DNA of 64,000 bases, from contig JAFLCB010000009.1 of assembly GCA_017302795.1 (NCBI GenBank), positions 62,001 to 126,000 on the forward strand, in the 5' to 3' direction. The translations under genes and the position numbers were made by a program. Positions within the stretch are counted from its first letter, which is position 1. The number at the start of each line of letters is the position of its first letter. Below, one piece after another: positions 1 through 64,000 of this stretch. The notes under the pieces are model-generated. The model had not been told where the DNA came from and did not search any database. It worked only from the letters and a program-made list of their open reading frames with translations. The stretch comes from Deltaproteobacteria bacterium (GTDB taxonomy: Bacteria; Bdellovibrionota; Bdellovibrionia; Bdellovibrionales; JAMPXM01).

Positions 1-774
1 GAACTTCTAACTCATGTGGATCTTTGGTCGGAGGCCAACGGAGTGTCGAAGATCTTTGGGCCGATGATTTACAACACTTGGTTTCCCTATCGCGCGAAAA
101 TGTACAGCCATCAAGTCGGCCCAAGCGGCGATGGTCAGATTGATTACACTTGGGAGCCTCACCAGCCGCGAGGTGACGAAAATGCTTGGCAAGCTCATGG
201 CTATAAGGTCATTGAAACTTATGCGACGCGCGCGCTTAATGGACTTTCGGAATTTACCTCACGTCAACTTCCAGCCTTGGACCATTCAATTGAGCAGGGA
301 TTCACATCCCATTCATTTTCTTCTTTGATGAGTAAACCCGCCGATCGAATTCGGCTCTTGAATGATTTGTTTGATTTGACGATGGAAAGCTTTAAGGGTG
401 CCTTCTTGTTTTTGCCGATTTCAAGAGAGCACTTTCATCAGCTTTATGTTGCCGGACTTTCAGAGATCAAAGACCTTTCTATGTCGTTCCTCATTCGATC
501 GAAGGACGGAAAACCTGCAGCGTTCAGTTTTGCTTTTCCTGACGGTCGTTACATCGTTGTTAAAACGCTAGCCGTGGGTGAGGAATTCAGGGGCAAAAAG
601 CTTTCCAATGCCGCAATGGCACTTTCGTGCCAAGTGGCTTTGGGTCAAGGTTTGGACAAGATGATTCACGCGCTTATGCGGCGAGGCAATATAAGCGAAA
701 ATTTTGGTGGGAAATCTGAACTTTTGTGGGAGCACCAATACGCACTCTTTGCCAAAGAGCCGAAATCTCGCTAG
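1..774 (+). CDS. GNAT-like N-acyltransferase, 5' end outside window
   Basis: The reading frame is open from the first base of the window, so the GTG at 16 is unlikely to be the true start and the N-terminus is missing. About 257 codons are visible. An early FGPMIYNTWFPYR stretch and the later segment with KTLAVGEEFRGKKLSNAAM look like a GNAT fold acetyl-CoA/acyl-CoA binding region (V-x-x-x-x-R-G-K/x-G/L). The substrate cannot be read from the sequence. It ends 12 bases before the next gene on the same strand, so the two may be co-transcribed. GNAT membership is inferred from these motifs and is moderately sure. Confidence 0.6.
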   Translation, partial: ELLTHVDLWSEANGVSKIFGPMIYNTWFPYRAKMYSHQVGPSGDGQIDYTWEPHQPRGDENAWQAHGYKVIETYATRALNGLSEFTSRQLPALDHSIEQGFTSHSFSSLMSKPADRIRLLNDLFDLTMESFKGAFLFLPISREHFHQLYVAGLSEIKDLSMSFLIRSKDGKPAAFSFAFPDGRYIVVKTLAVGEEFRGKKLSNAAMALSCQVALGQGLDKMIHALMRRGNISENFGGKSELLWEHQYALFAKEPKSR

Positions 775-786
775 CAGTCATTCACA

Positions 787-2454
787 ATGAAGAATCGAAT
801 TAATCTGCTTTTGTCTTTTGCCCTAGCGCTCATATTTCTCACAGGTTCAACACTCACTTCTGTGGTGGCGTTGGCGTCAGGCGCACCGACCAGTTTTGAG
901 CGTCATCAGCTTCGGCCGAAATTGATTGTCGTCCTTGTAATTGATCAATGCCGCTCTGACTTTTTAACTCGTTTTGCAAAACGAATGGAAGCTAGTCGGT
1001 CGCGCGGCCTAAGCTATCTGATGAAAAATGGCGCCTACTACCCAAATGCGAAATACGACATCTTGCAAAGTATGACTTGCCCTGGTCACGCCACGGTTTT
1101 GACCGGCGCCTATCCCAATCAGATGGGGATTCCGCTTAACGAATGGTACGACACATCGATTAAAGAAGAAGTTTATTGCGCCGCCGATCCGTCAAGCCCG
1201 ATCGTTGGGCGAGAGGCCCCTGCCAAAGAGGGAATGAGTCCGCGCCGTCTTGTGGGATCGACTGTTGGAGACGAACTCAAGATTGCGGGTTATGGCACTA
1301 GAACGGTCGCGATCGCTTTGAAAGATCGATCGGCGATCATGATGGGCGGGCACTTAGCGAATCTTTCGCTGTGGGTTGAAGATGGAAAATGGGTTTCCTC
1401 GAAGTACTATTTAAAAGACGGAAAGCTTCCGGATTGGGTCACGCAATTAAATAAAAAAATTGAGAGCGAACGTGGACAAGTGTTTGAATGGGAAGTCCCG
1501 GGCGCACCGTCGGGTTTGACGTCTCCGTCTTCCTCGGCCAAAAAGAAAGTGAAAGTCGTGATTGATGCAAAGGAGGCCTTTGCGACTCAATACGGAGTGA
1601 AGGTGACAACCGATGCGGCGATAAAAGCGGTCGCAGAATTTAAACTTGGTAAGGGTCCGCACACGGATATTCTGGCCGTTAGTTATTCGTCCCACGATCT
1701 CCTCGGTCACCAAAAAGGTCTTCAGGCTCCCGAGATGGAAGACCTTACTATGTACGAAGATGAGAGCATTGGGCTTTTGATCGAGGCCATTGATTCCGCT
1801 GTCGGTTTGAAAAATGTAGTTTTCGCTATGACAGGTGATCATGGAGTTGCGCCGGCCGTGCAGGTCGTGAAGCCATTGGGAATAGATGCAGGCACTTTTG
1901 ACAAGTCTCTTGTTCAGGAGGCCGGCGAACATTTGGAAAAGAAGTTCGGAAAGAGTCGACTTGGTCCTTTCATTTTACGAGTACGATCGTTTAACTTCTA
2001 TCTTGATCCCGCCGTGATTTTGGCAAAGAAACTTCGGCGCGAAGATGTAGAGGCGGAATTGAAATCGTTTTTACTTCAAGCAAAAGCCAACGGGGAAATC
2101 GGCCGAGCGGGCGTTGCTGATGCGTTCACTCGCACAGAATTTGAGAAAAAACTTTTTCCCACTGGCCGATTCGGACGTCAGCTTCGAAATACTTATGTCG
2201 TCGGAAAATCTGGTGACGTAATACTTATTCCGAAGCCTTTCTGGGTCTCGGAAGGCGCCTTCGCGACCCATTTAACTGGCTATGAATATGACCGATCTGT
2301 ACCTTTAATTTTAGCAGGTGAGCGCTTCAAGGCCGGAGTTTATGCCGAGCCAGCGGAGGTCACCGATTTGGCGCCCACGCTAAGCCATATACTTGGACTT
2401 GTGGCGCCGTCTGGATCTGACGGACGTATCCTTCACGAAAGTTTGAAGCCTTAA
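787..2454 (+). CDS. Secreted PafA-type alkaline phosphatase / phosphodiesterase
   Basis: A 555-residue member of the alkaline phosphatase superfamily (type I phosphodiesterase/PafA group), expected to hydrolyse phosphate esters in the periplasm. A signal peptide covers about residues 1-33. The metal and nucleophile residues are in the PafA order: Asp53 in VIDQCRSDF, the nucleophile Thr97 in SMTCPGHAT, Asn118 in PLNEWYD, the D-x-x-x-H of SHDLLGH, the DH of MTGDHG, and a late His in FATHLTGYEYDRSVPL. The spacing of Thr97 and Asn118 equals that of Thr79 and Asn100 in Chryseobacterium PafA as I remember it. No Pho-box-like repeat is obvious upstream. Confidence 0.85.
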   Translation: MKNRINLLLSFALALIFLTGSTLTSVVALASGAPTSFERHQLRPKLIVVLVIDQCRSDFLTRFAKRMEASRSRGLSYLMKNGAYYPNAKYDILQSMTCPGHATVLTGAYPNQMGIPLNEWYDTSIKEEVYCAADPSSPIVGREAPAKEGMSPRRLVGSTVGDELKIAGYGTRTVAIALKDRSAIMMGGHLANLSLWVEDGKWVSSKYYLKDGKLPDWVTQLNKKIESERGQVFEWEVPGAPSGLTSPSSSAKKKVKVVIDAKEAFATQYGVKVTTDAAIKAVAEFKLGKGPHTDILAVSYSSHDLLGHQKGLQAPEMEDLTMYEDESIGLLIEAIDSAVGLKNVVFAMTGDHGVAPAVQVVKPLGIDAGTFDKSLVQEAGEHLEKKFGKSRLGPFILRVRSFNFYLDPAVILAKKLRREDVEAELKSFLLQAKANGEIGRAGVADAFTRTEFEKKLFPTGRFGRQLRNTYVVGKSGDVILIPKPFWVSEGAFATHLTGYEYDRSVPLILAGERFKAGVYAEPAEVTDLAPTLSHILGLVAPSGSDGRILHESLKP

Positions 2455-2536
2455 GGCAGGGAATCAGCCAGACACTGATGGCCTAGAAACTCGCAAGACA
2501 GCATTTGCTACCCCGGAACCTGGGTATTTCACGGCC

Positions 2537-2683
2537 GTGGAAAGTGAAGTTCTGGTGTATTCACCAGTCCGCGAAGATTTTGAATGGGTGAAGTGCACGA
2601 CGATGATCGTAAGAACGGAGACAGGTACAATCGCTGGTGCGACGGATTACGATTTCAGTGTGGCAAAAACTGTTTGTAACTGA
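2537..2683 (+). CDS. Possible small ORF, 48 residues, unknown
   Basis: A GTG-initiated frame of 48 codons lies in the 250-base gap between the phosphatase and doxX. The frame is open for about 35 further codons upstream but holds no ATG there. The product would be acidic with two cysteines and no signal peptide. There is no clear ribosome-binding site. It may be the decayed tail of a longer gene or chance; nothing is recognised in it. Confidence 0.2.
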   Translation: MESEVLVYSPVREDFEWVKCTTMIVRTETGTIAGATDYDFSVAKTVCN

Positions 2684-2706
2684 GTACGGTCACACGCCGA
2701 AGTTGT

Positions 2707-3102
2707 TTAGCTTCCTCGAAGTTTACGATCTAGAGAAAAACGACCGGCGCCTTGAAGCACCAACAATACACACGCGGCAAGATAGAGCAGCGACAGCTCC
2801 TTTTTCGAAAAAGGGTCCATGGCGTGTGCGCCGAATGCGGCAACCAACATTGTGAAACCTAGAAACAAAGAAGAAGCCCGGGTGTAAAGTCCGGCGGCTA
2901 TCAATAGTCCGCCGAGGAACTCAGCAAGTGAAGCTGACCACGCAAATATTGTCGGCAAAGGGAAACCCATCTGGCCGACTTTTGCGATGAATCCTTCGGC
3001 CGGAGGTATCTTACCCAAGCCATGGGCGAAGGCCATTGCCAGACCAATAAACATTCGAAAAATAAATAGGCCTAAATCTGGATTGTGAACAAGTTTTTTC
3101 AT
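2707..3102 (-). CDS. DoxX family membrane protein
   Basis: A 131-residue integral membrane protein of the DoxX/DoxD family with four hydrophobic segments and the family's GLGKIP and EFLGGLLIAAGLYTR stretches. I start it at the ATG at 3102, which has AAAGGTG five bases upstream; a GTG 15 bases earlier overlaps the stop of the preceding gene and has no such site. It is the last gene of the nine-gene lipid-type run. DoxX proteins are linked to membrane redox or quinone-related roles in some bacteria; the function here is unknown. Confidence 0.85.
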   Translation of the reverse strand: MKKLVHNPDLGLFIFRMFIGLAMAFAHGLGKIPPAEGFIAKVGQMGFPLPTIFAWSASLAEFLGGLLIAAGLYTRASSLFLGFTMLVAAFGAHAMDPFSKKELSLLYLAACVLLVLQGAGRFSLDRKLRGS

Positions 3103-3113
3103 TGCGGCACCTT

Positions 3114-4214
3114 TCACTTTTTTTCGAAGATATCGAACTCGTAGACGCCAGTCGTGTCAAGGTCCCGAGCCCACTCTTCCTCGGCTCGCAGTTTCTCCCA
3201 GCCGCCCGAAGCGATTTCGGGTGGTCTTCTTAAGAAACTTCTGATCACGACACGCGACCCACTTCGGGTTTGGCTTGGAAGATTATTTAAAAGTGCGATC
3301 GCTTCGGCTTCCGGAATGTAGGATATTGTGTCGGAAAGTGAAACGAAGTCGTAAGGCGTAAGCTTGATTGCGTTGAGTAGGTTGTCTTGCCGATAATTCA
3401 CTTTGGTTTCTGCTTTTTCGATTGATTCTAGAATGTCTTCGCGAGCTTCGAGCGGTAGCCCTTCCTCGTAATAAATTCCGCCCAGAAAAAGAATCTGCAG
3501 GAAGTAGTTTTTTCGAATCAGAGTTCTGGTGAATAGGCGCGTGAATTCTTCTTCAATAAACACCGACGGCGCTCGACTTTCTGTTCGGCGATCTGCTTGC
3601 CCTGAGAAATGCCCTTTATAGAGAAACCGATTGAATACGAATTCGCTGGCAGCAATTCTGACGAAAGCCTTGAAAACAAGTGGTTTGAAGTGTCTTTTGA
3701 AAAGTTTGGCCTGTTCTTGAAGCGAGTGAGCTTCAAATATCGGACGTGTGTCGATTCGAAGGACCTCGCGAAAGACACGTCCCATTTTTTGAAAGTGTCC
3801 CTCCCAGCGTCCCAGCAAAACAAACCCGCGGGGTGTCCACGCATTTTTACGGTCTAGCCAAAATCGAAATGTTTTTTCGGAGAGAAAAGGTTTTAATGAA
3901 ATGAAGACTTCTAGTCGGTCATCGCCAGAAATCGAGTTCCCCGGAATTCCGCCCCGGTAGCCGAGAAGAAATAAAAACTCATCGCGACTTAAATGTTTTG
4001 CTGCAGCAACTCGCAATTCAACTAAGGCGAGTTGCTCGAGAGATAGATCTATGACGTCAAGGTTCCTAGGGTTTTTAGCTAAAAGCGGGAGCACTCGCGC
4101 GCCGCTCCCACCAATGCAGAATACTGATTCCAAGTCGTCTTTTAGAAGTTTCCACTCGATTCGCGTGTCTTCATTGGAAAGGGTGTAGTTGAGACTTTGA
4201 AAGTATTCGCTCAT
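3114..4214 (-). CDS. DUF3419 (BtaA-like) aminocarboxypropyl transferase family
   Basis: A 366-residue protein of the DUF3419/BtaA family. BtaA moves the 3-amino-3-carboxypropyl group of S-adenosylmethionine to diacylglycerol in betaine-lipid synthesis. The SAM-fold signature is seen early: VFCIGGSGARVLPLL followed by DVIDLSLEQLALVELR, the usual glycine loop and acidic strand end. Near the C-terminus come SLSDTISYIP and a second Rossmann-like part. The start ATG overlaps the stop of the barrel gene by four bases, so the two are translationally coupled. No BtaB-like N-methyltransferase is present nearby, so the product need not be a betaine lipid. Confidence 0.75.
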   Translation of the reverse strand: MSEYFQSLNYTLSNEDTRIEWKLLKDDLESVFCIGGSGARVLPLLAKNPRNLDVIDLSLEQLALVELRVAAAKHLSRDEFLFLLGYRGGIPGNSISGDDRLEVFISLKPFLSEKTFRFWLDRKNAWTPRGFVLLGRWEGHFQKMGRVFREVLRIDTRPIFEAHSLQEQAKLFKRHFKPLVFKAFVRIAASEFVFNRFLYKGHFSGQADRRTESRAPSVFIEEEFTRLFTRTLIRKNYFLQILFLGGIYYEEGLPLEAREDILESIEKAETKVNYRQDNLLNAIKLTPYDFVSLSDTISYIPEAEAIALLNNLPSQTRSGSRVVIRSFLRRPPEIASGGWEKLRAEEEWARDLDTTGVYEFDIFEKK

Positions 4215-5353
4215 AGTGTAAGGCCCCCAGTGTATTCCAGACGAAAGCCGATCGTTTTTTCCTCTGTTAAGTTCTGCGCTTGGCCAAGTAGTCGTCCCGC
4301 TTCGCCACGATATGTTTGTGCCCCCGCCGAGGCCGTAAACCCAGATGTAAATTCGTAAGCAACCCGAATAGACGAATAAAGATCTCTTTGTGAATTCGGC
4401 GATCCAAAGCCCTTCAGTAGGTCCAGCTCAAAGGTCCACTTTTCCTTCGTGTAGCGAACAGGAATATAGGCAATCGCTTCTCCCGTTGCGGCAAGAAGAA
4501 GAGCATCTCGATAGATGGTAAGCTGGGGGCCAACGAACCATTCGTCGAGAAACCAATCTGATCCGAGCGTCAAAAAAAGAGCATCGCGATCGGAATTTCC
4601 GACCTCGGTTTTTACAACGACGTCGTTAAAGGCATAGGAACCTTGCAGGCCACTAATGATTTCATTTTTCCCAAGGCGCGGTTCGAGCTTGTGAGATCCG
4701 ATGATCGCTAGATCGAGCAAACCTATTTTTGCAGACGCCCGAAGGGCTGTCTCGTGCAGGTCTTCTCGCTCTCGGTTTGCGACAGGTTGAGCAAAGCGAA
4801 TCGGTGCCGATTTGTAGACCCGTACGAGATCGACATCGAATGCTTGCTCGAATATTTTGCCAGATTTTGTGATCCGAATTGCATCTGGATGGGTCAACTG
4901 ATCGAGAAGTGGATCCAAAAAGAATCGATTGAAGCGTCGGCCACTGAAGAGATCAAGTGAGGGTAGTGTCCAACTCTGACTCCATCGTATAGGTTGACGT
5001 CCCACCCGCAGGCCCAAAGAGTCATAAGTGAGATCCACCCAAGCTTCGTTTAAGTCAGATTCATCGCGCGATTTCCTAATATCTGGGGCCCCTAAGGGCC
5101 GAAGGTTTTCCTCAGCCAAATCTCTTGTCACAAATCCTTCAAGACGAAATCGGTAGGCGGACAAACCGCTTTGAGCCATCACATCTAACGCCGATCTCAA
5201 GTAGAGTTCTCGTTTGAACTCTTGCTGAAGGCTATTGCCACTTTGCCATCCGTCAAGGCGGGGAACAAATTCGAGCTGCAGTTCGGCCGCAGAGGTTTGC
5301 GACGTGAATACGGTCGAGAGCGTTAGCAGCAACATGATCTGAAAACGTCTCAT
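4211..5353 (-). CDS. Outer-membrane beta-barrel protein, DUF1302-like
   Basis: A 380-residue protein with a signal peptide (about residues 1-22, cut after TSAA) followed by alternating amphipathic strands throughout, as in a porin-like barrel. The RVGRQPIRWSQSW segment recalls barrels encoded next to LolA-like carriers in lipid export loci. The start overlaps the LolA-like gene stop by four bases, and its own stop overlaps the BtaA-like gene by four. The pairing with a LolA-like protein suggests outer-membrane delivery or export of a hydrophobic product. The family assignment rests on context and strand pattern only. Confidence 0.65.
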   Translation of the reverse strand: MRRFQIMLLLTLSTVFTSQTSAAELQLEFVPRLDGWQSGNSLQQEFKRELYLRSALDVMAQSGLSAYRFRLEGFVTRDLAEENLRPLGAPDIRKSRDESDLNEAWVDLTYDSLGLRVGRQPIRWSQSWTLPSLDLFSGRRFNRFFLDPLLDQLTHPDAIRITKSGKIFEQAFDVDLVRVYKSAPIRFAQPVANREREDLHETALRASAKIGLLDLAIIGSHKLEPRLGKNEIISGLQGSYAFNDVVVKTEVGNSDRDALFLTLGSDWFLDEWFVGPQLTIYRDALLLAATGEAIAYIPVRYTKEKWTFELDLLKGFGSPNSQRDLYSSIRVAYEFTSGFTASAGAQTYRGEAGRLLGQAQNLTEEKTIGFRLEYTGGLTL

Positions 5354-6084
5354 CGAACCTTCTCGAGGGACTGCGTTGTAAACAACGAATCAGGAAGATC
5401 TGCTGGGTTCATCTCGAGGATTGTAATGGATGAAGACTTTCCTGTGACGTCTTCAATTATCAGTTCAGTGGGTCGCAAAGAACCCGCGATGGTTTTATAG
5501 CTCGTGTACTTTGCTCGTTTAAGGACGGTTTTTCCGTCGAGTCCAAGAAACTCCGCTCGACTTGGCCGGCCATTTGTCCGGTTGACCCAAAGTCGAATCT
5601 TTGAATAGGTCAGCATTTGTTTAGTGCCTTCCAGGAATATTATCGATTCTTCGCCGTCCTCTTTTTCTAGCGTAGCTTTATAGTCGCCGTGCCACCTGGT
5701 TCTCGCAATATCTCCGTTTGAAATTTCACCGGACATTTTTTGCGCCAGCGAAAGGCGAACAGATTTTTTTAAGTTTGGGATGTAGGCGTGAAAGTCGCGA
5801 TCAAGCATCAGCATGTTTCGTCCGCGGTCTTTGGTCGGACTTTTCACAATGACCAAGGTCTTGTCTTTCCCTTTCAGAAACACCTCAAAGATCTGATCCG
5901 TGGATGAGGTTTTGACGCCGATTTTCATCTTGTATACTTCCGATGGATTTCGAACGTCGTCGGCCATTTTTAAAAGTAAATCTGGCGAAACGCTCTCAAG
6001 CGCCATTGACGGATCGAGATTGAAGAGGAAAGCAATCGCGCATGCCAGCGCCAACTTTGACCTTATACTTGAATGGGTGATCAT
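5350..6084 (-). CDS. LolA-like outer-membrane lipoprotein-sorting family protein
   Basis: A 244-residue periplasmic protein with a signal peptide (cut near SMALES) and the LolA-like fold of the PF17131 type. Typical stretches are KDRGRNMLMLDRDFHAYIP, NLKKSVRLSLAQKMSG, and a late PTELIIEDVTGKSSSITI. Such proteins shuttle a hydrophobic cargo across the periplasm, but members outside true LolA are found beside lipid exporters. The ATG at 6084 is chosen because AAGAGGAAA lies just upstream and because it overlaps the preceding stop by four bases; an earlier in-frame codon at 6117 lies inside the upstream gene. Confidence 0.8.
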   Translation of the reverse strand: MITHSSIRSKLALACAIAFLFNLDPSMALESVSPDLLLKMADDVRNPSEVYKMKIGVKTSSTDQIFEVFLKGKDKTLVIVKSPTKDRGRNMLMLDRDFHAYIPNLKKSVRLSLAQKMSGEISNGDIARTRWHGDYKATLEKEDGEESIIFLEGTKQMLTYSKIRLWVNRTNGRPSRAEFLGLDGKTVLKRAKYTSYKTIAGSLRPTELIIEDVTGKSSSITILEMNPADLPDSLFTTQSLEKVR

Positions 6085-6818
6085 TGTTTTTCCTCTTGGG
6101 GGCCGGTTAAGCCCCATAGGTCTTGGGGGCCGTAGATGAGAGTGCCTCGATGAGACATCATGGCTGCATTGAATGCGGCTGTCGCAACCGTTGCTGCAGG
6201 AATCGGCTTAATGGTAAGTGGTAGACCGCCAGGCAGTATCCGTCCGATCGTCGTTAAAATGGTGTCCGTTACGGATTCACCCAGGCGGGAATTTTCTCGG
6301 TGGCCCTTTAGAAGTGCGGGACGGAGAATTCTCAAACGCTCGAAATTCAATTTTTGAATATCTCGTTCCAATTCGCCCTTCATGCGTACATAGAAAAATG
6401 GCGAGCGAGCATCGGCACCAGCCGCCGAAATAAGAACCATTGCTTTTCCACCATTGGTACGGAAAGCGCGAGCGACTTCCATTTGATGATGATAGTCGAC
6501 TTTGTATTGTTCTTCTTTGGTCTTTGCTTGCTTAAGAGTCGTGCCCATGGCCGAAAATAGAACATCGCCGTTCAGTTTATCGCGCCACCCATCAGAAGGA
6601 TGATTGAGCTTCTCGAAATCAACTACGTGATTCACCAGATTTGGTGCTTCAGTCGGAAAAGGCCGGCGGGTAAAAACTGTCACGGTCGACACCAAACTCA
6701 ACTCTGGCTTTAAAGCCGAATGCCTGAGAAGGAATTGAACGAACTCGCTGCCGACGAGGCCTGTGGCACCAATGACATTGAAATGAAGTCCATTTTTCAC
6801 AGCCGTTCTAGTCTCCAC
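6081..6818 (-). CDS. NAD(P)-binding SDR, HTATIP2/TIP30-like
   Basis: A 245-residue atypical short-chain dehydrogenase. The dinucleotide loop NVIGATGLVG is at about residues 14-23, the conserved LISAAGAD serine strand follows mid-protein, and the YVRMK motif supplies the Tyr-x-x-x-Lys pair. There is no signal peptide, so it is cytoplasmic. It sits 20 bases after the acyl-ACP-reductase-like gene and overlaps the LolA-like gene. Its substrate is unknown; the operon suggests a lipid intermediate. Confidence 0.8.
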   Translation of the reverse strand: METRTAVKNGLHFNVIGATGLVGSEFVQFLLRHSALKPELSLVSTVTVFTRRPFPTEAPNLVNHVVDFEKLNHPSDGWRDKLNGDVLFSAMGTTLKQAKTKEEQYKVDYHHQMEVARAFRTNGGKAMVLISAAGADARSPFFYVRMKGELERDIQKLNFERLRILRPALLKGHRENSRLGESVTDTILTTIGRILPGGLPLTIKPIPAATVATAAFNAAMMSHRGTLIYGPQDLWGLTGPQEEKQ

Positions 6819-6838
6819 GGTTTACGGTCTCGAGACTA

Positions 6839-8974
6839 CTATGAAAGGCCCCGCGCTTTCAACGCGAGAGCGCGACAGAGTGCGATCTCTTTTTCTGAAA
6901 TAACGCCGGATGGCCCACGGATCGTGGCCAATTTAACACCGTGTTCAATCGAAAGCTTGTAGATTTGCTTTACTCGCTGCCAATCAAGATCTCGACCTAG
7001 TGTGAAAGGCTCATATCGTTCCTCCATCGCTAGAACTGCCGTTTCGCCGAGGCAGGCATAGACCACATCTCTTGGGAGGCCGATATCGCAGTTCAATTGG
7101 CCGGAAGACCCGGGTAGCATAACTTCCCCAGACTCAATAAACAAGACGTCGGGTCGTGCTAAGACATCCTCCATGTTAAAATCAAGGGGGCGCGAGCAAT
7201 CGCACACGATGCAGCCTGGCTTTAGCTGACGAACGTCGACCACCTTTTGATCGAACGCGGACGTTGCAGTGACAAGTACGTCGGTGTGAGCAGCGACAAA
7301 GTTGGCGTCCGTCGCCAAGCGTATTTCGGTCCGCGGACTGAGAGATGAGATTTCGATTCCCAATTCTTCTAGTCGATCCATGCGTGGAGCAATCAGACAG
7401 ACTCGTTCGAAAACCAATGAAAGTAGTTTTGCCGAGACTTTGCCGATGGAACCAGTCGCGCCGATGACAGTTGCTGTGCCATTTACTAGACCGGTATTTT
7501 TATTTCGAGTTAGAATCCCCATTTTTTCGACAACTTCGTGCACTGCCCAAAGTGTCGCTGACGCAGAGAGCGAATTGCCAGTCGTCACTGGAATTGGACT
7601 CATACGATTGATGGTTGCGCCGGCATCGCCAACGATTTTTGTATAGGCTCCAAGACCTATTATTTTCGCTCCGTGATCGGCGGCGTGATGACAAAGACGC
7701 CCAATTTTTTCATAAGTCACCTCCGGTGCTTCGTTTCGCATCACTCTGGGTGTGGCAAACAAGCCATAAAGAATCCCAGTTACTTCGCGCCCGGTTTTTT
7801 TACTTACGATCCCACTCATGTTTCCGTACACAATTCCCGGAAGTTTGGCGGTGGATCTTTCAATTAGGGGATGGAAGTTTTTTGGCAGGTTTCGAGCGAG
7901 CGATAGGCCAGGGGCACGCGTGAGATCTCGAAAACTGAGAGAGTGCAGAACGAACGCAAAGTCTGGCTTTTCAATCGCTGACTTTTTATTGGATGCCTTC
8001 ACCCTTGATTTCACAAGCCGCGTTTGAATAGAGGGTCGAGCGGTCATGACATATCGCCGAGTTTCATGCGATACCTCTGTTTGGCTTTCTAAAATTTCTT
8101 GCCACTCCTCCAAAGAAAGTGGAGCCGTTTTTTTCTTCAACAGTCTAAGACAAGCATCGATGGAGGAGTAGGTCAGGCGCGGGTCCCAATTTTCAAATTT
8201 CTCGGGGAGAGATTTGTGAATGGCTTTGGCACCGAGATTCTCAATCTCTTTTAGTACTTTGGGGTCAGAGGTTGTGACTAGGATTTCGCGACCCCGTAAA
8301 ATGTCTGTCTCCCTCGAGAATAAGTGGATGAGATAGGGATCGCCCCAGATGTATCTGTAGGCTCCGAGCTCCTGAATCAACTGAGCTAATCGTCTTGGCT
8401 TTTTAACGTTCGCCGCTCGCGGAGCGAGGTTCCCCATGTCGCGAAACTGCGCAACACCGAGTCCTAGTTTGGTTAATTCCAAAAGTAAGGGCCACGGTTT
8501 CGCAACAATGGGTAAACCAAGGCCGGCATAGAGATCGCCGAATCCAATCCGTGCGCCAAATCTTTCATGAACCGTCGATAGGGCTTCCATGTGCAATAAG
8601 CCAACTGGAAAAAAGATTCCATCCCGAGGTTCGACTACTCCGGATTTTACCAAATTAACGATGCCGTTTACTTCGGCTAATTCTCGAAGTCGTTCACCAC
8701 TACAAAGTGGAATCGACACGGGAGTCGACATTACATCGAGGGCTTGGCGGTGCGTATAAACCTTGTCTCGAAAGCGAATCTCGGTTGGAAATCCGGAAAT
8801 AGCAATGGCATCGACTTGCGATCTTAAGCGTTCGATCAATCGTTTGAGATTGTCGACCGAATATTCGACCCCAAAGCGTTGCAATTCGAAATCTGCACCC
8901 TGGACAGTGAACCTTGTGGCGAAATCCCAGCGTGAGCTTCCAAAACTAAGCTCAGCGACTCTGTATGTAGGCAT
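6839..8974 (-). CDS. Fusion protein: unknown N-terminal domain + acyl-ACP reductase-like domain
   Basis: A 711-residue protein. Residues from about 350 to 700 match the cyanobacterial long-chain acyl-ACP reductase (AAR) family in order: GLGAYTKIV, TTGNSLSASA, the NADPH loop VIGATGSIG at about 503-511, and the catalytic-cysteine segment ending VVYACLGET with Cys near 641. AAR reduces acyl-ACP to fatty aldehyde. Residues 1 to about 320 form a separate domain starting LSFGSSRWD that recalls clostridial proteins annotated as quinate 5-dehydrogenase; a basic linker joins them. AAR alone is about 340 residues, so this is roughly twice the size. The start at 8974 has GGAAGGGG four bases upstream; a start at 9001 lacks a good site. 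It overlaps the upstream SDR gene by 23 bases. Confidence 0.75.
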   Translation of the reverse strand: MPTYRVAELSFGSSRWDFATRFTVQGADFELQRFGVEYSVDNLKRLIERLRSQVDAIAISGFPTEIRFRDKVYTHRQALDVMSTPVSIPLCSGERLRELAEVNGIVNLVKSGVVEPRDGIFFPVGLLHMEALSTVHERFGARIGFGDLYAGLGLPIVAKPWPLLLELTKLGLGVAQFRDMGNLAPRAANVKKPRRLAQLIQELGAYRYIWGDPYLIHLFSRETDILRGREILVTTSDPKVLKEIENLGAKAIHKSLPEKFENWDPRLTYSSIDACLRLLKKKTAPLSLEEWQEILESQTEVSHETRRYVMTARPSIQTRLVKSRVKASNKKSAIEKPDFAFVLHSLSFRDLTRAPGLSLARNLPKNFHPLIERSTAKLPGIVYGNMSGIVSKKTGREVTGILYGLFATPRVMRNEAPEVTYEKIGRLCHHAADHGAKIIGLGAYTKIVGDAGATINRMSPIPVTTGNSLSASATLWAVHEVVEKMGILTRNKNTGLVNGTATVIGATGSIGKVSAKLLSLVFERVCLIAPRMDRLEELGIEISSLSPRTEIRLATDANFVAAHTDVLVTATSAFDQKVVDVRQLKPGCIVCDCSRPLDFNMEDVLARPDVLFIESGEVMLPGSSGQLNCDIGLPRDVVYACLGETAVLAMEERYEPFTLGRDLDWQRVKQIYKLSIEHGVKLATIRGPSGVISEKEIALCRALALKARGLS

Positions 8975-10094
8975 GATACCCCTTCCAGAGTGACGCTTCA
9001 TAATCTTTAAAGCGTGGATAAAAATCTACTCCCAAAATTGAATCGCTGTCCGAGGTGTCAATGGCTGGCAGATTTAAAACGTATTCGATTTCTTCACGCG
9101 GAAGTCGAGTGAGCCATTCCGCGATCGGCTTCACGATGGATCCAGGAATATTTTCGACGGTTCGAACTTCGCGGTGGAGTCCGAGATTACTGAGAGCGGA
9201 TTGAAAAAGTGATTCGACGGTTGGTCCGTTTGAAGGTGCAACATAATAGCTTAAAAGCGGTTCCTTAGATTCGAGAAATGACTCGAGCAGCGACGCAATT
9301 GCTTTTCCAGCATAGTCGACTGGAACAAGCGGAATCGTGTGGTTCTTTCTTCCGGGAATAACAATTGTTCCGCGCCAAGCCTCGATGAACGTGCGCATTC
9401 TTCGGAATGCGTCGATGGCATGGTAGGGTCCATCGATCCGACGAATCGCCGATCCATCCGTTGCACCCACTAATATACCCGGGCGTAAAATCAGTTTCCT
9501 TTTTGGAAAGTGAGACTCCCAGGCGCGCACAGTTTTTTCACCGCTTGCTTTCGATTCAGCGTAGGCGTCTGGAAAAGGTCCTCGTGATTGGTGGCTTGCG
9601 GTTGCAGGCAAGCCGGCTATTTGGTCGCTTGAGTTATCGTTGGAATTGAAAAAACTTGGGCGACTGATCAACTCGTCTTGGGTTTGCTTAGCTTTTTCTT
9701 TGGAGGACAAAGTCCCAAGTCCCATGGTGACGGCGACCGTCGAGACATGGGCGAAACAGGGAACTTCGAGGTGCTGCGCAATTGCAAGTGCCGTGTGGGT
9801 GGCAAAAACATTGTTGAGGTAGGCATCTTCTTTCGATACTCGGAGATTATAGAGGCCTGCCATATGAAGCATAAGATCGAATTTTCCAGTCAATGAATTG
9901 AGCAACTCTGCTTCAAGTCCACCGTTCCAGTTGGTCAGGTCGCAAACTAAACTCTGCACTGAAGAAGACTTACTGACCGGAAGTTTTTTTCGCGACACGA
10001 GAGTGATCTCGGTTCCGGGCCCAAATTGATTTAAAATTTCGGAGATGACAGCCGGGCCAAGAAACCCAGTGCCACCGGTGATAAGGATTCTCAT
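8952..10094 (-). CDS. Extended SDR, fatty-acyl reductase / epimerase type
   Basis: A 380-residue NAD(P)-dependent reductase of the extended SDR class. It has the TGGTGFLG loop at residues 6-13, a HVSTVAV serine strand near 116-122 and a YAESK catalytic motif at 178-182. The overall shape (VTRLP-like C-terminal half, long insert before the YxxxK) fits the NAD_binding_4 group that includes fatty acyl-CoA reductases and OleD-like enzymes. The start overlaps the lipid kinase stop by four bases. The acyl substrate is inferred from the neighbours. Confidence 0.75.
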   Translation of the reverse strand: MRILITGGTGFLGPAVISEILNQFGPGTEITLVSRKKLPVSKSSSVQSLVCDLTNWNGGLEAELLNSLTGKFDLMLHMAGLYNLRVSKEDAYLNNVFATHTALAIAQHLEVPCFAHVSTVAVTMGLGTLSSKEKAKQTQDELISRPSFFNSNDNSSDQIAGLPATASHQSRGPFPDAYAESKASGEKTVRAWESHFPKRKLILRPGILVGATDGSAIRRIDGPYHAIDAFRRMRTFIEAWRGTIVIPGRKNHTIPLVPVDYAGKAIASLLESFLESKEPLLSYYVAPSNGPTVESLFQSALSNLGLHREVRTVENIPGSIVKPIAEWLTRLPREEIEYVLNLPAIDTSDSDSILGVDFYPRFKDYEASLWKGYHAYIQSR

Positions 10095-11095
10095 GGTGTG
10101 TCCTCGGCCCCAAGAAATACCGGTAGAGCACGCTTAAGACAGGTCACTTCAATTTCTCGGACTCCATGGTGAAGGATTTCTCCGTCTCCAAAAAAAGTAA
10201 GATCTCTTGCATCGCTCTTAGACCGGAAGACCGCATGTGAAGTTTCCAAGCGGGGACATTGTTTTTCGTCGGGCACTTGACCATTTCGTATCTGCCACAG
10301 CGATTTCGCCAGCGCGATTATTCCCAGAGATTCTACCAACAAAATGTTGAAGGTCCCGTCCGTATTGGAGGTAAGAGGGGCGGGGATATACTTTCCGCCT
10401 AGGCCCGGTTGATTGTTAACCATAATAAACGGGGCACTGGTACTTCGCTTCAACCCCCCATCTATTTCAATTGATACGCACCAACCGCGTAGCCACTTCG
10501 TGGATTTTCCGCTTAAAAGCTCTTTTGCTAGGAGCAGTTCGTAGATTCTCGAACCCGCCAAACGAATTGCTTCTTTAGAAAAGCGTTTTCCGTCGGATCT
10601 CACATTTGCCCTCACACGGTTGGCAAGTTCGGCAGTTTCAGCGGCCAAGCCTAAACCGCCATTTGTCAGCATATAGACGATGCCTTGTTTGGACTTAACT
10701 TCGATAACGTCAATGGCGCTTGGTTCTGATTCGATAATTCGGCGGGCAGCTCTTTCCAATCGATCGGTGATGCGAAGCTCGCTTGCTAAATCATTCGCCG
10801 TGCCCACGGGAAGCGGTAGGATAGGTGGGATTCGGAATGGCGAGTTTGAAGCGATTCCATTTCTGTAGGCCATTAATAGTGGCTGTACGGCGTTGTTAAG
10901 TGTGCCGTCGCCGCCGCAAATCACGAGCGCATCGGATTCATTGGAGGCAGAGAGGACCTCGCTTTGGAGAGCTTCTTTTGATGACGGTTTGAAATATCGA
11001 AGCTCAGTTCTAAAAAGGGCGCGATCGCACGCCCTCTGAATCGCTTCAAAGTTGGCCCGGCCAGCTTGTCCATTGACGAAGACCGAAACTTTCAC
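10091..11095 (-). CDS. Diacylglycerol kinase family lipid kinase (YegS/DgkB type)
   Basis: A 334-residue cytoplasmic kinase of the DAGK catalytic family, transferring phosphate from ATP to a lipid hydroxyl such as diacylglycerol, or to a sphingoid-type base. The nucleotide-binding GGDGTLNN is at residues 61-68 and the PLPVGTANDLA loop follows. A later NGGLGLAAE and a C-terminal DGE motif complete the family pattern. It begins three bases after the stop of the secreted-protein gene and overlaps the SDR gene, so it belongs to the lipid operon. Confidence 0.85.
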   Translation of the reverse strand: MKVSVFVNGQAGRANFEAIQRACDRALFRTELRYFKPSSKEALQSEVLSASNESDALVICGGDGTLNNAVQPLLMAYRNGIASNSPFRIPPILPLPVGTANDLASELRITDRLERAARRIIESEPSAIDVIEVKSKQGIVYMLTNGGLGLAAETAELANRVRANVRSDGKRFSKEAIRLAGSRIYELLLAKELLSGKSTKWLRGWCVSIEIDGGLKRSTSAPFIMVNNQPGLGGKYIPAPLTSNTDGTFNILLVESLGIIALAKSLWQIRNGQVPDEKQCPRLETSHAVFRSKSDARDLTFFGDGEILHHGVREIEVTCLKRALPVFLGAEDTP

Positions 11096-11098
11096 GTC

Positions 11099-12661
11099 CT
11101 ACTTCCCTTTGGACCTGTTGGCCTTTTCCTTTGCCGCGTTTTTGATCTCAGCGATTCCTTTTTCAAGGCGTTTTGCTGACTCGGTCATTTCCTTAATTGC
11201 AACTGACGATTTTTCTATCATATTTACCGACATACGCGCACCCATTCCGAGCGCGACGCGAGTCACTTCAATGGTTTTACCCGCCCCACCTAGAATTGCA
11301 CCTGCGGGAGGAAGAATCAGCGAGACTTTGAATTCTTTGTCGGCTTGCGCCAGTTTCACATAGGCGTCAGAGGTTTTATCTTGTTGAACATTTTCATACT
11401 CGACCGCTGTCAGAAAGCGGTGGGCCGCTTCGTCTCGATTTAACTTCGATTCCACGACTGCGACTGAGCCCGCCAATGCCCCAACGCCGGCACCGATGAG
11501 CCAAGGGGTAAAAAATGGAACGACGATGGCCGTTACCGCCAGCGGAATACCGATTGCTAAATCGTTGCCCAGTTTTCGGTTTTCTTTCGTGTAGAAGAGC
11601 GAAGTTGCGAGACCGCAATACTGCGGTGACTCCTGAAGAACCTTCTCAAGTTGGGTCGAAAAGTCGAGAATACCCAATGCTCGGGGATCGATTTCTGTCA
11701 CCGGCTTTCGACTTAACGCAACGCCACTTCGGCCCATGTGTATGATATGTGTCCGGTTGGTGAGTTGAAGAAGTTCTTTAGTCGATTTTAAGTCCGAACC
11801 GATGTGTTTTCGCATGACTTTGATGCCATTCAAAATCTCTCTGTCCGACGGTTCGGAACTTTCAATAAACTGGAGAAGGGGCATGCGACTAAGGGTGTTG
11901 AGATAGGTGTAGCCATTTTTAAGTCTAGCGCCAAGTACAGCGTCGTTCACGAACTTAACGTATTCTGCGGAACCTGGCTTATGGTATCGAGCCGCTTGAG
12001 TTTTCGATTCTGAAATGTATTGCCCGAGAATTTCAACTGCGCTTTCGCGTTCTGGTTTTGATAGGCTTTTCCAGTCTTTTTCCTTTTGGCTTCCGCGAGC
12101 GTCCAAAGAAAAATTCAAACTTTGTTCAGCAGACTTGGTGAGAAGCGTTCCGTAGTCTTTTGCGTTTTGTGAGAGTGCGAGATCCATTCGTGCCCCGGCA
12201 ACTTCTCTCAAAAACGCAGACTTCCAGCTATCGACAATTTCAGAAATGTTTGCCGGACACAGGGTTGGCTTAAGGGGTTTCGAGAGGCAATCTTCAATAG
12301 CTTTCAGAAATCCGTCCTCTCCTTCGAGGTCTGAAACTGCGGTTTGACCAACAAGATTTAAAAGTTCTTTTGAAGAGCGACCTTTTTTGTCGGAGTTTGG
12401 AATTGAACGATGAAAAAGCCCTGATGCTGGGCGATCTTTCAACAATTCGGGATCCTCGCAAGCTGTCGCAAAGGGTGCGACCTCGGCTTTTTGTGCTGCA
12501 TTAGAAATGTCCTCTAAGCTCTGCGGTGAATACTGCTGATTCAGCATGCCCGATTCGGGATCACAGTATTCGAAAAACCCATCTGCAAACGACACTGACG
12601 CCGAGAGATAGACAGCTAAAGTCAGAATTAAATTAAATTGCAGCCGAATTTCCATCCGCAT
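11099..12661 (-). CDS. Secreted or membrane-anchored protein of unknown function
   Basis: A 520-residue protein that I do not recognise. It has a signal peptide (residues 1 to about 26), a long helical and charged middle with scattered cysteines, a hydrophobic pair around residues 365-405 (AIGIPLAVTAIVVPFF and a Gly/Ala-rich segment), and a lysine-rich coiled-coil-like tail. It is the first gene of the nine-gene lipid run and is followed after three bases by the lipid kinase. Several ATG codons lie close together at the start, so the exact N-terminus is uncertain by a few residues. Confidence 0.65.
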   Translation of the reverse strand: MRMEIRLQFNLILTLAVYLSASVSFADGFFEYCDPESGMLNQQYSPQSLEDISNAAQKAEVAPFATACEDPELLKDRPASGLFHRSIPNSDKKGRSSKELLNLVGQTAVSDLEGEDGFLKAIEDCLSKPLKPTLCPANISEIVDSWKSAFLREVAGARMDLALSQNAKDYGTLLTKSAEQSLNFSLDARGSQKEKDWKSLSKPERESAVEILGQYISESKTQAARYHKPGSAEYVKFVNDAVLGARLKNGYTYLNTLSRMPLLQFIESSEPSDREILNGIKVMRKHIGSDLKSTKELLQLTNRTHIIHMGRSGVALSRKPVTEIDPRALGILDFSTQLEKVLQESPQYCGLATSLFYTKENRKLGNDLAIGIPLAVTAIVVPFFTPWLIGAGVGALAGSVAVVESKLNRDEAAHRFLTAVEYENVQQDKTSDAYVKLAQADKEFKVSLILPPAGAILGGAGKTIEVTRVALGMGARMSVNMIEKSSVAIKEMTESAKRLEKGIAEIKNAAKEKANRSKGK

Positions 12662-12752
12662 TTCATCTGTTTTATCGGTCGATTTACCTAGCTAGCGGAG
12701 GCTTGGAGGCAAGTGCCGAAGTAGACAGTGAGACGCGCTTTGCGGCGCCTAA

Positions 12753-12781
12753 AATATCTTGTCTCAATATGAGACAGGCAA
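12753..12781 (-). promoter_or_regulatory. Sigma70-like promoter for the lipid operon
   Basis: Read on the minus strand, TTGCCT (12781-12776) and GATATT (12758-12753) are separated by exactly 17 bases, each matching the consensus at four of six positions. The pair lies about 90 bases upstream of the first gene of the run (start 12661). The spacer is filled by the palindrome listed separately, so a repressor bound there would block the promoter. Confidence 0.45.
12760..12776. promoter_or_regulatory. Perfect 17-bp palindrome, probable operator
   Basis: TGTCTCA-ATA-TGAGACA: two perfect 7-base arms around a 3-base centre. It sits in the spacer of the putative promoter of the lipid operon. Size and position are typical of a dimeric repressor site. 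A related TGTCTC-N5-GAGA sequence occurs at 63213-63229. The regulator is not known. Confidence 0.55.
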
Positions 12782-12801
12782 AAACGGCCCTTGTCATTTA
12801 A

Positions 12802-13230
12802 ATGAGTTTAACGGTCGGTCCAATTGGCCCGGGTCTTGAGTATCTTCGGTGTAGCCACCAAAAAGTCGACTGCCTTGAAAACACAGACTGTAAAACTGCT
12901 GCCGGTGCGAGTGCTATAGCCGGTGGATCGACGGCAGTTGCGATGAAGAAATTTAGAGAGCCAAAAAAGTTTGAAAAGATGAATTCAAAGGTACTGGCAG
13001 AATGGCCAGGAGGATTGCAGCTCGGCACATTTCGAACAACATCGCTTGTCGGTGAGGTGCAGGATGTCGACAAAGTTGTCGTTTACTATCAATTAAGTTT
13101 TGACGAAAAGTCGACTAGCGCAGCTAAGTCAACTTTGCATCACCAACTCATGGCTACGCTCGCTGCCATATCAAAGCGAGTACACCATGGTCACCTGAAC
13201 CGAGCAATTCACGTACCGCAAGGTAGTTAA
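12802..13230 (+). CDS. Possible orphan gene, 142 residues, unknown
   Basis: An ATG-initiated frame fills the 570-base gap between two minus-strand genes. The product is basic with three cysteines near the start, a glycine/alanine-rich stretch and a QVDKVVVYYQLSFDEKST-like strand region; no signal peptide. No clear ribosome-binding site precedes the ATG, and an antisense frame of 91 codons overlaps it, so it may not be translated. I do not recognise it. If it is not a gene, the gap holds no other feature that I can see. Confidence 0.3.
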   Translation: MSLTVGPIGPGLEYLRCSHQKVDCLENTDCKTAAGASAIAGGSTAVAMKKFREPKKFEKMNSKVLAEWPGGLQLGTFRTTSLVGEVQDVDKVVVYYQLSFDEKSTSAAKSTLHHQLMATLAAISKRVHHGHLNRAIHVPQGS

Positions 13231-13232
13231 AT

Positions 13233-14405
13233 CTATTGCAATACCAATTTGTTGATAGCTTTCAAAAAGTCGCGCATCGCTTTTTCTGCCTGATCGTCCC
13301 CTCGATTGGTGGCAATCAAAACGATTAAATCTTTGTCGGGAAAAAATTCTGCTGTGGCAAAGTTAAGCGTGTTGCTTCCGCTGTGTTGGAAAACTGGGGT
13401 CTTCAATTTCTCGTCATTTATTCCCCAGCCGCCGTAAACATAAAACTCATTTCCTTTTTGAAAATAGATTTTCGATAGGCTTTGATCAGTCAGCAAAACT
13501 CCTTTTCCTCTCCAGATCAGAATCAGTTCGGCGATGAACTTGTGCCAATCCCGAAGGTTGCAGTGGACCGTACCCGCGGGCCCTAACATCGGCGGATTGT
13601 CAGCTTTTTCTTTTGGTGGAATTCCAACCAGCTTACCTTGGACTAAACCATGTGGCCAAGGCTGTGAGGGAAGGGTCTCAGTTTCTGCGCCTGCCACACC
13701 ATAGCCACATGAAGTCATCGAGAGCTTGTCGAAGATCTTTTGCTTCAGGAGATTTTCCCAAGACGTCTCATAGAGCTTTTCAAGGACCGCACCTAAAATG
13801 ATATAGTTGATATTTCCATAGCGGAAATTTCGATCGGGCTTGCCGCTGGTTACCACTGTTGCCGGGGGCTCTTTCATGGATGCGAGGCTCATTTCAAGAC
13901 GCTGTAAGCTGACATTCTTCTTTGACTTAAAAAGTTCTTTCCAGAGTTTTCCGGCTTGGACCTCTTGAACATCTCTTAAGGCGCTTGAATGAGTTAAAAG
14001 ATTTCCGACAGTTAAATCATTGTTTAACGGGTGTGCCAGTTTTACGTTAAGCAGCTCTTTGACTTTTGATTCGTAAGCGAGCTTACGCTCTTCAGCAGCC
14101 ATAGCGACAAGAAGGGCAGTCATCGCTTTGGTGTCTGATCCAAGATGCCACCGATCATCTTCTTTAACTTCAGCCTCAAGCTGGATTGCTCGTTTCCCTT
14201 GGCTCCTTTGGAAAACGGTGTTGCCGCTGGAAGTAATGAGCGCCGCGATGCCAGGTAAGCCGCCATGGATATGTGCTTCGTCCATTGATTTTTGAAGGGC
14301 TAATCTCAAAACTGAAAGATCGCGGATAGGTGTTTCACTGACCACGCTTGTCTGACAGGCCGTTAAACTTAGAAGAAAAACAAGCATGTACCGTAGCGTG
14401 TTCAT
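13233..14405 (-). CDS. Lipoprotein serine hydrolase, class C beta-lactamase family
   Basis: A 390-residue penicillin-binding-protein-like hydrolase anchored as a lipoprotein: the lipobox LTAC places the lipidated cysteine at residue 17. The three active-site motifs are present: SDTK at residues 90-93, Y-G-N in FRYGNINYII, and HSG in VFQHSGSNT in place of KTG. Members include DD-peptidases, esterases and class C enzymes; HSG instead of KTG favours an esterase or peptidase over a true beta-lactamase. Its ATG overlaps the stop of the RND pump gene by four bases. Confidence 0.85.
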   Translation of the reverse strand: MNTLRYMLVFLLSLTACQTSVVSETPIRDLSVLRLALQKSMDEAHIHGGLPGIAALITSSGNTVFQRSQGKRAIQLEAEVKEDDRWHLGSDTKAMTALLVAMAAEERKLAYESKVKELLNVKLAHPLNNDLTVGNLLTHSSALRDVQEVQAGKLWKELFKSKKNVSLQRLEMSLASMKEPPATVVTSGKPDRNFRYGNINYIILGAVLEKLYETSWENLLKQKIFDKLSMTSCGYGVAGAETETLPSQPWPHGLVQGKLVGIPPKEKADNPPMLGPAGTVHCNLRDWHKFIAELILIWRGKGVLLTDQSLSKIYFQKGNEFYVYGGWGINDEKLKTPVFQHSGSNTLNFATAEFFPDKDLIVLIATNRGDDQAEKAMRDFLKAINKLVLQ

Positions 14406-17400
14406 GAGGGTATGAGTCTCGACATTAAAGACTTTGTCATTCGTTTGAAATCTTCAAGGATCAAATAAGCGGACGGAATCCAAATAAGGCTCAAGACAGT
14501 TCCTACTATCATCCCCCAACTGAGCGCAAGTGTTATCGGAATCAATAGTGGATCGTTGCCGCCGATTCCAAAAGCTGTCGGCAGAAGTCCAACAACGGTC
14601 GTCAAGCCAGTGGCAAGAACTGCTCTAAGGCGCATTTGGCTTGCGCGAATAAGGATTTCGGTGAGGCTATTCTCGGAACTCTCGCGCCTTAGCTCCTCAA
14701 TAAAGTCGACCAAAATAATCGCTGAATTGATGACAACGCCCGAAAGGCCGACCACGCCAATGAACGCAAGAAAGCTAAGCGGTCGTTGGTTGAGTGCAAA
14801 CGAATAGAGAACGCCGACCAGGCCAAGAGGGATGGACGACAGAATAATAAATGGTTTCGAATAGCTTTTGAACGTAAAGACGAGAGTCGCAAAAATCCCA
14901 ATAATCGATAGAACAAGTGCTATTCCTAGTGAGCGAAGCGAGTCTTTCGTACTTTCGTCCACTCCGCCAAAAACTGTGCTAGTGGACTTCGCATCACTCA
15001 TTGTGCGCTGGAGGATTTTTCTCGCCTCCGCATTGGCTCGAACAGAACTAGTGAGCGTTTCGTTGATATCGCCAGAGATGGTAATCGAACGCCTAAAGTC
15101 ATAGCCGCGAATCACAGAAGGGGCATTCGTTTCGCTGATTTTGCCAATCATGTTGAGCGGCGTTTGGTTGCCTGAAGAATTCGTTACTCTTGTTTGCTGG
15201 ATGTCTTCGATGTCTTCTCGGTCCTTCGAGGCATACTTTACTGTGACGTCATATTCGAGTCCGCGATCGGTGAGTTGTGCAATCGGAAGTCCTTCGATCG
15301 CTGCCCTCAAATTGAGTCCAACGAGATCTAAATTTAAGCCCACGAAGGCAACGCGTTCGTCGTTTGGTTTATAGGAGTACTCTCGACCGGCCTCCACCAG
15401 ATCTGTTTCGACGTTTATGAGACCTGGAATTTTGGCGAGTTCGGCCTGAAATTCCTTCGCTTCACGTTCAAGCTCTGCTGTGTTCGTTGAACGCAATGTT
15501 ATTGTCACGGGTTTCCCAACAGGTGGTCCACCTTGGATCGTTTCGAAAACCACTTTCGAAAGCTCTGGCGGTGACTTTATCTCGCGAAGCTTTTTCAGTG
15601 TGTCTTCAATGCCCAATTTCAAATAGCGATCATTTTTAATTCTAATGAGCAAAAAACCTACGTTATCGCCGTTCTTTGCTTTCGGATCGCCAGCTCCGAC
15701 CTGCTGAATTCCACTGCGAGCAACAATGCTGTCGATGTTATCCCCAAGTACTACTGCGATGTCATTTGAAAGTTTAGCGGAGGCCGAATCCACTTTTGAT
15801 ATCAGTGTCTGAGGGGGAGCTTCAAATCTTGCGATATAGTACTCGACACCGTCTGCGGGGAAAAGTTCAAAGCGATTGAAGAGTGCAGTAACGAATACTC
15901 CCGACACCACCAGCACAGTCATGATGCCGGCGGTGATATATTTTTTTTGAACCGTCCACCGAACAAAGCGTCCGAAATAATCTTCGATTTTATTGGAATC
16001 TTTTTCGCGGCCCGTTGCCGGCAGCTTTTTTTTAGTTTCCAAAAATTGAAGTCGAGCGGGGAGAAGTGTCAAAGCCTCAATCAAGCTCAGTACAAGGGCG
16101 ATGGAAACCACAATCGGAATCCATTTGATAAACTGACCGAGTACGCCTTCGGTAACAAGCATGGGCAGGAAAGCTGCGATGATAGTGATTGTCGAGGCTG
16201 TAAAGGGAATCCAAAATTGCTCCGCTGACTTCACAGCCGCTTCCTTAGCAGCCATGCCTTTTTCGCGGAGAGTGGTGTAGTGTTCGCTGACGACGACCGA
16301 GTTATCGACGAGGTTACCAAGACAGATCACAATTGCGATCATCGTGATGATGTTAAAATTTGCACCAAGATACACCATGAACGCGACTGTTCCCAGAGCG
16401 CAGATCGGCAGGCTCGCAGAGCTCCAAAGTCCTACTTTCCCTGGTAAAAACACGAACAAGATACCTAACACCGCAAGCAGGCCGAAGATGGCATTGAACT
16501 GAACGATCTCAAGTCGATTCTTAATCCTTGAACCTTCGTCATTGTAAACAACAATTTTGTGAGTTGAGGGAAGTTTGCTTTCAAATTCTTTCATCTTTAC
16601 GACCAGGGAATCGACGACTGAAATCGAATCAATCTCTTCTTTCTTCGTCACAATCATCAATGTCGCTGGCTCACCATTGACTCGAGCAAGAACGCTTGGG
16701 CGCTTACTGGCATCGACCACTCGTCCGACTTGGGAGATTCGAACCAAGACGCCAGAATCATTGGACCGAATGACAAGATTTTCGATTTCTTTTGGGTCGC
16801 TCGATTGTCCTACAAGTCTCACCAGGGTAGTGTTGTCGATGGTTTCAAGAGAGCCGGCCGGAATATTTTTAAGCCGCGCTTTCATTGCGTTCACAACCTC
16901 AGTAATCCCGACATTTAGACGCTGCAGTTTCTCGCGGTCGAGGAGGATTTGAAGCTCGCGTTCGATGTACCCAGAGTAGCGCACAGATGCGACACCTCTT
17001 ACATCGTCGAACACTTCTTTCAAATCTTCGACATACCGATCTCGCTCGCGATTTTCATTTGGACCAACAATCGCAAGTTCAATGACAGGGATTTCTTTGG
17101 CCTTCACTTCCGTTACCAGCGGCGCATCCAATACTTCAATAGGAAGTAGAGATTTCGCTCGGGTGACCGCACGCTGGATTTCGTTCACGATCTCTTGGGC
17201 GTCTGGCCGATCGATGTCGATTCGAATGGTGATTGTACTTCGGCCGCTTTGGGAAACCGATTTAACATCCTTGAGGCCTGTGGTGCCGCGAAGTTCGTTC
17301 TCGATAATTCTGGTGACACGGTCGTAGACATCCTCCGGCGTCGCGCCGGGATAAATAGTCACGACAGAAACAGTTGCGAAGTTAACGGGAGGAAACGTTT

Positions 17401-17506
17401 CTCGCTGGAGGATGCCGAGGCCGAGAATTCCCATGAGTGCAACCATAGCAGTCATGAGGAAGCTAAATCGCCAGTTAACTACAAAGAATTCGAAAATTTT
17501 CGTCAT
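14402..17506 (-). CDS. RND family efflux transporter, inner-membrane subunit
   Basis: A 1034-residue AcrB/HAE-type transporter with one N-terminal transmembrane helix, a large periplasmic loop, a block of helices, a second loop and a final block, as in the family. In the fourth helix the usual aspartate pair reads LVDNSVVV, so the first Asp remains and the second is Asn. The helix that carries the relay lysine in AcrB reads GLSGVVINSAIILVDF, with no lysine. The proton path must therefore differ from AcrB, as in other divergent HAE proteins. There is no adaptor or TolC gene next to it; it is coupled to the lipoprotein serine hydrolase. Confidence 0.9.
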   Translation of the reverse strand: MTKIFEFFVVNWRFSFLMTAMVALMGILGLGILQRETFPPVNFATVSVVTIYPGATPEDVYDRVTRIIENELRGTTGLKDVKSVSQSGRSTITIRIDIDRPDAQEIVNEIQRAVTRAKSLLPIEVLDAPLVTEVKAKEIPVIELAIVGPNENRERDRYVEDLKEVFDDVRGVASVRYSGYIERELQILLDREKLQRLNVGITEVVNAMKARLKNIPAGSLETIDNTTLVRLVGQSSDPKEIENLVIRSNDSGVLVRISQVGRVVDASKRPSVLARVNGEPATLMIVTKKEEIDSISVVDSLVVKMKEFESKLPSTHKIVVYNDEGSRIKNRLEIVQFNAIFGLLAVLGILFVFLPGKVGLWSSASLPICALGTVAFMVYLGANFNIITMIAIVICLGNLVDNSVVVSEHYTTLREKGMAAKEAAVKSAEQFWIPFTASTITIIAAFLPMLVTEGVLGQFIKWIPIVVSIALVLSLIEALTLLPARLQFLETKKKLPATGREKDSNKIEDYFGRFVRWTVQKKYITAGIMTVLVVSGVFVTALFNRFELFPADGVEYYIARFEAPPQTLISKVDSASAKLSNDIAVVLGDNIDSIVARSGIQQVGAGDPKAKNGDNVGFLLIRIKNDRYLKLGIEDTLKKLREIKSPPELSKVVFETIQGGPPVGKPVTITLRSTNTAELEREAKEFQAELAKIPGLINVETDLVEAGREYSYKPNDERVAFVGLNLDLVGLNLRAAIEGLPIAQLTDRGLEYDVTVKYASKDREDIEDIQQTRVTNSSGNQTPLNMIGKISETNAPSVIRGYDFRRSITISGDINETLTSSVRANAEARKILQRTMSDAKSTSTVFGGVDESTKDSLRSLGIALVLSIIGIFATLVFTFKSYSKPFIILSSIPLGLVGVLYSFALNQRPLSFLAFIGVVGLSGVVINSAIILVDFIEELRRESSENSLTEILIRASQMRLRAVLATGLTTVVGLLPTAFGIGGNDPLLIPITLALSWGMIVGTVLSLIWIPSAYLILEDFKRMTKSLMSRLIPS

Positions 17507-17576
17507 CGCCCGCAGCCCTCGCTTTTAGCAGAGTGCAGGCAATCATTTTCTGATACAAATTGTTTCGATAGTTTAA

Positions 17577-18224
17577 CTATTTTAATTCTGAACGGTTCGA
17601 AATGATTTTAGAAACGAGGCCAAACTCTTTTGCCTGCTGGGGGTTTAACCAGGTATCGCGATCGAGGGCTTTTTTGATATCCTCAATCGTTCGCCCGCAT
17701 TCGCGCGCATAGAGTTCGATAATTTTATTTTTCGTATCAATCAAATCGCGAGCGTGAATCGCGATGTCTGTTGCCGATCCAGCTAGGCCGCCGCTCATGA
17801 GTGGTTGGTGAACCAAGAATTTTGAGTTCGGGAACGCATAGCGATCTTCGGGTTTCGCGCAAAGTGAAATGATCGAGCCCATGCTAGCAGCAAGACCTGT
17901 TACAACAGTCACGACTTTCGGTCGAATAAAGCGAGCTGTATCGAAAATCGAAAAACCAGAATACACTTCGCCGCCAGGGCAATTGATAAAGAGATACACG
18001 GGTGCTTCGGCATCGGCGCGTTCTAGCGCTAAAAGTTTAGCGCAAACGGCATGTGCTAGTCGGGCATCAACGGGTGCTGAGACCATGACAACACGAGCAA
18101 GAAAAAGTTCGGCTTCGACAGGATTAGGAAGTCCCTTCTCACCCTTATTTTCGTTCTTTTCTTTCTCTTCTTCCATGGTTGGTTCCATATTTGGTTCAGA
18201 CCCGGTATTTGCGATCGACTGCAT
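17577..18224 (-). CDS. clpP: ATP-dependent Clp protease proteolytic subunit
   Basis: A 215-residue ClpP. The catalytic triad is Ser114 in GLAASMGS, His139 in FLVHQP and Asp188 in LDRDTWL, with the E. coli spacings of 25 and 49. The first 35 or so residues form a charged Glu/Lys-rich extension before the fold. The start has AGGAG five bases upstream. No clpX is adjacent in the window; the gene stands alone between the RND pump and exoD. Confidence 0.9.
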   Translation of the reverse strand: MQSIANTGSEPNMEPTMEEEKEKNENKGEKGLPNPVEAELFLARVVMVSAPVDARLAHAVCAKLLALERADAEAPVYLFINCPGGEVYSGFSIFDTARFIRPKVVTVVTGLAASMGSIISLCAKPEDRYAFPNSKFLVHQPLMSGGLAGSATDIAIHARDLIDTKNKIIELYARECGRTIEDIKKALDRDTWLNPQQAKEFGLVSKIISNRSELK

Positions 18225-18253
18225 TTCGACTCCTGCTTAACCTCGGCACCCGT

Positions 18254-18352
18254 GTGTCAGACCCTCGGCTAAAGAAACCGAAGTCGTGGTGCCCGCGGTC
18301 ATAAATGACTGCTACCGAAAATCAGTCTGCCGAATTCTTCGGGGTCTGGCAC
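18254..18352. repeat. REP-like inverted repeat element in clpP-exoD gap
   Basis: GTGTCAGACCC at 18254-18264 and GGGTCTGGCAC at 18342-18352 are inverted copies with one mismatch, bounding 99 bases. A second inverted pair, GGCACC (18245-18250) and GGTGCC (about 18287-18292), is interleaved. The GTGTCAGACC end is reminiscent of extragenic repeats mobilised by RAYT transposases, but only this element is seen in the window. Confidence 0.35.
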
Positions 18353-18370
18353 TTACAGAATTGCTCCGGT

Positions 18371-19015
18371 CTAGTTTGAAAAAATCTCGACAAGGGATGG
18401 CAATCCCCAAATTGCGGCAGCTACGAGGCTAAGCCAAAAGACGACGTTCAACACGACCATTGTGGTGGCAAGCCAGAAAAGCCGACGACTTGAAAATAAA
18501 ACTGATAGTGCCCCGAGAAAGCACATCCATGCCGGCATTGCGTTCGAAAAGGGAATTGGCAACGGGAGCGCCAATAGCACGCCGTGAATCGCGATAAAGG
18601 CACCTAGAAAGCGAAGGCTAAACTGCGATTGAACGAAGCTATCATTTTTAATGTAGGGATTGATCTTCTGCTGGAATGCCAGCAGAAACTCTGACATTTT
18701 TAAAACTGTTTCCGATTTCAATTGGACCACGCCAAGGCGTTTCGGGAGATAGACGGGCTTTTGCAGAAAAATTCCGATTCCGGATAAAGCGATGGTCAGA
18801 CCGGCCGGCGTTGAAAGGCCAAACAACGGGATCGGTTGCAAAAAAGGAAGCGTAAGAAGCGCCGCGGCAAATGCGGGTCCCTCTTTGTCCACGGCTTGGA
18901 TCAGGCCGCTGAGCGAAAGCGAAGGATTGCTGGACGCTAGCCCCTTTAAGCGCACCATAGCGTCAGCGAGTGGATCGTGTTTCATAGCGTTTTCATTGAT
19001 CGAGATGTTCACCAT
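18371..19015 (-). CDS. ExoD family membrane protein
   Basis: A 214-residue integral membrane protein of the exopolysaccharide synthesis ExoD family. The family segment around GPAFAAALLTLPFLQPIPLFGLSTPAG and the later LPLPIPFSNAMPAW are easily seen, and four or five hydrophobic helices follow. ExoD affects exopolysaccharide production in rhizobia; its biochemical role is unknown. It stands alone and is divergent from the envelope operon starting at 19154. An internal ATG at residue 11 is an alternative start. Confidence 0.8.
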   Translation of the reverse strand: MVNISINENAMKHDPLADAMVRLKGLASSNPSLSLSGLIQAVDKEGPAFAAALLTLPFLQPIPLFGLSTPAGLTIALSGIGIFLQKPVYLPKRLGVVQLKSETVLKMSEFLLAFQQKINPYIKNDSFVQSQFSLRFLGAFIAIHGVLLALPLPIPFSNAMPAWMCFLGALSVLFSSRRLFWLATTMVVLNVVFWLSLVAAAIWGLPSLVEIFSN

Positions 19016-19153
19016 ATAAGTTTCTGCATTGTTCCGTATTTCGTGTGCTCTTTCAAAGTATCTTCAACACTTTCTTAACGTCCCTCTTGGCCTCTTGCCC
19101 TGATCGGGGTAAGTCCAATTGCGTTATCTTTCATCGAGGCCGGGGGGGAAGCG

Positions 19154-20620
19154 ATGCCGATACGAACGCTTAAATTTCACAAAAATCTGGTATTCGTTTT
19201 CACGCTCCTTTGGTCAGTTGGGTTTTCAATAAATTGCTCGAAGGCCCCCGAGATAGAGCTTCGAGGACCTGAAAAACCTCAACCTCCAGTAGCAGATACG
19301 ACGACTCCTTCCAGTAATGAGGAAGGTAACACAGGCACACCGGGTAACACCGTGCCAGGTGCTACGCCAAGTCCGGCGCCGATCCCAGTTACGCGCTACC
19401 GTGCGCTTTGCGATGATCGGTATCCATCATATCTTACGGCGATTTCTTCTTTGGCCTCGTCGAGTGGCTTTGGATCTGATCTCGATCTTCAAGTTTGGCC
19501 TGAAGAAGTTCCGCTTCCTGTGCGCGGCGGATTTGCTTCAGGGGATCGCAACCTCGAGCATCATATGTTCCCGCAAACAATCGAAATTCGTAAGGGCTCT
19601 ATTTTGCGCTTGGCATTTTCCGCGAAGCCAGTATCGGCCAGCACTCCTTGGGGGCCCGCGCCGAGAAATGTGTATGTATCAGACGCAGCGATGATCGATC
19701 GAATTGGGCGTGCGCAAATGGTCGCTCCGGAAATGCCAGTCGAGGCTTCTGCGCAGAGCTTTTCTTCGACCCAGGGTTTTCAGGCGAAGACGTTTAATGT
19801 CAGCGATGACGGGAAGTTGCTCTTGGTTCTTGATGGAAAGGGTGTTCGGTTTTTTGATGCGTTCACGCTTCGAGACCTCGGCCAAGTTGCAGTAAAGTCA
19901 GCAGCAAATTATTTTCTGCCGAGCTTTCGTGGCGCTGACCGCCTCCTGATGGTTTCCACAATGAAATCCGGTCAGGTTCGAACGGAAACCTTAAAAGTCG
20001 ATTTTAAAAGTTCGGGCGAAGTTCTGAAGTCAAAATCAGTATTGGCGGTCAGTGATCTTCGTCGGCCGCTGTTTTTCACGGGCAATGGTGCAAGCGAATA
20101 CATTGCTGGAATGCGTTTAACAGCGTCTGGGGAGTCTGAAGTCGTCTTGATTGATTTGTTGGCTGTTTCACCAACCGTGTTGGGCTTTCAGTTGAAGTCG
20201 CTTCCGTTAAAGGGAAAAGTTGCATCGAGCCTAGCAATTTGGAAAGAACGTTTATCGGGCGAACTTCGCGCGGCAATTGGTTTTGAAAGCGTGAGCCAAT
20301 TGGGATCAGGTTATAGTTCTAGGTTCAAAGTCGACCAGGCTTTTGTTCGAGTCCTGAAGCTCGATGTGGCCATCGGCGTCGCGACCGCTCTTGGTACAGA
20401 TTACGAGTACCCTTCCGAGGCTCTGCGAACAATAGAGTCCGGGTTCGCGTCAACGCGAATAACTGGAGTAAAAGATCTGTTAGTTTCGCCCGACGGGAAA
20501 GCGATTTTTGGGTTATTCCCCGGTTCGCTCTCTTTCCAAGTGTATCGATTTACCAGTTCGGGTTTTGACCGTATGTCGCAGGAAGACTGCACGAATCTTT
20601 CAATCGGGGTAGAGCCATGA
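19154..20620 (+). CDS. Lipoprotein of unknown function
   Basis: A 488-residue lipoprotein: signal peptide with lipobox SINC (Cys at about residue 28), then a Pro/Thr/Ser/Gly-rich linker to about residue 80, then a globular part with repeating strand patterns (for example DDGKLLLVLDGKGVRFFDA) that could form a beta-propeller. A run of G residues followed by AAG serves as ribosome-binding site. It is the first gene of four overlapping genes that includes a TolC-like protein. The family is not recognised. Confidence 0.7.
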   Translation: MPIRTLKFHKNLVFVFTLLWSVGFSINCSKAPEIELRGPEKPQPPVADTTTPSSNEEGNTGTPGNTVPGATPSPAPIPVTRYRALCDDRYPSYLTAISSLASSSGFGSDLDLQVWPEEVPLPVRGGFASGDRNLEHHMFPQTIEIRKGSILRLAFSAKPVSASTPWGPAPRNVYVSDAAMIDRIGRAQMVAPEMPVEASAQSFSSTQGFQAKTFNVSDDGKLLLVLDGKGVRFFDAFTLRDLGQVAVKSAANYFLPSFRGADRLLMVSTMKSGQVRTETLKVDFKSSGEVLKSKSVLAVSDLRRPLFFTGNGASEYIAGMRLTASGESEVVLIDLLAVSPTVLGFQLKSLPLKGKVASSLAIWKERLSGELRAAIGFESVSQLGSGYSSRFKVDQAFVRVLKLDVAIGVATALGTDYEYPSEALRTIESGFASTRITGVKDLLVSPDGKAIFGLFPGSLSFQVYRFTSSGFDRMSQEDCTNLSIGVEP

Positions 20621-21456
20621 CTATTCGATTTCCCGTAGCCTCGCTTTGGCTGTTACTATTCGTTACAACTTTGCCGTTCACCGAAGCTTATTCTCAGAGT
20701 TCAATGTCGCCGATGGCGCCTGGGAAAAACCTATCGGTCAAAAAGCGCTCGGCCAAAACCCGCAAGGCCCAGCAAAAAGAACCGGTCGATTGGACGCAAA
20801 AAGCAAATGCCGAGCTTCAAGGCGTAAAAACCACAGAAGGTGTTTTGCCGACTCCAGCAACCGTGGTTGCGATTGCTGAAAGTCATCAGTCGTCTATTGA
20901 GTTAACGGCCCTTCGCGTTGGTTTAACGTTTGAACCTTATCAACCGCGCGGGGTCGGAACCTTCGGCGTCGGAGAATCGGTATCTTATGATTCTCTCCCT
21001 AGATCCGTTTTAGGAAGTGTCGATCTTCGTTGGCTTCCATTTGAGCTCGATGAATCGCGCGGGATCATTGCTGGTGGGTATTTGGCCGTAGGCTATTCAA
21101 GGACTGCACTTCCCTTGGTAACTCCGACGGGATTCAAATACGACGATGTCGCCCTTAATTCGATTCGAGTAGAAACCGGAGCAGCTGTGGGCGGACGAGT
21201 TTACGGCAATTGGTCAGGTGAGGTGAAATTGGGTGTAGGACGACAGTCTTACATTCAGACTTCGCGTTACTCCGAAGTCGTCGGAAATTTTGATCGGCCA
21301 TATTTGGCAGCAATCGCTGATATTCAATACCATATTATGCCGAAATTTGCGGTACTGGCATCGGTCGCAAAGCGATCTCCTATCGCAGCTGGAACGGGAT
21401 CCATTAATTTTGATCCTATAACGATCTCTGGAGGAATCCTTGTTCAAGTTCGCTAA
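20617..21456 (+). CDS. Probable outer-membrane beta-barrel protein
   Basis: A 279-residue protein with a signal peptide (to about residue 26, ending EAYSQ), a Lys/Arg-rich linker, and then amphipathic strands from about residue 90 to the end (ALRVGLTFEPY, GSVDLRWLPFEL, GGYLAVGYSRT, GEVKLGVGRQSY, ITISGGILVQVR), consistent with a small barrel. Its ATG overlaps the previous stop by four bases. The family is not recognised. Confidence 0.65.
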   Translation: MTIRFPVASLWLLLFVTTLPFTEAYSQSSMSPMAPGKNLSVKKRSAKTRKAQQKEPVDWTQKANAELQGVKTTEGVLPTPATVVAIAESHQSSIELTALRVGLTFEPYQPRGVGTFGVGESVSYDSLPRSVLGSVDLRWLPFELDESRGIIAGGYLAVGYSRTALPLVTPTGFKYDDVALNSIRVETGAAVGGRVYGNWSGEVKLGVGRQSYIQTSRYSEVVGNFDRPYLAAIADIQYHIMPKFAVLASVAKRSPIAAGTGSINFDPITISGGILVQVR

Positions 21457-22918
21457 CGTGATGATCGGCTTTAGAGTTTACAGTTTCGGTTTATTCTCGG
21501 TGTCAGCGGTTTTATTGTCGCAAAAGGCCGGTGCAGTCGCGCTTTCGCCTCAGGAAATTGTTGATTTGGCACTGAAGCAAGCACCCGCGGTTAAGCAGGC
21601 CGAACTTGCGGCCCAGGCAGCGGAAGGCGCCGCCGAAAAATCTAGGGGAAGCTATGATCTTGTTTGGCGTTTAACGCCAACTTACACCTACAGTGAAGCG
21701 CAAAACCTGTCTGGAACTTCGAACCCCGTCGACAAAACTTTCACGTTAGATACTTCGCTTGCGAAGATGTTTTCGACAGGGACTGCGGTCAGCTTAGAGT
21801 TCAATCGCATCTCCCAGGAATCTGAACTCAGCACGTTTACTTCGTCATTGCGACGACCGACGGCAGCTTCAGATGTTTTAACGCTTTCCATTCGCCAAGC
21901 TCTTTGGAGAAATATTCTTGGTGAATCCGATCGCGCTACTTTGAGCTCGGCTGAGGCCGCCATGACAATCGCACGGCTTGGTCGTGAAGAGCAGCTTGAG
22001 ACCGCGATTCTAGAATCACTATCTTTTTTCTGGAATGCGTATGTTGCAGAGACGCAGTTGAAAGAAAATTCAGCTGCTCGAGCAAAGTATGAGGAGCTTG
22101 TAAAAGCCGTACGCCGAAAAGCGGGATTCAATCTTTCGAGTCCGGGAGAACTTCCGCGTTTAGAGGCGGAGTTCGAAGCAGTCGATTCTCGCGTAAAGAT
22201 CTCATCGAAAGAGTTTTTAGCGGCACTGGATACTTTGAGGACTAATTTGCAATTGGACCCAAAAGAGCCAATTACGTTCAAAGCGTCTGCCACGGATAAA
22301 AAAGATATCCCGGATATTCCGAAATTAAAGGAAGTGACGACGGAAGCACTTCGTCCTTTGATCATTGCTCGTCTAACTAAAGAAAATGCCGAGCGAACAC
22401 AAACAGTCGCGCTTCAATCTGCGAAACCGAAACTTGATTTACTTGCAAGTGCTCGTACAACCGGAGTCGATCAGGGTAGCGAGATGGCGTTTTCGAAAAT
22501 GACGTCAGCGACTAACCCAACATACGTGATTGGGCTTGAGTTGGAAGTTCCGCTCGACTCGGCGCTTTTTCGCGGAAGCCGTGCGGAAGCTAGCGCGAAA
22601 TATAAAATTGCCGAAATAGATTTTAAACTCGCTAGCGATCGCTTACGCGATAATTTGGTTAATGCCGAGCGAACGGCGCAAGCTTTTCGCGACAGTGCTC
22701 TTTCTTCAATTGAGATAGTCGCAAAGCGCGAACGAGTTGTTCGCGAGTTCGAAGCGAGCTACCGACAGGGTCGAACGCCGCTCGTGGAGCTTATTCGCGC
22801 TTTCAATGAACTTTTCGATGCGCAACTCAATCGCGCGCGATCTGTTGGAAATTATATGATTGCACTGAATCAGTGGGCTGCCATTCGCGATGAACTCGTA
22901 AAAGGAGAAACCCGATGA
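21440..22918 (+). CDS. TolC family outer-membrane protein
   Basis: A 492-residue member of the outer-membrane efflux (TolC) family with a signal peptide (to about residue 33), the two repeated coiled-coil halves, and the family endings GRTPLVELIRAFNELFDAQ. I start it at the TTG at 21440 because GGAGGA lies five bases upstream; the ATG at 21461 is too far from that site. This start lies 17 bases inside the preceding gene. No inner-membrane pump or adaptor is in the operon, so its partner must be elsewhere or it exports through another system. Confidence 0.85.
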   Translation: MFKFANVMIGFRVYSFGLFSVSAVLLSQKAGAVALSPQEIVDLALKQAPAVKQAELAAQAAEGAAEKSRGSYDLVWRLTPTYTYSEAQNLSGTSNPVDKTFTLDTSLAKMFSTGTAVSLEFNRISQESELSTFTSSLRRPTAASDVLTLSIRQALWRNILGESDRATLSSAEAAMTIARLGREEQLETAILESLSFFWNAYVAETQLKENSAARAKYEELVKAVRRKAGFNLSSPGELPRLEAEFEAVDSRVKISSKEFLAALDTLRTNLQLDPKEPITFKASATDKKDIPDIPKLKEVTTEALRPLIIARLTKENAERTQTVALQSAKPKLDLLASARTTGVDQGSEMAFSKMTSATNPTYVIGLELEVPLDSALFRGSRAEASAKYKIAEIDFKLASDRLRDNLVNAERTAQAFRDSALSSIEIVAKRERVVREFEASYRQGRTPLVELIRAFNELFDAQLNRARSVGNYMIALNQWAAIRDELVKGETR

Positions 22919-23859
22919 GGGAAATTTCTAAACTTTCGATGGCTTTGGTTACGGTTTTATTTGGAGCGCTTGGTCTAGTGGGATGCGCCGATGGATCCGA
23001 CACTGGTGGGGACGCTCGCTCGATTCAGGCGCGGGATGCAAAGGCCCTTGAGGACCAATACCTCGCCGTTCAAGGTAAGTGGGAAGGCACCGTCACAAAC
23101 CCAGCATCGGGCCTACAGGCGTTTCCTGGCGAACTCAGTCTTTACGTGTTCTACGTGCAAGACGGGGTGAATCCGGATTTCAGTGCGAAACTTCGACCAA
23201 CATTACGAGGCCGTTTTCAGCCGCGTGATTTTGTAGCGGAAACCGATGGTATGCAGTTGGAAGGCGATTTCGATCGCTCAGGACGACTATTAATGGCTGC
23301 TACGAAATCGCTAGTCGGCGGCGACACCAAGCCGCTTGCGATTCGCGGTGTGATTTCGAGAGGAGATGCTTCGCTTGAAATTTCAAGACAAGGTGGCGTT
23401 TGGGGCGTTTTCAAAGCTACCCGTACTTCGACAGATGCCTCGGCGCCGGTTGCTGGAGAACGAGCGGAGCTTCGCGACCGGGTTTTAAAAGTCTATCGCC
23501 AAGTCGAGGGTCGCTACTTCGGTGTTCTCAAGGCACGCGACGGAAACGACTACAACGTTGAAATTGCCTTGGTAGTTTTCGAACGTCCCGGTATGGCCCA
23601 GCCAGTGCTTCTCGCACAATACAAGCGTCTTGATGCGCCTGCAGGGACCCTAGAGTGGTCACTGGATGTTGATTACAACTCGCAAAACGGTGAAGTCTTC
23701 ATGCGTGAAAACGCAAGCTCGGGAAGTTCGACAGTGCCCGGCGGTCGATTGTTGTCGATAACGGGTGTGTTCAAGACAGTGCAGGGAGTTAAGTCAATCG
23801 ACGTCGTTGTTTCAGATCGCTCATCTGTGCTTGGAACAGTCGAAGCGATCCGAAAATAA
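22915..23859 (+). CDS. Lipoprotein of unknown function
   Basis: A 314-residue lipoprotein with lipobox LVGC (Cys at about residue 24). The mature part contains two similar segments, KWEGTVTNPASG... and GRYFGVLKARDGN..., each beginning with a Gly-Lys/Arg-Trp/Tyr turn followed by strands, which suggests a duplicated lipocalin-like or small beta-domain. Its ATG overlaps the TolC-like stop by four bases, ending the operon. No family is recognised. Confidence 0.7.
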   Translation: MREISKLSMALVTVLFGALGLVGCADGSDTGGDARSIQARDAKALEDQYLAVQGKWEGTVTNPASGLQAFPGELSLYVFYVQDGVNPDFSAKLRPTLRGRFQPRDFVAETDGMQLEGDFDRSGRLLMAATKSLVGGDTKPLAIRGVISRGDASLEISRQGGVWGVFKATRTSTDASAPVAGERAELRDRVLKVYRQVEGRYFGVLKARDGNDYNVEIALVVFERPGMAQPVLLAQYKRLDAPAGTLEWSLDVDYNSQNGEVFMRENASSGSSTVPGGRLLSITGVFKTVQGVKSIDVVVSDRSSVLGTVEAIRK

Positions 23860-23876
23860 AAGCATGGGTGATTGAA

Positions 23877-24305
23877 TTAAGGAAGAAACTGAGCTGCTTC
23901 TTCCTTCGTTGGTAGGCGGCAGATATCTTTCTTTCCCATTATTTTAAAACGATTCTTCGCTACCCACTGGTAACATAGATCGCGAAGCGGACTTGGAATC
24001 AGCATTCCAAGCTGTGAAATCATCTTCCAAGGCTGTGGTAAGAGGGAAAGTGTATACAAAATCGCTGTGCTCATTTTCAATTTAATAGGTGTAGGCCCAT
24101 CGACTCGGACCACGACCACCGTTTCGAGATCGCTGCACTCTGCTTCGTTCAGATAGCGCCTCGCGGTTTCGCCTTGAAGGGGAGCAAATCGAAGTACCCG
24201 TTCTCGGTCACGAGACATTAAAAAATCGATGGTCGCGTTGCAAACTCCGCAATAGCCATCAAAGAAAACGATTGTGGTAAAGTCGCTACCGGTGACAGGT
24301 TTGAT
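23877..24305 (-). CDS. DCC-family (DUF393) thiol-disulfide protein, start codon unresolved
   Basis: The frame encodes the DCC family core: IVFFDGYCGVCNATIDFLMSRD, the D-x-x-C-x-x-C motif that names the family, followed by RVLRFAPLQG and a C-terminal LCYQWVAKNRFKI. No ATG, GTG or TTG exists in this frame before the CxxC motif. The frame runs back to the TAA of uppP, which is in the same frame. The only ATG (24218) would remove the motif. An ATC at 24305 has AAGGCGG four bases upstream and is used here as a tentative start. The gene could use a rare start, follow stop readthrough, or have lost its start. The protein would be about 142 residues, a normal DCC size. Confidence 0.55.
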   Translation of the reverse strand: MKPVTGSDFTTIVFFDGYCGVCNATIDFLMSRDRERVLRFAPLQGETARRYLNEAECSDLETVVVVRVDGPTPIKLKMSTAILYTLSLLPQPWKMISQLGMLIPSPLRDLCYQWVAKNRFKIMGKKDICRLPTKEEAAQFLP

Positions 24306-24323
24306 ACAGCCGCCTTTTGAGGA

Positions 24324-25148
24324 TTAATCCACCATCTGAAGTGTATGTCCCAAACCAAGCCAAATCAATATCGCTAAACCAACGACTACACGGTAGATTC
24401 CAAACCAAAAAAAGCCATATTTTTGTAAAAAGCCAATAAAGGTTTTGATCGCAATGATTCCGACGATAAACGACACGACATTTCCAATGATCACGATAGG
24501 AAGAGTCTCGGGTGTCAACAAGTCGCCCATTTTGAGAAGCTTATAGCCTGAGGCTGCTGCCAGGGTCGGAACGGCAAGGAAAAACGAAAACTCAGCGGCG
24601 GCTTTACGCGAATAGCCCATTGCAAGCGCGCCGGCAATACTTGCGCCCGATCGCGAAACGCCAGGAATGAGCGCAATACACTGAGCGAAACCAATACTTA
24701 AAGCGTGAAGGAGTGGGATTTTTAGCGCATCTTCCTCGCGGCGAAACTTCGTTTGCATCTCAAGGCTGAATCTATCCAGACCCAACAAAACCAATCCCCC
24801 TAAGAGCAGCGACCAGCCGACGACCGACACATCGCCTAGCCACGAATCAATCTTTTTACTTAGGAGAAGGCCAAAAAAAGCAGCCGGCAAAAAAGCGACA
24901 AAATAAGTGAGCAGCGTTTTTTTTCCTGAAGTTTTAATCGCTTCGATGAAACGATCTTTGTACAAGATGAGCACTGAAAGAATCGCTCCGAACTGAACGA
25001 CGACAGTATAGTCCTTAACGAATTGGTCATTTTCAATTCCCATTGTGGCCGATCCGATAATGATATGACCCGTCGAGCTAACAGGAAGATACTCGGTCAA
25101 TCCTTCAATAATCGCTAAGATCACGGCTTGCCAGAATTCTAAAATCAT
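24324..25148 (-). CDS. uppP: Undecaprenyl-diphosphatase
   Basis: A 274-residue multi-pass membrane enzyme (UppP/BacA) that removes a phosphate from undecaprenyl diphosphate so that the carrier can be reused in peptidoglycan and polysaccharide synthesis. Both signatures are present: EGLTEYLPVSSTGH near the start and IPGVSRSGASIAGAL in the middle. The ATG at 25148 is chosen over a TTG six bases earlier. The stop codon is directly followed in the same frame by the DCC-family gene. Confidence 0.95.
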   Translation of the reverse strand: MILEFWQAVILAIIEGLTEYLPVSSTGHIIIGSATMGIENDQFVKDYTVVVQFGAILSVLILYKDRFIEAIKTSGKKTLLTYFVAFLPAAFFGLLLSKKIDSWLGDVSVVGWSLLLGGLVLLGLDRFSLEMQTKFRREEDALKIPLLHALSIGFAQCIALIPGVSRSGASIAGALAMGYSRKAAAEFSFFLAVPTLAAASGYKLLKMGDLLTPETLPIVIIGNVVSFIVGIIAIKTFIGFLQKYGFFWFGIYRVVVGLAILIWLGLGHTLQMVD

Positions 25149-25195
25149 TGGCAAAGTTTAAGTCCTTAAGTCACAACGTGACAAGGAGAGAACAC

Positions 25196-26182
25196 GTGGC
25201 TCGAAAACAGGGACTTCCGTCATCTGAATCGGTTTCTCGTCTAAATGATCAGACTTTCATGGCCGTGCTTCGGCGCCAAGCGAATGGAAGTCGAAGTCTT
25301 TACCGTGCTTTTTATTCGACCTTCCTGGAGGGCATTTCCACGGAACCGCACCACATGGTGGTGCCGGTTGATGATCACATGGTTCATCGAGGCGATGCGG
25401 TTTTCGAGGCGATTAAGTTTGTGCGTGAAGGTGTTTACGCCTTAGGTCGCCACTTAGACCGTCTCGATGTCTCGCGCAGCAATATCGGACTTTCGCTTCC
25501 ATTTGCGCGAGAAAAATTGGAACACGTCATCTTAGAGACCGTTCGGGCGAGCGGTTTAGAGACTGGATTGATTCGATTGTTTTTAGCGCGTGGACCTGGC
25601 GGCTTCACGGCTAATCCTTACGAGTCTACCGCCTCCCAGGTGTACTGTGCCATCACGAATCTCTCCCCGGTACCAATCGAAAAATACGAAGTCGGAGTGA
25701 AAGTTGGGATTTCAAAAGTTCAAGTCAAAGAAGGGTTTTTCGCAAATACTAAAACTTGTAACTACCTTCCAAATGTCCTGATGAAAAAGGAATCCGTCGA
25801 TCGAGGATTGGATTTCACTGTCAGTCGCGATGAAAAAGGAAAGATCGCCGAAAGCTCCACAGAAAACTTTGCGATCATCGATGCGAAAGGGAGTTTGGTA
25901 GTCCCAAGATTTGATCGAATTTTAAAAGGAGTGACGATGATTCGTGCTGCTGAGCTTGCTCGAGCACAGGGAATCAAAGTGCTGCAAAAGTCCTTTACGA
26001 AAGAGGATGTTAGAAAAGCGAAAGGGGCCATGATGCTCGGAACAACGTTAGATGTGTTGCCAGTTCAAAGTTTCGAAGCAAAGAAATGGCAAGACCCTTT
26101 GTCAAAAGCGCCCGAGATCAAGCTGATAATGGATGCTTTTCAATATGATTTGAAGCGGGGTCCGCTGCTTCGTCGCCTTTAA
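25196..26182 (+). CDS. Class IV PLP aminotransferase (branched-chain or D-amino acid type)
   Basis: A 328-residue PLP enzyme of fold type IV (IlvE / D-alanine aminotransferase / aminodeoxychorismate lyase group). The early HRGDAVFEAIK, the PLP lysine in TKTCNYLPN, and the later ESSTENFAI and KGVTMIRAAEL are the family landmarks. Substrate specificity cannot be read with certainty; the ESSTENF form is common in IlvE-like members. The GTG start at 25196 is chosen because AAGGAG lies seven bases upstream; an earlier TTG at 25148 overlaps uppP. Confidence 0.8.
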   Translation: MARKQGLPSSESVSRLNDQTFMAVLRRQANGSRSLYRAFYSTFLEGISTEPHHMVVPVDDHMVHRGDAVFEAIKFVREGVYALGRHLDRLDVSRSNIGLSLPFAREKLEHVILETVRASGLETGLIRLFLARGPGGFTANPYESTASQVYCAITNLSPVPIEKYEVGVKVGISKVQVKEGFFANTKTCNYLPNVLMKKESVDRGLDFTVSRDEKGKIAESSTENFAIIDAKGSLVVPRFDRILKGVTMIRAAELARAQGIKVLQKSFTKEDVRKAKGAMMLGTTLDVLPVQSFEAKKWQDPLSKAPEIKLIMDAFQYDLKRGPLLRRL

Positions 26183-26192
26183 TTTTTGAAAT

Positions 26193-26618
26193 TTACTTTC
26201 CGGCTGTGCACTTTCCCGATTGGCATTTGACCTCTGGCTTTGTAAGCGCGAGGCAAATCCCCATCATGCTTTTTTCTTTGTTCTGCGATTGATCCATCTC
26301 TTCGATGACTTTCGTAAGGTCCGTTACCGCAGTCTGAATCTTTGCGATGGTGGCTTTGGAGGCGGGGACAAACTCGCTTGGTCCACCGCAAGCCATTGCT
26401 CCCACGCCGATGGATTCGCAATCACTGTCTGCGACGCAGCCCACATGATTTGCTTCGATGAGGCGTCCAAGTTCTTCGCGGAAAGCTTCACGGTTTTGCC
26501 GCTTCTTGGGCGAAGGCGTCGGTGCCTTTTCGGCAGCCGCCCCCAAGCTCGAGCTTGCCGCTAGGCTTGTGAAAACGAAAAAAAATATAAAAATCTGGGT
26601 CATGAAGCGTTGTTTCAT
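26193..26618 (-). CDS. Small secreted Cys-rich protein, unknown
   Basis: A 141-residue protein with a signal peptide (to about residue 28), a charged helical stretch, then a compact cysteine pattern: GCVADSDC, GAMACGGP, GICLALTKPEVKC and SGKC, six cysteines that could form three disulfides. The VADSDCxxIGVGxxACGGP arrangement resembles small periplasmic proteins found in proteobacteria whose role is unknown. It is divergent from the TetR gene. Confidence 0.6.
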   Translation of the reverse strand: MKQRFMTQIFIFFFVFTSLAASSSLGAAAEKAPTPSPKKRQNREAFREELGRLIEANHVGCVADSDCESIGVGAMACGGPSEFVPASKATIAKIQTAVTDLTKVIEEMDQSQNKEKSMMGICLALTKPEVKCQSGKCTAGK

Positions 26619-26626
26619 GTCCTTAG

Positions 26627-26655
26627 TTCAACATTTAATAAGTTTCTTGTATACA
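26627..26655 (+). promoter_or_regulatory. Possible promoter of the TetR-family gene
   Basis: TTCAAC (26627-26632) and TATACA (26650-26655) are separated by 17 bases and end 13 bases before the ATG at 26669. The -10 is good and the -35 is weak. The short spacing implies a short leader with a GAGGAGAG ribosome-binding site. Confidence 0.35.
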
Positions 26656-26668
26656 GTGAGGAGAGATT

Positions 26669-27319
26669 ATGAATCCTACGAGAGGTGGTAAGATGGCGTC
26701 TGATCAGGAGGAGAGCAAGGGGATTGGCAAAGCGTCCCTTAAATTGCCGTCTTCGGGTGAGAATCGCAGTTCGTCACGCCGTAAACGGGAGAGAATGAAG
26801 GATCGTGATTCAACTTTCTGGAAAGTATTGAACGCAGCGCTTGAGCTGGACTTTCGTAAAGGAAATTTGAAATGGACCATGTCGGAGCTCTCAAGAAAGT
26901 CTGGCATCACGAGAAGTCTGATTTATTATCATTTTGGTCGCTCGAAGACGGCGATTCTGAATGAGGCTATTGTTGTTATTGGAGAAGAAATTATCGCGAC
27001 AGGGCCCGATCGAGTTGCGCTGTGGCGTGCAGGTAAGTGGGCCGAAACGGTAAAACTCTCGCGGGAGGTTGCCAGCCAAGCTCCGCATTTATGCAACTTT
27101 TATTTGCTCCATCGAGATCGTCCGACCGATATCGGCCAGAACATCCGCAATCTAGAATCGGCTTACATTCGAAAGCTTCAAAAACTTTTCCCCGAACTTC
27201 CGGCCGCTGGTATCAAGGCGCTTTTTGCCTTCTTTTTCGGAATTTGTTTTGCACCAAACGTCGATGACGAAGCAGTCAAAGTGGCGATTCAAGGCCTAAG
27301 AAAGCTGACCCGGCGCTAG
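26669..27319 (+). CDS. TetR/AcrR-family transcriptional regulator
   Basis: A 216-residue repressor-type protein. Residues 1-45 are a charged tail; the helix-turn-helix follows at about 50-95, with the TetR signature WTMSELSRKSGITRSLIYYHFGRSKTAI. The C-terminal half is the variable ligand-binding helical domain. The start ATG has GAGGAG close upstream. The next gene begins within its stop codon, so the regulator and the small membrane protein are likely one transcript. The ligand and targets are not known. Confidence 0.85.
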   Translation: MNPTRGGKMASDQEESKGIGKASLKLPSSGENRSSSRRKRERMKDRDSTFWKVLNAALELDFRKGNLKWTMSELSRKSGITRSLIYYHFGRSKTAILNEAIVVIGEEIIATGPDRVALWRAGKWAETVKLSREVASQAPHLCNFYLLHRDRPTDIGQNIRNLESAYIRKLQKLFPELPAAGIKALFAFFFGICFAPNVDDEAVKVAIQGLRKLTRR

Positions 27320-27915
27320 TGGAACGCACGGGGTTTCGATTCAGTTCGAAGATGCGCAATCGATATTGGCGGGGGCTTTTTTCCAGCGCTTTTTTGTTTG
27401 TGATGTTTTTGATTCCATTGATTGCGAAGTTGCGAAAAAATAGTCCGGCAGATGAAGCTCTTTTCTTCTTTGTTCTGATCCTCGTTACGATCTCTTGTGC
27501 CGTTAGCCTATTTGTCATTTTATTGACGAGGTTGTATCGCGATAAATTTGTTCTCGAGTTCACGACCACTGAATTGATTGATCGACGCTTTCTGCGAATT
27601 ACACGCGTTCCCTACGCTGATATCGAAATCTTTTCGCCAACGTTGGACCAGATCTTTCGTCCCGACCCAGCGCTTCGAGAAATTCGAAATGAACTTGAGA
27701 TCGGTGACTATTTAATGATCACTTGTCGGTTAAAAGAAGTGGGTACGGCCGCAGGCCCTGCTATTAAGAACTGCGAATATTTTTTTTCAGAAGCCGTAGC
27801 GATACCGGATTTAGCCGATCGTCGTCTCGAGCGAGCAATCCGCTCCGGCCTAGAAGGTCGCGGAGTAAAATTTGAGAATCTTTATGAAATCGATAACGAA
27901 CAGGAAAGTGACTAG
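27319..27915 (+). CDS. Two-helix membrane protein of unknown function
   Basis: A 198-residue protein with two hydrophobic helices near residues 20-37 and 46-70, followed by a soluble domain with strand-rich sequence (EFTTTELIDRRFLRITRVPYADIEIF), reminiscent of bacterial PH-like domains that sit after two helices. The GTG start overlaps the TetR stop (TAGTG); an ATG 33 bases later is an alternative. It converges with lgt, overlapping its end by four bases. Confidence 0.6.
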   Translation: MERTGFRFSSKMRNRYWRGLFSSAFLFVMFLIPLIAKLRKNSPADEALFFFVLILVTISCAVSLFVILLTRLYRDKFVLEFTTTELIDRRFLRITRVPYADIEIFSPTLDQIFRPDPALREIRNELEIGDYLMITCRLKEVGTAAGPAIKNCEYFFSEAVAIPDLADRRLERAIRSGLEGRGVKFENLYEIDNEQESD

Positions 27916-29099
27916 GCTTCTCGCTTTCCCCAGCCACCAATAGCAAGTTTATCTCGCTTCAATGCGTAGACGAGGACACCGATCGATCCAAGTAGCATCG
28001 CGACCGAGAGCCATTGTCCCCGCGTCAGTCCTAGTAACTGAAACCCGATGTGGGCATCGGGCATCCTGAACCCTTCGGTGAAAATCCTGACAAGTGCGTA
28101 GCAAGTTAGCCAAACGCCGCCTATGACGCCAGGCTTTCGCGGCTTCTTCCACGCGAACCAAGCGATGATTAAAAGCAGAAGACCTTCTAAAAGTGCAGCG
28201 TAGATTTGATAGGGATGTCTTGAGGTCAACACCGGCTCAAGTGCTTTTAATACTGCTTCATTCCCAGACTCTGTGGCAGCGACGATTTTTTGAATAACGG
28301 TTTGGACTTCCGAACGAGCGGCAAGGCTAGTTCGGACGCGCGAACAAGTCTCGGTCCATTGTGCGGCTGTCATTCCGAGTGCTTCAACAGTGCCCGAAAG
28401 GCGAGGAAGAAGGTCGGGGCTAGAATCGGAAATAGCTTTCTCAGCGTCGTGCTTTAACCAAAGATAAGCTTCACTCGGAAATTTGACAGCCCACGGAACG
28501 GAGGCGTTGCCAACGGCATCGACCGTTACCGGTCGTCCGTAGAGTTCACCATTCATGAAGTTTGCGATTCGGCCAAAGAAAATACCTAGCGAACCACCCA
28601 AAGTCGTCAGATCTCCAAGATTCATCCAGTCGAAGCCATTTTTTCGAGCAAAGTAAACAGCGGCAAATATAATTCCCAGCATTCCACCGTGGCTTGCCAT
28701 TCCGCCTTCCCAGACCCGAAGAACGCCCCAAAACGGGAAGCGCGTTGAAAAATCGGTGATGAGGTCTTGGCTATAGAAAAGCGCATAACCGACTCGACCT
28801 CCCAGCATTGTGCCGATCACGACAGCGAGGACGAAATCTCCAATTCGTTCTTCGGGAAGTGAGCGAGAGCCATCGGCTGCGACTAGGCCGCGGCGCGCAA
28901 TTAGCGAAATCAACCAGAAACCGACAAAAAAGCCAGACAAGTAAGCAAGGCCGTACCAACGAATGCCAATCTGCTCGGTGAACTGAATTAGAAAAGGGTC
29001 GAGATTGTGGACCCATCCAGCGGGGACTTCACTTGTGGCAATTCCTTTGGCAACGGCTTCGGTTCCGGCGGGCCAAGTCTGGAGGGGGAGTGCGGACAT
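27912..29099 (-). CDS. lgt: Prolipoprotein diacylglyceryl transferase with large insertion
   Basis: A 395-residue Lgt, which moves diacylglycerol from phosphatidylglycerol to the lipobox cysteine of prolipoproteins in the inner membrane. Family motifs present: RWYGLAYLSGF, GGRVGYALFY, MASHGGMLG, GRIANFMNGELYGR and HPYQIYAALLEG. The usual length is about 260-300. The extra length comes from a 30-residue N-terminal tail and an insertion of about 80 residues (about 212-292) between the periplasmic loop start and the HPxQ motif. The start ATG has AGGAG six bases upstream. Many lipoprotein genes in this window are its likely clients. Confidence 0.95.
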   Translation of the reverse strand: MSALPLQTWPAGTEAVAKGIATSEVPAGWVHNLDPFLIQFTEQIGIRWYGLAYLSGFFVGFWLISLIARRGLVAADGSRSLPEERIGDFVLAVVIGTMLGGRVGYALFYSQDLITDFSTRFPFWGVLRVWEGGMASHGGMLGIIFAAVYFARKNGFDWMNLGDLTTLGGSLGIFFGRIANFMNGELYGRPVTVDAVGNASVPWAVKFPSEAYLWLKHDAEKAISDSSPDLLPRLSGTVEALGMTAAQWTETCSRVRTSLAARSEVQTVIQKIVAATESGNEAVLKALEPVLTSRHPYQIYAALLEGLLLLIIAWFAWKKPRKPGVIGGVWLTCYALVRIFTEGFRMPDAHIGFQLLGLTRGQWLSVAMLLGSIGVLVYALKRDKLAIGGWGKREA

Positions 29100-29195
29100 T
29101 TAGAGCTCCTGCTCGACTGACGCCGAGGTTCGATCAAAATTGGTTTCTCTCCACCATTACCAAAGACGCGACCTTAGCACAAAGGGGGTTTTCAC

Positions 29196-29224
29196 CTGAC
29201 CTTGGGCGCCAATCGCGCTATAGA
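29196..29224 (+). promoter_or_regulatory. Possible promoter of the sucA-sucB-lpd operon
   Basis: CTGACC (29196-29201) and TATAGA (29219-29224) are separated by 17 bases, about 30 bases upstream of the sucA GTG. Matches to the sigma70 consensus are four and five of six. Confidence 0.4.
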
Positions 29225-29255
29225 TAACGGGTAACCATCAGGAGACTTAAACAAC

Positions 29256-32072
29256 GTGGATCAAGCAAAGCATTCCTATGCGGCACGACCAAATCTTGAA
29301 TTTTTAGAATCACTGTATGACACGTTCAAGCGCGATCCTTCGCAAATAGGCGAAGAGTGGCGTTTGTTTTTTGAAGGTGTCGAGTTCGGACAAGGATTAA
29401 GTGGCGGTTCGGTTTCCGGTAGTGCATCGCTATCGGCGCAGACGGGGCTTTCGCAAAAAGAGTTAGAAGTTTACCGCTTCATCAACGCCTACCGCGACTA
29501 CGGTCATTTCGAAGCCAACTTAAATCCCTTGAGTGACAGTTTAAAATCCTTTCCAGATCTTTCTCCTCTTGCGTTTGGAATTTCGGAAAGCGATCTCGAT
29601 TCTGTTTACAGTGTTGGAGAGGTCGTGGGCCTTCCGGGCGCTACGCTTCGACAGATCTTGGCGCATCTCCGAGCTTCTTATTGCGGAACGCTGACAGTGA
29701 ATGTTTCGGATGCGATGCCAACCGTACGCACTTGGTTCAGACGGGAATTCGAGCAAGGACGAAAAGCTTGGACGATGTCAAAAGAAGACAAGCTGCGAGT
29801 ATTTGAACAGCTTGCCAAAACAGAAAGCTTTGAAAAATTCATTCACACACGCTTCGTTGGTAAAAAACGTTTTTCGATCGAGGGTGCTGATTCGTTGATT
29901 CCGATGATGGAAACTTTGGTCGATGTCGGAAGCGATCTCGGCATGGAAGAGCTTGTTGTCGGCATGGCCCACCGCGGGCGCTTAAACATGCTCGCTAACT
30001 TCATGGGCAAACAGGCTGAAATGATTTTTTCAGAATTTGAAGGGCACCGAGACGAGAACAACTCATTCTTTGACGGCGACGTGAAATACCACCTCGGCTA
30101 TTCCGTCGACAAAGTGTCTCCGAAAACTGGAAAATCCGTTCATGCTTCGATGGCATTTAACCCTTCTCACTTGGAAGCGGTTAATCCCGTGGTGGTTGGG
30201 ATGGTGCGAGCGAAGCAGCGCCGTCGTCGTGACACGTCTGAGCGTAAAAAAGTGATCCCAGTTTTGATACACGGTGACGCCGCCTTTGCTGGTCAAGGTG
30301 TCGTCGCGGAAACGCTCCAGATGTCGCAACTTGGCGCTTACACGGTCGGTGGAACTCTTCATATCGTCATCGATAACCAAGTTGGTTTCACCACGTCGCC
30401 AGAATTTGCTCGCTCGTCACCTTATTCAAGCGACATTGCAAAGATGATTCAGACACCAGTCATTTTGGTAAATGGCGATGACGTCGAGGCGTGCTGTCAA
30501 GCGATGTCGATGGCGGTTCGATTCCGTCAGGAATTCAAGCGTGACGTTGTCGTTCATATCGTTTGCTATCGGCGCTTCGGTCACAACGAAGGCGATGAAC
30601 CTGCGTTCACGCAGCCGCTGATGTACGACAAAATTAAAAAACATCCAACGGCCTACGATATTTACGCTCAGAAACTTGTTAAAGAAGGTGTCATCACCGA
30701 CGAGGAGCCAGAAAAGCTCTACAAGACACGTATCGAAAAGCTTCAAGTGACGCTAGAAACAGCTCAGAAAAATCCGCCACCTATGAAGCCAATGGCGTTC
30801 GAGGGTTTGTGGAAAGGGCTTCGTAGATCAAAGCCCGAAGATTTCAGACAAGAAACCAACACCAAAACTTCTAAAAAGTCGCTTCTCGAAATAGGCGAGC
30901 TTTTGACGACCGTCCCAAGCGGGTTCACGGTACATCCAAAAGTTGCAAAGCTTTTGGAGACTCGCAAAGCGATGGTTGCTGGCGCAGGTGCCATCGACTG
31001 GGGTATGGCAGAACTTCTGGCTTACGGATCTCTTTTGAAAGAAGGATCCAACGTACGTATCTCTGGACAAGACGCAATTCGCGGGACATTCACCCATCGT
31101 CATGCGGCTTGGTACGATATTAAGAACGGCGAAAAGTACACTCCACTTCGAATGATAAATCCACAGGAAGTGGAATTCTGTATTTACGATTCTTTCTTAT
31201 CTGAATTTGCGGTGATGGGTTTTGAATATGGGAACTCTTCGACGGATCCGACGTTCCTTACCATCTGGGAAGCGCAGTTCGGTGATTTTGTTAACGGTGC
31301 ACAAATCATCATTGATCAGTTTTTGTCGTCGGCCGAGCAAAAATGGCAGCGCATGTCTGGTTTAGTTCTGCTGCTCCCGCATGGCTACGAAGGCCAAGGG
31401 CCAGAGCATTCAAGTGCGCGGCTTGAGCGATTCCTTCAACTTTGTGCGCAAGACAATATGCAGGTCATGAATATGACGACTCCTGCACAGCTGTTCCATG
31501 CGCTTCGCAGGCAGATGAAGCGAGATTTTAGAAAGCCAATGATTGTGATGTCTCCGAAATCTTTGCTGAGACACCCGAAGGTGATTTCGACGATGTCGGA
31601 TCTCACGGATGGAACGTTCAAAGAAGTCATTGGCGATGAAGTCATGACAGGGAAAGCGGCTGCTGGTGTCGAGCGAGCGGTTCTTTGTTCTGGAAAAGTT
31701 TATTTTGATCTTTGGGCAGCGCGGGAAGCTCTTGATGCCAAAGACCAAGCAAAGATCGCGTTGGTCCGTGTCGAGCAGCTCTATCCTTTCCCCGCATACA
31801 AGTTAGTTCCCGAGCTAAAAGGCTATAAAAATTTGAAGACCGTCGTCTGGTGCCAGGAAGAGCCAAAGAACATGGGCTCGTGGTTTTTTATGAAGCCACG
31901 CCTTGATGAAATGCTAGAAGAGGCAGGTCTTGAAGTTCCGGTTCGCTATGCTGGTCGAGACGAGCGCGCGAGTCCCGCAACGGGATCTGAAAAGGTTCAT
32001 GCTGTGGAACAAAAAGCGATGCTTGCTGAAGCGTTGGGCGTGAAAGCGCAACCGAAGCCAAAGTCGAAATAA
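29256..32072 (+). CDS. sucA: 2-oxoglutarate dehydrogenase E1 component
   Basis: A 938-residue thiamine-diphosphate enzyme that decarboxylates 2-oxoglutarate and passes succinyl to the lipoyl group of E2 in the TCA cycle. The N-terminal ATRPNLEFLESLYDTFKRDP-like E2-contact segment, GMAHRGRLNML, HGDAAFAGQG, a CYRRFGHNEGDEP thiamine motif and PHGYEGQGPEHSSARLERFL are all conserved. Length is normal. The start is a GTG with AGGAG eleven bases upstream. It is the first gene of the sucA-sucB-lpd operon. Confidence 0.97.
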   Translation: MDQAKHSYAARPNLEFLESLYDTFKRDPSQIGEEWRLFFEGVEFGQGLSGGSVSGSASLSAQTGLSQKELEVYRFINAYRDYGHFEANLNPLSDSLKSFPDLSPLAFGISESDLDSVYSVGEVVGLPGATLRQILAHLRASYCGTLTVNVSDAMPTVRTWFRREFEQGRKAWTMSKEDKLRVFEQLAKTESFEKFIHTRFVGKKRFSIEGADSLIPMMETLVDVGSDLGMEELVVGMAHRGRLNMLANFMGKQAEMIFSEFEGHRDENNSFFDGDVKYHLGYSVDKVSPKTGKSVHASMAFNPSHLEAVNPVVVGMVRAKQRRRRDTSERKKVIPVLIHGDAAFAGQGVVAETLQMSQLGAYTVGGTLHIVIDNQVGFTTSPEFARSSPYSSDIAKMIQTPVILVNGDDVEACCQAMSMAVRFRQEFKRDVVVHIVCYRRFGHNEGDEPAFTQPLMYDKIKKHPTAYDIYAQKLVKEGVITDEEPEKLYKTRIEKLQVTLETAQKNPPPMKPMAFEGLWKGLRRSKPEDFRQETNTKTSKKSLLEIGELLTTVPSGFTVHPKVAKLLETRKAMVAGAGAIDWGMAELLAYGSLLKEGSNVRISGQDAIRGTFTHRHAAWYDIKNGEKYTPLRMINPQEVEFCIYDSFLSEFAVMGFEYGNSSTDPTFLTIWEAQFGDFVNGAQIIIDQFLSSAEQKWQRMSGLVLLLPHGYEGQGPEHSSARLERFLQLCAQDNMQVMNMTTPAQLFHALRRQMKRDFRKPMIVMSPKSLLRHPKVISTMSDLTDGTFKEVIGDEVMTGKAAAGVERAVLCSGKVYFDLWAAREALDAKDQAKIALVRVEQLYPFPAYKLVPELKGYKNLKTVVWCQEEPKNMGSWFFMKPRLDEMLEEAGLEVPVRYAGRDERASPATGSEKVHAVEQKAMLAEALGVKAQPKPKSK

Positions 32073-32107
32073 ACGGATTTAAAATTTTTAACTTGGAGTA
32101 AGTCATC

Positions 32108-33424
32108 GTGAAAGTAGAAATCAAAGTACCAGCTGTGGGCGAGTCGATTTCAGAAGCAACTATCGGCGAGTGGACAAAAAAATCAGGGGAATTTGTTAAA
32201 CGGGACGAAGTAATTTTGTCACTTGAAACAGACAAAGCCAGCGTCGAAGTTGTTGCGCCCAATGATGGTGTATTAACTACGACCGCAAAAGCCGGTGAGG
32301 TTGTGAAAATCGGCGCTACGGTCGCAAGTATCGATACAGAAGGTGTTGCGACGGCGGGAATGGCGCAGCCACTTAAGAATGTTGATACTCCTGCTGCGAC
32401 AAGCGGCGTTGCACCGTTCACAACAAGCGGCGCCGCATCGTCAGGTAAAACCCATCCTGAACTTCAAGCGCACTTAAGTCCTGCGGTCCGCCGAGTGGTG
32501 GATGAATCAGGTCTTGATGCTTCGAAAGTTGCTGGCACTGGAAAAGACGGTCGTTTGACCAAGGCCGATGCCGAGCAAGCTGCTCGGTCATTAAATGGTG
32601 GAGTTGGTGGTCTTGGAGCTTCGGCAAACGGAATGGTTCAAAGTACCGCGGCTGCTCCGGCGAAGGCTGCGACCTCTGCACCGGCGTTCATGGCTAAGTC
32701 GACGGCCAACGTCGGCGGCGATCGCCGCGTTCCAATGACAACCATTCGCAAAAAGATTGCCGAGCGTTTGGTGCAGGCGCAGCATACGGCTGCGATCCTA
32801 ACGACATTTAATGAAATCGATATGTCCAATGTGATGTCGATTCGCGATCGTTATAAAGACAAGTTTAAAGAGAAGTACGGAACAGGTCTCGGTTTTATGG
32901 GGTTCTTCGTGAAAGCCGCAATTGAGGGATTAAAAGAAATTCCTCAAGTAAATGCTTCGATTGATGGCGGAGACGCTGTCTATCACGATTACTTTAATAT
33001 CGGAATGGCCGTCGGAACGGAAAAAGGTTTGATCGTCCCCGTTGTTAAAAACGCGGATCGCCTGTCGATTGCGGAAATTGAACTTTCGATCAAACACTTC
33101 GCCGGTAAAGCGCGCGATGGGAAAATCACAGTCGATGATTTGTCCGGCGGAACCTTCACGATTTCTAACGGCGGCGTTTACGGATCGATGATGTCGACCC
33201 CTATCTTGAACCCGCCCCAATCGGGCATCTTAGGTCTTCACAAGATCGAAGACCGACCGGTTGTTGTGACAAAAGGTGGAAAAAAAGAAATTGAAATTCG
33301 CCCGATGATGTATGTCGCTCTAAGCTACGATCACCGAATGATCGACGGAAAAGAAGCAGTGACCTTCTTGGTTCGGGTCAAAGAGAACATCGAAGATCCA
33401 TCGCGCATTTTGTTAGAGATTTAG
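32108..33424 (+). CDS. sucB: Dihydrolipoyl succinyltransferase, E2 of 2-oxoglutarate dehydrogenase
   Basis: A 438-residue E2 acyltransferase. It holds one lipoyl domain with the modified lysine in [10 protein letters not shown], an Ala/Gly-rich linker, a peripheral-subunit-binding domain ([15 protein letters not shown]), a second Ala/Ser linker, and the catalytic domain with HRMIDGKEA carrying the His and Asp of the active site. The position between sucA and lpd supports the 2-oxoglutarate rather than the pyruvate complex. Length is slightly above E. coli SucB. Confidence 0.95.
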
Positions 33425-33461
33425 TTTTTAAATTTACGGTTACACATTTTGGAGCCAGACA

Positions 33462-34874
33462 GTGTCGGACACAAAAGCATTTGATTTAGTCGTTATAGGT
33501 GGTGGACCTGCGGGATACACGGGTGCGATTCGAGCATCCCAATTGGGTCTAAAAGTGGCCATCGTTGAAAAACGTGGAACTTTAGGCGGAACTTGCCTGA
33601 ATGTAGGCTGTATTCCATCGAAAGCACTTTTGGATTCGAGCGAACATTTTTCGATGGCTTCCCATGGTGAGTTTGCCGCGCACGGAGTGAAAGTTTCTAA
33701 AGTCGAACTCGATTTGAAGACGATGATGGAACGAAAAGACAAGGTCGTAAAAGGTCTCACGGACGGTGTCGCGTTTTTGATGAAAAAAAATAAAGTTACC
33801 TATTTTGACGGCACAGGAACGCTTTTGACACCGACGTCGGTAGAAGTGAAACTTCGCGACGGGAAAACCGACAAGCTCGATGCGAAAAAGATTATGCTCG
33901 CCACAGGATCACAACCGGTTGAGTTGCCCTTTGCTAAATTTGACGGGAAAAACATTTTGTCGTCGACCGAAGCACTCGCGCTTGGTGAAGTACCGGCAAA
34001 GCTTTTGGTCATTGGCGGCGGCGCGATCGGCCTCGAGATGGGCTCCGTATGGATGCGCCTAGGATCGGAAGTCACGGTAATCGAGTACGCGCCAATGGTT
34101 TGCGGAATGTCCGATCAAGGGGCGGCGAAGCAACTTCTTCGTATCTTAGAGAAGCAAGGAATGAAGTTCTCGCTTTCGACAAAAGTACTCGCAGTTGAAG
34201 CAGGGAAGTCAGGTGTCATCGTAAAAGCTGAAGGTGCTGATGGAAAAAAACAGGAATTTGTCGGCGATAAAGTTCTAGTGGCCGCTGGTCGAAAACCCTT
34301 TAGCGAAGGTCTTGGTCTTGAAAAGCTTGGTATAAAAAAGGATGCGCGCGGCATGGTGGAAGTGGATGCGCACTTTCAAACCAATGTTCCTGGTATCTAC
34401 GCCGTAGGCGATTTAATTCGTGGGCCAATGCTTGCGCACAAGGCGGAAGAAGAAGGAGTTGCGGTTGCCGAAATCGTTTCCGGTAAACCCGGCCATGTTA
34501 ATTACGATACGGTTCCCTCGGTGATCTACACTTGGCCCGAGCTTGCAGCTGTAGGACAGACAGAAGAGCAGGTGAAATCAAGTGGGAGGCCTTACAGAGT
34601 CGGGCAGTTTCCTTTCATGGCTAATGGCCGTGCAAAGGCGATGGGCTCAACAGACGGATTTGTAAAAATCATTGCCGATGAAAAAACGGATCGGGTGCTA
34701 GGTGTCCACATCGTGGGTCCCCGTGCATCGGACGTTTTAGCTGAAGCGGTCGTAGCTATGGAATTTGGGGCCTCAAGCGAAGACATCGCAAGAAGTTTCC
34801 ACGGGCATCCGACATTGTCAGAAACAATGCGCGAAGCTGCGCTGGCTGTCGATAAGCGGGCACGTCAAGGTTAG
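33462..34874 (+). CDS. lpdA: Dihydrolipoyl dehydrogenase, E3
   Basis: A 470-residue flavoprotein that reoxidises the dihydrolipoyl group of E2 with NAD. It shows the FAD loop VIGGGPAGYTGAIRA, the redox disulfide GGTCLNVGCIPSK, the NAD loop VIGGGAIGLEMG, a second FAD segment ending AVGDLIRGPMLAHKA, and the C-terminal interface His-Glu pair in HGHPTLSET. The start is GTG with GGAG upstream. It is the last gene of the operon, and the only copy of E3 in the window, so it may also serve other complexes. Confidence 0.95.
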   Translation: MSDTKAFDLVVIGGGPAGYTGAIRASQLGLKVAIVEKRGTLGGTCLNVGCIPSKALLDSSEHFSMASHGEFAAHGVKVSKVELDLKTMMERKDKVVKGLTDGVAFLMKKNKVTYFDGTGTLLTPTSVEVKLRDGKTDKLDAKKIMLATGSQPVELPFAKFDGKNILSSTEALALGEVPAKLLVIGGGAIGLEMGSVWMRLGSEVTVIEYAPMVCGMSDQGAAKQLLRILEKQGMKFSLSTKVLAVEAGKSGVIVKAEGADGKKQEFVGDKVLVAAGRKPFSEGLGLEKLGIKKDARGMVEVDAHFQTNVPGIYAVGDLIRGPMLAHKAEEEGVAVAEIVSGKPGHVNYDTVPSVIYTWPELAAVGQTEEQVKSSGRPYRVGQFPFMANGRAKAMGSTDGFVKIIADEKTDRVLGVHIVGPRASDVLAEAVVAMEFGASSEDIARSFHGHPTLSETMREAALAVDKRARQG

Positions 34875-34887
34875 GAGTTGGAAAGGT

Positions 34888-35388
34888 ATGAAGATCACAA
34901 GGCCTGTAAGAATCGCGATTTTGATTGTTGTTCTTGGCGGATTGGCTGCCTTCATTTACCTCCTTGGACCCTTTAGTCGGTCACCCGTCGAGCGACAATT
35001 CTATGAATTGGTTCGTGAAGGTCGTGCAAAGACAGAGAACCCGGCTGTTGATTTGCGAAAAATCGACCTCGTTCAATGGGACGAACTTGTTTATTGGGGA
35101 CCCTACGAGGACATTTGCAACTTAGGAATTACGGGTTACGAAAAAGGCTCGCAGTTTTGCCGCGTGTCTCTTGACGACACTGAAAGCTACCTTTTGTTGC
35201 TGAGGGGCAACCGTGTGGTGTCGGAGATTCGCATCGATCGCAGTGAGATTGATCTGGTGCAGGCACAATTGAAAACGAGAGTCTCGAAGGCCAATGCAAT
35301 GTTTGCGTTCGTCAATACCGGTAAAGTGTTCGATCCCAAGCAAAACAATGTTTTTCCGGCTGTCCAACTGACTGTGATACCTGAATAA
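34888..35388 (+). CDS. Membrane-anchored protein of unknown function
   Basis: A 166-residue protein with one N-terminal transmembrane helix (about residues 8-28) and a globular remainder of mixed strands and helices facing the periplasm. The ATG at 34888 is chosen because GGAAAGG is right upstream; earlier codons lie inside lpdA. It begins 13 bases after lpdA and may ride on that transcript. No family is recognised. Confidence 0.6.
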   Translation: MKITRPVRIAILIVVLGGLAAFIYLLGPFSRSPVERQFYELVREGRAKTENPAVDLRKIDLVQWDELVYWGPYEDICNLGITGYEKGSQFCRVSLDDTESYLLLLRGNRVVSEIRIDRSEIDLVQAQLKTRVSKANAMFAFVNTGKVFDPKQNNVFPAVQLTVIPE

Positions 35389-35457
35389 TCTCCATTTCTT
35401 TGACGCTTCATGATCCTGCTTCAAAGCTGTCACCATAGCTGCTAGTCAAGCTAACAA

Positions 35458-36750
35458 ATGCTAGCAAAATCGATCGCGAAGATTCTCATTTTCTTGGGAG
35501 TCGCAATTATAGTCGAAGTTTCGGTTGCCCGACTGCCGGAAGAGCTCCTCGTGCTTCATCCCTCAATTCAGGGACTATGTAAAGTATCTCCGGTGGCGGA
35601 GCAAAGTCGTGCCGACGAAGAGATCTCTGCAGCGAGTGCGAGAGTACGCTCGCTTTATTTCATTCCGAAGGTTTCATTGACGGCGGATTTAGGTGTCCAA
35701 AATTCTGATCCAAACAATAGCACGGGTTCCCTAGGCGTCGCTGCAGAATTAAACTTGAATCCGCTACTTGGTCCTTACTACGGAAGCCGGCAATCCGATC
35801 TGAATCTTCAATCTGCAAGGCTGAAGCGAACTACCGCCTTACAAACTGAATTTGAAAGGTTGATCGACCAGGCGCTCGCCCTCAGTGCGCTCTGGTGGCG
35901 AGATGAAGATCTCGAGGAAACGAAAATCCGGCTGGAAAAACAATATCGAACGCTTCAGCAAAATGTTCGCGCTGGCGTTGCTAGGCAGCGTGATCAATAC
36001 CGATTTGAAGCGGATCTGCTACGTCTTCAGGAAAGTCGAATTTCTCTGAAGCGACAGATCGTCGAAGCGCAAAAGAAAATCGAAGTTCTGGTCCCAACAA
36101 CTCAGTTTAAACCGGGTTTTTTAGACTGGAAGCGAATGCTTAATCTGAAGCTTGAGACCGTAGATGATTTGGTAACGTCTCCTGCACTTGAAATTCAACG
36201 GCTTGAAGTTGAGATTGCAGAAGTAGAAGCGCGAATTGCAAGTCAGTCGACAGGTTTGACGGCCGGATTGACGGCCGGTGTGCAAAGCAGGAACTCCAAT
36301 CTAGCCCCAGCATGGTCAGAAAGTTCTCTACGGGAGCCTTATGAGACTTCTTGGTTTACGCTTCTCAGTTTCCGTTACCCAATTTGGGACGCGGGAAGTG
36401 ATCGACTTAAATTGAAGGAGGCTAGCGAGGCGGTTCGCATCGCGAGGCTTCAGTTGGCTCTCGCAGAGCGCGATTTTTTTGCGAGAAAGGTACTTCTAGA
36501 AGATGAGCGGAAGCGCCTGGAAGAGCGCATTCAGCTGGCTAATCGATTGAACTTATTGGAGCGAAAAAGTTTTAGCTTAGTCGCAACCGATTATCGCGAG
36601 GGTCGAGCCGGATATTTGGATTGGATCGGCGCAAGTGAAAGTTTACAGAATTCTGTGCGTGCACAAATCGAATTGGCAAGTGATTGGGCCAAGTTGTGGA
36701 TAAAAGTAAAGGCACTAAAAGGGGAAATGGCCGATGAACTTTGCAATTAA
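35458..36750 (+). CDS. TolC family outer-membrane efflux protein
   Basis: A 430-residue TolC-family protein with a signal peptide (to about residue 24), paired coiled-coil regions (for example DEDLEETKIRLEKQYRTLQQN) and a GRAGYLDWIGASESLQNS segment matching the family's C-terminal helix. It is slightly shorter than TolC. It overlaps the adaptor gene by 17 bases and is the outer-membrane channel of the tripartite exporter encoded with the two genes that follow. Confidence 0.85.
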   Translation: MLAKSIAKILIFLGVAIIVEVSVARLPEELLVLHPSIQGLCKVSPVAEQSRADEEISAASARVRSLYFIPKVSLTADLGVQNSDPNNSTGSLGVAAELNLNPLLGPYYGSRQSDLNLQSARLKRTTALQTEFERLIDQALALSALWWRDEDLEETKIRLEKQYRTLQQNVRAGVARQRDQYRFEADLLRLQESRISLKRQIVEAQKKIEVLVPTTQFKPGFLDWKRMLNLKLETVDDLVTSPALEIQRLEVEIAEVEARIASQSTGLTAGLTAGVQSRNSNLAPAWSESSLREPYETSWFTLLSFRYPIWDAGSDRLKLKEASEAVRIARLQLALAERDFFARKVLLEDERKRLEERIQLANRLNLLERKSFSLVATDYREGRAGYLDWIGASESLQNSVRAQIELASDWAKLWIKVKALKGEMADELCN

Positions 36751-37594
36751 GACCGTTTTCACTTTAGGGGTATTAAGCGTCGTCGGTGGATGCGTTGGTT
36801 GTACTGGTTCATCCGAAAATCAACCGTCGGTGAAGGTGGAACAAGGAGAAGTTGTCCAGGTCGTAGCACTTAGCGGGACGGTCAAGCCTGAACGGGAAAC
36901 GATGATTCTAGTTCCCTATAGTGGCTATGTCCGAAAACTCTATGTAAAGGTCGGTACGTTAGTGGCCAAAGGTGACCCCCTGGTCGCATTTTCCACGAGT
37001 ATTGCCGAGGAGGCGCCGTTTCCTCTTCGCGCCGCATATCCAGGTGTCGTAAGTCAGGTTCTAAAAGGAGAGGGCGACTACGTCGTGCAAGGTGGCTCGG
37101 AGAGCAAAGTTCTAAAATATGAAGATAAATCCGGAATGTACATCGAGTCCGATGTCCCTGAATCCGACATTGCCAAGATCAAAGTGGATCAGTCGGCCCG
37201 GATTCGTATAAACGCGCTACAAGGGAAAGAGTTCAAAGGAACTATTCTTCAGATTTTTCAGTCTGCTCGAGAGTCCGAGAATAGCTGGGACCGAAAGGGT
37301 GGCACCTTTCCAATTCGAATCAAGATTCTGGATCCGTCCCCAGATGTGATGAATGGACTGTCGAGTGTGGTTGAAATTCGAATTGCAGAAAAGCAAAATG
37401 TACTCCGAATTCCGCAGGAATATTTAAAACGCGATGGTGCTGGCTTTGTAGTCCAACTGAAGAAAACAAAGGAATTTCAAAAGGTCGAAGTGGGCCTAAA
37501 GAGCGAAAGCTTCGTTGAAGTCCTAAAGGGTTTAAATCTCGGTGAAGAGATTCTTTATCCGTTGGCTGAGGCAGGCTCGTCGTCCAATGATTGA
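36734..37594 (+). CDS. Periplasmic adaptor (membrane fusion) lipoprotein, MacA-like
   Basis: A 286-residue adaptor with a lipoprotein-type signal (VVGGC, Cys near residue 20), a barrel-sandwich hybrid part (SGTVKPERETMILVPYSGYVRKLYVKVGTLVAKGDPL), and a beta-barrel part later. There is little of the long alpha-hairpin seen in MacA, so it is short for the family. It joins the MacB-like pump to the TolC-like channel. Its 3' end overlaps the MacB-like gene by eight bases. Confidence 0.8.
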   Translation: MNFAIKTVFTLGVLSVVGGCVGCTGSSENQPSVKVEQGEVVQVVALSGTVKPERETMILVPYSGYVRKLYVKVGTLVAKGDPLVAFSTSIAEEAPFPLRAAYPGVVSQVLKGEGDYVVQGGSESKVLKYEDKSGMYIESDVPESDIAKIKVDQSARIRINALQGKEFKGTILQIFQSARESENSWDRKGGTFPIRIKILDPSPDVMNGLSSVVEIRIAEKQNVLRIPQEYLKRDGAGFVVQLKKTKEFQKVEVGLKSESFVEVLKGLNLGEEILYPLAEAGSSSND

Positions 37595-39635
37595 AGTTAA
37601 GGATCTCCGTCTCAGTTATGGAACTGATCACGGTCGCGTCACCGTTTTAAAGGGTGCGTCGTTTTCAATTCGAAAGGGCGAAAAAGTCGCAATTTGCGGT
37701 CCGTCTGGATCCGGCAAATCGACTCTGCTTTATATTTTAGGTGGCTTGCTAGCGCCTGATTCTGGAGTCGTAAATATTGGTCGGATGCAGATCTGGAATG
37801 AATCCGAAGAGACTCGCGCTAAATTCCGATCGACAAGAGTTGGATTTGTATTTCAGAGCTTCCATCTTATTCCTGGTTGGACGGTATTGCAGAATGTACT
37901 TCTTGGTTCTGAATATCAGGTCTCGGCTGTGAATCTTGAGGATCGAGCAATGTCCATTCTCAAGAAATTAGGAATCGCAGATTTGTCGGATCGTGAACCC
38001 AATCAATTGTCGGGAGGTCAGGCCCAACGCGTCGCCATCGCAAGAGCTCTCTTGATGAATCCTGATCTCATTCTAGCCGATGAACCAACTGGTGCGCTAG
38101 ACTCTTCGACCGCGCACGATATATTGCGCGCCTTCGATGAGATCAATGCAGAAGGGAAAACCGTCGTGATCATCACACATGACGAGCAAATCGCCTCGTC
38201 ATGTGACCGTGTCATTCGTATCCGCGATGGAACGGTGGTAGGACACGAAGAAGGTTCAACAGTTGATGTTGCGCCAGCTTTCAATCGTTCCTCTTTCGCG
38301 CCATTAGATCACTCTTCAAGGAATTGGTTTTCGTCGGCCGCTGATTTTTTGCGCTCCTACTCTCCTCGCAAGTCCTTTAAAATTTTAAAACGCAGTCCTT
38401 CGAGAAGTTTGCTAACGCTGTTTGGAATCGCTGTGGGGGTCGCGGCCGTCGTGTCGATGATCTCGGTCGGCCGCTTCGCAAAAGAGCGTATTCTGGAATC
38501 ATATGGCACCCTGGGCGTTAGAAATTTTAAAGTCTGGGGTTATCCAAACTGGCGCCTTTCGGCTTCAAAACCACTCGAATCCTATTTTCGAGAAATCCAG
38601 ATTCAGGATCTGGAAACCGTGAAAACGTTGTTTCCTGAAATCCGTGCCTACTCTCCAATGGCTCGATACTGGGGACCAGAAATTTCATTTCTGGGTAAGA
38701 CCATTTCTCAGGATCTGAATATGTTGGGAGTCAATGAGTACGGCATTGGTTTGAACCAATACGAGATCGACGTAGGTCGTCCGCTGACAGTTCTCGATAT
38801 GGAGGATCGTAACAGCGTTTGTGTTATGGGTTCAGGCTTAGCAGATCAGCTGGGTGTTCAGCGTGGCATGATTGCATCCGTTTCTGACAAGCCCCTGGTG
38901 TTTATCAAAAATCGGAACATGCGATTTGCCTGCCGCTTGGTTGGGCTTTTGAAACATAAGAAATCTTCAGGTGAGGGCCGGTGGGACAAGCCGGGGTTCG
39001 AACTCTTTTTGCCGCACACTTTTCTTCGCGCCGTTCGGGGCGAGTCGACAAATTCAAATGAGGGTGATTTAAACCAGGTTTTATTTGAAGTGAAAGAAGG
39101 AGTCATCCCCGATATTTTAGCAGATCGCGTGAAAGAGCACTTTGTTCGAAAGTACGGCGAGGCCGGAGATTTTCGGGCGGAGGCAAACGCCAAGGTCATC
39201 AATCAGATGCGAAAGTTTTTAGAAATTTTCAATTTTTTACTGATTGGGATTGCGTTCGTGACGTTGATCGTCGGCGCCAGTGGCGTCACCAATATGATTT
39301 TAGTTTCCCTCTCGGAACGCCTTCGGGAGCTTGGAATCCGAAGAGCGGTTGGCGCGAACTCACAACATTTGCGCCAATTGGTGATTGGCGAAAGTCTTAC
39401 GCTTTGTTTAACAGCTGGGTTTGTCGGGCTTGTCTTTGCCCTCGGAGGCCTCCATATTGTTTTATACTTTACCTCCCTGATCTTCCCCAAAGTGCCGTTT
39501 GAGTGGGTGTTTGATCCACTTGCAATCGGTATTAGTTTAATTGCAATTCTCGGGGTCGGTATCTTATCGGGGCTCTATCCTGCACTCAGAGTGGAAAAGC
39601 TAGATGTGGTGAGCGCACTTCGTTCGGATGGCTAA
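37587..39635 (+). CDS. MacB-like ABC transporter, fused ATPase and permease
   Basis: A 682-residue protein. The N-terminal ATPase has Walker A GPSGSGKST, signature LSGGQAQRVAIARALL, Walker B LILADEPTGALD and the His loop IITHDE. The C-terminal part is an FtsX/MacB-type permease with one helix, a large periplasmic domain (about residues 275-550), then three helices. It is the motor of a tripartite exporter for lipoproteins, peptides or small molecules. The start at 37587 is chosen because earlier ATG codons lie inside the adaptor gene and lack the ATPase beginning MIEVKDLRLSYG. Confidence 0.9.
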   Translation: MIEVKDLRLSYGTDHGRVTVLKGASFSIRKGEKVAICGPSGSGKSTLLYILGGLLAPDSGVVNIGRMQIWNESEETRAKFRSTRVGFVFQSFHLIPGWTVLQNVLLGSEYQVSAVNLEDRAMSILKKLGIADLSDREPNQLSGGQAQRVAIARALLMNPDLILADEPTGALDSSTAHDILRAFDEINAEGKTVVIITHDEQIASSCDRVIRIRDGTVVGHEEGSTVDVAPAFNRSSFAPLDHSSRNWFSSAADFLRSYSPRKSFKILKRSPSRSLLTLFGIAVGVAAVVSMISVGRFAKERILESYGTLGVRNFKVWGYPNWRLSASKPLESYFREIQIQDLETVKTLFPEIRAYSPMARYWGPEISFLGKTISQDLNMLGVNEYGIGLNQYEIDVGRPLTVLDMEDRNSVCVMGSGLADQLGVQRGMIASVSDKPLVFIKNRNMRFACRLVGLLKHKKSSGEGRWDKPGFELFLPHTFLRAVRGESTNSNEGDLNQVLFEVKEGVIPDILADRVKEHFVRKYGEAGDFRAEANAKVINQMRKFLEIFNFLLIGIAFVTLIVGASGVTNMILVSLSERLRELGIRRAVGANSQHLRQLVIGESLTLCLTAGFVGLVFALGGLHIVLYFTSLIFPKVPFEWVFDPLAIGISLIAILGVGILSGLYPALRVEKLDVVSALRSDG

Positions 39636-39751
39636 GTTGATCGAAAGGATTTTCTCAGGCCAACAGGAACGAAGACGAGCCTTAGCAATTCAAAAAAATA
39701 GTGGAAGGCAATAGCGAGAAGTGCTGACGGCAGCGCGGCTTGTAGAATCAT
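39632..39751 (-). CDS. Possible small hydrophobic protein, 39 residues
   Basis: A 39-codon frame begins 12 bases after the stop of the barrel gene, with GAGGG nine bases upstream of its ATG. The product is a single hydrophobic helix followed by a basic tail, as in small membrane proteins. It ends antisense to the last codon of the MacB-like gene. It is too short to judge by sequence alone. Confidence 0.3.
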   Translation of the reverse strand: MILQAALPSALLAIAFHYFFELLRLVFVPVGLRKSFRST

Positions 39752-39763
39752 TGTGTTAATCCC

Positions 39764-40705
39764 TCAATAGTAAAGGGCAATGACAAACGAGGTCACGCCA
39801 GGATTTTTATCAGAGCGAGAAGTCTTGGCCATCAAGATGGAATGATTGGCCTCGAGTCCTAAATTAACAGTTGATGTTCTGAACAGCTTTACGCCTGCGC
39901 CTGCTCGTAGGGCCCAGCCATTGGCCGTATCGTCGGTAAAGATGAACGTATCAGATTGCGAAGCTCCAGCAGATGCGCGGCCGACACCGAAAGTTATGAA
40001 TGGGGCCGTTTTGTTTTTCGTTAAATGGTAGTTGGCGCCTAGCATAAACTCGGTGAAGTAAGCAGCGGAGGATCCGGTATTGTCAATTCCAGTCGCTTTG
40101 AAGCCGAAATCTAGATCCCAGTGCGGATCTAGGCCCCACACAAAACCGACGTTGAAAAGAAGGCCATTTTTATCAGTATTGAGATTCGAACCCCAAGCTG
40201 GACCGAAGCCGAGCTTCCATTGTCGAGTTGCTTGCTGCCGGCGCGTGCCGCGAGTCACTTCATCTTCTGTGACGTCATCGACTTGTGCATTTCCTTCGGC
40301 GCGAGTTTCATTCAGTGCGGATCGAACAACTCTTGCCGAAACAGTGTCCAGATCTTCTGCTGTTGAAGCTTTCATCTTTGACGTGAATAAGACTTTTTCA
40401 CCTTTTATTTTATCGACGCTCATGATGTACGAGTTCCCAAGTTTCAAGACCCGGGACCGAAGCGTGATCTCGGCTTCTTTTGCATTCGAAGCGAGAGAGT
40501 AGCCAGATTCATTCGAAACGGCTGCTTTCACGAGTTCATAAACAGATGCTCGGAGGCCGGCTTCTTCACCTTCGGCCAAAGGAGGTTGAACGAAGACAGT
40601 ATCCGCATGTGCTTGGGCAGCAAACAGCACGAGCAGCAAAGCAGCGGCCGAGAGAACAACTGTTTTGGTGCGGTACCAGTTAGATTTGAGACTCGATTTA
40701 GACAT
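39764..40705 (-). CDS. Outer-membrane beta-barrel protein, unknown
   Basis: A 313-residue protein with a signal peptide (to about residue 34, ending AHA), a domain of about 120 residues with a strand-turn pattern (VFVQPPLAEGEEAGLRASVYELVKAAV) that looks like a soluble periplasmic domain, and a C-terminal 8-stranded-barrel-like half from about residue 165 with a terminal aromatic (IALYY). The start has AGGAG six bases upstream. The family is not recognised. Confidence 0.7.
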   Translation of the reverse strand: MSKSSLKSNWYRTKTVVLSAAALLLVLFAAQAHADTVFVQPPLAEGEEAGLRASVYELVKAAVSNESGYSLASNAKEAEITLRSRVLKLGNSYIMSVDKIKGEKVLFTSKMKASTAEDLDTVSARVVRSALNETRAEGNAQVDDVTEDEVTRGTRRQQATRQWKLGFGPAWGSNLNTDKNGLLFNVGFVWGLDPHWDLDFGFKATGIDNTGSSAAYFTEFMLGANYHLTKNKTAPFITFGVGRASAGASQSDTFIFTDDTANGWALRAGAGVKLFRTSTVNLGLEANHSILMAKTSRSDKNPGVTSFVIALYY

Positions 40706-40836
40706 GTAACTCTCCTGCTAAAATTCAACTATCGCCATGAGGATTCATAACGCTAATTGAAATATCAGATTCTCGCCAGGAGAAGAAGGTCTTGAGTCGC
40801 GCAAACCTGACCAATGTCGAAGTCTTTGTTTCAGGC

Positions 40837-40855
40837 TTGGAACGCTGAGTTCCAA
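40837..40855. terminator. Hairpin after the minus-strand gene at 40887
   Basis: TTGGAAC-GCTGA-GTTCCAA is a perfect 7-base inverted repeat 32 bases beyond the stop of the gene at 40887-42221. There is no T-run, so it is either a weak terminator or a protein-binding site ahead of the next gene. The rest of the 181-base gap shows nothing. Confidence 0.3.
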
Positions 40856-40886
40856 ATGCCTTTAGCTGGTGGCGTTTAGTGGGCGT

Positions 40887-42221
40887 TTAAAAACCGACTG
40901 GTACGGTTGAACGGAAAGCACTTTCGCAGCGGACTCCCTGGGCCGCGCGACTTCGAAGATTGAATCCGCTTTCAGCTGAATAAATATTTTTTAATTCAAA
41001 TTTCCGTGCGACGGAATTCAGCCAATCGGATAGCTCGGGAAGTCCAAAGCTGTACACTCGCTGTACCTCTTCAAATTTTGTCACCGTGTTTAAGATAAAG
41101 GCTCCACCGATGTCGACGGCATTTGGACCAACTGCGATTCCATCGCTTTGAAAGCCTCGTCCGCTATCCATCGAAAGTGAACCCATAGGCAGCCCGGGGG
41201 GATACCAAGTTTCACCTTTAATGGAGGCATATCCTGCCCGCGGCTCGGCATTGTAGGTAATATCCGAATCCATTCGGTAAACACTGGCCTCTGCTTTTGC
41301 GCTTAGAGAGGCGCCCACGCCGTCGCTAAGCTTGTCCTGACGAATTCCTCGTCGGAACACAAAACGATGGGTCTGTTTGTTGAATCCGAAATAAAAGTAA
41401 ATGGCACCGGAGGCAGAAAGATTCAGTTTTCCCAAGCCGCCCAGAGCCTCTGTTTTTAGTCCAATTTGAAGGCCGATTTCATCCCAGGTTTTACGAAGTT
41501 CATGGCGATCTGATTTGTTTCTGCTGAAAGCTTTAATGGTCGAAAACACGACGCTGTCGAGGACAAAGTGCAATACCCGCGACAATCGATCTTTGATCGT
41601 GGTTCCTTTGACGTCGATCGGCCCCGGGCTTTTAAGGCCGGCTCTGGCAAGGTTTTCTGGAATTTCAAAATGGACTCGAGTGAAACTTGCGGGAAGCGAA
41701 TTTCCATATTTACCGTCGCTAGATTTATCATCGTTGTTGAGCTGGAAAATTCCGCGAAGGGGATCCAATTGGGTGTAACCGATTTTTCCGAGTTGGGTTT
41801 CGTCGACGAAAAGTGCAACCGGTTTTAGTGCTGATCCTTCAGAATAAGCGTAATGAATTGTTCGATCATTGGTTAGAATTTGCGCAAATTTCTGAACCAC
41901 AATTCGTATCGCTTCGGCATTTGACGCCATTTCTTTTTCACTTAAGTTCGGAACTTGATACTGAGTCTTCAGAAGAAAGGAACTGCCATCTGGTAAGTGA
42001 ACGATATAACGAGGCTCGGTTTTCAAACCGGCAAATGTGACTCTGATGCTAGTTGATTCTGATTCGCTATAGGCATGGGTTTTCCACGGGATGGCAAACG
42101 GTGCGAGCGGGTGGACTGAGGATCGAGAGGCTGGTGGATCCGTTTGCGCGAAACCGACGGTAGGTCGACTAAGAATTGATACAAAAGTTAGGGCGAGTAA
42201 AACCAACATTCGGTGAATCAC
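40887..42221 (-). CDS. Secreted protein of unknown function
   Basis: A 444-residue protein with a signal peptide (to about residue 26, ending GFA). The middle has strand-rich sequence, and a late segment with alternating Gly and aromatic residues (GLGKLNLSASGAIYFYFGF) could be membrane strands. The GTG at 42221 is chosen because GAGG lies six bases upstream; a TTG 21 bases earlier has no site. No family is recognised. Confidence 0.6.
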   Translation of the reverse strand: MIHRMLVLLALTFVSILSRPTVGFAQTDPPASRSSVHPLAPFAIPWKTHAYSESESTSIRVTFAGLKTEPRYIVHLPDGSSFLLKTQYQVPNLSEKEMASNAEAIRIVVQKFAQILTNDRTIHYAYSEGSALKPVALFVDETQLGKIGYTQLDPLRGIFQLNNDDKSSDGKYGNSLPASFTRVHFEIPENLARAGLKSPGPIDVKGTTIKDRLSRVLHFVLDSVVFSTIKAFSRNKSDRHELRKTWDEIGLQIGLKTEALGGLGKLNLSASGAIYFYFGFNKQTHRFVFRRGIRQDKLSDGVGASLSAKAEASVYRMDSDITYNAEPRAGYASIKGETWYPPGLPMGSLSMDSGRGFQSDGIAVGPNAVDIGGAFILNTVTKFEEVQRVYSFGLPELSDWLNSVARKFELKNIYSAESGFNLRSRAAQGVRCESAFRSTVPVGF

Positions 42222-42389
42222 TTTAAACCTCAAATTCCGCAATACGCTGTCTAAGTCCCGGCAGAGACATCTAGCGCCAACTTAGCTGCTTAAGCACAGC
42301 ACCAATGTATCGTATCAATTTTTGGACCGCGTACCGGGGCGATTTGGTTCGCCTATTCGAATTTAGGGTGGTGAGACTTACAAATGAAT

Positions 42390-42426
42390 CCCCTCTGGAG
42401 TGCCGCAAATTGGCGCTGCAGAGGGG
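42390..42426 (-). terminator. Strong hairpin after the secreted-protein gene
   Basis: CCCCTCTG and CAGAGGGG pair perfectly, with a second inner stem AGTGCC/GGCGCT (one G-T pair) and a seven-base loop. On the minus strand the stem is followed by ATTCATTT, a weak T-rich tail. It lies about 40 bases beyond the stop of the gene at 42464-43279. The remaining gap to 42221 shows nothing else. Confidence 0.5.
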
Positions 42427-42463
42427 CACTTTGTCGAATGACAAGACGTTTTACACTGGAAGT

Positions 42464-43279
42464 TCAGTAGAGATTCACATGCGTCGACGTTCCGTCGCCG
42501 CGGACATAAAACTGATCAGTGCCCTGTGATTTTTTAAGCATCGAACTCATTGACCACTCAAGGCCAAGATCTAGTCCCGGGATGGGATCTTGGGTTGTAC
42601 CCGTATTGAGAGGTTGTCCCACATTTACGTTGCTGTTCAAGGTAAAGCCCCATGCCACGTTCACACCGGTCGGAATTATTGTGGCGTTCGCTAGAAACTT
42701 TCCTCGGCCGCCGATACTTCCGCCGTGATGAAAGGCGACGGTGTAGGTGTGAGAAATCACCGTCATCCCGTAGAGATTTTTAGCTGCAACCGTGTAGCTC
42801 TTGGCTTGCGGGCCTTTCCATGTTTCCATTTCTGTCCAGTTTGGTATGGAGAGTGGCAAAACAGACACGGTTTGTGTTTTAACATTTACCACAGGCTGAT
42901 TGTTCCGAATTATTTCCCAAATTTTCCGCCCAAGTGTGACCCACTTTTTTACGTCACCGAGATCGCCCATTAAATCTGTGATGACATTCCCGAGGCCGCC
43001 GGTTGACTCTGACGGTGGTACCGGGTCGTTGGCCGTGCCATTGGCGATGAGCCATTCGGTGGCCAATAGTTCAGAGGATGAAAAGCTTCGCGCGTCTTCT
43101 GTAACAGTGATTTCAGAAATTTCGAGGTAGCTCTTGAGCTCCGTCTGATTTCGGATCCCAATCTTTTTTGCGTCCTCGGGTACGTCTTCAACCGGAATGT
43201 TCACTGGTTCGCCAAATGAGTGACTAGATCCCGTAGCTACAGCCAAAAAAAAGAGCGCCGCAAGTGCATGCTTGTTCAT
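42464..43279 (-). CDS. Secreted protein of unknown function
   Basis: A 271-residue protein with a signal peptide (to about residue 24). The mature part has repeated strands (TQTVSVLPLSIPNWTEM, KSYTVAAKNLYGMTVISHTYTVAF, ATIIPTGVNVAWGFTLNSNV) and a short glycine-rich centre. It starts at the ATG at 43279, preceded by an unusual GGGGGGATTT leader shared with the next gene. No family is recognised. Confidence 0.6.
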   Translation of the reverse strand: MNKHALAALFFLAVATGSSHSFGEPVNIPVEDVPEDAKKIGIRNQTELKSYLEISEITVTEDARSFSSSELLATEWLIANGTANDPVPPSESTGGLGNVITDLMGDLGDVKKWVTLGRKIWEIIRNNQPVVNVKTQTVSVLPLSIPNWTEMETWKGPQAKSYTVAAKNLYGMTVISHTYTVAFHHGGSIGGRGKFLANATIIPTGVNVAWGFTLNSNVNVGQPLNTGTTQDPIPGLDLGLEWSMSSMLKKSQGTDQFYVRGDGTSTHVNLY

Positions 43280-43413
43280 AAATCCCCCCTGGATTTGGAT
43301 TTGAATCGCCTGCACGTGTCTGAAGCAATGAAACGGTCGCCATCTGAAAATATTTCTCGACTGCTCGAAAAATAGCCTTATGGGCGCGAATTAAACAGGG
43401 GATTGCTTAAAAA

Positions 43414-44103
43414 CTAGGGTGATTTCTTCTTGGAGGCGGGTCCTCGGGGTTCTTGCTCAACGGCTTCGTTTTCTTTTTCGATGGCCATTGAGCGCTGCCG
43501 ATCGCCTTCCTCGGTTAGGGCCAACAGGGCAGGTTCAAAGGCGCGGCGATCCAATCGGTACTGTTTACCTCGGTAAGTGATTTCGCCAGATGAACAGAAG
43601 GTGAGGGCGTCTTGGTCATTTCCGCGCGGAATGACTTTTATTCGTGCGCCATCGAGGTCCGCTTGGCTTCTTATGGGTTTCATCTTTTTAAGTTTTACTC
43701 GAATTTCGTCAAGGTTCGGGTGGTTTGAGCAGAAAACAAATTCAGCGTGATCCTCGAGTGGCACGGGCGGCGTGAAAAACTGGGTCGATGGATCGATGTA
43801 AAAAACTGTATAACCAGGACACTGCAGCTGACTTGCGGGGCCGCGCTTCGAGCTATCACCAGCGACCGAAGTCGTACTGGTGCCAGGGATTTCGCTGTCA
43901 GCAATCTTTGCGGCTTGGATTTGTTCAGCCACTTCTTCTGGTGGGGTGATGATTTCTTGAATGGCGCTAACCGAGGATTCTTCACTCGAAGAACCACTCT
44001 CGTTCTGCACCGAACTGCAGCCCGCAGCGATGAAAAGAGCGATGCAAGAAAAACTGGGAAGGATCATTACCGAGTAGGAAGCGGAAAGTCTTTTAGTATT
44101 CAT
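43414..44103 (-). CDS. Lipoprotein of unknown function
   Basis: A 229-residue lipoprotein: signal peptide with lipobox IAAGC (Cys near residue 29), a Ser/Glu-rich stretch, then a domain with five cysteines at regular spacing (LQCPGYTVFYIDPS, FVFCSNHPNLDEIRVKLKKMK, LTFCSSGEITYRGKQYRLD), and a charged Pro/Lys tail. The ATG at 44103 follows the same GGGGGGATTT leader as the gene at 42464-43279. No family is recognised. Confidence 0.65.
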   Translation of the reverse strand: MNTKRLSASYSVMILPSFSCIALFIAAGCSSVQNESGSSSEESSVSAIQEIITPPEEVAEQIQAAKIADSEIPGTSTTSVAGDSSKRGPASQLQCPGYTVFYIDPSTQFFTPPVPLEDHAEFVFCSNHPNLDEIRVKLKKMKPIRSQADLDGARIKVIPRGNDQDALTFCSSGEITYRGKQYRLDRRAFEPALLALTEEGDRQRSMAIEKENEAVEQEPRGPASKKKSP

Positions 44104-44234
44104 AAATCCCCCCTCCCTTATTCTGACCTTTTTATCGCGTCTTCTCAAGTTGCCTAATGAATAAACAAAAGCCATACCTCGACCTTCGTCGAAAAGCATG
44201 GCTTCAAAGAGTATTAACAATAAACGCGACTAAA

Positions 44235-44612
44235 TTACTTCGCAGCTGGGTTCTTTACCCAGCTATTGCACCAGCCCTTAGAGGCTACAAGTTTGTTCGG
44301 GAAGAGCGAGCACGGCGCAGCAGCGTCCGTTGTTACTTTTGCGCCATTCAATAGAAGGCAGTTCGAGCAAAGCTGTTTCGCACCTTCAGCGCCCGCACGT
44401 TTAGTCCATTTCTTTGTGTCAACTTTCGTGGCATCTGCGTGGTACCCGAGGGCCTTCGCAGTTGGGTCGGCTTTCTCGTCGACCATGGGAAGTTTTGCAC
44501 CTTTCGCTGCTTGTGCGAAAGATGTTGATGGAGCAACTACTTTTCCAAGTAACGCGGCTCCAGCAACAGTTAATGTAGAGAATTTTAAAAAATCACGACG
44601 AGTGTTCGACAT
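44235..44612 (-). CDS. High-potential iron-sulfur protein (HiPIP)
   Basis: A 125-residue HiPIP, a small periplasmic electron carrier with a [4Fe-4S] cluster. It has a twin-arginine signal (TRRDFLKFSTLTVAG) that predicts export of the folded protein, and the four cluster cysteines in the family spacing: CSNC, a Cys in APCSLFPN and a Cys in KGWCNSW. It is divergent from the squalene-synthase-like gene. An overlapping antisense frame is a shadow. Confidence 0.9.
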   Translation of the reverse strand: MSNTRRDFLKFSTLTVAGAALLGKVVAPSTSFAQAAKGAKLPMVDEKADPTAKALGYHADATKVDTKKWTKRAGAEGAKQLCSNCLLLNGAKVTTDAAAPCSLFPNKLVASKGWCNSWVKNPAAK

Positions 44613-44639
44613 AAATATGCCTCCTAATGGGTAGGCGCT

Positions 44640-44668
44640 ATTATCAACTTGTTTTCATTTGCTGTCAC
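44640..44668 (-). promoter_or_regulatory. Promoter of the HiPIP gene
   Basis: On the minus strand GTGACA (44668-44663) and GATAAT (44645-44640) are 17 bases apart, each matching the consensus at five of six positions. The ATG is 28 bases downstream, with an AGGAGG-like site between. Confidence 0.6.
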
Positions 44669-44686
44669 GGTGAATGACATCGTGAC
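44664..44686. promoter_or_regulatory. Inverted repeat in the divergent HiPIP / synthase promoter
   Basis: GTCACG (44664-44669) and CGTGAC (44681-44686) form a 6-base inverted repeat with an 11-base gap. The left arm overlaps the HiPIP -35 box, and the right arm ends just before a perfect TTGACA (44689-44694) facing the synthase gene. The arrangement suggests one regulator acting on both. Confidence 0.4.
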
Positions 44687-44770
44687 GGTTGACAAAAGTC
44701 GTAGGTTTTCAAATTTTCTTCGACCGCGTTAGGGATTGTCAGCTCTGTCTTCGTCCCTGAATCTACTGAA

Positions 44771-45859
44771 ATGAAAGCTGTAGCCGCTTCCTTAGATCTC
44801 GATTCGCATTTAGTTCGTGTCAGTCGAAGTTTTGCTTTTTGTATTGCTCGGCTTGAGGCGCCACTCAATCGTCAGGTCGGGTTGTCTTATTTGATATGTC
44901 GAATTCTCGATAGCGTCGAAGACGCCCAGTGGCTGGATCGTGGCGGCCAGGCTAAAGCTTTTGAGGAATTCATTTTGTTTCTGCATTTGGATTCGTCCGG
45001 TGACATGAAAAAAGTAGAAGCGTGGTCGCAGCGAGTGATCGCCGAGACCAAATTGCCCGAGCACGAAATTCTTCTACTAGCAGATGCGGGGTTGGTTTTT
45101 CGCGAGCTTTGGAACGAGCGCCCACGTGTCCGCGAGGCCATGGTACGTCCGATCGAGAGCATGGCACGCGGAATGATGGAGTATTCGGGTTTACAGCTAA
45201 AAATGGCTGTACCCAGTTCGAATCTAGCTATCAAACTTAAAAATCTGGGCGACGTGAACCGCTATTGTTTTTTCGTGGCCGGTGTCGTTGGCGAGATTCT
45301 AAATGGTCTTTTGAAGCTCGTCGCAGAAGATCGAGGCGTTCGAGTTGCCACGTCTTTGGTCGAAGGTTTTCGATTTGGTCTTTTTCTGCAGAAAGTCAAT
45401 TTGCTGAAAGATCGAGAAACGGATTTGCAAGAAGGTCGCGATCTCGTCCCTTCGCGGTTTCTTGTTTTCCAAAGTGCTTTTCAGGATGCAAGAAAAGCAT
45501 TCTCCTACCTTTCTTCCATTCCCTTAATTTTTGAGAGCTACAGACTGTTCTGCGGCTGGTCGCTTTTTTTGGGTCTTGCCAGTCTGCCGCACATTGCAAG
45601 CGGCAGAAAAATTGGACGATTAGAAACCTTAGCGTTGTTGGCAACTGTTGAGTCGAGGGTTAATTCCAATCTCGATCTTGAAGCACTTTTTGAAAAATAC
45701 CTGGATCAGGCGCTTGGAGCGGTTGATGAGGAGTCCGAAGAAGTGGCCTCGAGCCGAGCGGAATCAACGGCATCCTCGATAGAAGATTATAGACGAAATT
45801 ATGTCGGCGTCGCTAATGACCAAGAACTTCGTGAACTGGTTGAAGGACGATTGTCGTGA
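44771..45859 (+). CDS. Squalene/phytoene synthase family protein
   Basis: A 362-residue isoprenoid synthase that should condense two prenyl diphosphates head to head. The first Asp-rich motif reads LDSVEDAQ, the second region reads GLFLQKVNLLKDRETDLQEGRD; the usual DxxED there is changed to DRETD. The spacing and the SRSFAFCI start region fit squalene synthase more than phytoene synthase. MarC overlaps its end by four bases. A squalene- or carotenoid-processing gene is not seen in the window. Confidence 0.8.
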   Translation: MKAVAASLDLDSHLVRVSRSFAFCIARLEAPLNRQVGLSYLICRILDSVEDAQWLDRGGQAKAFEEFILFLHLDSSGDMKKVEAWSQRVIAETKLPEHEILLLADAGLVFRELWNERPRVREAMVRPIESMARGMMEYSGLQLKMAVPSSNLAIKLKNLGDVNRYCFFVAGVVGEILNGLLKLVAEDRGVRVATSLVEGFRFGLFLQKVNLLKDRETDLQEGRDLVPSRFLVFQSAFQDARKAFSYLSSIPLIFESYRLFCGWSLFLGLASLPHIASGRKIGRLETLALLATVESRVNSNLDLEALFEKYLDQALGAVDEESEEVASSRAESTASSIEDYRRNYVGVANDQELRELVEGRLS

Positions 45860-46497
45860 GCACGTTTTTTCTTTTGTCACTTACCACGCTTTTGACGATC
45901 GTGAATCCCCTCGGTGCGCTTGCGCCGTTTCTTGCGATGACCCACGATGAAACTTTGCAAAAGCGGCGGCGAACAGCGAGACGAGCTGCCCTCGTTTCAA
46001 CCGGCGTACTTGCGGGGTGCGCAGCGATCGGTGGATTCATTTTTCGCTTCTATGGAATCACTTTGCCGGCGCTGAAAGTAGCGGGCGGTGTACTTCTCTT
46101 CTTCGTGGCTTTTGACATGATAAATGCTCGCACGTCGCGAACGAAGTCGACAGAGGATGAGCAGGTGGAGGGCGCTGCGAAAGATGAGATCGCCGTTTTC
46201 CCTTTGGCAATTCCTCTTCTGTCGGGGCCGGGTTCCATCGTTACTGTGTTCATGTTGTCGGACCAAGCGAAAGGCTGGATGCGGGATCTTGCTTTGTATG
46301 GTGCAATTTGCATCGTTGGTCTTGCTAGCTACTTGACGCTCAGTGAAGCGCACCGAATTACCGATCGAATCGGACAAATTGGCATGAACATCATTTCTCG
46401 ATTAATGGGTCTGGTTCTTGCGACCATGTCGGTTCAATTTATCGTCGACGGTTTAACTGCTGCCGTGAAGGTATCGTTTCCGATGTTTGGAAAATAA
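45856..46497 (+). CDS. MarC family inner-membrane protein
   Basis: A 213-residue six-helix membrane protein of the MarC/UPF0056 family, seen in NPLGALAPFLAMTHDE, AGGVLLFFVAFDMINA, FPLAIPLLSGPGSIVTV and ITDRIGQIGMNIISRLMGL. The function of the family is unknown; early links to antibiotic resistance were not confirmed in E. coli. The GTG start overlaps the TGA of the synthase gene by four bases. Confidence 0.9.
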   Translation: MSTFFLLSLTTLLTIVNPLGALAPFLAMTHDETLQKRRRTARRAALVSTGVLAGCAAIGGFIFRFYGITLPALKVAGGVLLFFVAFDMINARTSRTKSTEDEQVEGAAKDEIAVFPLAIPLLSGPGSIVTVFMLSDQAKGWMRDLALYGAICIVGLASYLTLSEAHRITDRIGQIGMNIISRLMGLVLATMSVQFIVDGLTAAVKVSFPMFGK

Positions 46498-46513
46498 ATT
46501 CTGATTTAATGAC

Positions 46514-46532
46514 CGATCTTGTTTAAAGATCG
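46514..46532. terminator. Hairpin between the converging marC and lipoprotein genes
   Basis: CGATCTT-GTTTA-AAGATCG is a perfect 7-base inverted repeat between two converging genes; it includes the stop codon of the minus-strand gene. There is no T-run, so activity as a terminator is uncertain. Confidence 0.35.
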
Positions 46533-47386
46533 ACGACTCGGAACGCCATCCCACCAAGACCATCGTAAATAACGACCACGATTGTAGCCGGTCTACCGGC
46601 TGGTGCCGCCGCTGGTGGAGTCCAGGTATTTGTTTCTAATGGCGAGAGCCTAGCAAATTTCATCAGACCATCGGTGTGAAAGTAAGTCACTCGTAACGAT
46701 TCCGTGCGGGAAACGATAACTCCTTCCGCGCTCATCGCCTCGTAGCTTGCGGGTGCACTTGTTTGAACGCTTAAAGTGACATCCGTTGTCGGAAGCAATG
46801 TCAAAGCTGAGCCATTACCTAAAACAGAAGTGACCGAAGGATTTACGTTCGCTGTGGATTTATTCGAAATCGCAATTCTCTTGTAAGCTCGAACCACTTT
46901 GTCACCTGCTTGAAACCGAAGGCTAACAAGGTAACCGATCCCGTTAAATAGGTCGGAGGTACTGCGACCTGTGGTGAGTCCCGAAGGAACCGTCACGGTG
47001 AATGACGGAGTTGAACCTGTCAGCGAAGGTGTGCCAAAGACTTGAGAATTGCTTGCGGCCGCGCCAGGTGTCACAGATGGGATCGAAAGGTCGACCTTCA
47101 GTGGGCTTTGATCGCAGGTTGGTTCTGCACCAAAATTGATTCCCGGATCAGGACACGCTGAGCCAGTGATCGTCACAGTGCGCCCACCAGAGCCGCTATC
47201 ACTAAGTACCGGAGTCAAAGTCACAGTTGCTGGAAGGGTTGAGATGAGGACTTCCGGCTTATCAGCTTGGATGCCGATCACGCGAAAGCTATCGAGCTTT
47301 TGATATTTCGGAAAGTTCTCGTTTGCGCAGCCCGATGTAAAAATCGAAAAACCGAGCAGTGAAAAAGAAAGCACTAAGAGTTTCAT
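46523..47386 (-). CDS. Lipoprotein partner of the TonB-dependent receptor
   Basis: A 287-residue lipoprotein (lipobox TSGC, Cys near residue 20) with a mature part rich in Thr, Ser, Val and Pro, resembling extracellular Ig-like or strand-rich domains (TLTPVLSDSGSGGRTVTITGSACP). It is the last gene of the TonB operon; its ATG shares bases with the receptor stop (TAATG). In analogous operons such lipoproteins bind the ligand on the cell surface; that role is inferred from position only. Confidence 0.65.
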   Translation of the reverse strand: MKLLVLSFSLLGFSIFTSGCANENFPKYQKLDSFRVIGIQADKPEVLISTLPATVTLTPVLSDSGSGGRTVTITGSACPDPGINFGAEPTCDQSPLKVDLSIPSVTPGAAASNSQVFGTPSLTGSTPSFTVTVPSGLTTGRSTSDLFNGIGYLVSLRFQAGDKVVRAYKRIAISNKSTANVNPSVTSVLGNGSALTLLPTTDVTLSVQTSAPASYEAMSAEGVIVSRTESLRVTYFHTDGLMKFARLSPLETNTWTPPAAAPAGRPATIVVVIYDGLGGMAFRVVDL

Positions 47387-49701
47387 TAGAATTCTCCTCG
47401 GACGCCAATCGTTGGTAAAATACCTAGGCCCATCACGTCTTCACGTTGAGAATAGTCATAAGAGTAATCCACGCTCTCGACATTCTTCTGATTCAAAATA
47501 TTTTGAATGTCGGCATAAGCGGCGAGGATCCATGTATCATACACCCACTTATATTCGCCTCGGATATCCAGTTGCATAAAGGAACTTTTTCTTTCCGAAT
47601 AAAAAGCACCTCGAACTGGAACATACACGTCTTGATCGGCGTCAAATACGCCGTCGATGACAGGAGTGAGCGGTGAGCCAGTCACATAGCGGAAGCGGCC
47701 GGTAAAGACCCATCGCTGCCACCCCTCTGGACGATAGCTCGCTAACAAATTCAGATTGTGAGTTTGGTCAAACGCCGATGGAAATTCACTCTGACCCGGT
47801 TGGCTTCTGCGTGATTGTGAAAACGTATAGTTGGCACCAAGCGATCCTTCAGCAAAAGAATATTTCCACGAAACTTCGGCTCCAAAAATGTTTCCAGCTC
47901 CGTCGTTATTATAGTTTTCGCTGACTGTTGAGCCATTCCGATCGACCTGCGCGGAGCTTCTGACCACCAACCTATCCAAAGATTTATAAAATCCACCTAA
48001 AGAAAGCGCCGATCCCGTGCTCGAATTTTCTTTGAAGTCTTTTTCCCAGCCAAGATTGAGGTGAAGGGCCCGTGGACTTTTAAGTGTGGGATTTCCAAAC
48101 GCTTCACTGGATTGCTGTCCAGAGGGCGCTTGATAGTAAACGCCTGTCGCTAAACGGTAAGTCACGCTTGACGAAGGCATCAGTCGAAAGGCCAATCTTG
48201 GTCCGAAGAGCCATTCTTTCGTTGTTCGATTGGAATCAATTCGAAGACCAGGGATAACAGTAAGTGAGTCTGAAACTTTCCATAGGTTTCGGTTGTAGAA
48301 TCCAGTCAGGTGGGCTCGATCTTTGATCGCGGCTTCTTTGGTTGGACCGACGCTGATCGGGGTTCCAACTCCACCGGCTCCACTGACATCTGGAAGCCTT
48401 ATTCCGATTTCAAACCAGGTATAATCATTATCCCAACCAAAATAGGATTTGAGATTCTGAGCTTCCCGGTTCCAGTGCGTGAGATATTCTCCGCGCGTCG
48501 TCAGTCGATTGGCATCGAGGCGAAAATAGTTGTCTCCGACATCGACGAGAATGGAGTCTTTCCCTATTCCAATAGAAGTTGAAACCTCGTCGTCATTTTC
48601 AAGTTTTCGATTCCAAGCGGTGATGATTCGAAAAAAATCAGTTTTGTTGCTGAAGCTTCCGCGAAGTGCTGGGTCGCCATTGATGGGATCTTTAAAGACG
48701 GCTTCGAGTTGATCCATCGAGCCAAGCGCCGTAATTTTGAGTTTATCAGTCGAATTGATCTTCTCCTCATAGATGATCGAGAGATCAGCAAAGCTAGGAG
48801 CCGCCGTGAAGCCGAAGCTTTCCTGGCTCTCGGCAATCTTTTTTATCACCGCACCAATGTACGAGTATCGACTAGAGATGAGAAGAGATCCCGTCGGTGA
48901 GACAGGCCCCTCGGCCATGAAGCCTGCATTGAAAATATCAATAAACGCTTGTCCTGACCAGAAATCACTCTTCGGGCTTCGCGAGCGAAGTCCGACGTGT
49001 CCACCGAGGGCTTGACTGAATTCGGGACCGTAGCCGGCGCCAAGAAGACTGACACTTTCAATAGAATCTGGATAGAGAACCGAAGACAGTCCGCCGAAAT
49101 GAAAAATCAAAGGGATCGTGTGTCCGTCGAGATTGTAGCGTGTGTCTTCGGGCTCGGCACCTTGCACGATAATTTGTGAAGTACCCGCACTTGCGCGGTT
49201 GACGCCGGCAAGATTTTGGATCGCTTTCACCGGATCGCGATTGGCGCCCGGGGCGAGAAGAAAATCCTCTGGCTTCAAAATCTGTTCTTGGTCGTCACGT
49301 TTTTTCGTTTTTCCGACGACCACCGTTTCAAAACCTGAGTACTGAACTCGTTCAACATAAAGGGCGCCGAGATCGAAGGTGCCTGGCTGTGATTCTATCG
49401 AGCGCTCAAAGCGCTGGTAACCGGTGAGGTTGATCACGATTTGTCGTTTAGTTCCATTTGGTTCACTGTCGGCTTTGGCGTCGACTTGAAATTCAAACGT
49501 TCCATTTGCTGTTGAAGTCGCTTTGATTTTTTCCGGCAATAAGAAAACGTTCACATCCGCCAGTGGACGCTTCGTGCCTTTTTCCAAAATTTTCCCAGTT
49601 AACACAGTTGCCGAATACGCAGTAGCCGTTAAGCCAGGTGCGACGAAGCTGAGAGCTGCGAGAATGGTCGAAACAATTAAAACCGTAAATCGTGAATTCA
49701 T
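47386..49701 (-). CDS. TonB-dependent outer-membrane receptor
   Basis: A 771-residue receptor with a signal peptide (to about residue 30), a carboxypeptidase-like regulatory domain (VLTGKILEKGTKRPLADVNVFL), a plug domain with NLAGVNRASAGTSQIIVQGAEPEDTRYNLDG-type sequence, and a long barrel. It imports an unknown substrate powered by the TonB-ExbB-ExbD complex of the same operon. It begins two bases after the stop of tonB. Iron-regulatory sequence was not seen. Confidence 0.9.
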   Translation of the reverse strand: MNSRFTVLIVSTILAALSFVAPGLTATAYSATVLTGKILEKGTKRPLADVNVFLLPEKIKATSTANGTFEFQVDAKADSEPNGTKRQIVINLTGYQRFERSIESQPGTFDLGALYVERVQYSGFETVVVGKTKKRDDQEQILKPEDFLLAPGANRDPVKAIQNLAGVNRASAGTSQIIVQGAEPEDTRYNLDGHTIPLIFHFGGLSSVLYPDSIESVSLLGAGYGPEFSQALGGHVGLRSRSPKSDFWSGQAFIDIFNAGFMAEGPVSPTGSLLISSRYSYIGAVIKKIAESQESFGFTAAPSFADLSIIYEEKINSTDKLKITALGSMDQLEAVFKDPINGDPALRGSFSNKTDFFRIITAWNRKLENDDEVSTSIGIGKDSILVDVGDNYFRLDANRLTTRGEYLTHWNREAQNLKSYFGWDNDYTWFEIGIRLPDVSGAGGVGTPISVGPTKEAAIKDRAHLTGFYNRNLWKVSDSLTVIPGLRIDSNRTTKEWLFGPRLAFRLMPSSSVTYRLATGVYYQAPSGQQSSEAFGNPTLKSPRALHLNLGWEKDFKENSSTGSALSLGGFYKSLDRLVVRSSAQVDRNGSTVSENYNNDGAGNIFGAEVSWKYSFAEGSLGANYTFSQSRRSQPGQSEFPSAFDQTHNLNLLASYRPEGWQRWVFTGRFRYVTGSPLTPVIDGVFDADQDVYVPVRGAFYSERKSSFMQLDIRGEYKWVYDTWILAAYADIQNILNQKNVESVDYSYDYSQREDVMGLGILPTIGVRGEF

Positions 49702-49703
49702 TC

Positions 49704-50369
49704 TTAAGACCTCAGCTCGAACCGATAGGTGTAGCGAATTTTTACCGCGACTTTCTGATCTTGTACTCTAGCGGGTTCAAATTCAAAAAGTTTGATTGCG
49801 TTTACAGCAGCCTCGTCGAGGCCATAGCCGAGGCCACTCACGACTTTTACGTCGACCACGGCCCCCTCCGCATTAATGAGAAGATCAAGCACGATGGGGC
49901 CTTCGATCCGTGCGTTTCTTGCGGCCTCCGGGTACTGAGCGCGGATTTCCTTTTTGATACGCGGCATCTGGGTCACCAGAAACTCGTCAGTTGGAATAGG
50001 GAGCGCGTCGTCATTGAGAGCTTTAAGATTATCAATCTCTTTCGCGATCGTGTTTCCAGCTTTGATTTCCACCGTTGAAGAACTGTCTTTCAGTGTTTGA
50101 TTGGAAAGACCAAAAACTGGAACGGGCGCGTTGATCGGTTTGGGAAGCGGTCGCGAGTCATTTAAGCGCACTGCTTTGGGTGGTTCATTGGCCGCAGGCG
50201 GTGGATTAGTTTCCACAATGCGAATAGGAACTCGTTCGGTTGTGGTGCGAATTCGCGGGAAAGCAAAAATAGTAACAAGAAACGGTATCGCCACAGCCGC
50301 GTGAAGCAAGAGTGAAATCTGTAGCGGCGTAAGCCGAGTCGGCTGTAATGATGAACTCGACCCGTTCAT
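49704..50369 (-). CDS. TonB family energy transducer
   Basis: A 221-residue TonB-type protein with an N-terminal anchor helix (about residues 15-40), a proline-containing linker, and the C-terminal TonB domain (RIKKEIRAQYPEAARNARIEGPIVLDLLINAEGAVVDVKVVSGLGYGLDEAAVNAIKLFEFEPA). It links inner-membrane proton force to the receptor. Its start overlaps the exbD stop by four bases. Confidence 0.9.
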   Translation of the reverse strand: MNGSSSSLQPTRLTPLQISLLLHAAVAIPFLVTIFAFPRIRTTTERVPIRIVETNPPPAANEPPKAVRLNDSRPLPKPINAPVPVFGLSNQTLKDSSSTVEIKAGNTIAKEIDNLKALNDDALPIPTDEFLVTQMPRIKKEIRAQYPEAARNARIEGPIVLDLLINAEGAVVDVKVVSGLGYGLDEAAVNAIKLFEFEPARVQDQKVAVKIRYTYRFELRS

Positions 50370-50794
50370 GGTGAAGCTTCCACCTGCTTTTCGACTTGGA
50401 TTGCGAAGTTTGAAAGCCCAGCACCTTTAAAGATTCCAATAACTCTGACGACCGAGCCATGGCGTGCGTCTTGGTCTGCAGCTAAAATGACCGACGTCAT
50501 CGGATCTTTCTTGTAGGCCTCCTCGGAGCGTGCTCGCAGGATCTCCTCGGTCACCACCTGACCGTCGACCATGATTTGACCTTGAGCGGTGATGGCGATG
50601 GCCAGAGGGCTTGATGCCCTTGTGTCCGCGGCGGATGTCTTCGGAAGTTTTACTTCGAGCAAGTCCTTCATCATGATTGGTGCCGTCACAATGAAAATGA
50701 CCAAAAGCACCAAGACGACATCAACGAAGGGTGTGATGTTGATGTCATTGATTTCTTGAATTTGACCTGATCCGGAGGAATCACCAAACGCCAT
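50366..50794 (-). CDS. exbD: ExbD/TolR family biopolymer transport protein
   Basis: A 142-residue protein with a single N-terminal helix carrying the proton-path Asp in NITPFVDVVLVLLVIFIV and a periplasmic domain. Together with ExbB it forms the proton-driven motor for TonB. It starts one base after the exbB stop. The role in TonB rather than Tol is inferred from the flanking tonB and receptor genes. Confidence 0.9.
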   Translation of the reverse strand: MAFGDSSGSGQIQEINDINITPFVDVVLVLLVIFIVTAPIMMKDLLEVKLPKTSAADTRASSPLAIAITAQGQIMVDGQVVTEEILRARSEEAYKKDPMTSVILAADQDARHGSVVRVIGIFKGAGLSNFAIQVEKQVEASP

Positions 50795-50795
50795 T

Positions 50796-51482
50796 TTAGT
50801 TCGTGTCCTTCATGCGGAGAGCCATCCCGAGTTCCTTAAGACTTTCAATCCCTCGACTGAACTCGATAATTTTTCGCGTGAAATAATTGTTTGCAATGAC
50901 GGCCGGGATCGCAACTGCGAGGCCCGCCGCAGTGAGGACAAGTGCTTCGGCAAGGGAGGCCATAACTTTGAAGGTATCGGAATTTCCAGATGACAGTGTG
51001 CCAAAGGAAACAATGATTCCAAACACAGTGCCAAGAAGGCCAATGAACGGAGTTGTCGATCCCAAAGTTCCAAGCACAGGGAGGCTTTTTTCCCACTCTT
51101 TGCGCATTCTCAATAACGAACTACTGACCACTTTTTCAAAAGCGTCGGGATTGTCCAGGCCCGAAGTGTTTCCGAACACGCGGCGATACGGCGAGGCGAC
51201 TTCGTTTCCAGCCGGTGCAGAGCTTGACTGAAAGGCTTTTTCCCAAACAAGTCGAGATTCTTCCCAAGTTGAAGATTTCCCACTTTTTCGAACGGCTTCG
51301 GCTTGAAGCAGGGTCGAAAGTTCTAGCGCTTCGCCGTCAAAACTCTTGAGGGTTTTAAAAAACATCCAGCGTTCGACGATCAAGCGGATCGACCAAACGG
51401 ATAGCCCAACTAGTAGGAGTAAAATAAGGCGTGAAAGCCATTCCACTAAGACAATCCAAGACGCTTCGCTGCCTGAGCCCAT
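50796..51482 (-). CDS. exbB: ExbB/TolQ family motor protein
   Basis: A 228-residue member of the MotA/TolQ/ExbB family with three transmembrane helices: one at about residues 15-35, and a pair around GSTTPFIGLLGTVFGIIVSFG and EALVLTAAGLAVAIPAVIANN, which hold the conserved proton-channel threonines. It is the first gene of the exbB-exbD-tonB-receptor-lipoprotein operon. A 97-base gap separates it from the HNH gene. Confidence 0.9.
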   Translation of the reverse strand: MGSGSEASWIVLVEWLSRLILLLLVGLSVWSIRLIVERWMFFKTLKSFDGEALELSTLLQAEAVRKSGKSSTWEESRLVWEKAFQSSSAPAGNEVASPYRRVFGNTSGLDNPDAFEKVVSSSLLRMRKEWEKSLPVLGTLGSTTPFIGLLGTVFGIIVSFGTLSSGNSDTFKVMASLAEALVLTAAGLAVAIPAVIANNYFTRKIIEFSRGIESLKELGMALRMKDTN

Positions 51483-51579
51483 TGAAATCCTCCCAGTCTT
51501 GAAGACTAGGAGCCGGGTTCAAATCATGTCACTTTAAAACTCGCGGTTTAAAAAATGAAAAATCTGACTGAATTGTAAA

Positions 51580-52191
51580 CTAGCCGGTGAGGTCCTCAAG
51601 ATCTGTCGGAAGATCCGAAAACATGTCTTCCGTCAGGCCGCCTAAATAAGCGCGCCAAGATTCCGGAAGGTTATCAAGCTTAAAACCGGTTTGGATGGGC
51701 GGAAGCCAAGCTGGGACTCGAGGTTCAGAAAGCAGTGGCATTCCGGCAGCGAGCGGCGTGCGATTGGCCTTTCGATGGTTGCACCGTCGACAAGCTGTCA
51801 CCATATTTGTCCAATCTTTGCGGCCTTTTTTACTAGCCGGGACAACGTGATCAAGCGTCAGTTCTTTAACGTTGAATTCATCTCCGCAGTACTGACATCG
51901 ATAGTCGTCTCGGCGGTAAACATTTTCTCGACAGAATTTGACGCGGGTGAAGCGGCGATGATTGATGAAGCGTTTTAAACGCAAGACGGAAGGAACTTGA
52001 AACTCTTCGCGTGCCGACCGCACAGTGACTTCGTTTGAGGGGTGATATTCTAGAACTTCTACTTTACCTTGAAACCACAGAAGCAAGGCTCTTTGCCAAC
52101 TGACAAGTTTGACAGGTTGATAACTAGAGTTAAGAACAAGTGCCCTGATATGACCTATAGATCTCGGTCGACTACTTGGGTTGAAGATCAC
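51580..52191 (-). CDS. HNH endonuclease family protein
   Basis: A 203-residue protein of a conserved bacterial HNH family that starts ALVLNSSYQPVKLVSWQRALLLW. The nuclease core shows CQYCGDEF, LTLDHVVPASKKGRKDWTNM and CRRCNHRKANRTP: two CxxC zinc pairs and the HNH residues. Members are common as solitary genes in bacteria and their biological role is unclear. The GTG start is only one base after GGAGGT, which is too close for a normal site, so the N-terminus is uncertain. Confidence 0.85.
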   Translation of the reverse strand: MIFNPSSRPRSIGHIRALVLNSSYQPVKLVSWQRALLLWFQGKVEVLEYHPSNEVTVRSAREEFQVPSVLRLKRFINHRRFTRVKFCRENVYRRDDYRCQYCGDEFNVKELTLDHVVPASKKGRKDWTNMVTACRRCNHRKANRTPLAAGMPLLSEPRVPAWLPPIQTGFKLDNLPESWRAYLGGLTEDMFSDLPTDLEDLTG

Positions 52192-52351
52192 ACCTCCATA
52201 AAAAACGGGAAGGCCCTTCCTCTATCATCCCAAACTGATTCAATTTAGCAAGAGGTCCCGTGGTCCAGTCTCGATTTGAGAGCCAAAAGCGATTAAAGCC
52301 AGTTAAACCCACTTGGCTAGGCGGGGAATTTGGGGTTACGCTTGGCTTCAC

Positions 52352-54259
52352 GTGAGCGCACAACTAGAGAATCCCCCATCATCGGCCCAGCATACCATCG
52401 CTAAACAACCGCTAATCGCCTTGTCACTTGCGGCACTCGGGATTGTTTACGGCGATATCGGGACGTCCCCCTTGTACGCACTTCGAGAATGTTTTCACGG
52501 TGCTCATGCTATGGAGCTCACGCCTGATCGCGTTCTCGGGGTGCTCTCGCTTATTTTGTGGGCTCTTATTTTAACCGTCAGCGTGAAATACATGATTTTT
52601 ATTTTGGAAGCTGACAACCGTGGCGAAGGTGGAATCTTAGCGCTGACGGCGCTCTCGATTCCTCACCGCCTTCGAGATCGCAAATGGCTGTTGTTTGGCT
52701 TGGGAGTTTTTGGTGCAGCTCTTATGTATGGCGATGGCGTTATCACTCCTGCCATTTCGGTTTTGTCAGCTGTCGAGGGTTTAAAGATTGCGGCTCCTGG
52801 GCTTCAGCCTTTTGTGGTGCCGATCACAGTCGCAGTTCTCGTCATTTTGTTTTTACAGCAGCGTCACGGCACCGGGAAAATTGGTGCCGTTTTCGGCCCG
52901 ATAATTTTAATTTGGTTTACCGTGCTTGCGATTCTGGGTGTCCGCGGAATTTTGATGAATCCGGAAGTCTTAGGTGCCATCAGTCCTCACCATGCCGTTC
53001 GATTTTTTCTTGATCATGGCAAGGAAGCCTTTTTTGTAATGGGCTCTGTGTTTCTGGTTGTGACTGGTGGCGAAGCACTTTATGCGGACATGGGGCATTT
53101 TGGAAAGTCGCCCATTCGGTGGGCTTGGTTCACGGTGGCGCTACCCGGCTTAGTCTTGAATTACTTCGGTCAAGGTGCACTTTTATTGGCAGACCCCGCG
53201 AATGCGACAAACCCATTTTACCTCCTGGCGCCAAGCTGGGGCGTCATTCCGCTTGTGATCTTAGCGACAGCGGCCGCCGTTATTGCCAGCCAAGCTCTGA
53301 TTTCTGGCGTCTTCTCGCTGACGAAGCAAGGGATTCAGTTGGGCTTGAGCCCGCGTCTTCAGATCGTTCACACGTCCTCGCGTGAAATCGGGCAGATTTA
53401 TATGCCACACGTGAACTACGCTTTGCTGATTGGAACGCTTTGGTTGGTTGTTACTTTCAAGAGTTCTTCTAACCTCGCTGCCGCCTATGGCATCAGCGTT
53501 TCGATGACGATGGTGATCACAACGATTTTGGCCTACATTGTAGCGCGACGGCGCTGGGGTTGGAGCGCAGGTTTAGCTGCCGCGGTCTGCGGTTTTTTCC
53601 TGATCGTTGATGTAGCCTTCTTGTCGGCAAATCTATTGAAATTTGCCCAAGGTGGATGGATTCCGTTCGTCATTGGCTGTGTAATGGCGCTGTTGATGGC
53701 GACGTGGCGCAAAGGTCGAAAAATTCTTTCCGTTCGGATGAAAGCCGCGACACCTCCAATTCGCGAATTTTTGGCGAAACTGCAGCAAGATCCAGGAATT
53801 CAAAAAGTGCGCGGGGTTGCGGTCTTTATGGTCGGTGATCCAGAAGTCACCCCGCCTGCAATGGTGCACAATGTGAAACACAACAAAGTGCTTCACGATA
53901 AGGTTATGATTCTGACCGTATTGACGGAGGAAATCCCCTACGTTGAAGAGCGAAATCGATTGAAGGTGGATAAGATCATCGATGGAGTCTTTAAAGTCGA
54001 AGCTCATTTTGGATTTATGGAAACACCGGATGTGATGGCGTTGATGGCGCGAATTCAAGACACGGGATTAAAATTTGAAATTCCGGAAATAACTTTCTTT
54101 GTTGGACGGGAAACGTTGATCGCAAGTGACCATCCGGGAATGGCGATTTGGCGCGAACATATTTTTGCGTTCATGGCTAGAAATTCACATCGTGCAACGG
54201 CCTTCTTCAATATTCCGGCAAATCAAGTTATTGAAGTCGGAATGCAGGTTGAGCTTTGA
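52352..54259 (+). CDS. kup: Kup system potassium uptake protein
   Basis: A 635-residue potassium/proton symporter of the KUP/HAK family. The N-terminal GIVYGDIGTSPLYALRE signature, MYGDGVITPAISVLSAVEG and about twelve transmembrane helices are present, followed by a soluble C-terminal part. The GTG at 52352 gives the usual family length; a TTG at 52313 would add 13 residues and neither has a clear ribosome-binding site. The rhomboid gene follows with its start overlapping the stop. Confidence 0.93.
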   Translation: MSAQLENPPSSAQHTIAKQPLIALSLAALGIVYGDIGTSPLYALRECFHGAHAMELTPDRVLGVLSLILWALILTVSVKYMIFILEADNRGEGGILALTALSIPHRLRDRKWLLFGLGVFGAALMYGDGVITPAISVLSAVEGLKIAAPGLQPFVVPITVAVLVILFLQQRHGTGKIGAVFGPIILIWFTVLAILGVRGILMNPEVLGAISPHHAVRFFLDHGKEAFFVMGSVFLVVTGGEALYADMGHFGKSPIRWAWFTVALPGLVLNYFGQGALLLADPANATNPFYLLAPSWGVIPLVILATAAAVIASQALISGVFSLTKQGIQLGLSPRLQIVHTSSREIGQIYMPHVNYALLIGTLWLVVTFKSSSNLAAAYGISVSMTMVITTILAYIVARRRWGWSAGLAAAVCGFFLIVDVAFLSANLLKFAQGGWIPFVIGCVMALLMATWRKGRKILSVRMKAATPPIREFLAKLQQDPGIQKVRGVAVFMVGDPEVTPPAMVHNVKHNKVLHDKVMILTVLTEEIPYVEERNRLKVDKIIDGVFKVEAHFGFMETPDVMALMARIQDTGLKFEIPEITFFVGRETLIASDHPGMAIWREHIFAFMARNSHRATAFFNIPANQVIEVGMQVEL

Positions 54260-54972
54260 CCGGTGAACAAATAACCGGTGAGCCATCTCAGCCGGTTTCT
54301 CGCAAACTTGTTAAAACCTTGCTCCATCGCGTACCCCGTAGTGACTCGAATTCGATCTCTCTGTTGGTGGTTGCGGTCATTTCGGTCATCACGGTTGCCG
54401 GCTGGCGATTTGAAAGTTTCGGGCGACTGCTGCCAGTGTCGGGCGCCCAGGTTTTTGATCAATTTGAATTTTGGCGCCCGTGGTCTGCCTGCTTTGCCCA
54501 TGCAGATCTTCCCCACCTTTTAAGTAACATGTTTATGTTCGCTGTCCTTGCGAGATTTTTAGGCGGTCATTTCGGCTACTGGATTTTTCCTTTCTGGGTG
54601 TTTTTTCTAGGAGGTATCGCCAATCTTTTAGTCCTTCCTTCGTACCCGCCGGACGTGAACGTCTTGGGCGCAAGTGGAGTGGTGAACGTTCTTGGAGGGG
54701 TTTGGCTTTCGCTTTTCTTTTTCATCAGTCGCAATTACCGATGGAAGGGAAGAGTTCTTCGCACGTTAGGTGTGGGGCTTTTGCTATTCGCTCCACAAGA
54801 GTTTCGTCCCCAGGTGGCCGAACGCGTCCATATGGCGGGGCTTTTGGTTGGCGTTATTTTCGGTTCGGGGTGGTTTGTGATGTTCAAAGAGCGAATTCGG
54901 TCATATGAAGTTTGGGAAGAGATTCCGCCGGAAGACCCATTAGATGATCTTCCACCAGAAGTGGGTCCTTAG
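54256..54972 (+). CDS. Rhomboid family intramembrane serine protease
   Basis: A 238-residue polytopic membrane protein of the rhomboid family. The active-site serine is in GASGVVNVLGG and the histidine is in VHMAGLLVG, in the order expected for the Ser-His dyad. The helix with FAHADLPHLLSNMFMF carries the conserved H-x-x-x-N-like region. The start is a TTG that overlaps the kup stop. The substrate is unknown. Confidence 0.85.
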   Translation: MTGEQITGEPSQPVSRKLVKTLLHRVPRSDSNSISLLVVAVISVITVAGWRFESFGRLLPVSGAQVFDQFEFWRPWSACFAHADLPHLLSNMFMFAVLARFLGGHFGYWIFPFWVFFLGGIANLLVLPSYPPDVNVLGASGVVNVLGGVWLSLFFFISRNYRWKGRVLRTLGVGLLLFAPQEFRPQVAERVHMAGLLVGVIFGSGWFVMFKERIRSYEVWEEIPPEDPLDDLPPEVGP

Positions 54973-55019
54973 AATTGAGCGTCTGTTTTGCACCTTTTCG
55001 AAAGTGAGTTTGTCCGAAT

Positions 55020-55853
55020 ATGCCAGCTCTCAAAAGTTCTTCGCTGAAGGCCCGCAAAGCGGGCGAAATCAGGATTGCTTCGTGGAACGTCAATGGCCTG
55101 CGATCTGTCCTAGGAAAAGGACTTCTCGATTGGATGGCCGAGAGCGATTTAGACCTCGTCATGCTGCAAGAGGTGAAGGCTAAGCCAGATGTCCTAGCTG
55201 AAGTTGGCGACTTTTATAAGGATCTCGGATTTAAATCGATAGGGTGGGCCAAGGCCGAAAAAAATGGTTACAGCGGACTTTTAACTTTATCAAAGATGAA
55301 AGACGTAGCAATTCGCGAGGGACTGGGAATAGAAAATTTTGATCGAGAAGGCCGTTGGTTAGAAACAGACCTCGGGCCGTACACCTTCATCAATAGCTAC
55401 TTCCCAAATTCTCAGCGCGATCACGCTCGCTTGCCATTTAAGCTTGAGTTCTGTCGGGCGGCACAGAATCGAATGGAGCGATTACTTAAGTTAAAGCGAA
55501 TTCCGATATTAGGAGGCGACATCAATGTTGCGCACACGGAAATCGATTTAGCGAACCCTAAGACCAACAAAGACAATGCGGGTTTTTTACCGGAAGAGCG
55601 CGAGTGGTTCTCGAACTTCCTCGATGCTGGATGGTCGGATGCATTTCGAATTTTAGAAACGGCCGGCGGGCATTACACTTGGTGGAGCTACCGACCAGGT
55701 GTACGAGAAAAGAACATTGGTTGGCGACTAGATCACTTTTTCTTACCTGCCTTTTTCAAATCGCAGGTGAATTGGGTTCGTCAGCAGCCGGAGGTTCGTG
55801 GCTCTGATCACTGTCCGGTCGTGATCAGCGTCCCGCTTTCACCCAACCTGTAA
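55020..55853 (+). CDS. xth: Exodeoxyribonuclease III
   Basis: A 277-residue member of the ExoIII/AP-endonuclease family, acting in base-excision repair at abasic sites. Conserved elements are SWNVNGLR, MLQEVKAK (metal Glu), GGDINVAH, and GSDHCPVVIS with the active-site Asp-His. It has a short basic N-terminal extension before the fold. It overlaps the 3' end of the converging DUF502 gene by 29 bases. Confidence 0.9.
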   Translation: MPALKSSSLKARKAGEIRIASWNVNGLRSVLGKGLLDWMAESDLDLVMLQEVKAKPDVLAEVGDFYKDLGFKSIGWAKAEKNGYSGLLTLSKMKDVAIREGLGIENFDREGRWLETDLGPYTFINSYFPNSQRDHARLPFKLEFCRAAQNRMERLLKLKRIPILGGDINVAHTEIDLANPKTNKDNAGFLPEEREWFSNFLDAGWSDAFRILETAGGHYTWWSYRPGVREKNIGWRLDHFFLPAFFKSQVNWVRQQPEVRGSDHCPVVISVPLSPNL

Positions 55854-56424
55854 TCGCAAGCTGGAGGGCTTTCTCGGCCGGTAGGCCAGCATCACGAACG
55901 GCCTCTGGGTTAACAAGAACTGTGTATCCCCCAAACCCGTAGCTAAACGGGACAAACACCGCGATACTTCCGCCGGTCATTTTGACATGCGGAAGATCAT
56001 CAAACGTTTCACGCATTACGAGTCCCAAAAGTTCAATGGTCGGACTCACTTTAACAAACACCACTTTTTGGGCGCGATCTGGGCCTTGAGCTCGGCTGAA
56101 GAGATCCGCTAGGTCTTTCAAGGGCGAATAAATCGCGCGGATAACAGGTGCGCGCTTCAGTGATTCTTCAAACTTTCTTAAGAGTGAGCCGGCGAGATAG
56201 TTTTCCACAAGCAAACCAGTGATCAGAATTGTCAGCAGAGCTAGCACCAGCCCGAGACCAGGAATGTAGAATCGGTTGGGGATCATCACGGTCAGCACAT
56301 CGCCAAATGTCGATTCGAGACTTCCGACAATCCAAATTAATAGTGAAACGGTGAGCGCAATCGGTAGAAGCGTCAGTAGACCTTTGAAAAACAAAACATT
56401 GAGTCGAACAAAAAGTGGTGCCAA
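55825..56424 (-). CDS. DUF502 family membrane protein
   Basis: A 199-residue protein of the DUF502 family with two transmembrane helices (about residues 10-32 and 52-72) and a conserved soluble part: FGDVLTVMIPNRFYIPGLG, the PVIRAIYSPLKDLADLF segment, and VPFSYGFGGYTVLVNPEAV. The role of the family is unknown. It stands alone on the minus strand. Confidence 0.85.
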   Translation of the reverse strand: MAPLFVRLNVLFFKGLLTLLPIALTVSLLIWIVGSLESTFGDVLTVMIPNRFYIPGLGLVLALLTILITGLLVENYLAGSLLRKFEESLKRAPVIRAIYSPLKDLADLFSRAQGPDRAQKVVFVKVSPTIELLGLVMRETFDDLPHVKMTGGSIAVFVPFSYGFGGYTVLVNPEAVRDAGLPAEKALQLAITGWVKAGR

Positions 56425-56501
56425 GTGGTTTAATTCCTTCTTGATCCAGGTTGAAGAATGAGTACGCTAAACAAGTTTTGAAGGCAATCACGCCTAGAAT
56501 G

Positions 56502-56522
56502 AAGGGGTAATAACTACCCCTT
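56502..56522 (+). promoter_or_regulatory. Hairpin in the leader of the Ala/Lys-rich gene
   Basis: AAGGGGTA-ATAAC-TACCCCTT is a perfect 8-base stem followed by TT, 22 bases before the ATG at 56545. It has the shape of an intrinsic terminator, but no plus-strand gene ends close by. It could be an attenuator, a stability element of the mRNA leader or a protein-binding palindrome. A TAGAAT box lies at 56495-56500. Confidence 0.4.
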
Positions 56523-56544
56523 TTAAATCAATAGGAGTCCATCC

Positions 56545-56859
56545 ATGAGCACATTCTTAAAACTTGCAGTCGCAGGTCTCGTCTCTGTAAGCGCGTCCGT
56601 ATCTATGGCTTATGGCACAGCTAAAGCCACTGAAAAAGCTGACAAAGCTGCTGATGCTGCAGCAGCAGCGCACGGCGACGCAGCACATGCGGCTGATGCT
56701 GGTGCGGCAGTTAAAACTGAAAAACCAGTTAAAATGGCGAAAGCGACAAGCAAAAAAGCCGCAAAAACTGCTAAAGCTAAGGCTGACAAAGCCGCTACAG
56801 ATGCAGGCGCGGCAATGGAAGAAGTAAAAGCGGAAGCGACCACTCCAGCTGCTAACTAA
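56545..56859 (+). CDS. Small Ala/Lys-rich secreted protein
   Basis: A 104-residue protein with a signal peptide (to about residue 24) and a mature part made almost wholly of Ala, Lys, Glu, Asp and Thr, with AADAAAAAHGDAAHAAD and KAKADKAATDAG-like runs. It will be helical or disordered, similar in composition to histone-like or cell-envelope Ala/Lys-rich proteins. A strong AGGAG site precedes the ATG. No family is recognised. Confidence 0.75.
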   Translation: MSTFLKLAVAGLVSVSASVSMAYGTAKATEKADKAADAAAAAHGDAAHAADAGAAVKTEKPVKMAKATSKKAAKTAKAKADKAATDAGAAMEEVKAEATTPAAN

Positions 56860-56947
56860 GCAGTCGAGTCGACATTTTTCGTTGCGCCGGGGATCTGATT
56901 GCGTGTTTGAATTTCATTTATAAGTTATAACGGATAAGTTTTAACGT

Positions 56948-57520
56948 ATGAGATTTAAAAGTATTCAAATCCTCGGTGTAATTTCGGTTCCCTTAAAGAC
57001 GCTGATCCTTTCTTCTCTTTTGTTTTTTTCCTCGTCCTCCCTGGCTCAAGAAGACGACGTAAACTCTAGTTCTGACCTTCGATTTACCTACGATATCAGT
57101 GCTTCCGTTGGGTCGGTGAGTTCCTCCACCGGTAGTTCCAGCTACACGGAAATCGCTTTAGGCTTGAATACTTTTTTTTCCGATTGGTTCGTCTGGCGCA
57201 ACTCCGCCTTCACGCGGATGGGGCAAGGCTATGATGGAACCTATGGTCTTGATTCCTCCGCGAGATTTGTTTTGAATCTTGGCGATTCGGCGTTGGGACT
57301 TAACGCTTTTTTGGGTCCTGGATACCGAGTTATTTTGAATCAAAGCACAGGGGCGAATCAAACCGACTCAGCTCCTTTTGCTGAAGCAGGTGCCGTGTTT
57401 CGCATAGGCGGACTGAACCTCGGGGGTGGAATGAAATCTGTTTTTAACAGCATGGTGCGCCCAGGAGGCAAAGATGACGTTCAGTACTTTTTGATTCTCT
57501 CGGGCGGAGGTTCACTTTAA
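56948..57520 (+). CDS. Small outer-membrane beta-barrel protein, unknown
   Basis: A 190-residue protein with a signal peptide (to about residue 34, ending SLAQ), then strands with alternating aromatic and polar residues through to the C-terminus, consistent with an 8-stranded barrel. The next gene starts at its stop codon (TAATG). The family is not recognised. Confidence 0.65.
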   Translation: MRFKSIQILGVISVPLKTLILSSLLFFSSSSLAQEDDVNSSSDLRFTYDISASVGSVSSSTGSSSYTEIALGLNTFFSDWFVWRNSAFTRMGQGYDGTYGLDSSARFVLNLGDSALGLNAFLGPGYRVILNQSTGANQTDSAPFAEAGAVFRIGGLNLGGGMKSVFNSMVRPGGKDDVQYFLILSGGGSL

Positions 57521-57855
57521 TGGTGATTCAGCGACGAGTTCTTTTGCCGGTGCAAGTTCAGGGGATCTCAGCAGAATGGATTTGGGAAATAGCAGTTGAG
57601 GGGAGCCCGAACGATTTATCAGGAATGATTTTAAATCTCATCGACCTCGATCGTTTCATGGGCCAAATCGCAAACGAAGTTAAAAGCTTTCAGGTAGCTA
57701 ATGCGGATGCCTGGCTGAAGTCACACGAGCCAAAGTTTAAAGTGTTTCTTCACGACCTATTGACGGTTCGGAAATCGCCCTCGACGGGCGACAACATTAA
57801 GCTCTATTGGTCGCGGCTTGAATCCGATCTGGCAGAATTCGGCCGCCGGTTCTAA
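57520..57855 (+). CDS. Small cytoplasmic protein of unknown function
   Basis: A 111-residue protein with no signal peptide. Two predicted helical parts (NLIDLDRFMGQIANEVKSF and KLYWSRLESDLAEFGRRF) flank a short basic segment. The ATG shares a base with the preceding stop, so it is coupled to the barrel gene. No family is recognised. Confidence 0.5.
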   Translation: MVIQRRVLLPVQVQGISAEWIWEIAVEGSPNDLSGMILNLIDLDRFMGQIANEVKSFQVANADAWLKSHEPKFKVFLHDLLTVRKSPSTGDNIKLYWSRLESDLAEFGRRF

Positions 57856-57885
57856 AGAGTACGCGCGAAGGCGCACCCTCAAAAC

Positions 57886-58884
57886 TTAGAAGGACTCGTC
57901 GAAACTGACTTGGCCTGAAACGCCGACCTGGTAAGCAGACACTCGGCGCTCGAAGAAATTTGTTAACTCTTGCACATCCTGAAGCTCCATGAAACCAAAC
58001 GGATTTTTCACGTTGAACTTTGGCGGAATGTTTAGGGTCATCATGCGCTGATCGGCAATGAATTGCAGATACTGTCGCATGTCGGTTTGCGAAAGACCGG
58101 CGATCCCGCCGCCTAAGATGTCATCCGCAAATTGCATTTCGCACTCGACAGCTTCCTCGAGCATTGCAACGACCATGTCTTTCATCTGATCATTGAACAG
58201 TTCTGGTTCCTCTTTGCGTGCAGTCTCGATGACCTTGAACGCAAAATTCATATGGCCACTTTCGTCGCGAAAGACCCAGTTCGTTCCCGATGCAAGGCCG
58301 TCGAGAAGTCCTTTCGAGCGAAGGAAGTAAACGTACGCAAAGGCCGCGAAGAAGAAGAGGCCCTCGACGCAAGTTGCAAAACAAATCAAATTCATCAAGA
58401 AACGGCGTCGGTCTTGAATCGTTTCAATTTTATTCATCTCGTTGATGGAATCCATCCACTTGAAGCAAAAGTCTGCCTTTCGTTTGAGCGACGGAATATT
58501 TTCGATCGCAGCAAACGCTCGCGCGCGTTCATCGTGGTCGGGGATGTAGGTGTCCAGCAGCGTGAGATAGAACTGAACATGCAGCGCTTCCTCATAAAGC
58601 TGCCGAGATAAGTAGAGTCGTGCTTCTGGTGCATTGATGTGTTTGTAAAGATTTAAGACAAGGTTATTGCCCACGATCGAATCGCCGGTGGCAAAAAATG
58701 CCACCAGTCGGCTGATCAGATGGCGCTCGGCCGGCGTAAGCTTGTTCGCAAGATCATTGGTGTCTTTTGAGAAGTCGACTTCGTCAACGGTCCATGTGTT
58801 CTTAATCGCATCTTTGTACATCTCGAAAAAAACCGGATACTTCATTGGTCGAAGAGTCAGATTGAATCCTGGTGATAATAACAT
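57886..58884 (-). CDS. nrdB: Class I ribonucleotide reductase beta subunit
   Basis: A 332-residue R2 protein that holds the diiron or dimanganese centre needed for ribonucleotide reduction. The metal and radical motif EEALHVQFYLTLLD contains ExxH and a Tyr four residues after His, matching the radical Tyr of class Ia rather than the Phe of R2c. The C-terminal peptide SGQVSFDESF should bind the alpha subunit. The ATG at 58884 has AGGAGG nine bases upstream. It follows nrdA by 108 bases. Confidence 0.92.
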   Translation of the reverse strand: MLLSPGFNLTLRPMKYPVFFEMYKDAIKNTWTVDEVDFSKDTNDLANKLTPAERHLISRLVAFFATGDSIVGNNLVLNLYKHINAPEARLYLSRQLYEEALHVQFYLTLLDTYIPDHDERARAFAAIENIPSLKRKADFCFKWMDSINEMNKIETIQDRRRFLMNLICFATCVEGLFFFAAFAYVYFLRSKGLLDGLASGTNWVFRDESGHMNFAFKVIETARKEEPELFNDQMKDMVVAMLEEAVECEMQFADDILGGGIAGLSQTDMRQYLQFIADQRMMTLNIPPKFNVKNPFGFMELQDVQELTNFFERRVSAYQVGVSGQVSFDESF

Positions 58885-58992
58885 TTTGCCCATCCTCCTG
58901 CGTGCAGGGTTTCCCTTTAACTCGAGGTGCGGACATATTGTCTGCACCTATCAGTACTATTAAAAAACTAACTGAAACTATTTAACAAAAAA

Positions 58993-61578
58993 CTACGTGC
59001 AAGCTTCGCACGCCTCTGGATTTTCCAAAGAGCAGGCGATTGCTTCTGAATCGGAGTAAACTTTTTTACTAGCTGCGTCCGTGACCAATGCCGCTGGAAC
59101 AGCTGTCTGCCCAGATCCAGGCGCAATCCCATGAGCGGTCGTTTGTGCGGCCGCTGTGCCGGTGCTACTAGCATCAAGCCCTGACGAGTTTGATGTTGGC
59201 GACGCTTGCGCGTTGTCAGAAGTGACGGTGACTTTCGCAATCGAAGTAGCCGGTCGGGAACGCAAATAGTAGGTCGTTTTAATGCCCTTTTTCCATGCAT
59301 ACATGTACATCGACGAAAGTTTCCCGATCGTTGGACTCTCCATAAATAAATTCAGTGAGGCGCTCTGGTCGATGAATGCGCCTCGCTCGGCACCCATCTC
59401 GATTAACGCTTTCATTGGAAGTTCCCATGCCGTTCGATAGATTTCGCGAACGTCTGCCGGAATATCCATGATTGATTGAATAGAGCCCTCGGACTTTTTG
59501 ATCTCGTTGCGAATTCGATCATTCCAAAGATTTAGCGCCTTCAATTCGCCGATCAGGTACTTGTTCACCTGCAGGAACTCACCAGATAACGTTTCACGCT
59601 TGAACAGATTTGAAACCATCGGCTCGATAGATTCATAAGATCCGACAATGGAAGCAATGGTCGCTGTTGGCGCAATGGCAATCAGAAGCGAATTGCGAAG
59701 GCCATGCTTCACAATGCGCTCGCGAAGAGCATTCCAGCGTGCCGGGTCTGTTGGCTTGATGCCCCAAAGGTCGAACTGCAAGATGCCTTCGGCGGCGCGC
59801 GTGTCTTTAAACGCGGTGTGGGCGCCAAATCTCTCTGCAAGTTCGCAGCTTGTTTCCAGCGCATAGAAGTAAATCTCTTCTTGAATGCGCATTGAAAGTG
59901 ACCGAGCGGCTTCCGAATCAAACGGCAATCTCAAACGGAAGAAAGCGTCTTGAAGTCCCATGACACCAAGGCCAACCGGTCGCCATTTCGCGTTCGAATC
60001 GCCTGCTGTTTTCGTGGGGTAGTAATTGATGTCGATCACGCGATCGAGAAATTTGACCGCCGTTCTAACAGTTTTCGTCAGTTTTTCGAAATCAAACGCG
60101 CCCTCTGTAATGTGCCGCCCAAGATTGACCGACCCGAGGTTACAAACGGCCGTTTCATTGTTCGAAGTTACTTCAAGAATCTCAGTGCAGAGATTCGACA
60201 AATGAATCACGTTTCCAGGAAGCTTAGTTTGATTTGATTTTGTGTTCGAAGCATCCTTGAACGTCATCCAGCCGTTGCCGGTTTGGGCTAAGGTTTTCAT
60301 CATTCGGCCGTACAGATCGCGCGCTTTCACTTGGCGACTGAAAAGGCCTTTTTCCTCGGCCTCAAGGTAGGCCTTTTCGAACTCTTGTCCGAAGAGATCT
60401 GTGAAATGCGGCACTAGCTTGGGATCAAAGAGCGACCACATCTGATCGGATTCAACCCGCGCCATGAATAAATCTGGAACCCAGTTTGCCAAGTTCAAAT
60501 TGTGCGTTCTTTTCGCCTCGTCACCTGTGTTATCACGCAATTCAAGGAATTCTTCGATGTCTGCGTGCCAGCTCTCAAGGTAAACGCAGCAAGCGCCCTT
60601 TCGCTTTCCGCCTTGATTAACTGCAGCGACCGACGAATCGAGTGTTTTTAACCAGGGAACGATCCCGTTAGAGTGGCCGTTTGTGCCTTTGATCAGCGAG
60701 CCACGCGATCTTACCCGGTGATACGCAACACCGATTCCGCCAGCAAACTTGGAAAGCAAAGCGATATCCGTGTATTTCGCATAGATTGAATTCAGGTCAT
60801 CTTGGGGCGAATCCAAAAGATAACAGCTCGACATTTGAGGGCGCAGAGTTCCCGAATTGAAAAGTGTTGGGGTGGAAGGCATGTAATCGAGCCGCGATAT
60901 GAGTTCGTAGAGTTCGACAGCCTCCTCGGCAGAATTGGAAAGGCCGCACGCGACACGCATAAAGAAGTACTGAGGTGTTTCAAAGACAGCGCGGCTCTTT
61001 GGATCTTTCAAGAGGTAGCGATCGTAAATTGTGCGTAAACCAAAATACTCGAACAGAGTGTTTCGCGCTGGATTGATGGCGGCTTCCAGCTTTTCGCGGT
61101 TTCTAACTACAAACTCCTGTACGTTTTTGGCAACGATCCCTTTGGAGTGCCCAAACTCGATCGATTCCATGAAGTTGCGAACGCCAAGTGAAACGACCTC
61201 TTCATCAATGTAAGTCGACAAAAGACGCGCGGCGAGGAGCGAGTACTGGGGTTCTTCGCCAATTAGCAGAGACGCCGTTTGTACACAGAGGTCATCAAGC
61301 TCTTTTGTTGTGGCACCATCATATAAACCTGAAATCGCACGAATCGCCACACGATGTGGGTCGATCTCGTTTAAGCCACCGCACAGGCGAGTTACGCGGT
61401 CGACGATCTTCAACACGTTGACTGGCTCAAGGCGGCCATCGCGTTTCTTAACCCGCATCGAGTGAGTCGCGGTCATTCCGACGTTCAATGGTGGCGTACG
61501 TACAGTGCTGTTTGCTGCTGTCGTAGCGGTGTTTCCTGATGTTTTTTCGGCAGCGTTGTTAGATGTCGTAACTTCCAT
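58993..61578 (-). CDS. nrdA: Class I ribonucleotide reductase alpha subunit
   Basis: An 861-residue R1 protein that converts ribonucleoside diphosphates to deoxy forms. An ATP-cone allosteric domain starts near residue 40 (MRVKKRDGRLEPVNVLK). The active-site NLCTEILEVT and CNLGSVNLG segments and the MPTPTLFNSGT-type loop (MPSTPTLFNSGTLRPQMSSC) are clear. Between the enzyme core and the final redox cysteines (ACEACT) lies an Ala/Ser/Thr-rich linker of about 60 residues, longer than usual. AGGAG lies nine bases before the ATG. Confidence 0.95.
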   Translation of the reverse strand: MEVTTSNNAAEKTSGNTATTAANSTVRTPPLNVGMTATHSMRVKKRDGRLEPVNVLKIVDRVTRLCGGLNEIDPHRVAIRAISGLYDGATTKELDDLCVQTASLLIGEEPQYSLLAARLLSTYIDEEVVSLGVRNFMESIEFGHSKGIVAKNVQEFVVRNREKLEAAINPARNTLFEYFGLRTIYDRYLLKDPKSRAVFETPQYFFMRVACGLSNSAEEAVELYELISRLDYMPSTPTLFNSGTLRPQMSSCYLLDSPQDDLNSIYAKYTDIALLSKFAGGIGVAYHRVRSRGSLIKGTNGHSNGIVPWLKTLDSSVAAVNQGGKRKGACCVYLESWHADIEEFLELRDNTGDEAKRTHNLNLANWVPDLFMARVESDQMWSLFDPKLVPHFTDLFGQEFEKAYLEAEEKGLFSRQVKARDLYGRMMKTLAQTGNGWMTFKDASNTKSNQTKLPGNVIHLSNLCTEILEVTSNNETAVCNLGSVNLGRHITEGAFDFEKLTKTVRTAVKFLDRVIDINYYPTKTAGDSNAKWRPVGLGVMGLQDAFFRLRLPFDSEAARSLSMRIQEEIYFYALETSCELAERFGAHTAFKDTRAAEGILQFDLWGIKPTDPARWNALRERIVKHGLRNSLLIAIAPTATIASIVGSYESIEPMVSNLFKRETLSGEFLQVNKYLIGELKALNLWNDRIRNEIKKSEGSIQSIMDIPADVREIYRTAWELPMKALIEMGAERGAFIDQSASLNLFMESPTIGKLSSMYMYAWKKGIKTTYYLRSRPATSIAKVTVTSDNAQASPTSNSSGLDASSTGTAAAQTTAHGIAPGSGQTAVPAALVTDAASKKVYSDSEAIACSLENPEACEACT

Positions 61579-61635
61579 GTTGGCGAGCTCCTGATTTCTT
61601 GAATGATGGACTTATGATCGCTTGGAGAACAGCAA

Positions 61636-61654
61636 TGGTTCCGGATTGGAACCA
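61636..61654. promoter_or_regulatory. Inverted repeat upstream of nrdA
   Basis: TGGTTCC-GGATT-GGAACCA is a perfect 7-base inverted repeat about 60 bases before the nrdA ATG. It does not look like the usual NrdR box. It may be an operator or an mRNA leader stem. Confidence 0.35.
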
Positions 61655-61870
61655 AGATCCCCCTCTGGTCGACGCTAATCGTGGGTGTTTTTTTCTGTCA
61701 AAGAGGATTTAAGACAAACAAGGCTAGCGAATTTCGAAATTCATAGACGTTAAAAACCGGGCAAACGGCAAACGGCTTTAGCCCTGCCAAATTCCTTGAA
61801 TTTGTGGCTTTTCGCGTAGTTTCCTGCTTGGTTTTTTGGCGATTATGCAGCTGCGTCAGTGTCGATCGGC

Positions 61871-61887
61871 TGACACCCTTGGTGTCA
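61871..61887. promoter_or_regulatory. Palindrome TGACACC-CTT-GGTGTCA
   Basis: Two perfect 7-base arms with a 3-base centre lie 70 bases after the corA stop and about 290 bases before nrdA. It may be a terminator stem for corA without a T-run or an operator for nrdA. A GTGTC half-site precedes it at 61859-61863. Confidence 0.35.
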
Positions 61888-61956
61888 AACATTTGCCTCG
61901 CAATTCAGCAGTCAAACCTCTGACATCGGTCGAAAACCACTCGACAATGCCTAATT

Positions 61957-63153
61957 TTAGGGCTTTTCCCGCTTTTCCCACAACCACCCTTGTGAAATGA
62001 AGAATCCGATGATCGCCAATCCGACTCCTCCCATTGCAGCCAAGACGAGGGGGTATCCATATTCATTTTCCAGTTCCGGCATGAAGCGAAAGTTCATTCC
62101 GTAAACCCCGGCGATAAAATTAAGGGGAAGGAAAACAGTGGAGATCATTGTCAGTGTCTTCATGATCGCGTTCATCTTTTGATTGGTTAGCGAGTGCCAG
62201 GTATCGACCAAAACCGCTATCATTTCCATCGACAATGAAAGCGAGTCGGTGACTTGGGTAATGTGTTGAGAAAGGTCTCTCAAGTAAAGCTTCGTATTCT
62301 CTTGAAAAACCGATTCCTCGACTTGAACCTTGCTCAGCAAATCTCGGACCGGGTAAATGGTTTTTCGCAACCAAAGTATCTCGCGTTTGATTTGATAAAT
62401 CCGGGTCAGGTGAGAGTCTCGAGGGCCTTTAGAAGATGGCGATCGCATCTCATCCTCGAGCACCTCAATTTGTTCAGCTAGATGATCAACGACTTGAAGG
62501 TAACCATCTACGACGGCATCAAGAAGTGTGTAGAGCAAGTGGTCGGCACCGCGACTTCTTACTTTTCCAGTTTTGGTTCGAATCCGGTCGCGAATCCGAC
62601 CAAAGGTGTCGCCGGGCTTCTCCTGAAAAGTACAAAGAGTTCGACCTTTGAGAACAAGGCTTACGTGCTCCGAAATTAAAGTTCGAGGGGCGGTCGGGCG
62701 CGCGGGATCTTCGGGGGCAAGGTAGATCATTTTTAGAGCGAAGAAGAAATACCCGGGATAAGATTCAAACTGCGGGCGCAGGTGGCAGTTCACAAGGTCT
62801 TCTGACGTGAGTGCATGTAAACCCAGAAGGTTTCCGACCTGCGACACGAGTGAGACGTCGTGAACACCTTCGACGTCCACCCAGACGACCGAACTTTCGC
62901 GCTCTTCGAGAATCCCAGGCAGCTGATCGAGCCCCAAATGAATCCATTCGGTCACCGAATGTTCGGAAAAACGGGCAGCTGTAATAAAAGGAATAAAGCT
63001 TGGCTTGGCCCCCACATGAATCGGTGTTCCGGGGGGAGTGCCGAGCTTTTCTGGATTGATTCGTTCGAAAATTCGCCAAGGCCTGGTCGCTTTGTTGACC
63101 GACTTCAAAGTTGCCAATCGAATTTTCGACCTAGAGTTGGATGACTTTCCCAT
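61957..63153 (-). CDS. corA: CorA family magnesium/cobalt transporter
   Basis: A 398-residue CorA channel with a long cytoplasmic N-terminal domain and two C-terminal transmembrane helices. The selectivity motif GVYGMNF is present between them, preceded by MISTVFLPLNFIAG and followed by a short C-terminal tail. The ATG at 63153 is chosen over a codon 36 bases earlier. It is divergent from the DUF4123 gene. Confidence 0.92.
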   Translation of the reverse strand: MGKSSNSRSKIRLATLKSVNKATRPWRIFERINPEKLGTPPGTPIHVGAKPSFIPFITAARFSEHSVTEWIHLGLDQLPGILEERESSVVWVDVEGVHDVSLVSQVGNLLGLHALTSEDLVNCHLRPQFESYPGYFFFALKMIYLAPEDPARPTAPRTLISEHVSLVLKGRTLCTFQEKPGDTFGRIRDRIRTKTGKVRSRGADHLLYTLLDAVVDGYLQVVDHLAEQIEVLEDEMRSPSSKGPRDSHLTRIYQIKREILWLRKTIYPVRDLLSKVQVEESVFQENTKLYLRDLSQHITQVTDSLSLSMEMIAVLVDTWHSLTNQKMNAIMKTLTMISTVFLPLNFIAGVYGMNFRFMPELENEYGYPLVLAAMGGVGLAIIGFFISQGWLWEKREKP

Positions 63154-63212
63154 ATTGAGATTGTGACACCGACCAAGAACCGAAGGCACCAGAAATATAT
63201 CTTAAAACTGGC

Positions 63213-63229
63213 TGTCTCGAATCGAGAAC
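63213..63229. promoter_or_regulatory. TGTCTC-N5-GAGA site between corA and the DUF4123 gene
   Basis: TGTCTC-GAATC-GAGAAC lies in the divergent promoter region; its core TCTCGA-A-TCGAGA is a perfect 13-base palindrome. It shares the TGTCTC-N5-GAGA layout with the operator candidate at 12760-12776 upstream of the lipid operon. Confidence 0.35.
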
Positions 63230-63269
63230 GCCCTTCAGTCGATGGGATGTATACGCCGATAGGACTCTT

Positions 63270-64000
63270 ATGGGTGCACCCGGGCTAAAATCGAATACTG
63301 ATCCTGCAGAGGACCCTCTGTTATACGGCGACGGCCGCAAGTGGGGCGAGTTGATCAGAGAGTCCCGCGAGCGTCTGACCAAATTTGCTATGGCCGGGAA
63401 GCTCTTTGCGCTGGTTGATCCATTTTTCGAAAATTTCGCCTTCGAACCAAATCGAAAACTTGAAATCCGCGACACCGATCCACAGTTTTTCGAGATCATT
63501 GCGTGGGATCGGGTTACTTACGAGCCGCCCAAATTGGTTCAAGTTCCCCTTGAGGGATTGTCGATTTTGTTAGACGGCTTATCAACCGAGCGTTGGGGCG
63601 TGTTCGTGGTTTCTCGGTTTTCCCTCAATGAATTAGCGGATCACCTGCAGCGCTTTGTCATCGCAAAAGGACCGGATCAAAACCCTTACTTCCTACGATT
63701 TCACGATGCGTCGGTTCTCGGCGTTCTGCTTGAAACTTGGAATGCTGATGCAAAGGCGAAGTTCTTTGGTCCGATCGACATGTTTGGCCTTCCAGACCTT
63801 CAGGACATGAGCATTCAATTGGTCGAATCGCCAGTTGGTTCAAGATCAAGAAAATCAGTTCGTCCTGAGGCGTGTCTTTTGGATCTAGGCAATCGCCAAC
63901 TTGAGCAATGTGGTCAAGCGATTGAACGAGATTTGATTAAGGTCATTTACTGGCACCTGAGAAACTACCACGCAAAAGTTGTTCAGCACGTCGACAGGGA
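63270..64000 (+). CDS. DUF4123 domain protein, 3' end outside window
   Basis: The first 243 codons of a protein that continues past the window edge. It shows the DUF4123 pattern: KLFALVDPFFENFAF near residue 50, a central ILLDGLSTERWGVFVVSRFSLNELADHLQRFV stretch, and FLRFHDASVLGVLLETW. DUF4123 proteins are adaptors that load effectors onto VgrG spikes of type VI secretion systems. AGGA lies five bases before the ATG. No vgrG or effector gene is in the window; they would be downstream if the link holds. Confidence 0.75.
   Translation, partial: MGAPGLKSNTDPAEDPLLYGDGRKWGELIRESRERLTKFAMAGKLFALVDPFFENFAFEPNRKLEIRDTDPQFFEIIAWDRVTYEPPKLVQVPLEGLSILLDGLSTERWGVFVVSRFSLNELADHLQRFVIAKGPDQNPYFLRFHDASVLGVLLETWNADAKAKFFGPIDMFGLPDLQDMSIQLVESPVGSRSRKSVRPEACLLDLGNRQLEQCGQAIERDLIKVIYWHLRNYHAKVVQHVDR

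Follow-up and report, generated by a model that had tools for sequence, protein, structure and literature searches.

A nine-gene operon in a Bdellovibrionales bacterium is one half of a larger, co-inherited gene set that probably builds an amino-headed lipid

Results

Gene content of the locus

The window, a contiguous stretch of 64,000 nucleotides, contains nine minus-strand open reading frames between positions 2707 and 12661 (Table 1). The distances between consecutive genes are -4, -4, -4, -37, +20, -50, -4 and +3 bases, in agreement with the preliminary description, which had reported overlaps or gaps of at most 20 bases. Homologues place the start of the AAR-like protein at the ATG at 8974 instead of 9001, which shortens one of the overlaps. 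A scan for promoters and terminators yielded signals no more frequent than in shuffled sequence, and co-transcription is therefore predicted from the overlaps only.

The gene family names proposed at the outset agree with Pfam for six genes: DoxX (6e-16), DUF3419 (2e-52, a match spanning the whole model), LolA_like (1e-32), the HIM1-type SDR (5e-11), the NAD_binding_4 SDR (1e-25) and DAGK_cat (1e-17). The 11099-12661 protein has no Pfam match. The barrel scored 14 bits against Porin_4, below the cut-off of 27, and had no usable PDB profile match; PDB profile searches with the DUF3419 protein, the GNAT and the barrel gave generic matches or none. Two nearby genes, for an RND pump (14402-17506) and a beta-lactamase-fold protein (13233-14405), were not counted among the pathway genes, since neither is conserved with the cluster.

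Table 1. Genes of the nine-gene operon and of the adjacent plus-strand region (coordinates within the window)
Feature	Coordinates	Strand	Remarks
DoxX-family membrane protein	2707..3117	-	last ORF of operon; nearest relatives only
DUF3419 (BtaA superfamily), predicted SAM 3-amino-3-carboxypropyl transferase	3114..4214	-	core gene, single genomic copy
Predicted outer-membrane beta-barrel, signal peptide	4211..5353	-	kept in Bdellovibrionia between LolA-like and DUF3419
LolA-like periplasmic carrier	5350..6117	-	PF17131
HIM1-type SDR	6081..6818	-	nearest relatives only
FUS, putative tandem AAR-like protein	6839..8974	-	start ATG 8974 (6839-9001 as first called)
SDR, NAD_binding_4 / thioester-reductase-like type	8952..10094	-	adjoins FUS in 79/79 loci
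DAGK/YegS-family lipid kinase	10091..11095	-	DAGK_cat 1e-17
520-aa protein, signal peptide, no family	11099..12661	-	first ORF of operon; nearest relatives only
GNAT N-acyltransferase	1..774	+	start 246 bases left of window; end of AMP-ligase-UbiA-PEPS-GNAT operon
Type I phosphodiesterase / PafA-like phosphatase	787..2454	+	directly downstream of GNAT; nearest relatives only

A second, convergent operon

The nine-gene operon is one half of a larger gene set. A second operon, AMP-ligase-UbiA-PEPS-GNAT, is located on the plus strand (contig C9, 56556-62774) and converges on it. The preliminary description missed this half of the pathway, because it is encoded on the plus strand and for the most part to the left of where the window begins.

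PEPS is a PEP-synthase/PigC-like protein with ATP-grasp (PPDK_N) and swivelling phosphohistidine (PEP-utilizers) domains only, lacking the pyruvate-binding barrel; it scores 297-343 bits against PigC/RedH, and its catalytic histidine is invariant. The nearest solved relative of the UbiA member, and its best PDB profile match (2e-9), is the archaeal digeranylgeranylglyceryl phosphate (DGGGP) synthase of the same superfamily. The likeness includes the first Asp-rich motif (DExKDxxxD, invariant in 14 diverse members) and the RPLPRG sequence, which the UbiA member also keeps. In contrast to DGGGP synthase, the second Asp-rich motif is replaced in these members by an invariant ExxRK, the match covers the first half only, and the context is bacterial. 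In the formyltransferase-type clusters examined, an alpha/beta-hydrolase domain precedes the AMP-ligase. An OleB-OleC-type pair was considered for the AMP-ligase and its neighbour and dropped, as the neighbour is UbiA.

The putative tandem AAR-like protein

Numbered from the ATG at 8974, FUS consists of an apparently degenerate AAR-like domain (residues 1-300) and an active-looking acyl-ACP/thioester reductase domain (330-711). The C-terminal half matches the profiles of PigE (1e-20) and cyanobacterial AAR (4e-8) and has the AAR fold (Z 32-33 over 322-352 residues, rmsd 2.9-3.4, against 6jzu, 6jzy and 9e4s). The catalytic Cys294 of AAR aligns with Cys650 of FUS counted from ATG 9001, or Cys 641 from ATG 8974; this cysteine is invariant across an alignment of 84 sequences, and the NADP-binding glycine motif GATGSIG is present as well. 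The C-terminal domain is an active-looking candidate acyl-ACP-to-aldehyde reductase. The fold and catalytic cysteine are shared with the cyanobacterial alkane pathway (AAR-ADO), from which the present system differs by about 20% identity, by the tandem domains and by the lack of an aldehyde-deformylating oxygenase among recurrent neighbours.

Because the whole-protein fold search covered the AAR half only, a model of the N-terminal domain by itself was made and used for a second search. Its best match was again AAR (Z 10.7, rmsd 5.0, 234 residues, 7% identity), the first unrelated fold following at Z 8.6; matches to periplasmic-binding proteins and malic enzyme (Z about 8) were taken as common alpha/beta arrangements. 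Profile comparison of the two domains gave a weak similarity (P 0.005), and no conserved cysteine was found in the N-domain alignment. By fold and cysteine, the protein described earlier as a fusion does contain an AAR-type reductase; the partner has the appearance of a second AAR-like domain that has degenerated, and not of a different enzyme.

Conservation and co-inheritance

In a set of 173 Bdellovibrionota genomes, each of the 47 that have FUS also carries DUF3419 and PEPS, and the occurrence of DUF3419 matches that of PEPS in 55 of 56; the co-occurrence P values take no account of shared ancestry. The SDR is adjacent to FUS in 79 of 79 loci and the DAGK homologue to the SDR in 72 of 73, which exceeds chance. 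The gene orders DAGK-SDR-FUS-DUF3419 and AMPL-UbiA-PEPS are kept across 89 loci. The same gene set thus recurs in other genomes, as the preliminary description had proposed to check. Three of the original nine are not members of it: the 11099-12661 protein, the HIM1-type SDR and DoxX are local additions. Some genomes have the core without FUS, so the product common to all does not depend on forming an aldehyde; one lacks DAGK and SDR nearby.

The LolA-like and barrel genes accompany DAGK-SDR-FUS-DUF3419 in Bdellovibrionia. The ABC, LolA and barrel genes are linked at many loci; the ABC orthologues of the source genome (C3:267982-270032) are unlinked to the operon, and elsewhere ABC or MMPL exporters are linked in place of LolA and the barrel. 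The idea of a unit for lipid synthesis and outer-membrane transport, inherited together across the phylum, is thus supported, but LolA and the barrel are clade-specific. As in Lol lipoprotein transport (LolCDE-LolA), LolD/LolCE-like ABC genes and a LolA-like carrier recur here, with the biosynthetic genes; in contrast to Lol, the carrier belongs to the PF17131 branch and is paired with a barrel, and the cargo is presumably lipid instead of lipoproteins.

The core was also found outside the phylum. On an alphaproteobacterial (Roseinatronobacter) plasmid, genes for UbiA, PEPS, DUF3419, a 439-aa protein, GNAT and AMPL are consecutive. DUF3419 is missing from a sister variant, in which UbiA-PEPS-GNAT adjoins a fusion of class-III aminotransferase and AAR, accompanied in one genome by ABC-LolA; we infer that this fusion could provide an alternative amine supply.

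Exchange of GNAT and formyltransferase

The 55 core genomes contain either GNAT (21 genomes) or a formyltransferase (31), never both; three have neither. At least seven switches between the two are needed on the FUS tree, five of them forced by starred branches. Amines are the usual substrates of both enzyme types, hydroxyls or other amines also being possible. Since the two alternate and both usually act on amines, an amine intermediate in the pathway is likely.

Discussion

Proposed pathway

The gene set probably builds an unusual amino-headed lipid that is carried to the outer membrane. The order of reactions that we infer is as follows. The C-terminal AAR domain of FUS would form a fatty aldehyde from acyl-ACP or acyl-CoA by reduction, using its conserved cysteine and NADPH, and the adjoining SDR would reduce or otherwise process the aldehyde. 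The DAGK homologue could phosphorylate a lipid hydroxyl. With SAM as donor, the DUF3419 enzyme would attach a 3-amino-3-carboxypropyl group to a lipid hydroxyl; the resulting homoserine-ether head would carry a free amine, to be capped by GNAT in the source genome or by formyltransferase in other species. Another building block, acyl or prenyl, may be activated and joined on by the AMP-ligase together with the UbiA-type membrane transferase and the phosphohistidine enzyme related to PigC. The LolCDE/MacB-like ABC exporter, encoded elsewhere in the genome, would then take the product to the outer membrane together with the LolA-like carrier and the barrel.

We see about an even chance that the pathway is modular and leads to a long-chain lipid with an N-capped amine head, the nine-gene operon being its reductase, kinase, head-group and export half. 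More tentatively, and with the balance against it, the product could be a new class of outer-membrane lipid: a homoserine alkyl-ether with an N-acylated or N-formylated amine, to which the PigC-like ligase adds a UbiA-supplied chain. Its producers would be many predators of the Bdellovibrio and Bacteriovorax types and scattered bacteria of other groups; in a sister version, a fatty amine would replace the homoserine ether.

Alternative interpretations

The product could instead be diffusible and of the prodigiosin/tambjamine type, with an aldehyde formed by the PigE-like AAR and condensed with an amine by the PigC-like PEPS, and be secreted instead of serving as a structural lipid. Both known pathways (PigC-PigE, TamQ-TamH) indeed combine a PEP-synthase-like ligase with an AAR-type thioester reductase, and a Thioclava plasmid carries a prodigiosin-type cluster with the same two enzymes. 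The sister variant pairs its PigE-type aminotransferase-AAR fusion with PEPS, and P450 genes are often linked to core loci. However, bipyrrole (MBC) genes are absent from the recurrent partners and the window operons, the core is phylum-wide and not scattered, and AAR is fused here to an apparently degenerate AAR-like domain. To our knowledge, UbiA, DAGK, DUF3419 and LolA-like/barrel proteins, all present here, are not components of prodigiosin or tambjamine pathways. We regard a diffusible product as rather unlikely.

A divergent betaine-lipid (DGTS-like) pathway, in which DUF3419 would be a BtaA acting on diacylglycerol, DAGK would regulate the supply of this substrate and the remaining genes would be accessory, is improbable. 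The description of the transferase as BtaA-like stands at the family level, which includes conserved SAM-site positions, and a diacylglycerol-kinase homologue is adjacent. But the core DUF3419 proteins share about 23% identity with canonical BtaA, and very long branches lie between the two, so that the acceptor, and even the reaction, may differ. A very long branch also separates the operon protein from a BtaAB-type protein of R. leguminosarum (DUF3419 scores of 179 and 381 bits, respectively). The R. leguminosarum copy has BtaB directly downstream, whereas the BtaB-type N-methyltransferase family is not recurrent at the core loci, the regions covered by this comparison. Given this distance from BtaA, the genes do not establish a betaine-lipid pathway. 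A betaine head would also offer GNAT or formyltransferase no free amine, and AMP-ligase, UbiA and PEPS, whose co-inheritance is the tightest of all, would be left unexplained. The export genes and the N-acyl- or formyltransferase, too, are additional to BtaA/BtaB synthesis.

Phosphonosphingolipids have been reported in Bdellovibrio and Bacteriovorax, and the GNAT is distantly related to GNATs of about 380 aa found in many genomes of the phylum. A sphingolipid-like pathway would make the DAGK homologue a ceramide or long-chain-base kinase, GNAT a ceramide-synthase-like N-acyltransferase and the SDR a ketoreductase. We consider this very improbable: no serine palmitoyltransferase-like gene occurs among the recurrent families, formyltransferase replaces GNAT in more than half of the core genomes, and DUF3419, UbiA and PEPS are not known to take part in making sphingolipids. 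Finally, coincidental adjacency or packing of unrelated envelope genes, which would suit the genes confined to the nearest relatives (the 11099-12661 protein, the HIM1-type SDR, DoxX and the phosphatase), is hardly credible for the core, being contradicted by its co-occurrence, by the SDR-FUS and DAGK-SDR adjacencies and by the same core outside the phylum.

Novelty and significance

The preliminary description knew of no pathway with this combination of genes, and we likewise found no account of the set in the open-access literature, subscription papers being outside the scope of the search. One genome survey reports antiSMASH clusters in the phylum and does not name the gene set (PMC8067016). 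Apparently, the set is widely shared in Bdellovibrio-like predatory bacteria and has not been described.

The proposed amino-headed lipid pathway places the AAR, UbiA, DUF3419 and PigC-like families in new, separable contexts, and the exchange of GNAT and formyltransferase makes a clean, testable chemical prediction. The phylum that carries it is best known for members that invade or attack other Gram-negative bacteria. The pathway comprises at least eight enzymes with tight co-inheritance and is present in B. bacteriovorus, where gene deletion is feasible. Should the product prove to be a lipid of the outer membrane, it could affect surface properties of the predator, in self-protection or prey attachment.

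Structure and conservation of the operon

Contig C9, which contains the window, is part of a 4.23-Mb genome whose family belongs to the same order as Bdellovibrio. The preliminary description placed nine tightly packed minus-strand ORFs between 12661 and 2707, and this layout holds, with successive distances of -4, -4, -4, -37, +20, -50, -4 and +3 bases. Pfam supports most of its family names, which were read by eye, and NCBIfam and PDB matches support that of the AAR half of FUS, the protein containing an acyl-ACP reductase (AAR)-type domain; the barrel has a sub-threshold Pfam match, and no Pfam family was found for the 520-aa protein.

Of 60 relatives, 17 have FUS, in one case of aminotransferase type, and a scan of GTDB genomes yielded 80 loci, nearly all titled Bdellovibrionota (Bdellovibrionia, Bacteriovoracia and Oligoflexia/Silvanigrellia). 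The neighbourhood of the AAR protein, whose recurrence the preliminary description proposed as a check, is conserved. Over 89 non-redundant loci, SDR adjoins FUS in 79/79, DAGK adjoins SDR in 72/73 and DUF3419 adjoins FUS in 44/66; the remaining DUF3419/FUS loci have the LolA-like carrier and barrel in between, an arrangement seen in Bdellovibrionia only, or a second operon close by. The 520-aa protein, HIM1-type SDR, DoxX and phosphatase are restricted to the nearest relatives and are not counted as core. An AcrB-type RND pump with no visible periplasmic adaptor gene immediately adjoining, and the beta-lactamase-fold protein that comes after it, show no conservation with the cluster among the compared loci.

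FUS is the reductase fusion named in the preliminary description. Its C-terminal half folds like AAR (Z about 33) and retains both the catalytic cysteine and an NADP glycine motif. The N-terminal half was modelled separately from 85 sequences (pLDDT 85, pTM 0.85); the structure that it matches best is AAR (Z 10.7, rmsd 5.0, 234 residues; first unrelated fold, 8.6). Its alignment contains no conserved cysteine; Asp55, His75, Asp147 and Lys229 (numbered from the ATG at 8974) are conserved. We infer with moderate confidence that FUS is a tandem of degenerate and active AAR-like units, a reading kept at that strength because profile comparison of the two halves gives weak similarity. Stand-alone relatives of the N domain (~320 aa) occur away from the cluster in three genomes.

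Second operon and partners

When all ORFs from the compared loci were clustered, several further families recurred: an AMP-ligase, in many cases fused to a UbiA-type protein; PEPS, a PEP-synthase-like protein of ~910 aa; the predicted N-acyltransferase GNAT; formyltransferase; P450; and LolD/LolCE-like ABC genes. In this genome, an AMP-ligase-UbiA-PEPS-GNAT operon and a phosphatase gene converge on the reported operon. In the UbiA member the DExKDxxxD and RPLPRG motifs are conserved, and ExxRK takes the place of the second Asp-rich motif; among PDB entries, its profile matches archaeal digeranylgeranylglyceryl phosphate synthase best (2e-9, over the first half alone). Like PigC/RedH and rifampin phosphotransferase, PEPS combines an ATP-grasp domain with a swivelling domain that contains an invariant His; a secreted natural product following prodigiosin-like logic is a rival reading. 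One Bdellovibrio-type genome has an AMP-ligase with an N-terminal alpha/beta-hydrolase domain adjoining the formyltransferase, and such a hydrolase, fused or separate, is common to the formyltransferase-type clusters examined.

Beyond Bdellovibrionota, genes for UbiA, PEPS, DUF3419, a 439-aa protein, GNAT and AMP-ligase follow one another on a Roseinatronobacter plasmid; profiles built from Bdellovibrionota score 145 (UbiA), 526 (PEPS), 90 (DUF3419), 107 (GNAT) and 249 (AMP-ligase) bits against them. The core minus FUS, DAGK and SDR therefore also occurs as a separate plasmid-borne unit.

Coordinates of the genes and loci discussed
Feature	Sequence	Positions	Strand	Remark
520-aa protein	window	11099-12661	-	
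Beta-lactamase-fold protein	window	13233-14405		
AcrB-type RND pump	window	14402-17506		
AMP-ligase, UbiA, PEPS, GNAT operon	C9	56556-62774	+	final gene is the ORF at the window's left edge
ABC pair	C3	267982-270032		this genome
Class-III aminotransferase-AAR fusion, UbiA, PEPS, GNAT, ABC, LolA-like	L137	6950-20000		genome without DUF3419
Class-III aminotransferase-AAR fusion, UbiA, PEPS, GNAT	L138	6734-13970		genome without DUF3419
Class-III aminotransferase-AAR fusion adjoining PEPS	L032	9566-14708		genome without DUF3419
Hydrolase-AMP-ligase	L130	7145-10320		Bdellovibrio-type genome
MMPL-type RND exporter	L116	7545-9860		
FUS N-domain relative	L118	8863-9840		
FUS N-domain relative	L119	8977-9915		
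FUS N-domain relative	L120	8559-9542		
DUF3419 locus	L123	14258-16487		Deefgea plasmid
DUF3419 locus	L124	3820-9068		Rhizobium plasmid
~370-aa GNAT	L134	325-1437		and similar ORFs

Co-inheritance and exchange of the proposed capping enzymes

Five profiles were searched against the same 173 Bdellovibrionota genomes. FUS is present in 47 (45 full length, two fragments), all 47 with DUF3419 and PEPS; DUF3419 occurs in 56 and core-type PEPS in 55, with both in 55. Counting one weaker syntenic copy alongside those above 240 bits, strong GNAT was found in 21 genomes, strong formyltransferase (>215 bits) in 32, one of them outside the core, and the two together in none; these cut-offs were placed at visible gaps after inspection of the data. 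Three of the 55 core genomes, one 73% complete and one fragmented, have neither. Fisher P values, which ignore phylogeny, are 1e-33, 9e-45 and 2e-12. Phylogeny was allowed for by mapping the GNAT/formyltransferase label on the FUS tree, which requires at least seven changes, at least five of them across well-supported branches. Because the two enzymes were exchanged repeatedly while the rest of the pathway stayed unchanged, they are best explained as doing an equivalent job, presumably acylating or formylating an amine. A distant ~370-aa relative of the cluster GNAT occurs in many genomes of the phylum, some without the pathway.

Proposed source of the amine

BtaA-type DUF3419 enzymes transfer the 3-amino-3-carboxypropyl group from SAM. 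The core DUF3419 clade and the R. leguminosarum copy, which has a methyltransferase directly downstream, have only SAM-site-like positions in common and are separated by very long branches. Two further rival readings, a betaine-lipid variant and a sphingolipid-like pathway, do not account for the genes with the tightest linkage.

Independent support for an amine supply comes from the DUF3419-less Bdellovibrionota genomes with aminotransferase-AAR proteins, a sister pathway, possibly for fatty amines, in which the aldehyde itself would receive the amine. In either version, the same UbiA-PEPS-GNAT set would thus be provided with an amine. Because L114, L115 and L116 have the core without FUS, the aldehyde branch is read as a module. 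At L116, which lacks the LolA-like carrier and barrel, an MMPL-type RND exporter, perhaps an alternative exporter, adjoins DUF3419.

Elsewhere, DUF3419 genes lie with a ketoacyl synthase III, a reductase, an MBL hydrolase and a 'CoF synthetase' on a Rhizobium plasmid, and with an iron-containing redox enzyme and a SAM decarboxylase on a Deefgea plasmid. Several small-molecule pathways seem to draw on this family.

According to the best supported reading, the pathway is modular and makes a long-chain compound with an amine head and an N-cap. Gene anatomy, linkage, co-inheritance, the swapping of the proposed cap enzymes and the sister variant are directly observed; all reactions, their sequence, the product and its location are putative. 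In this lineage the head would be SAM-derived, and the product would be sent outwards via the ABC, LolA-like and barrel proteins. We found no published description of this gene set in the open-access papers searched, in agreement with the preliminary description, which knew of no pathway with this combination. The enzymes are members of known families; what appears to be new is the gene combination, together with an exchangeable cap and two sources of amine.
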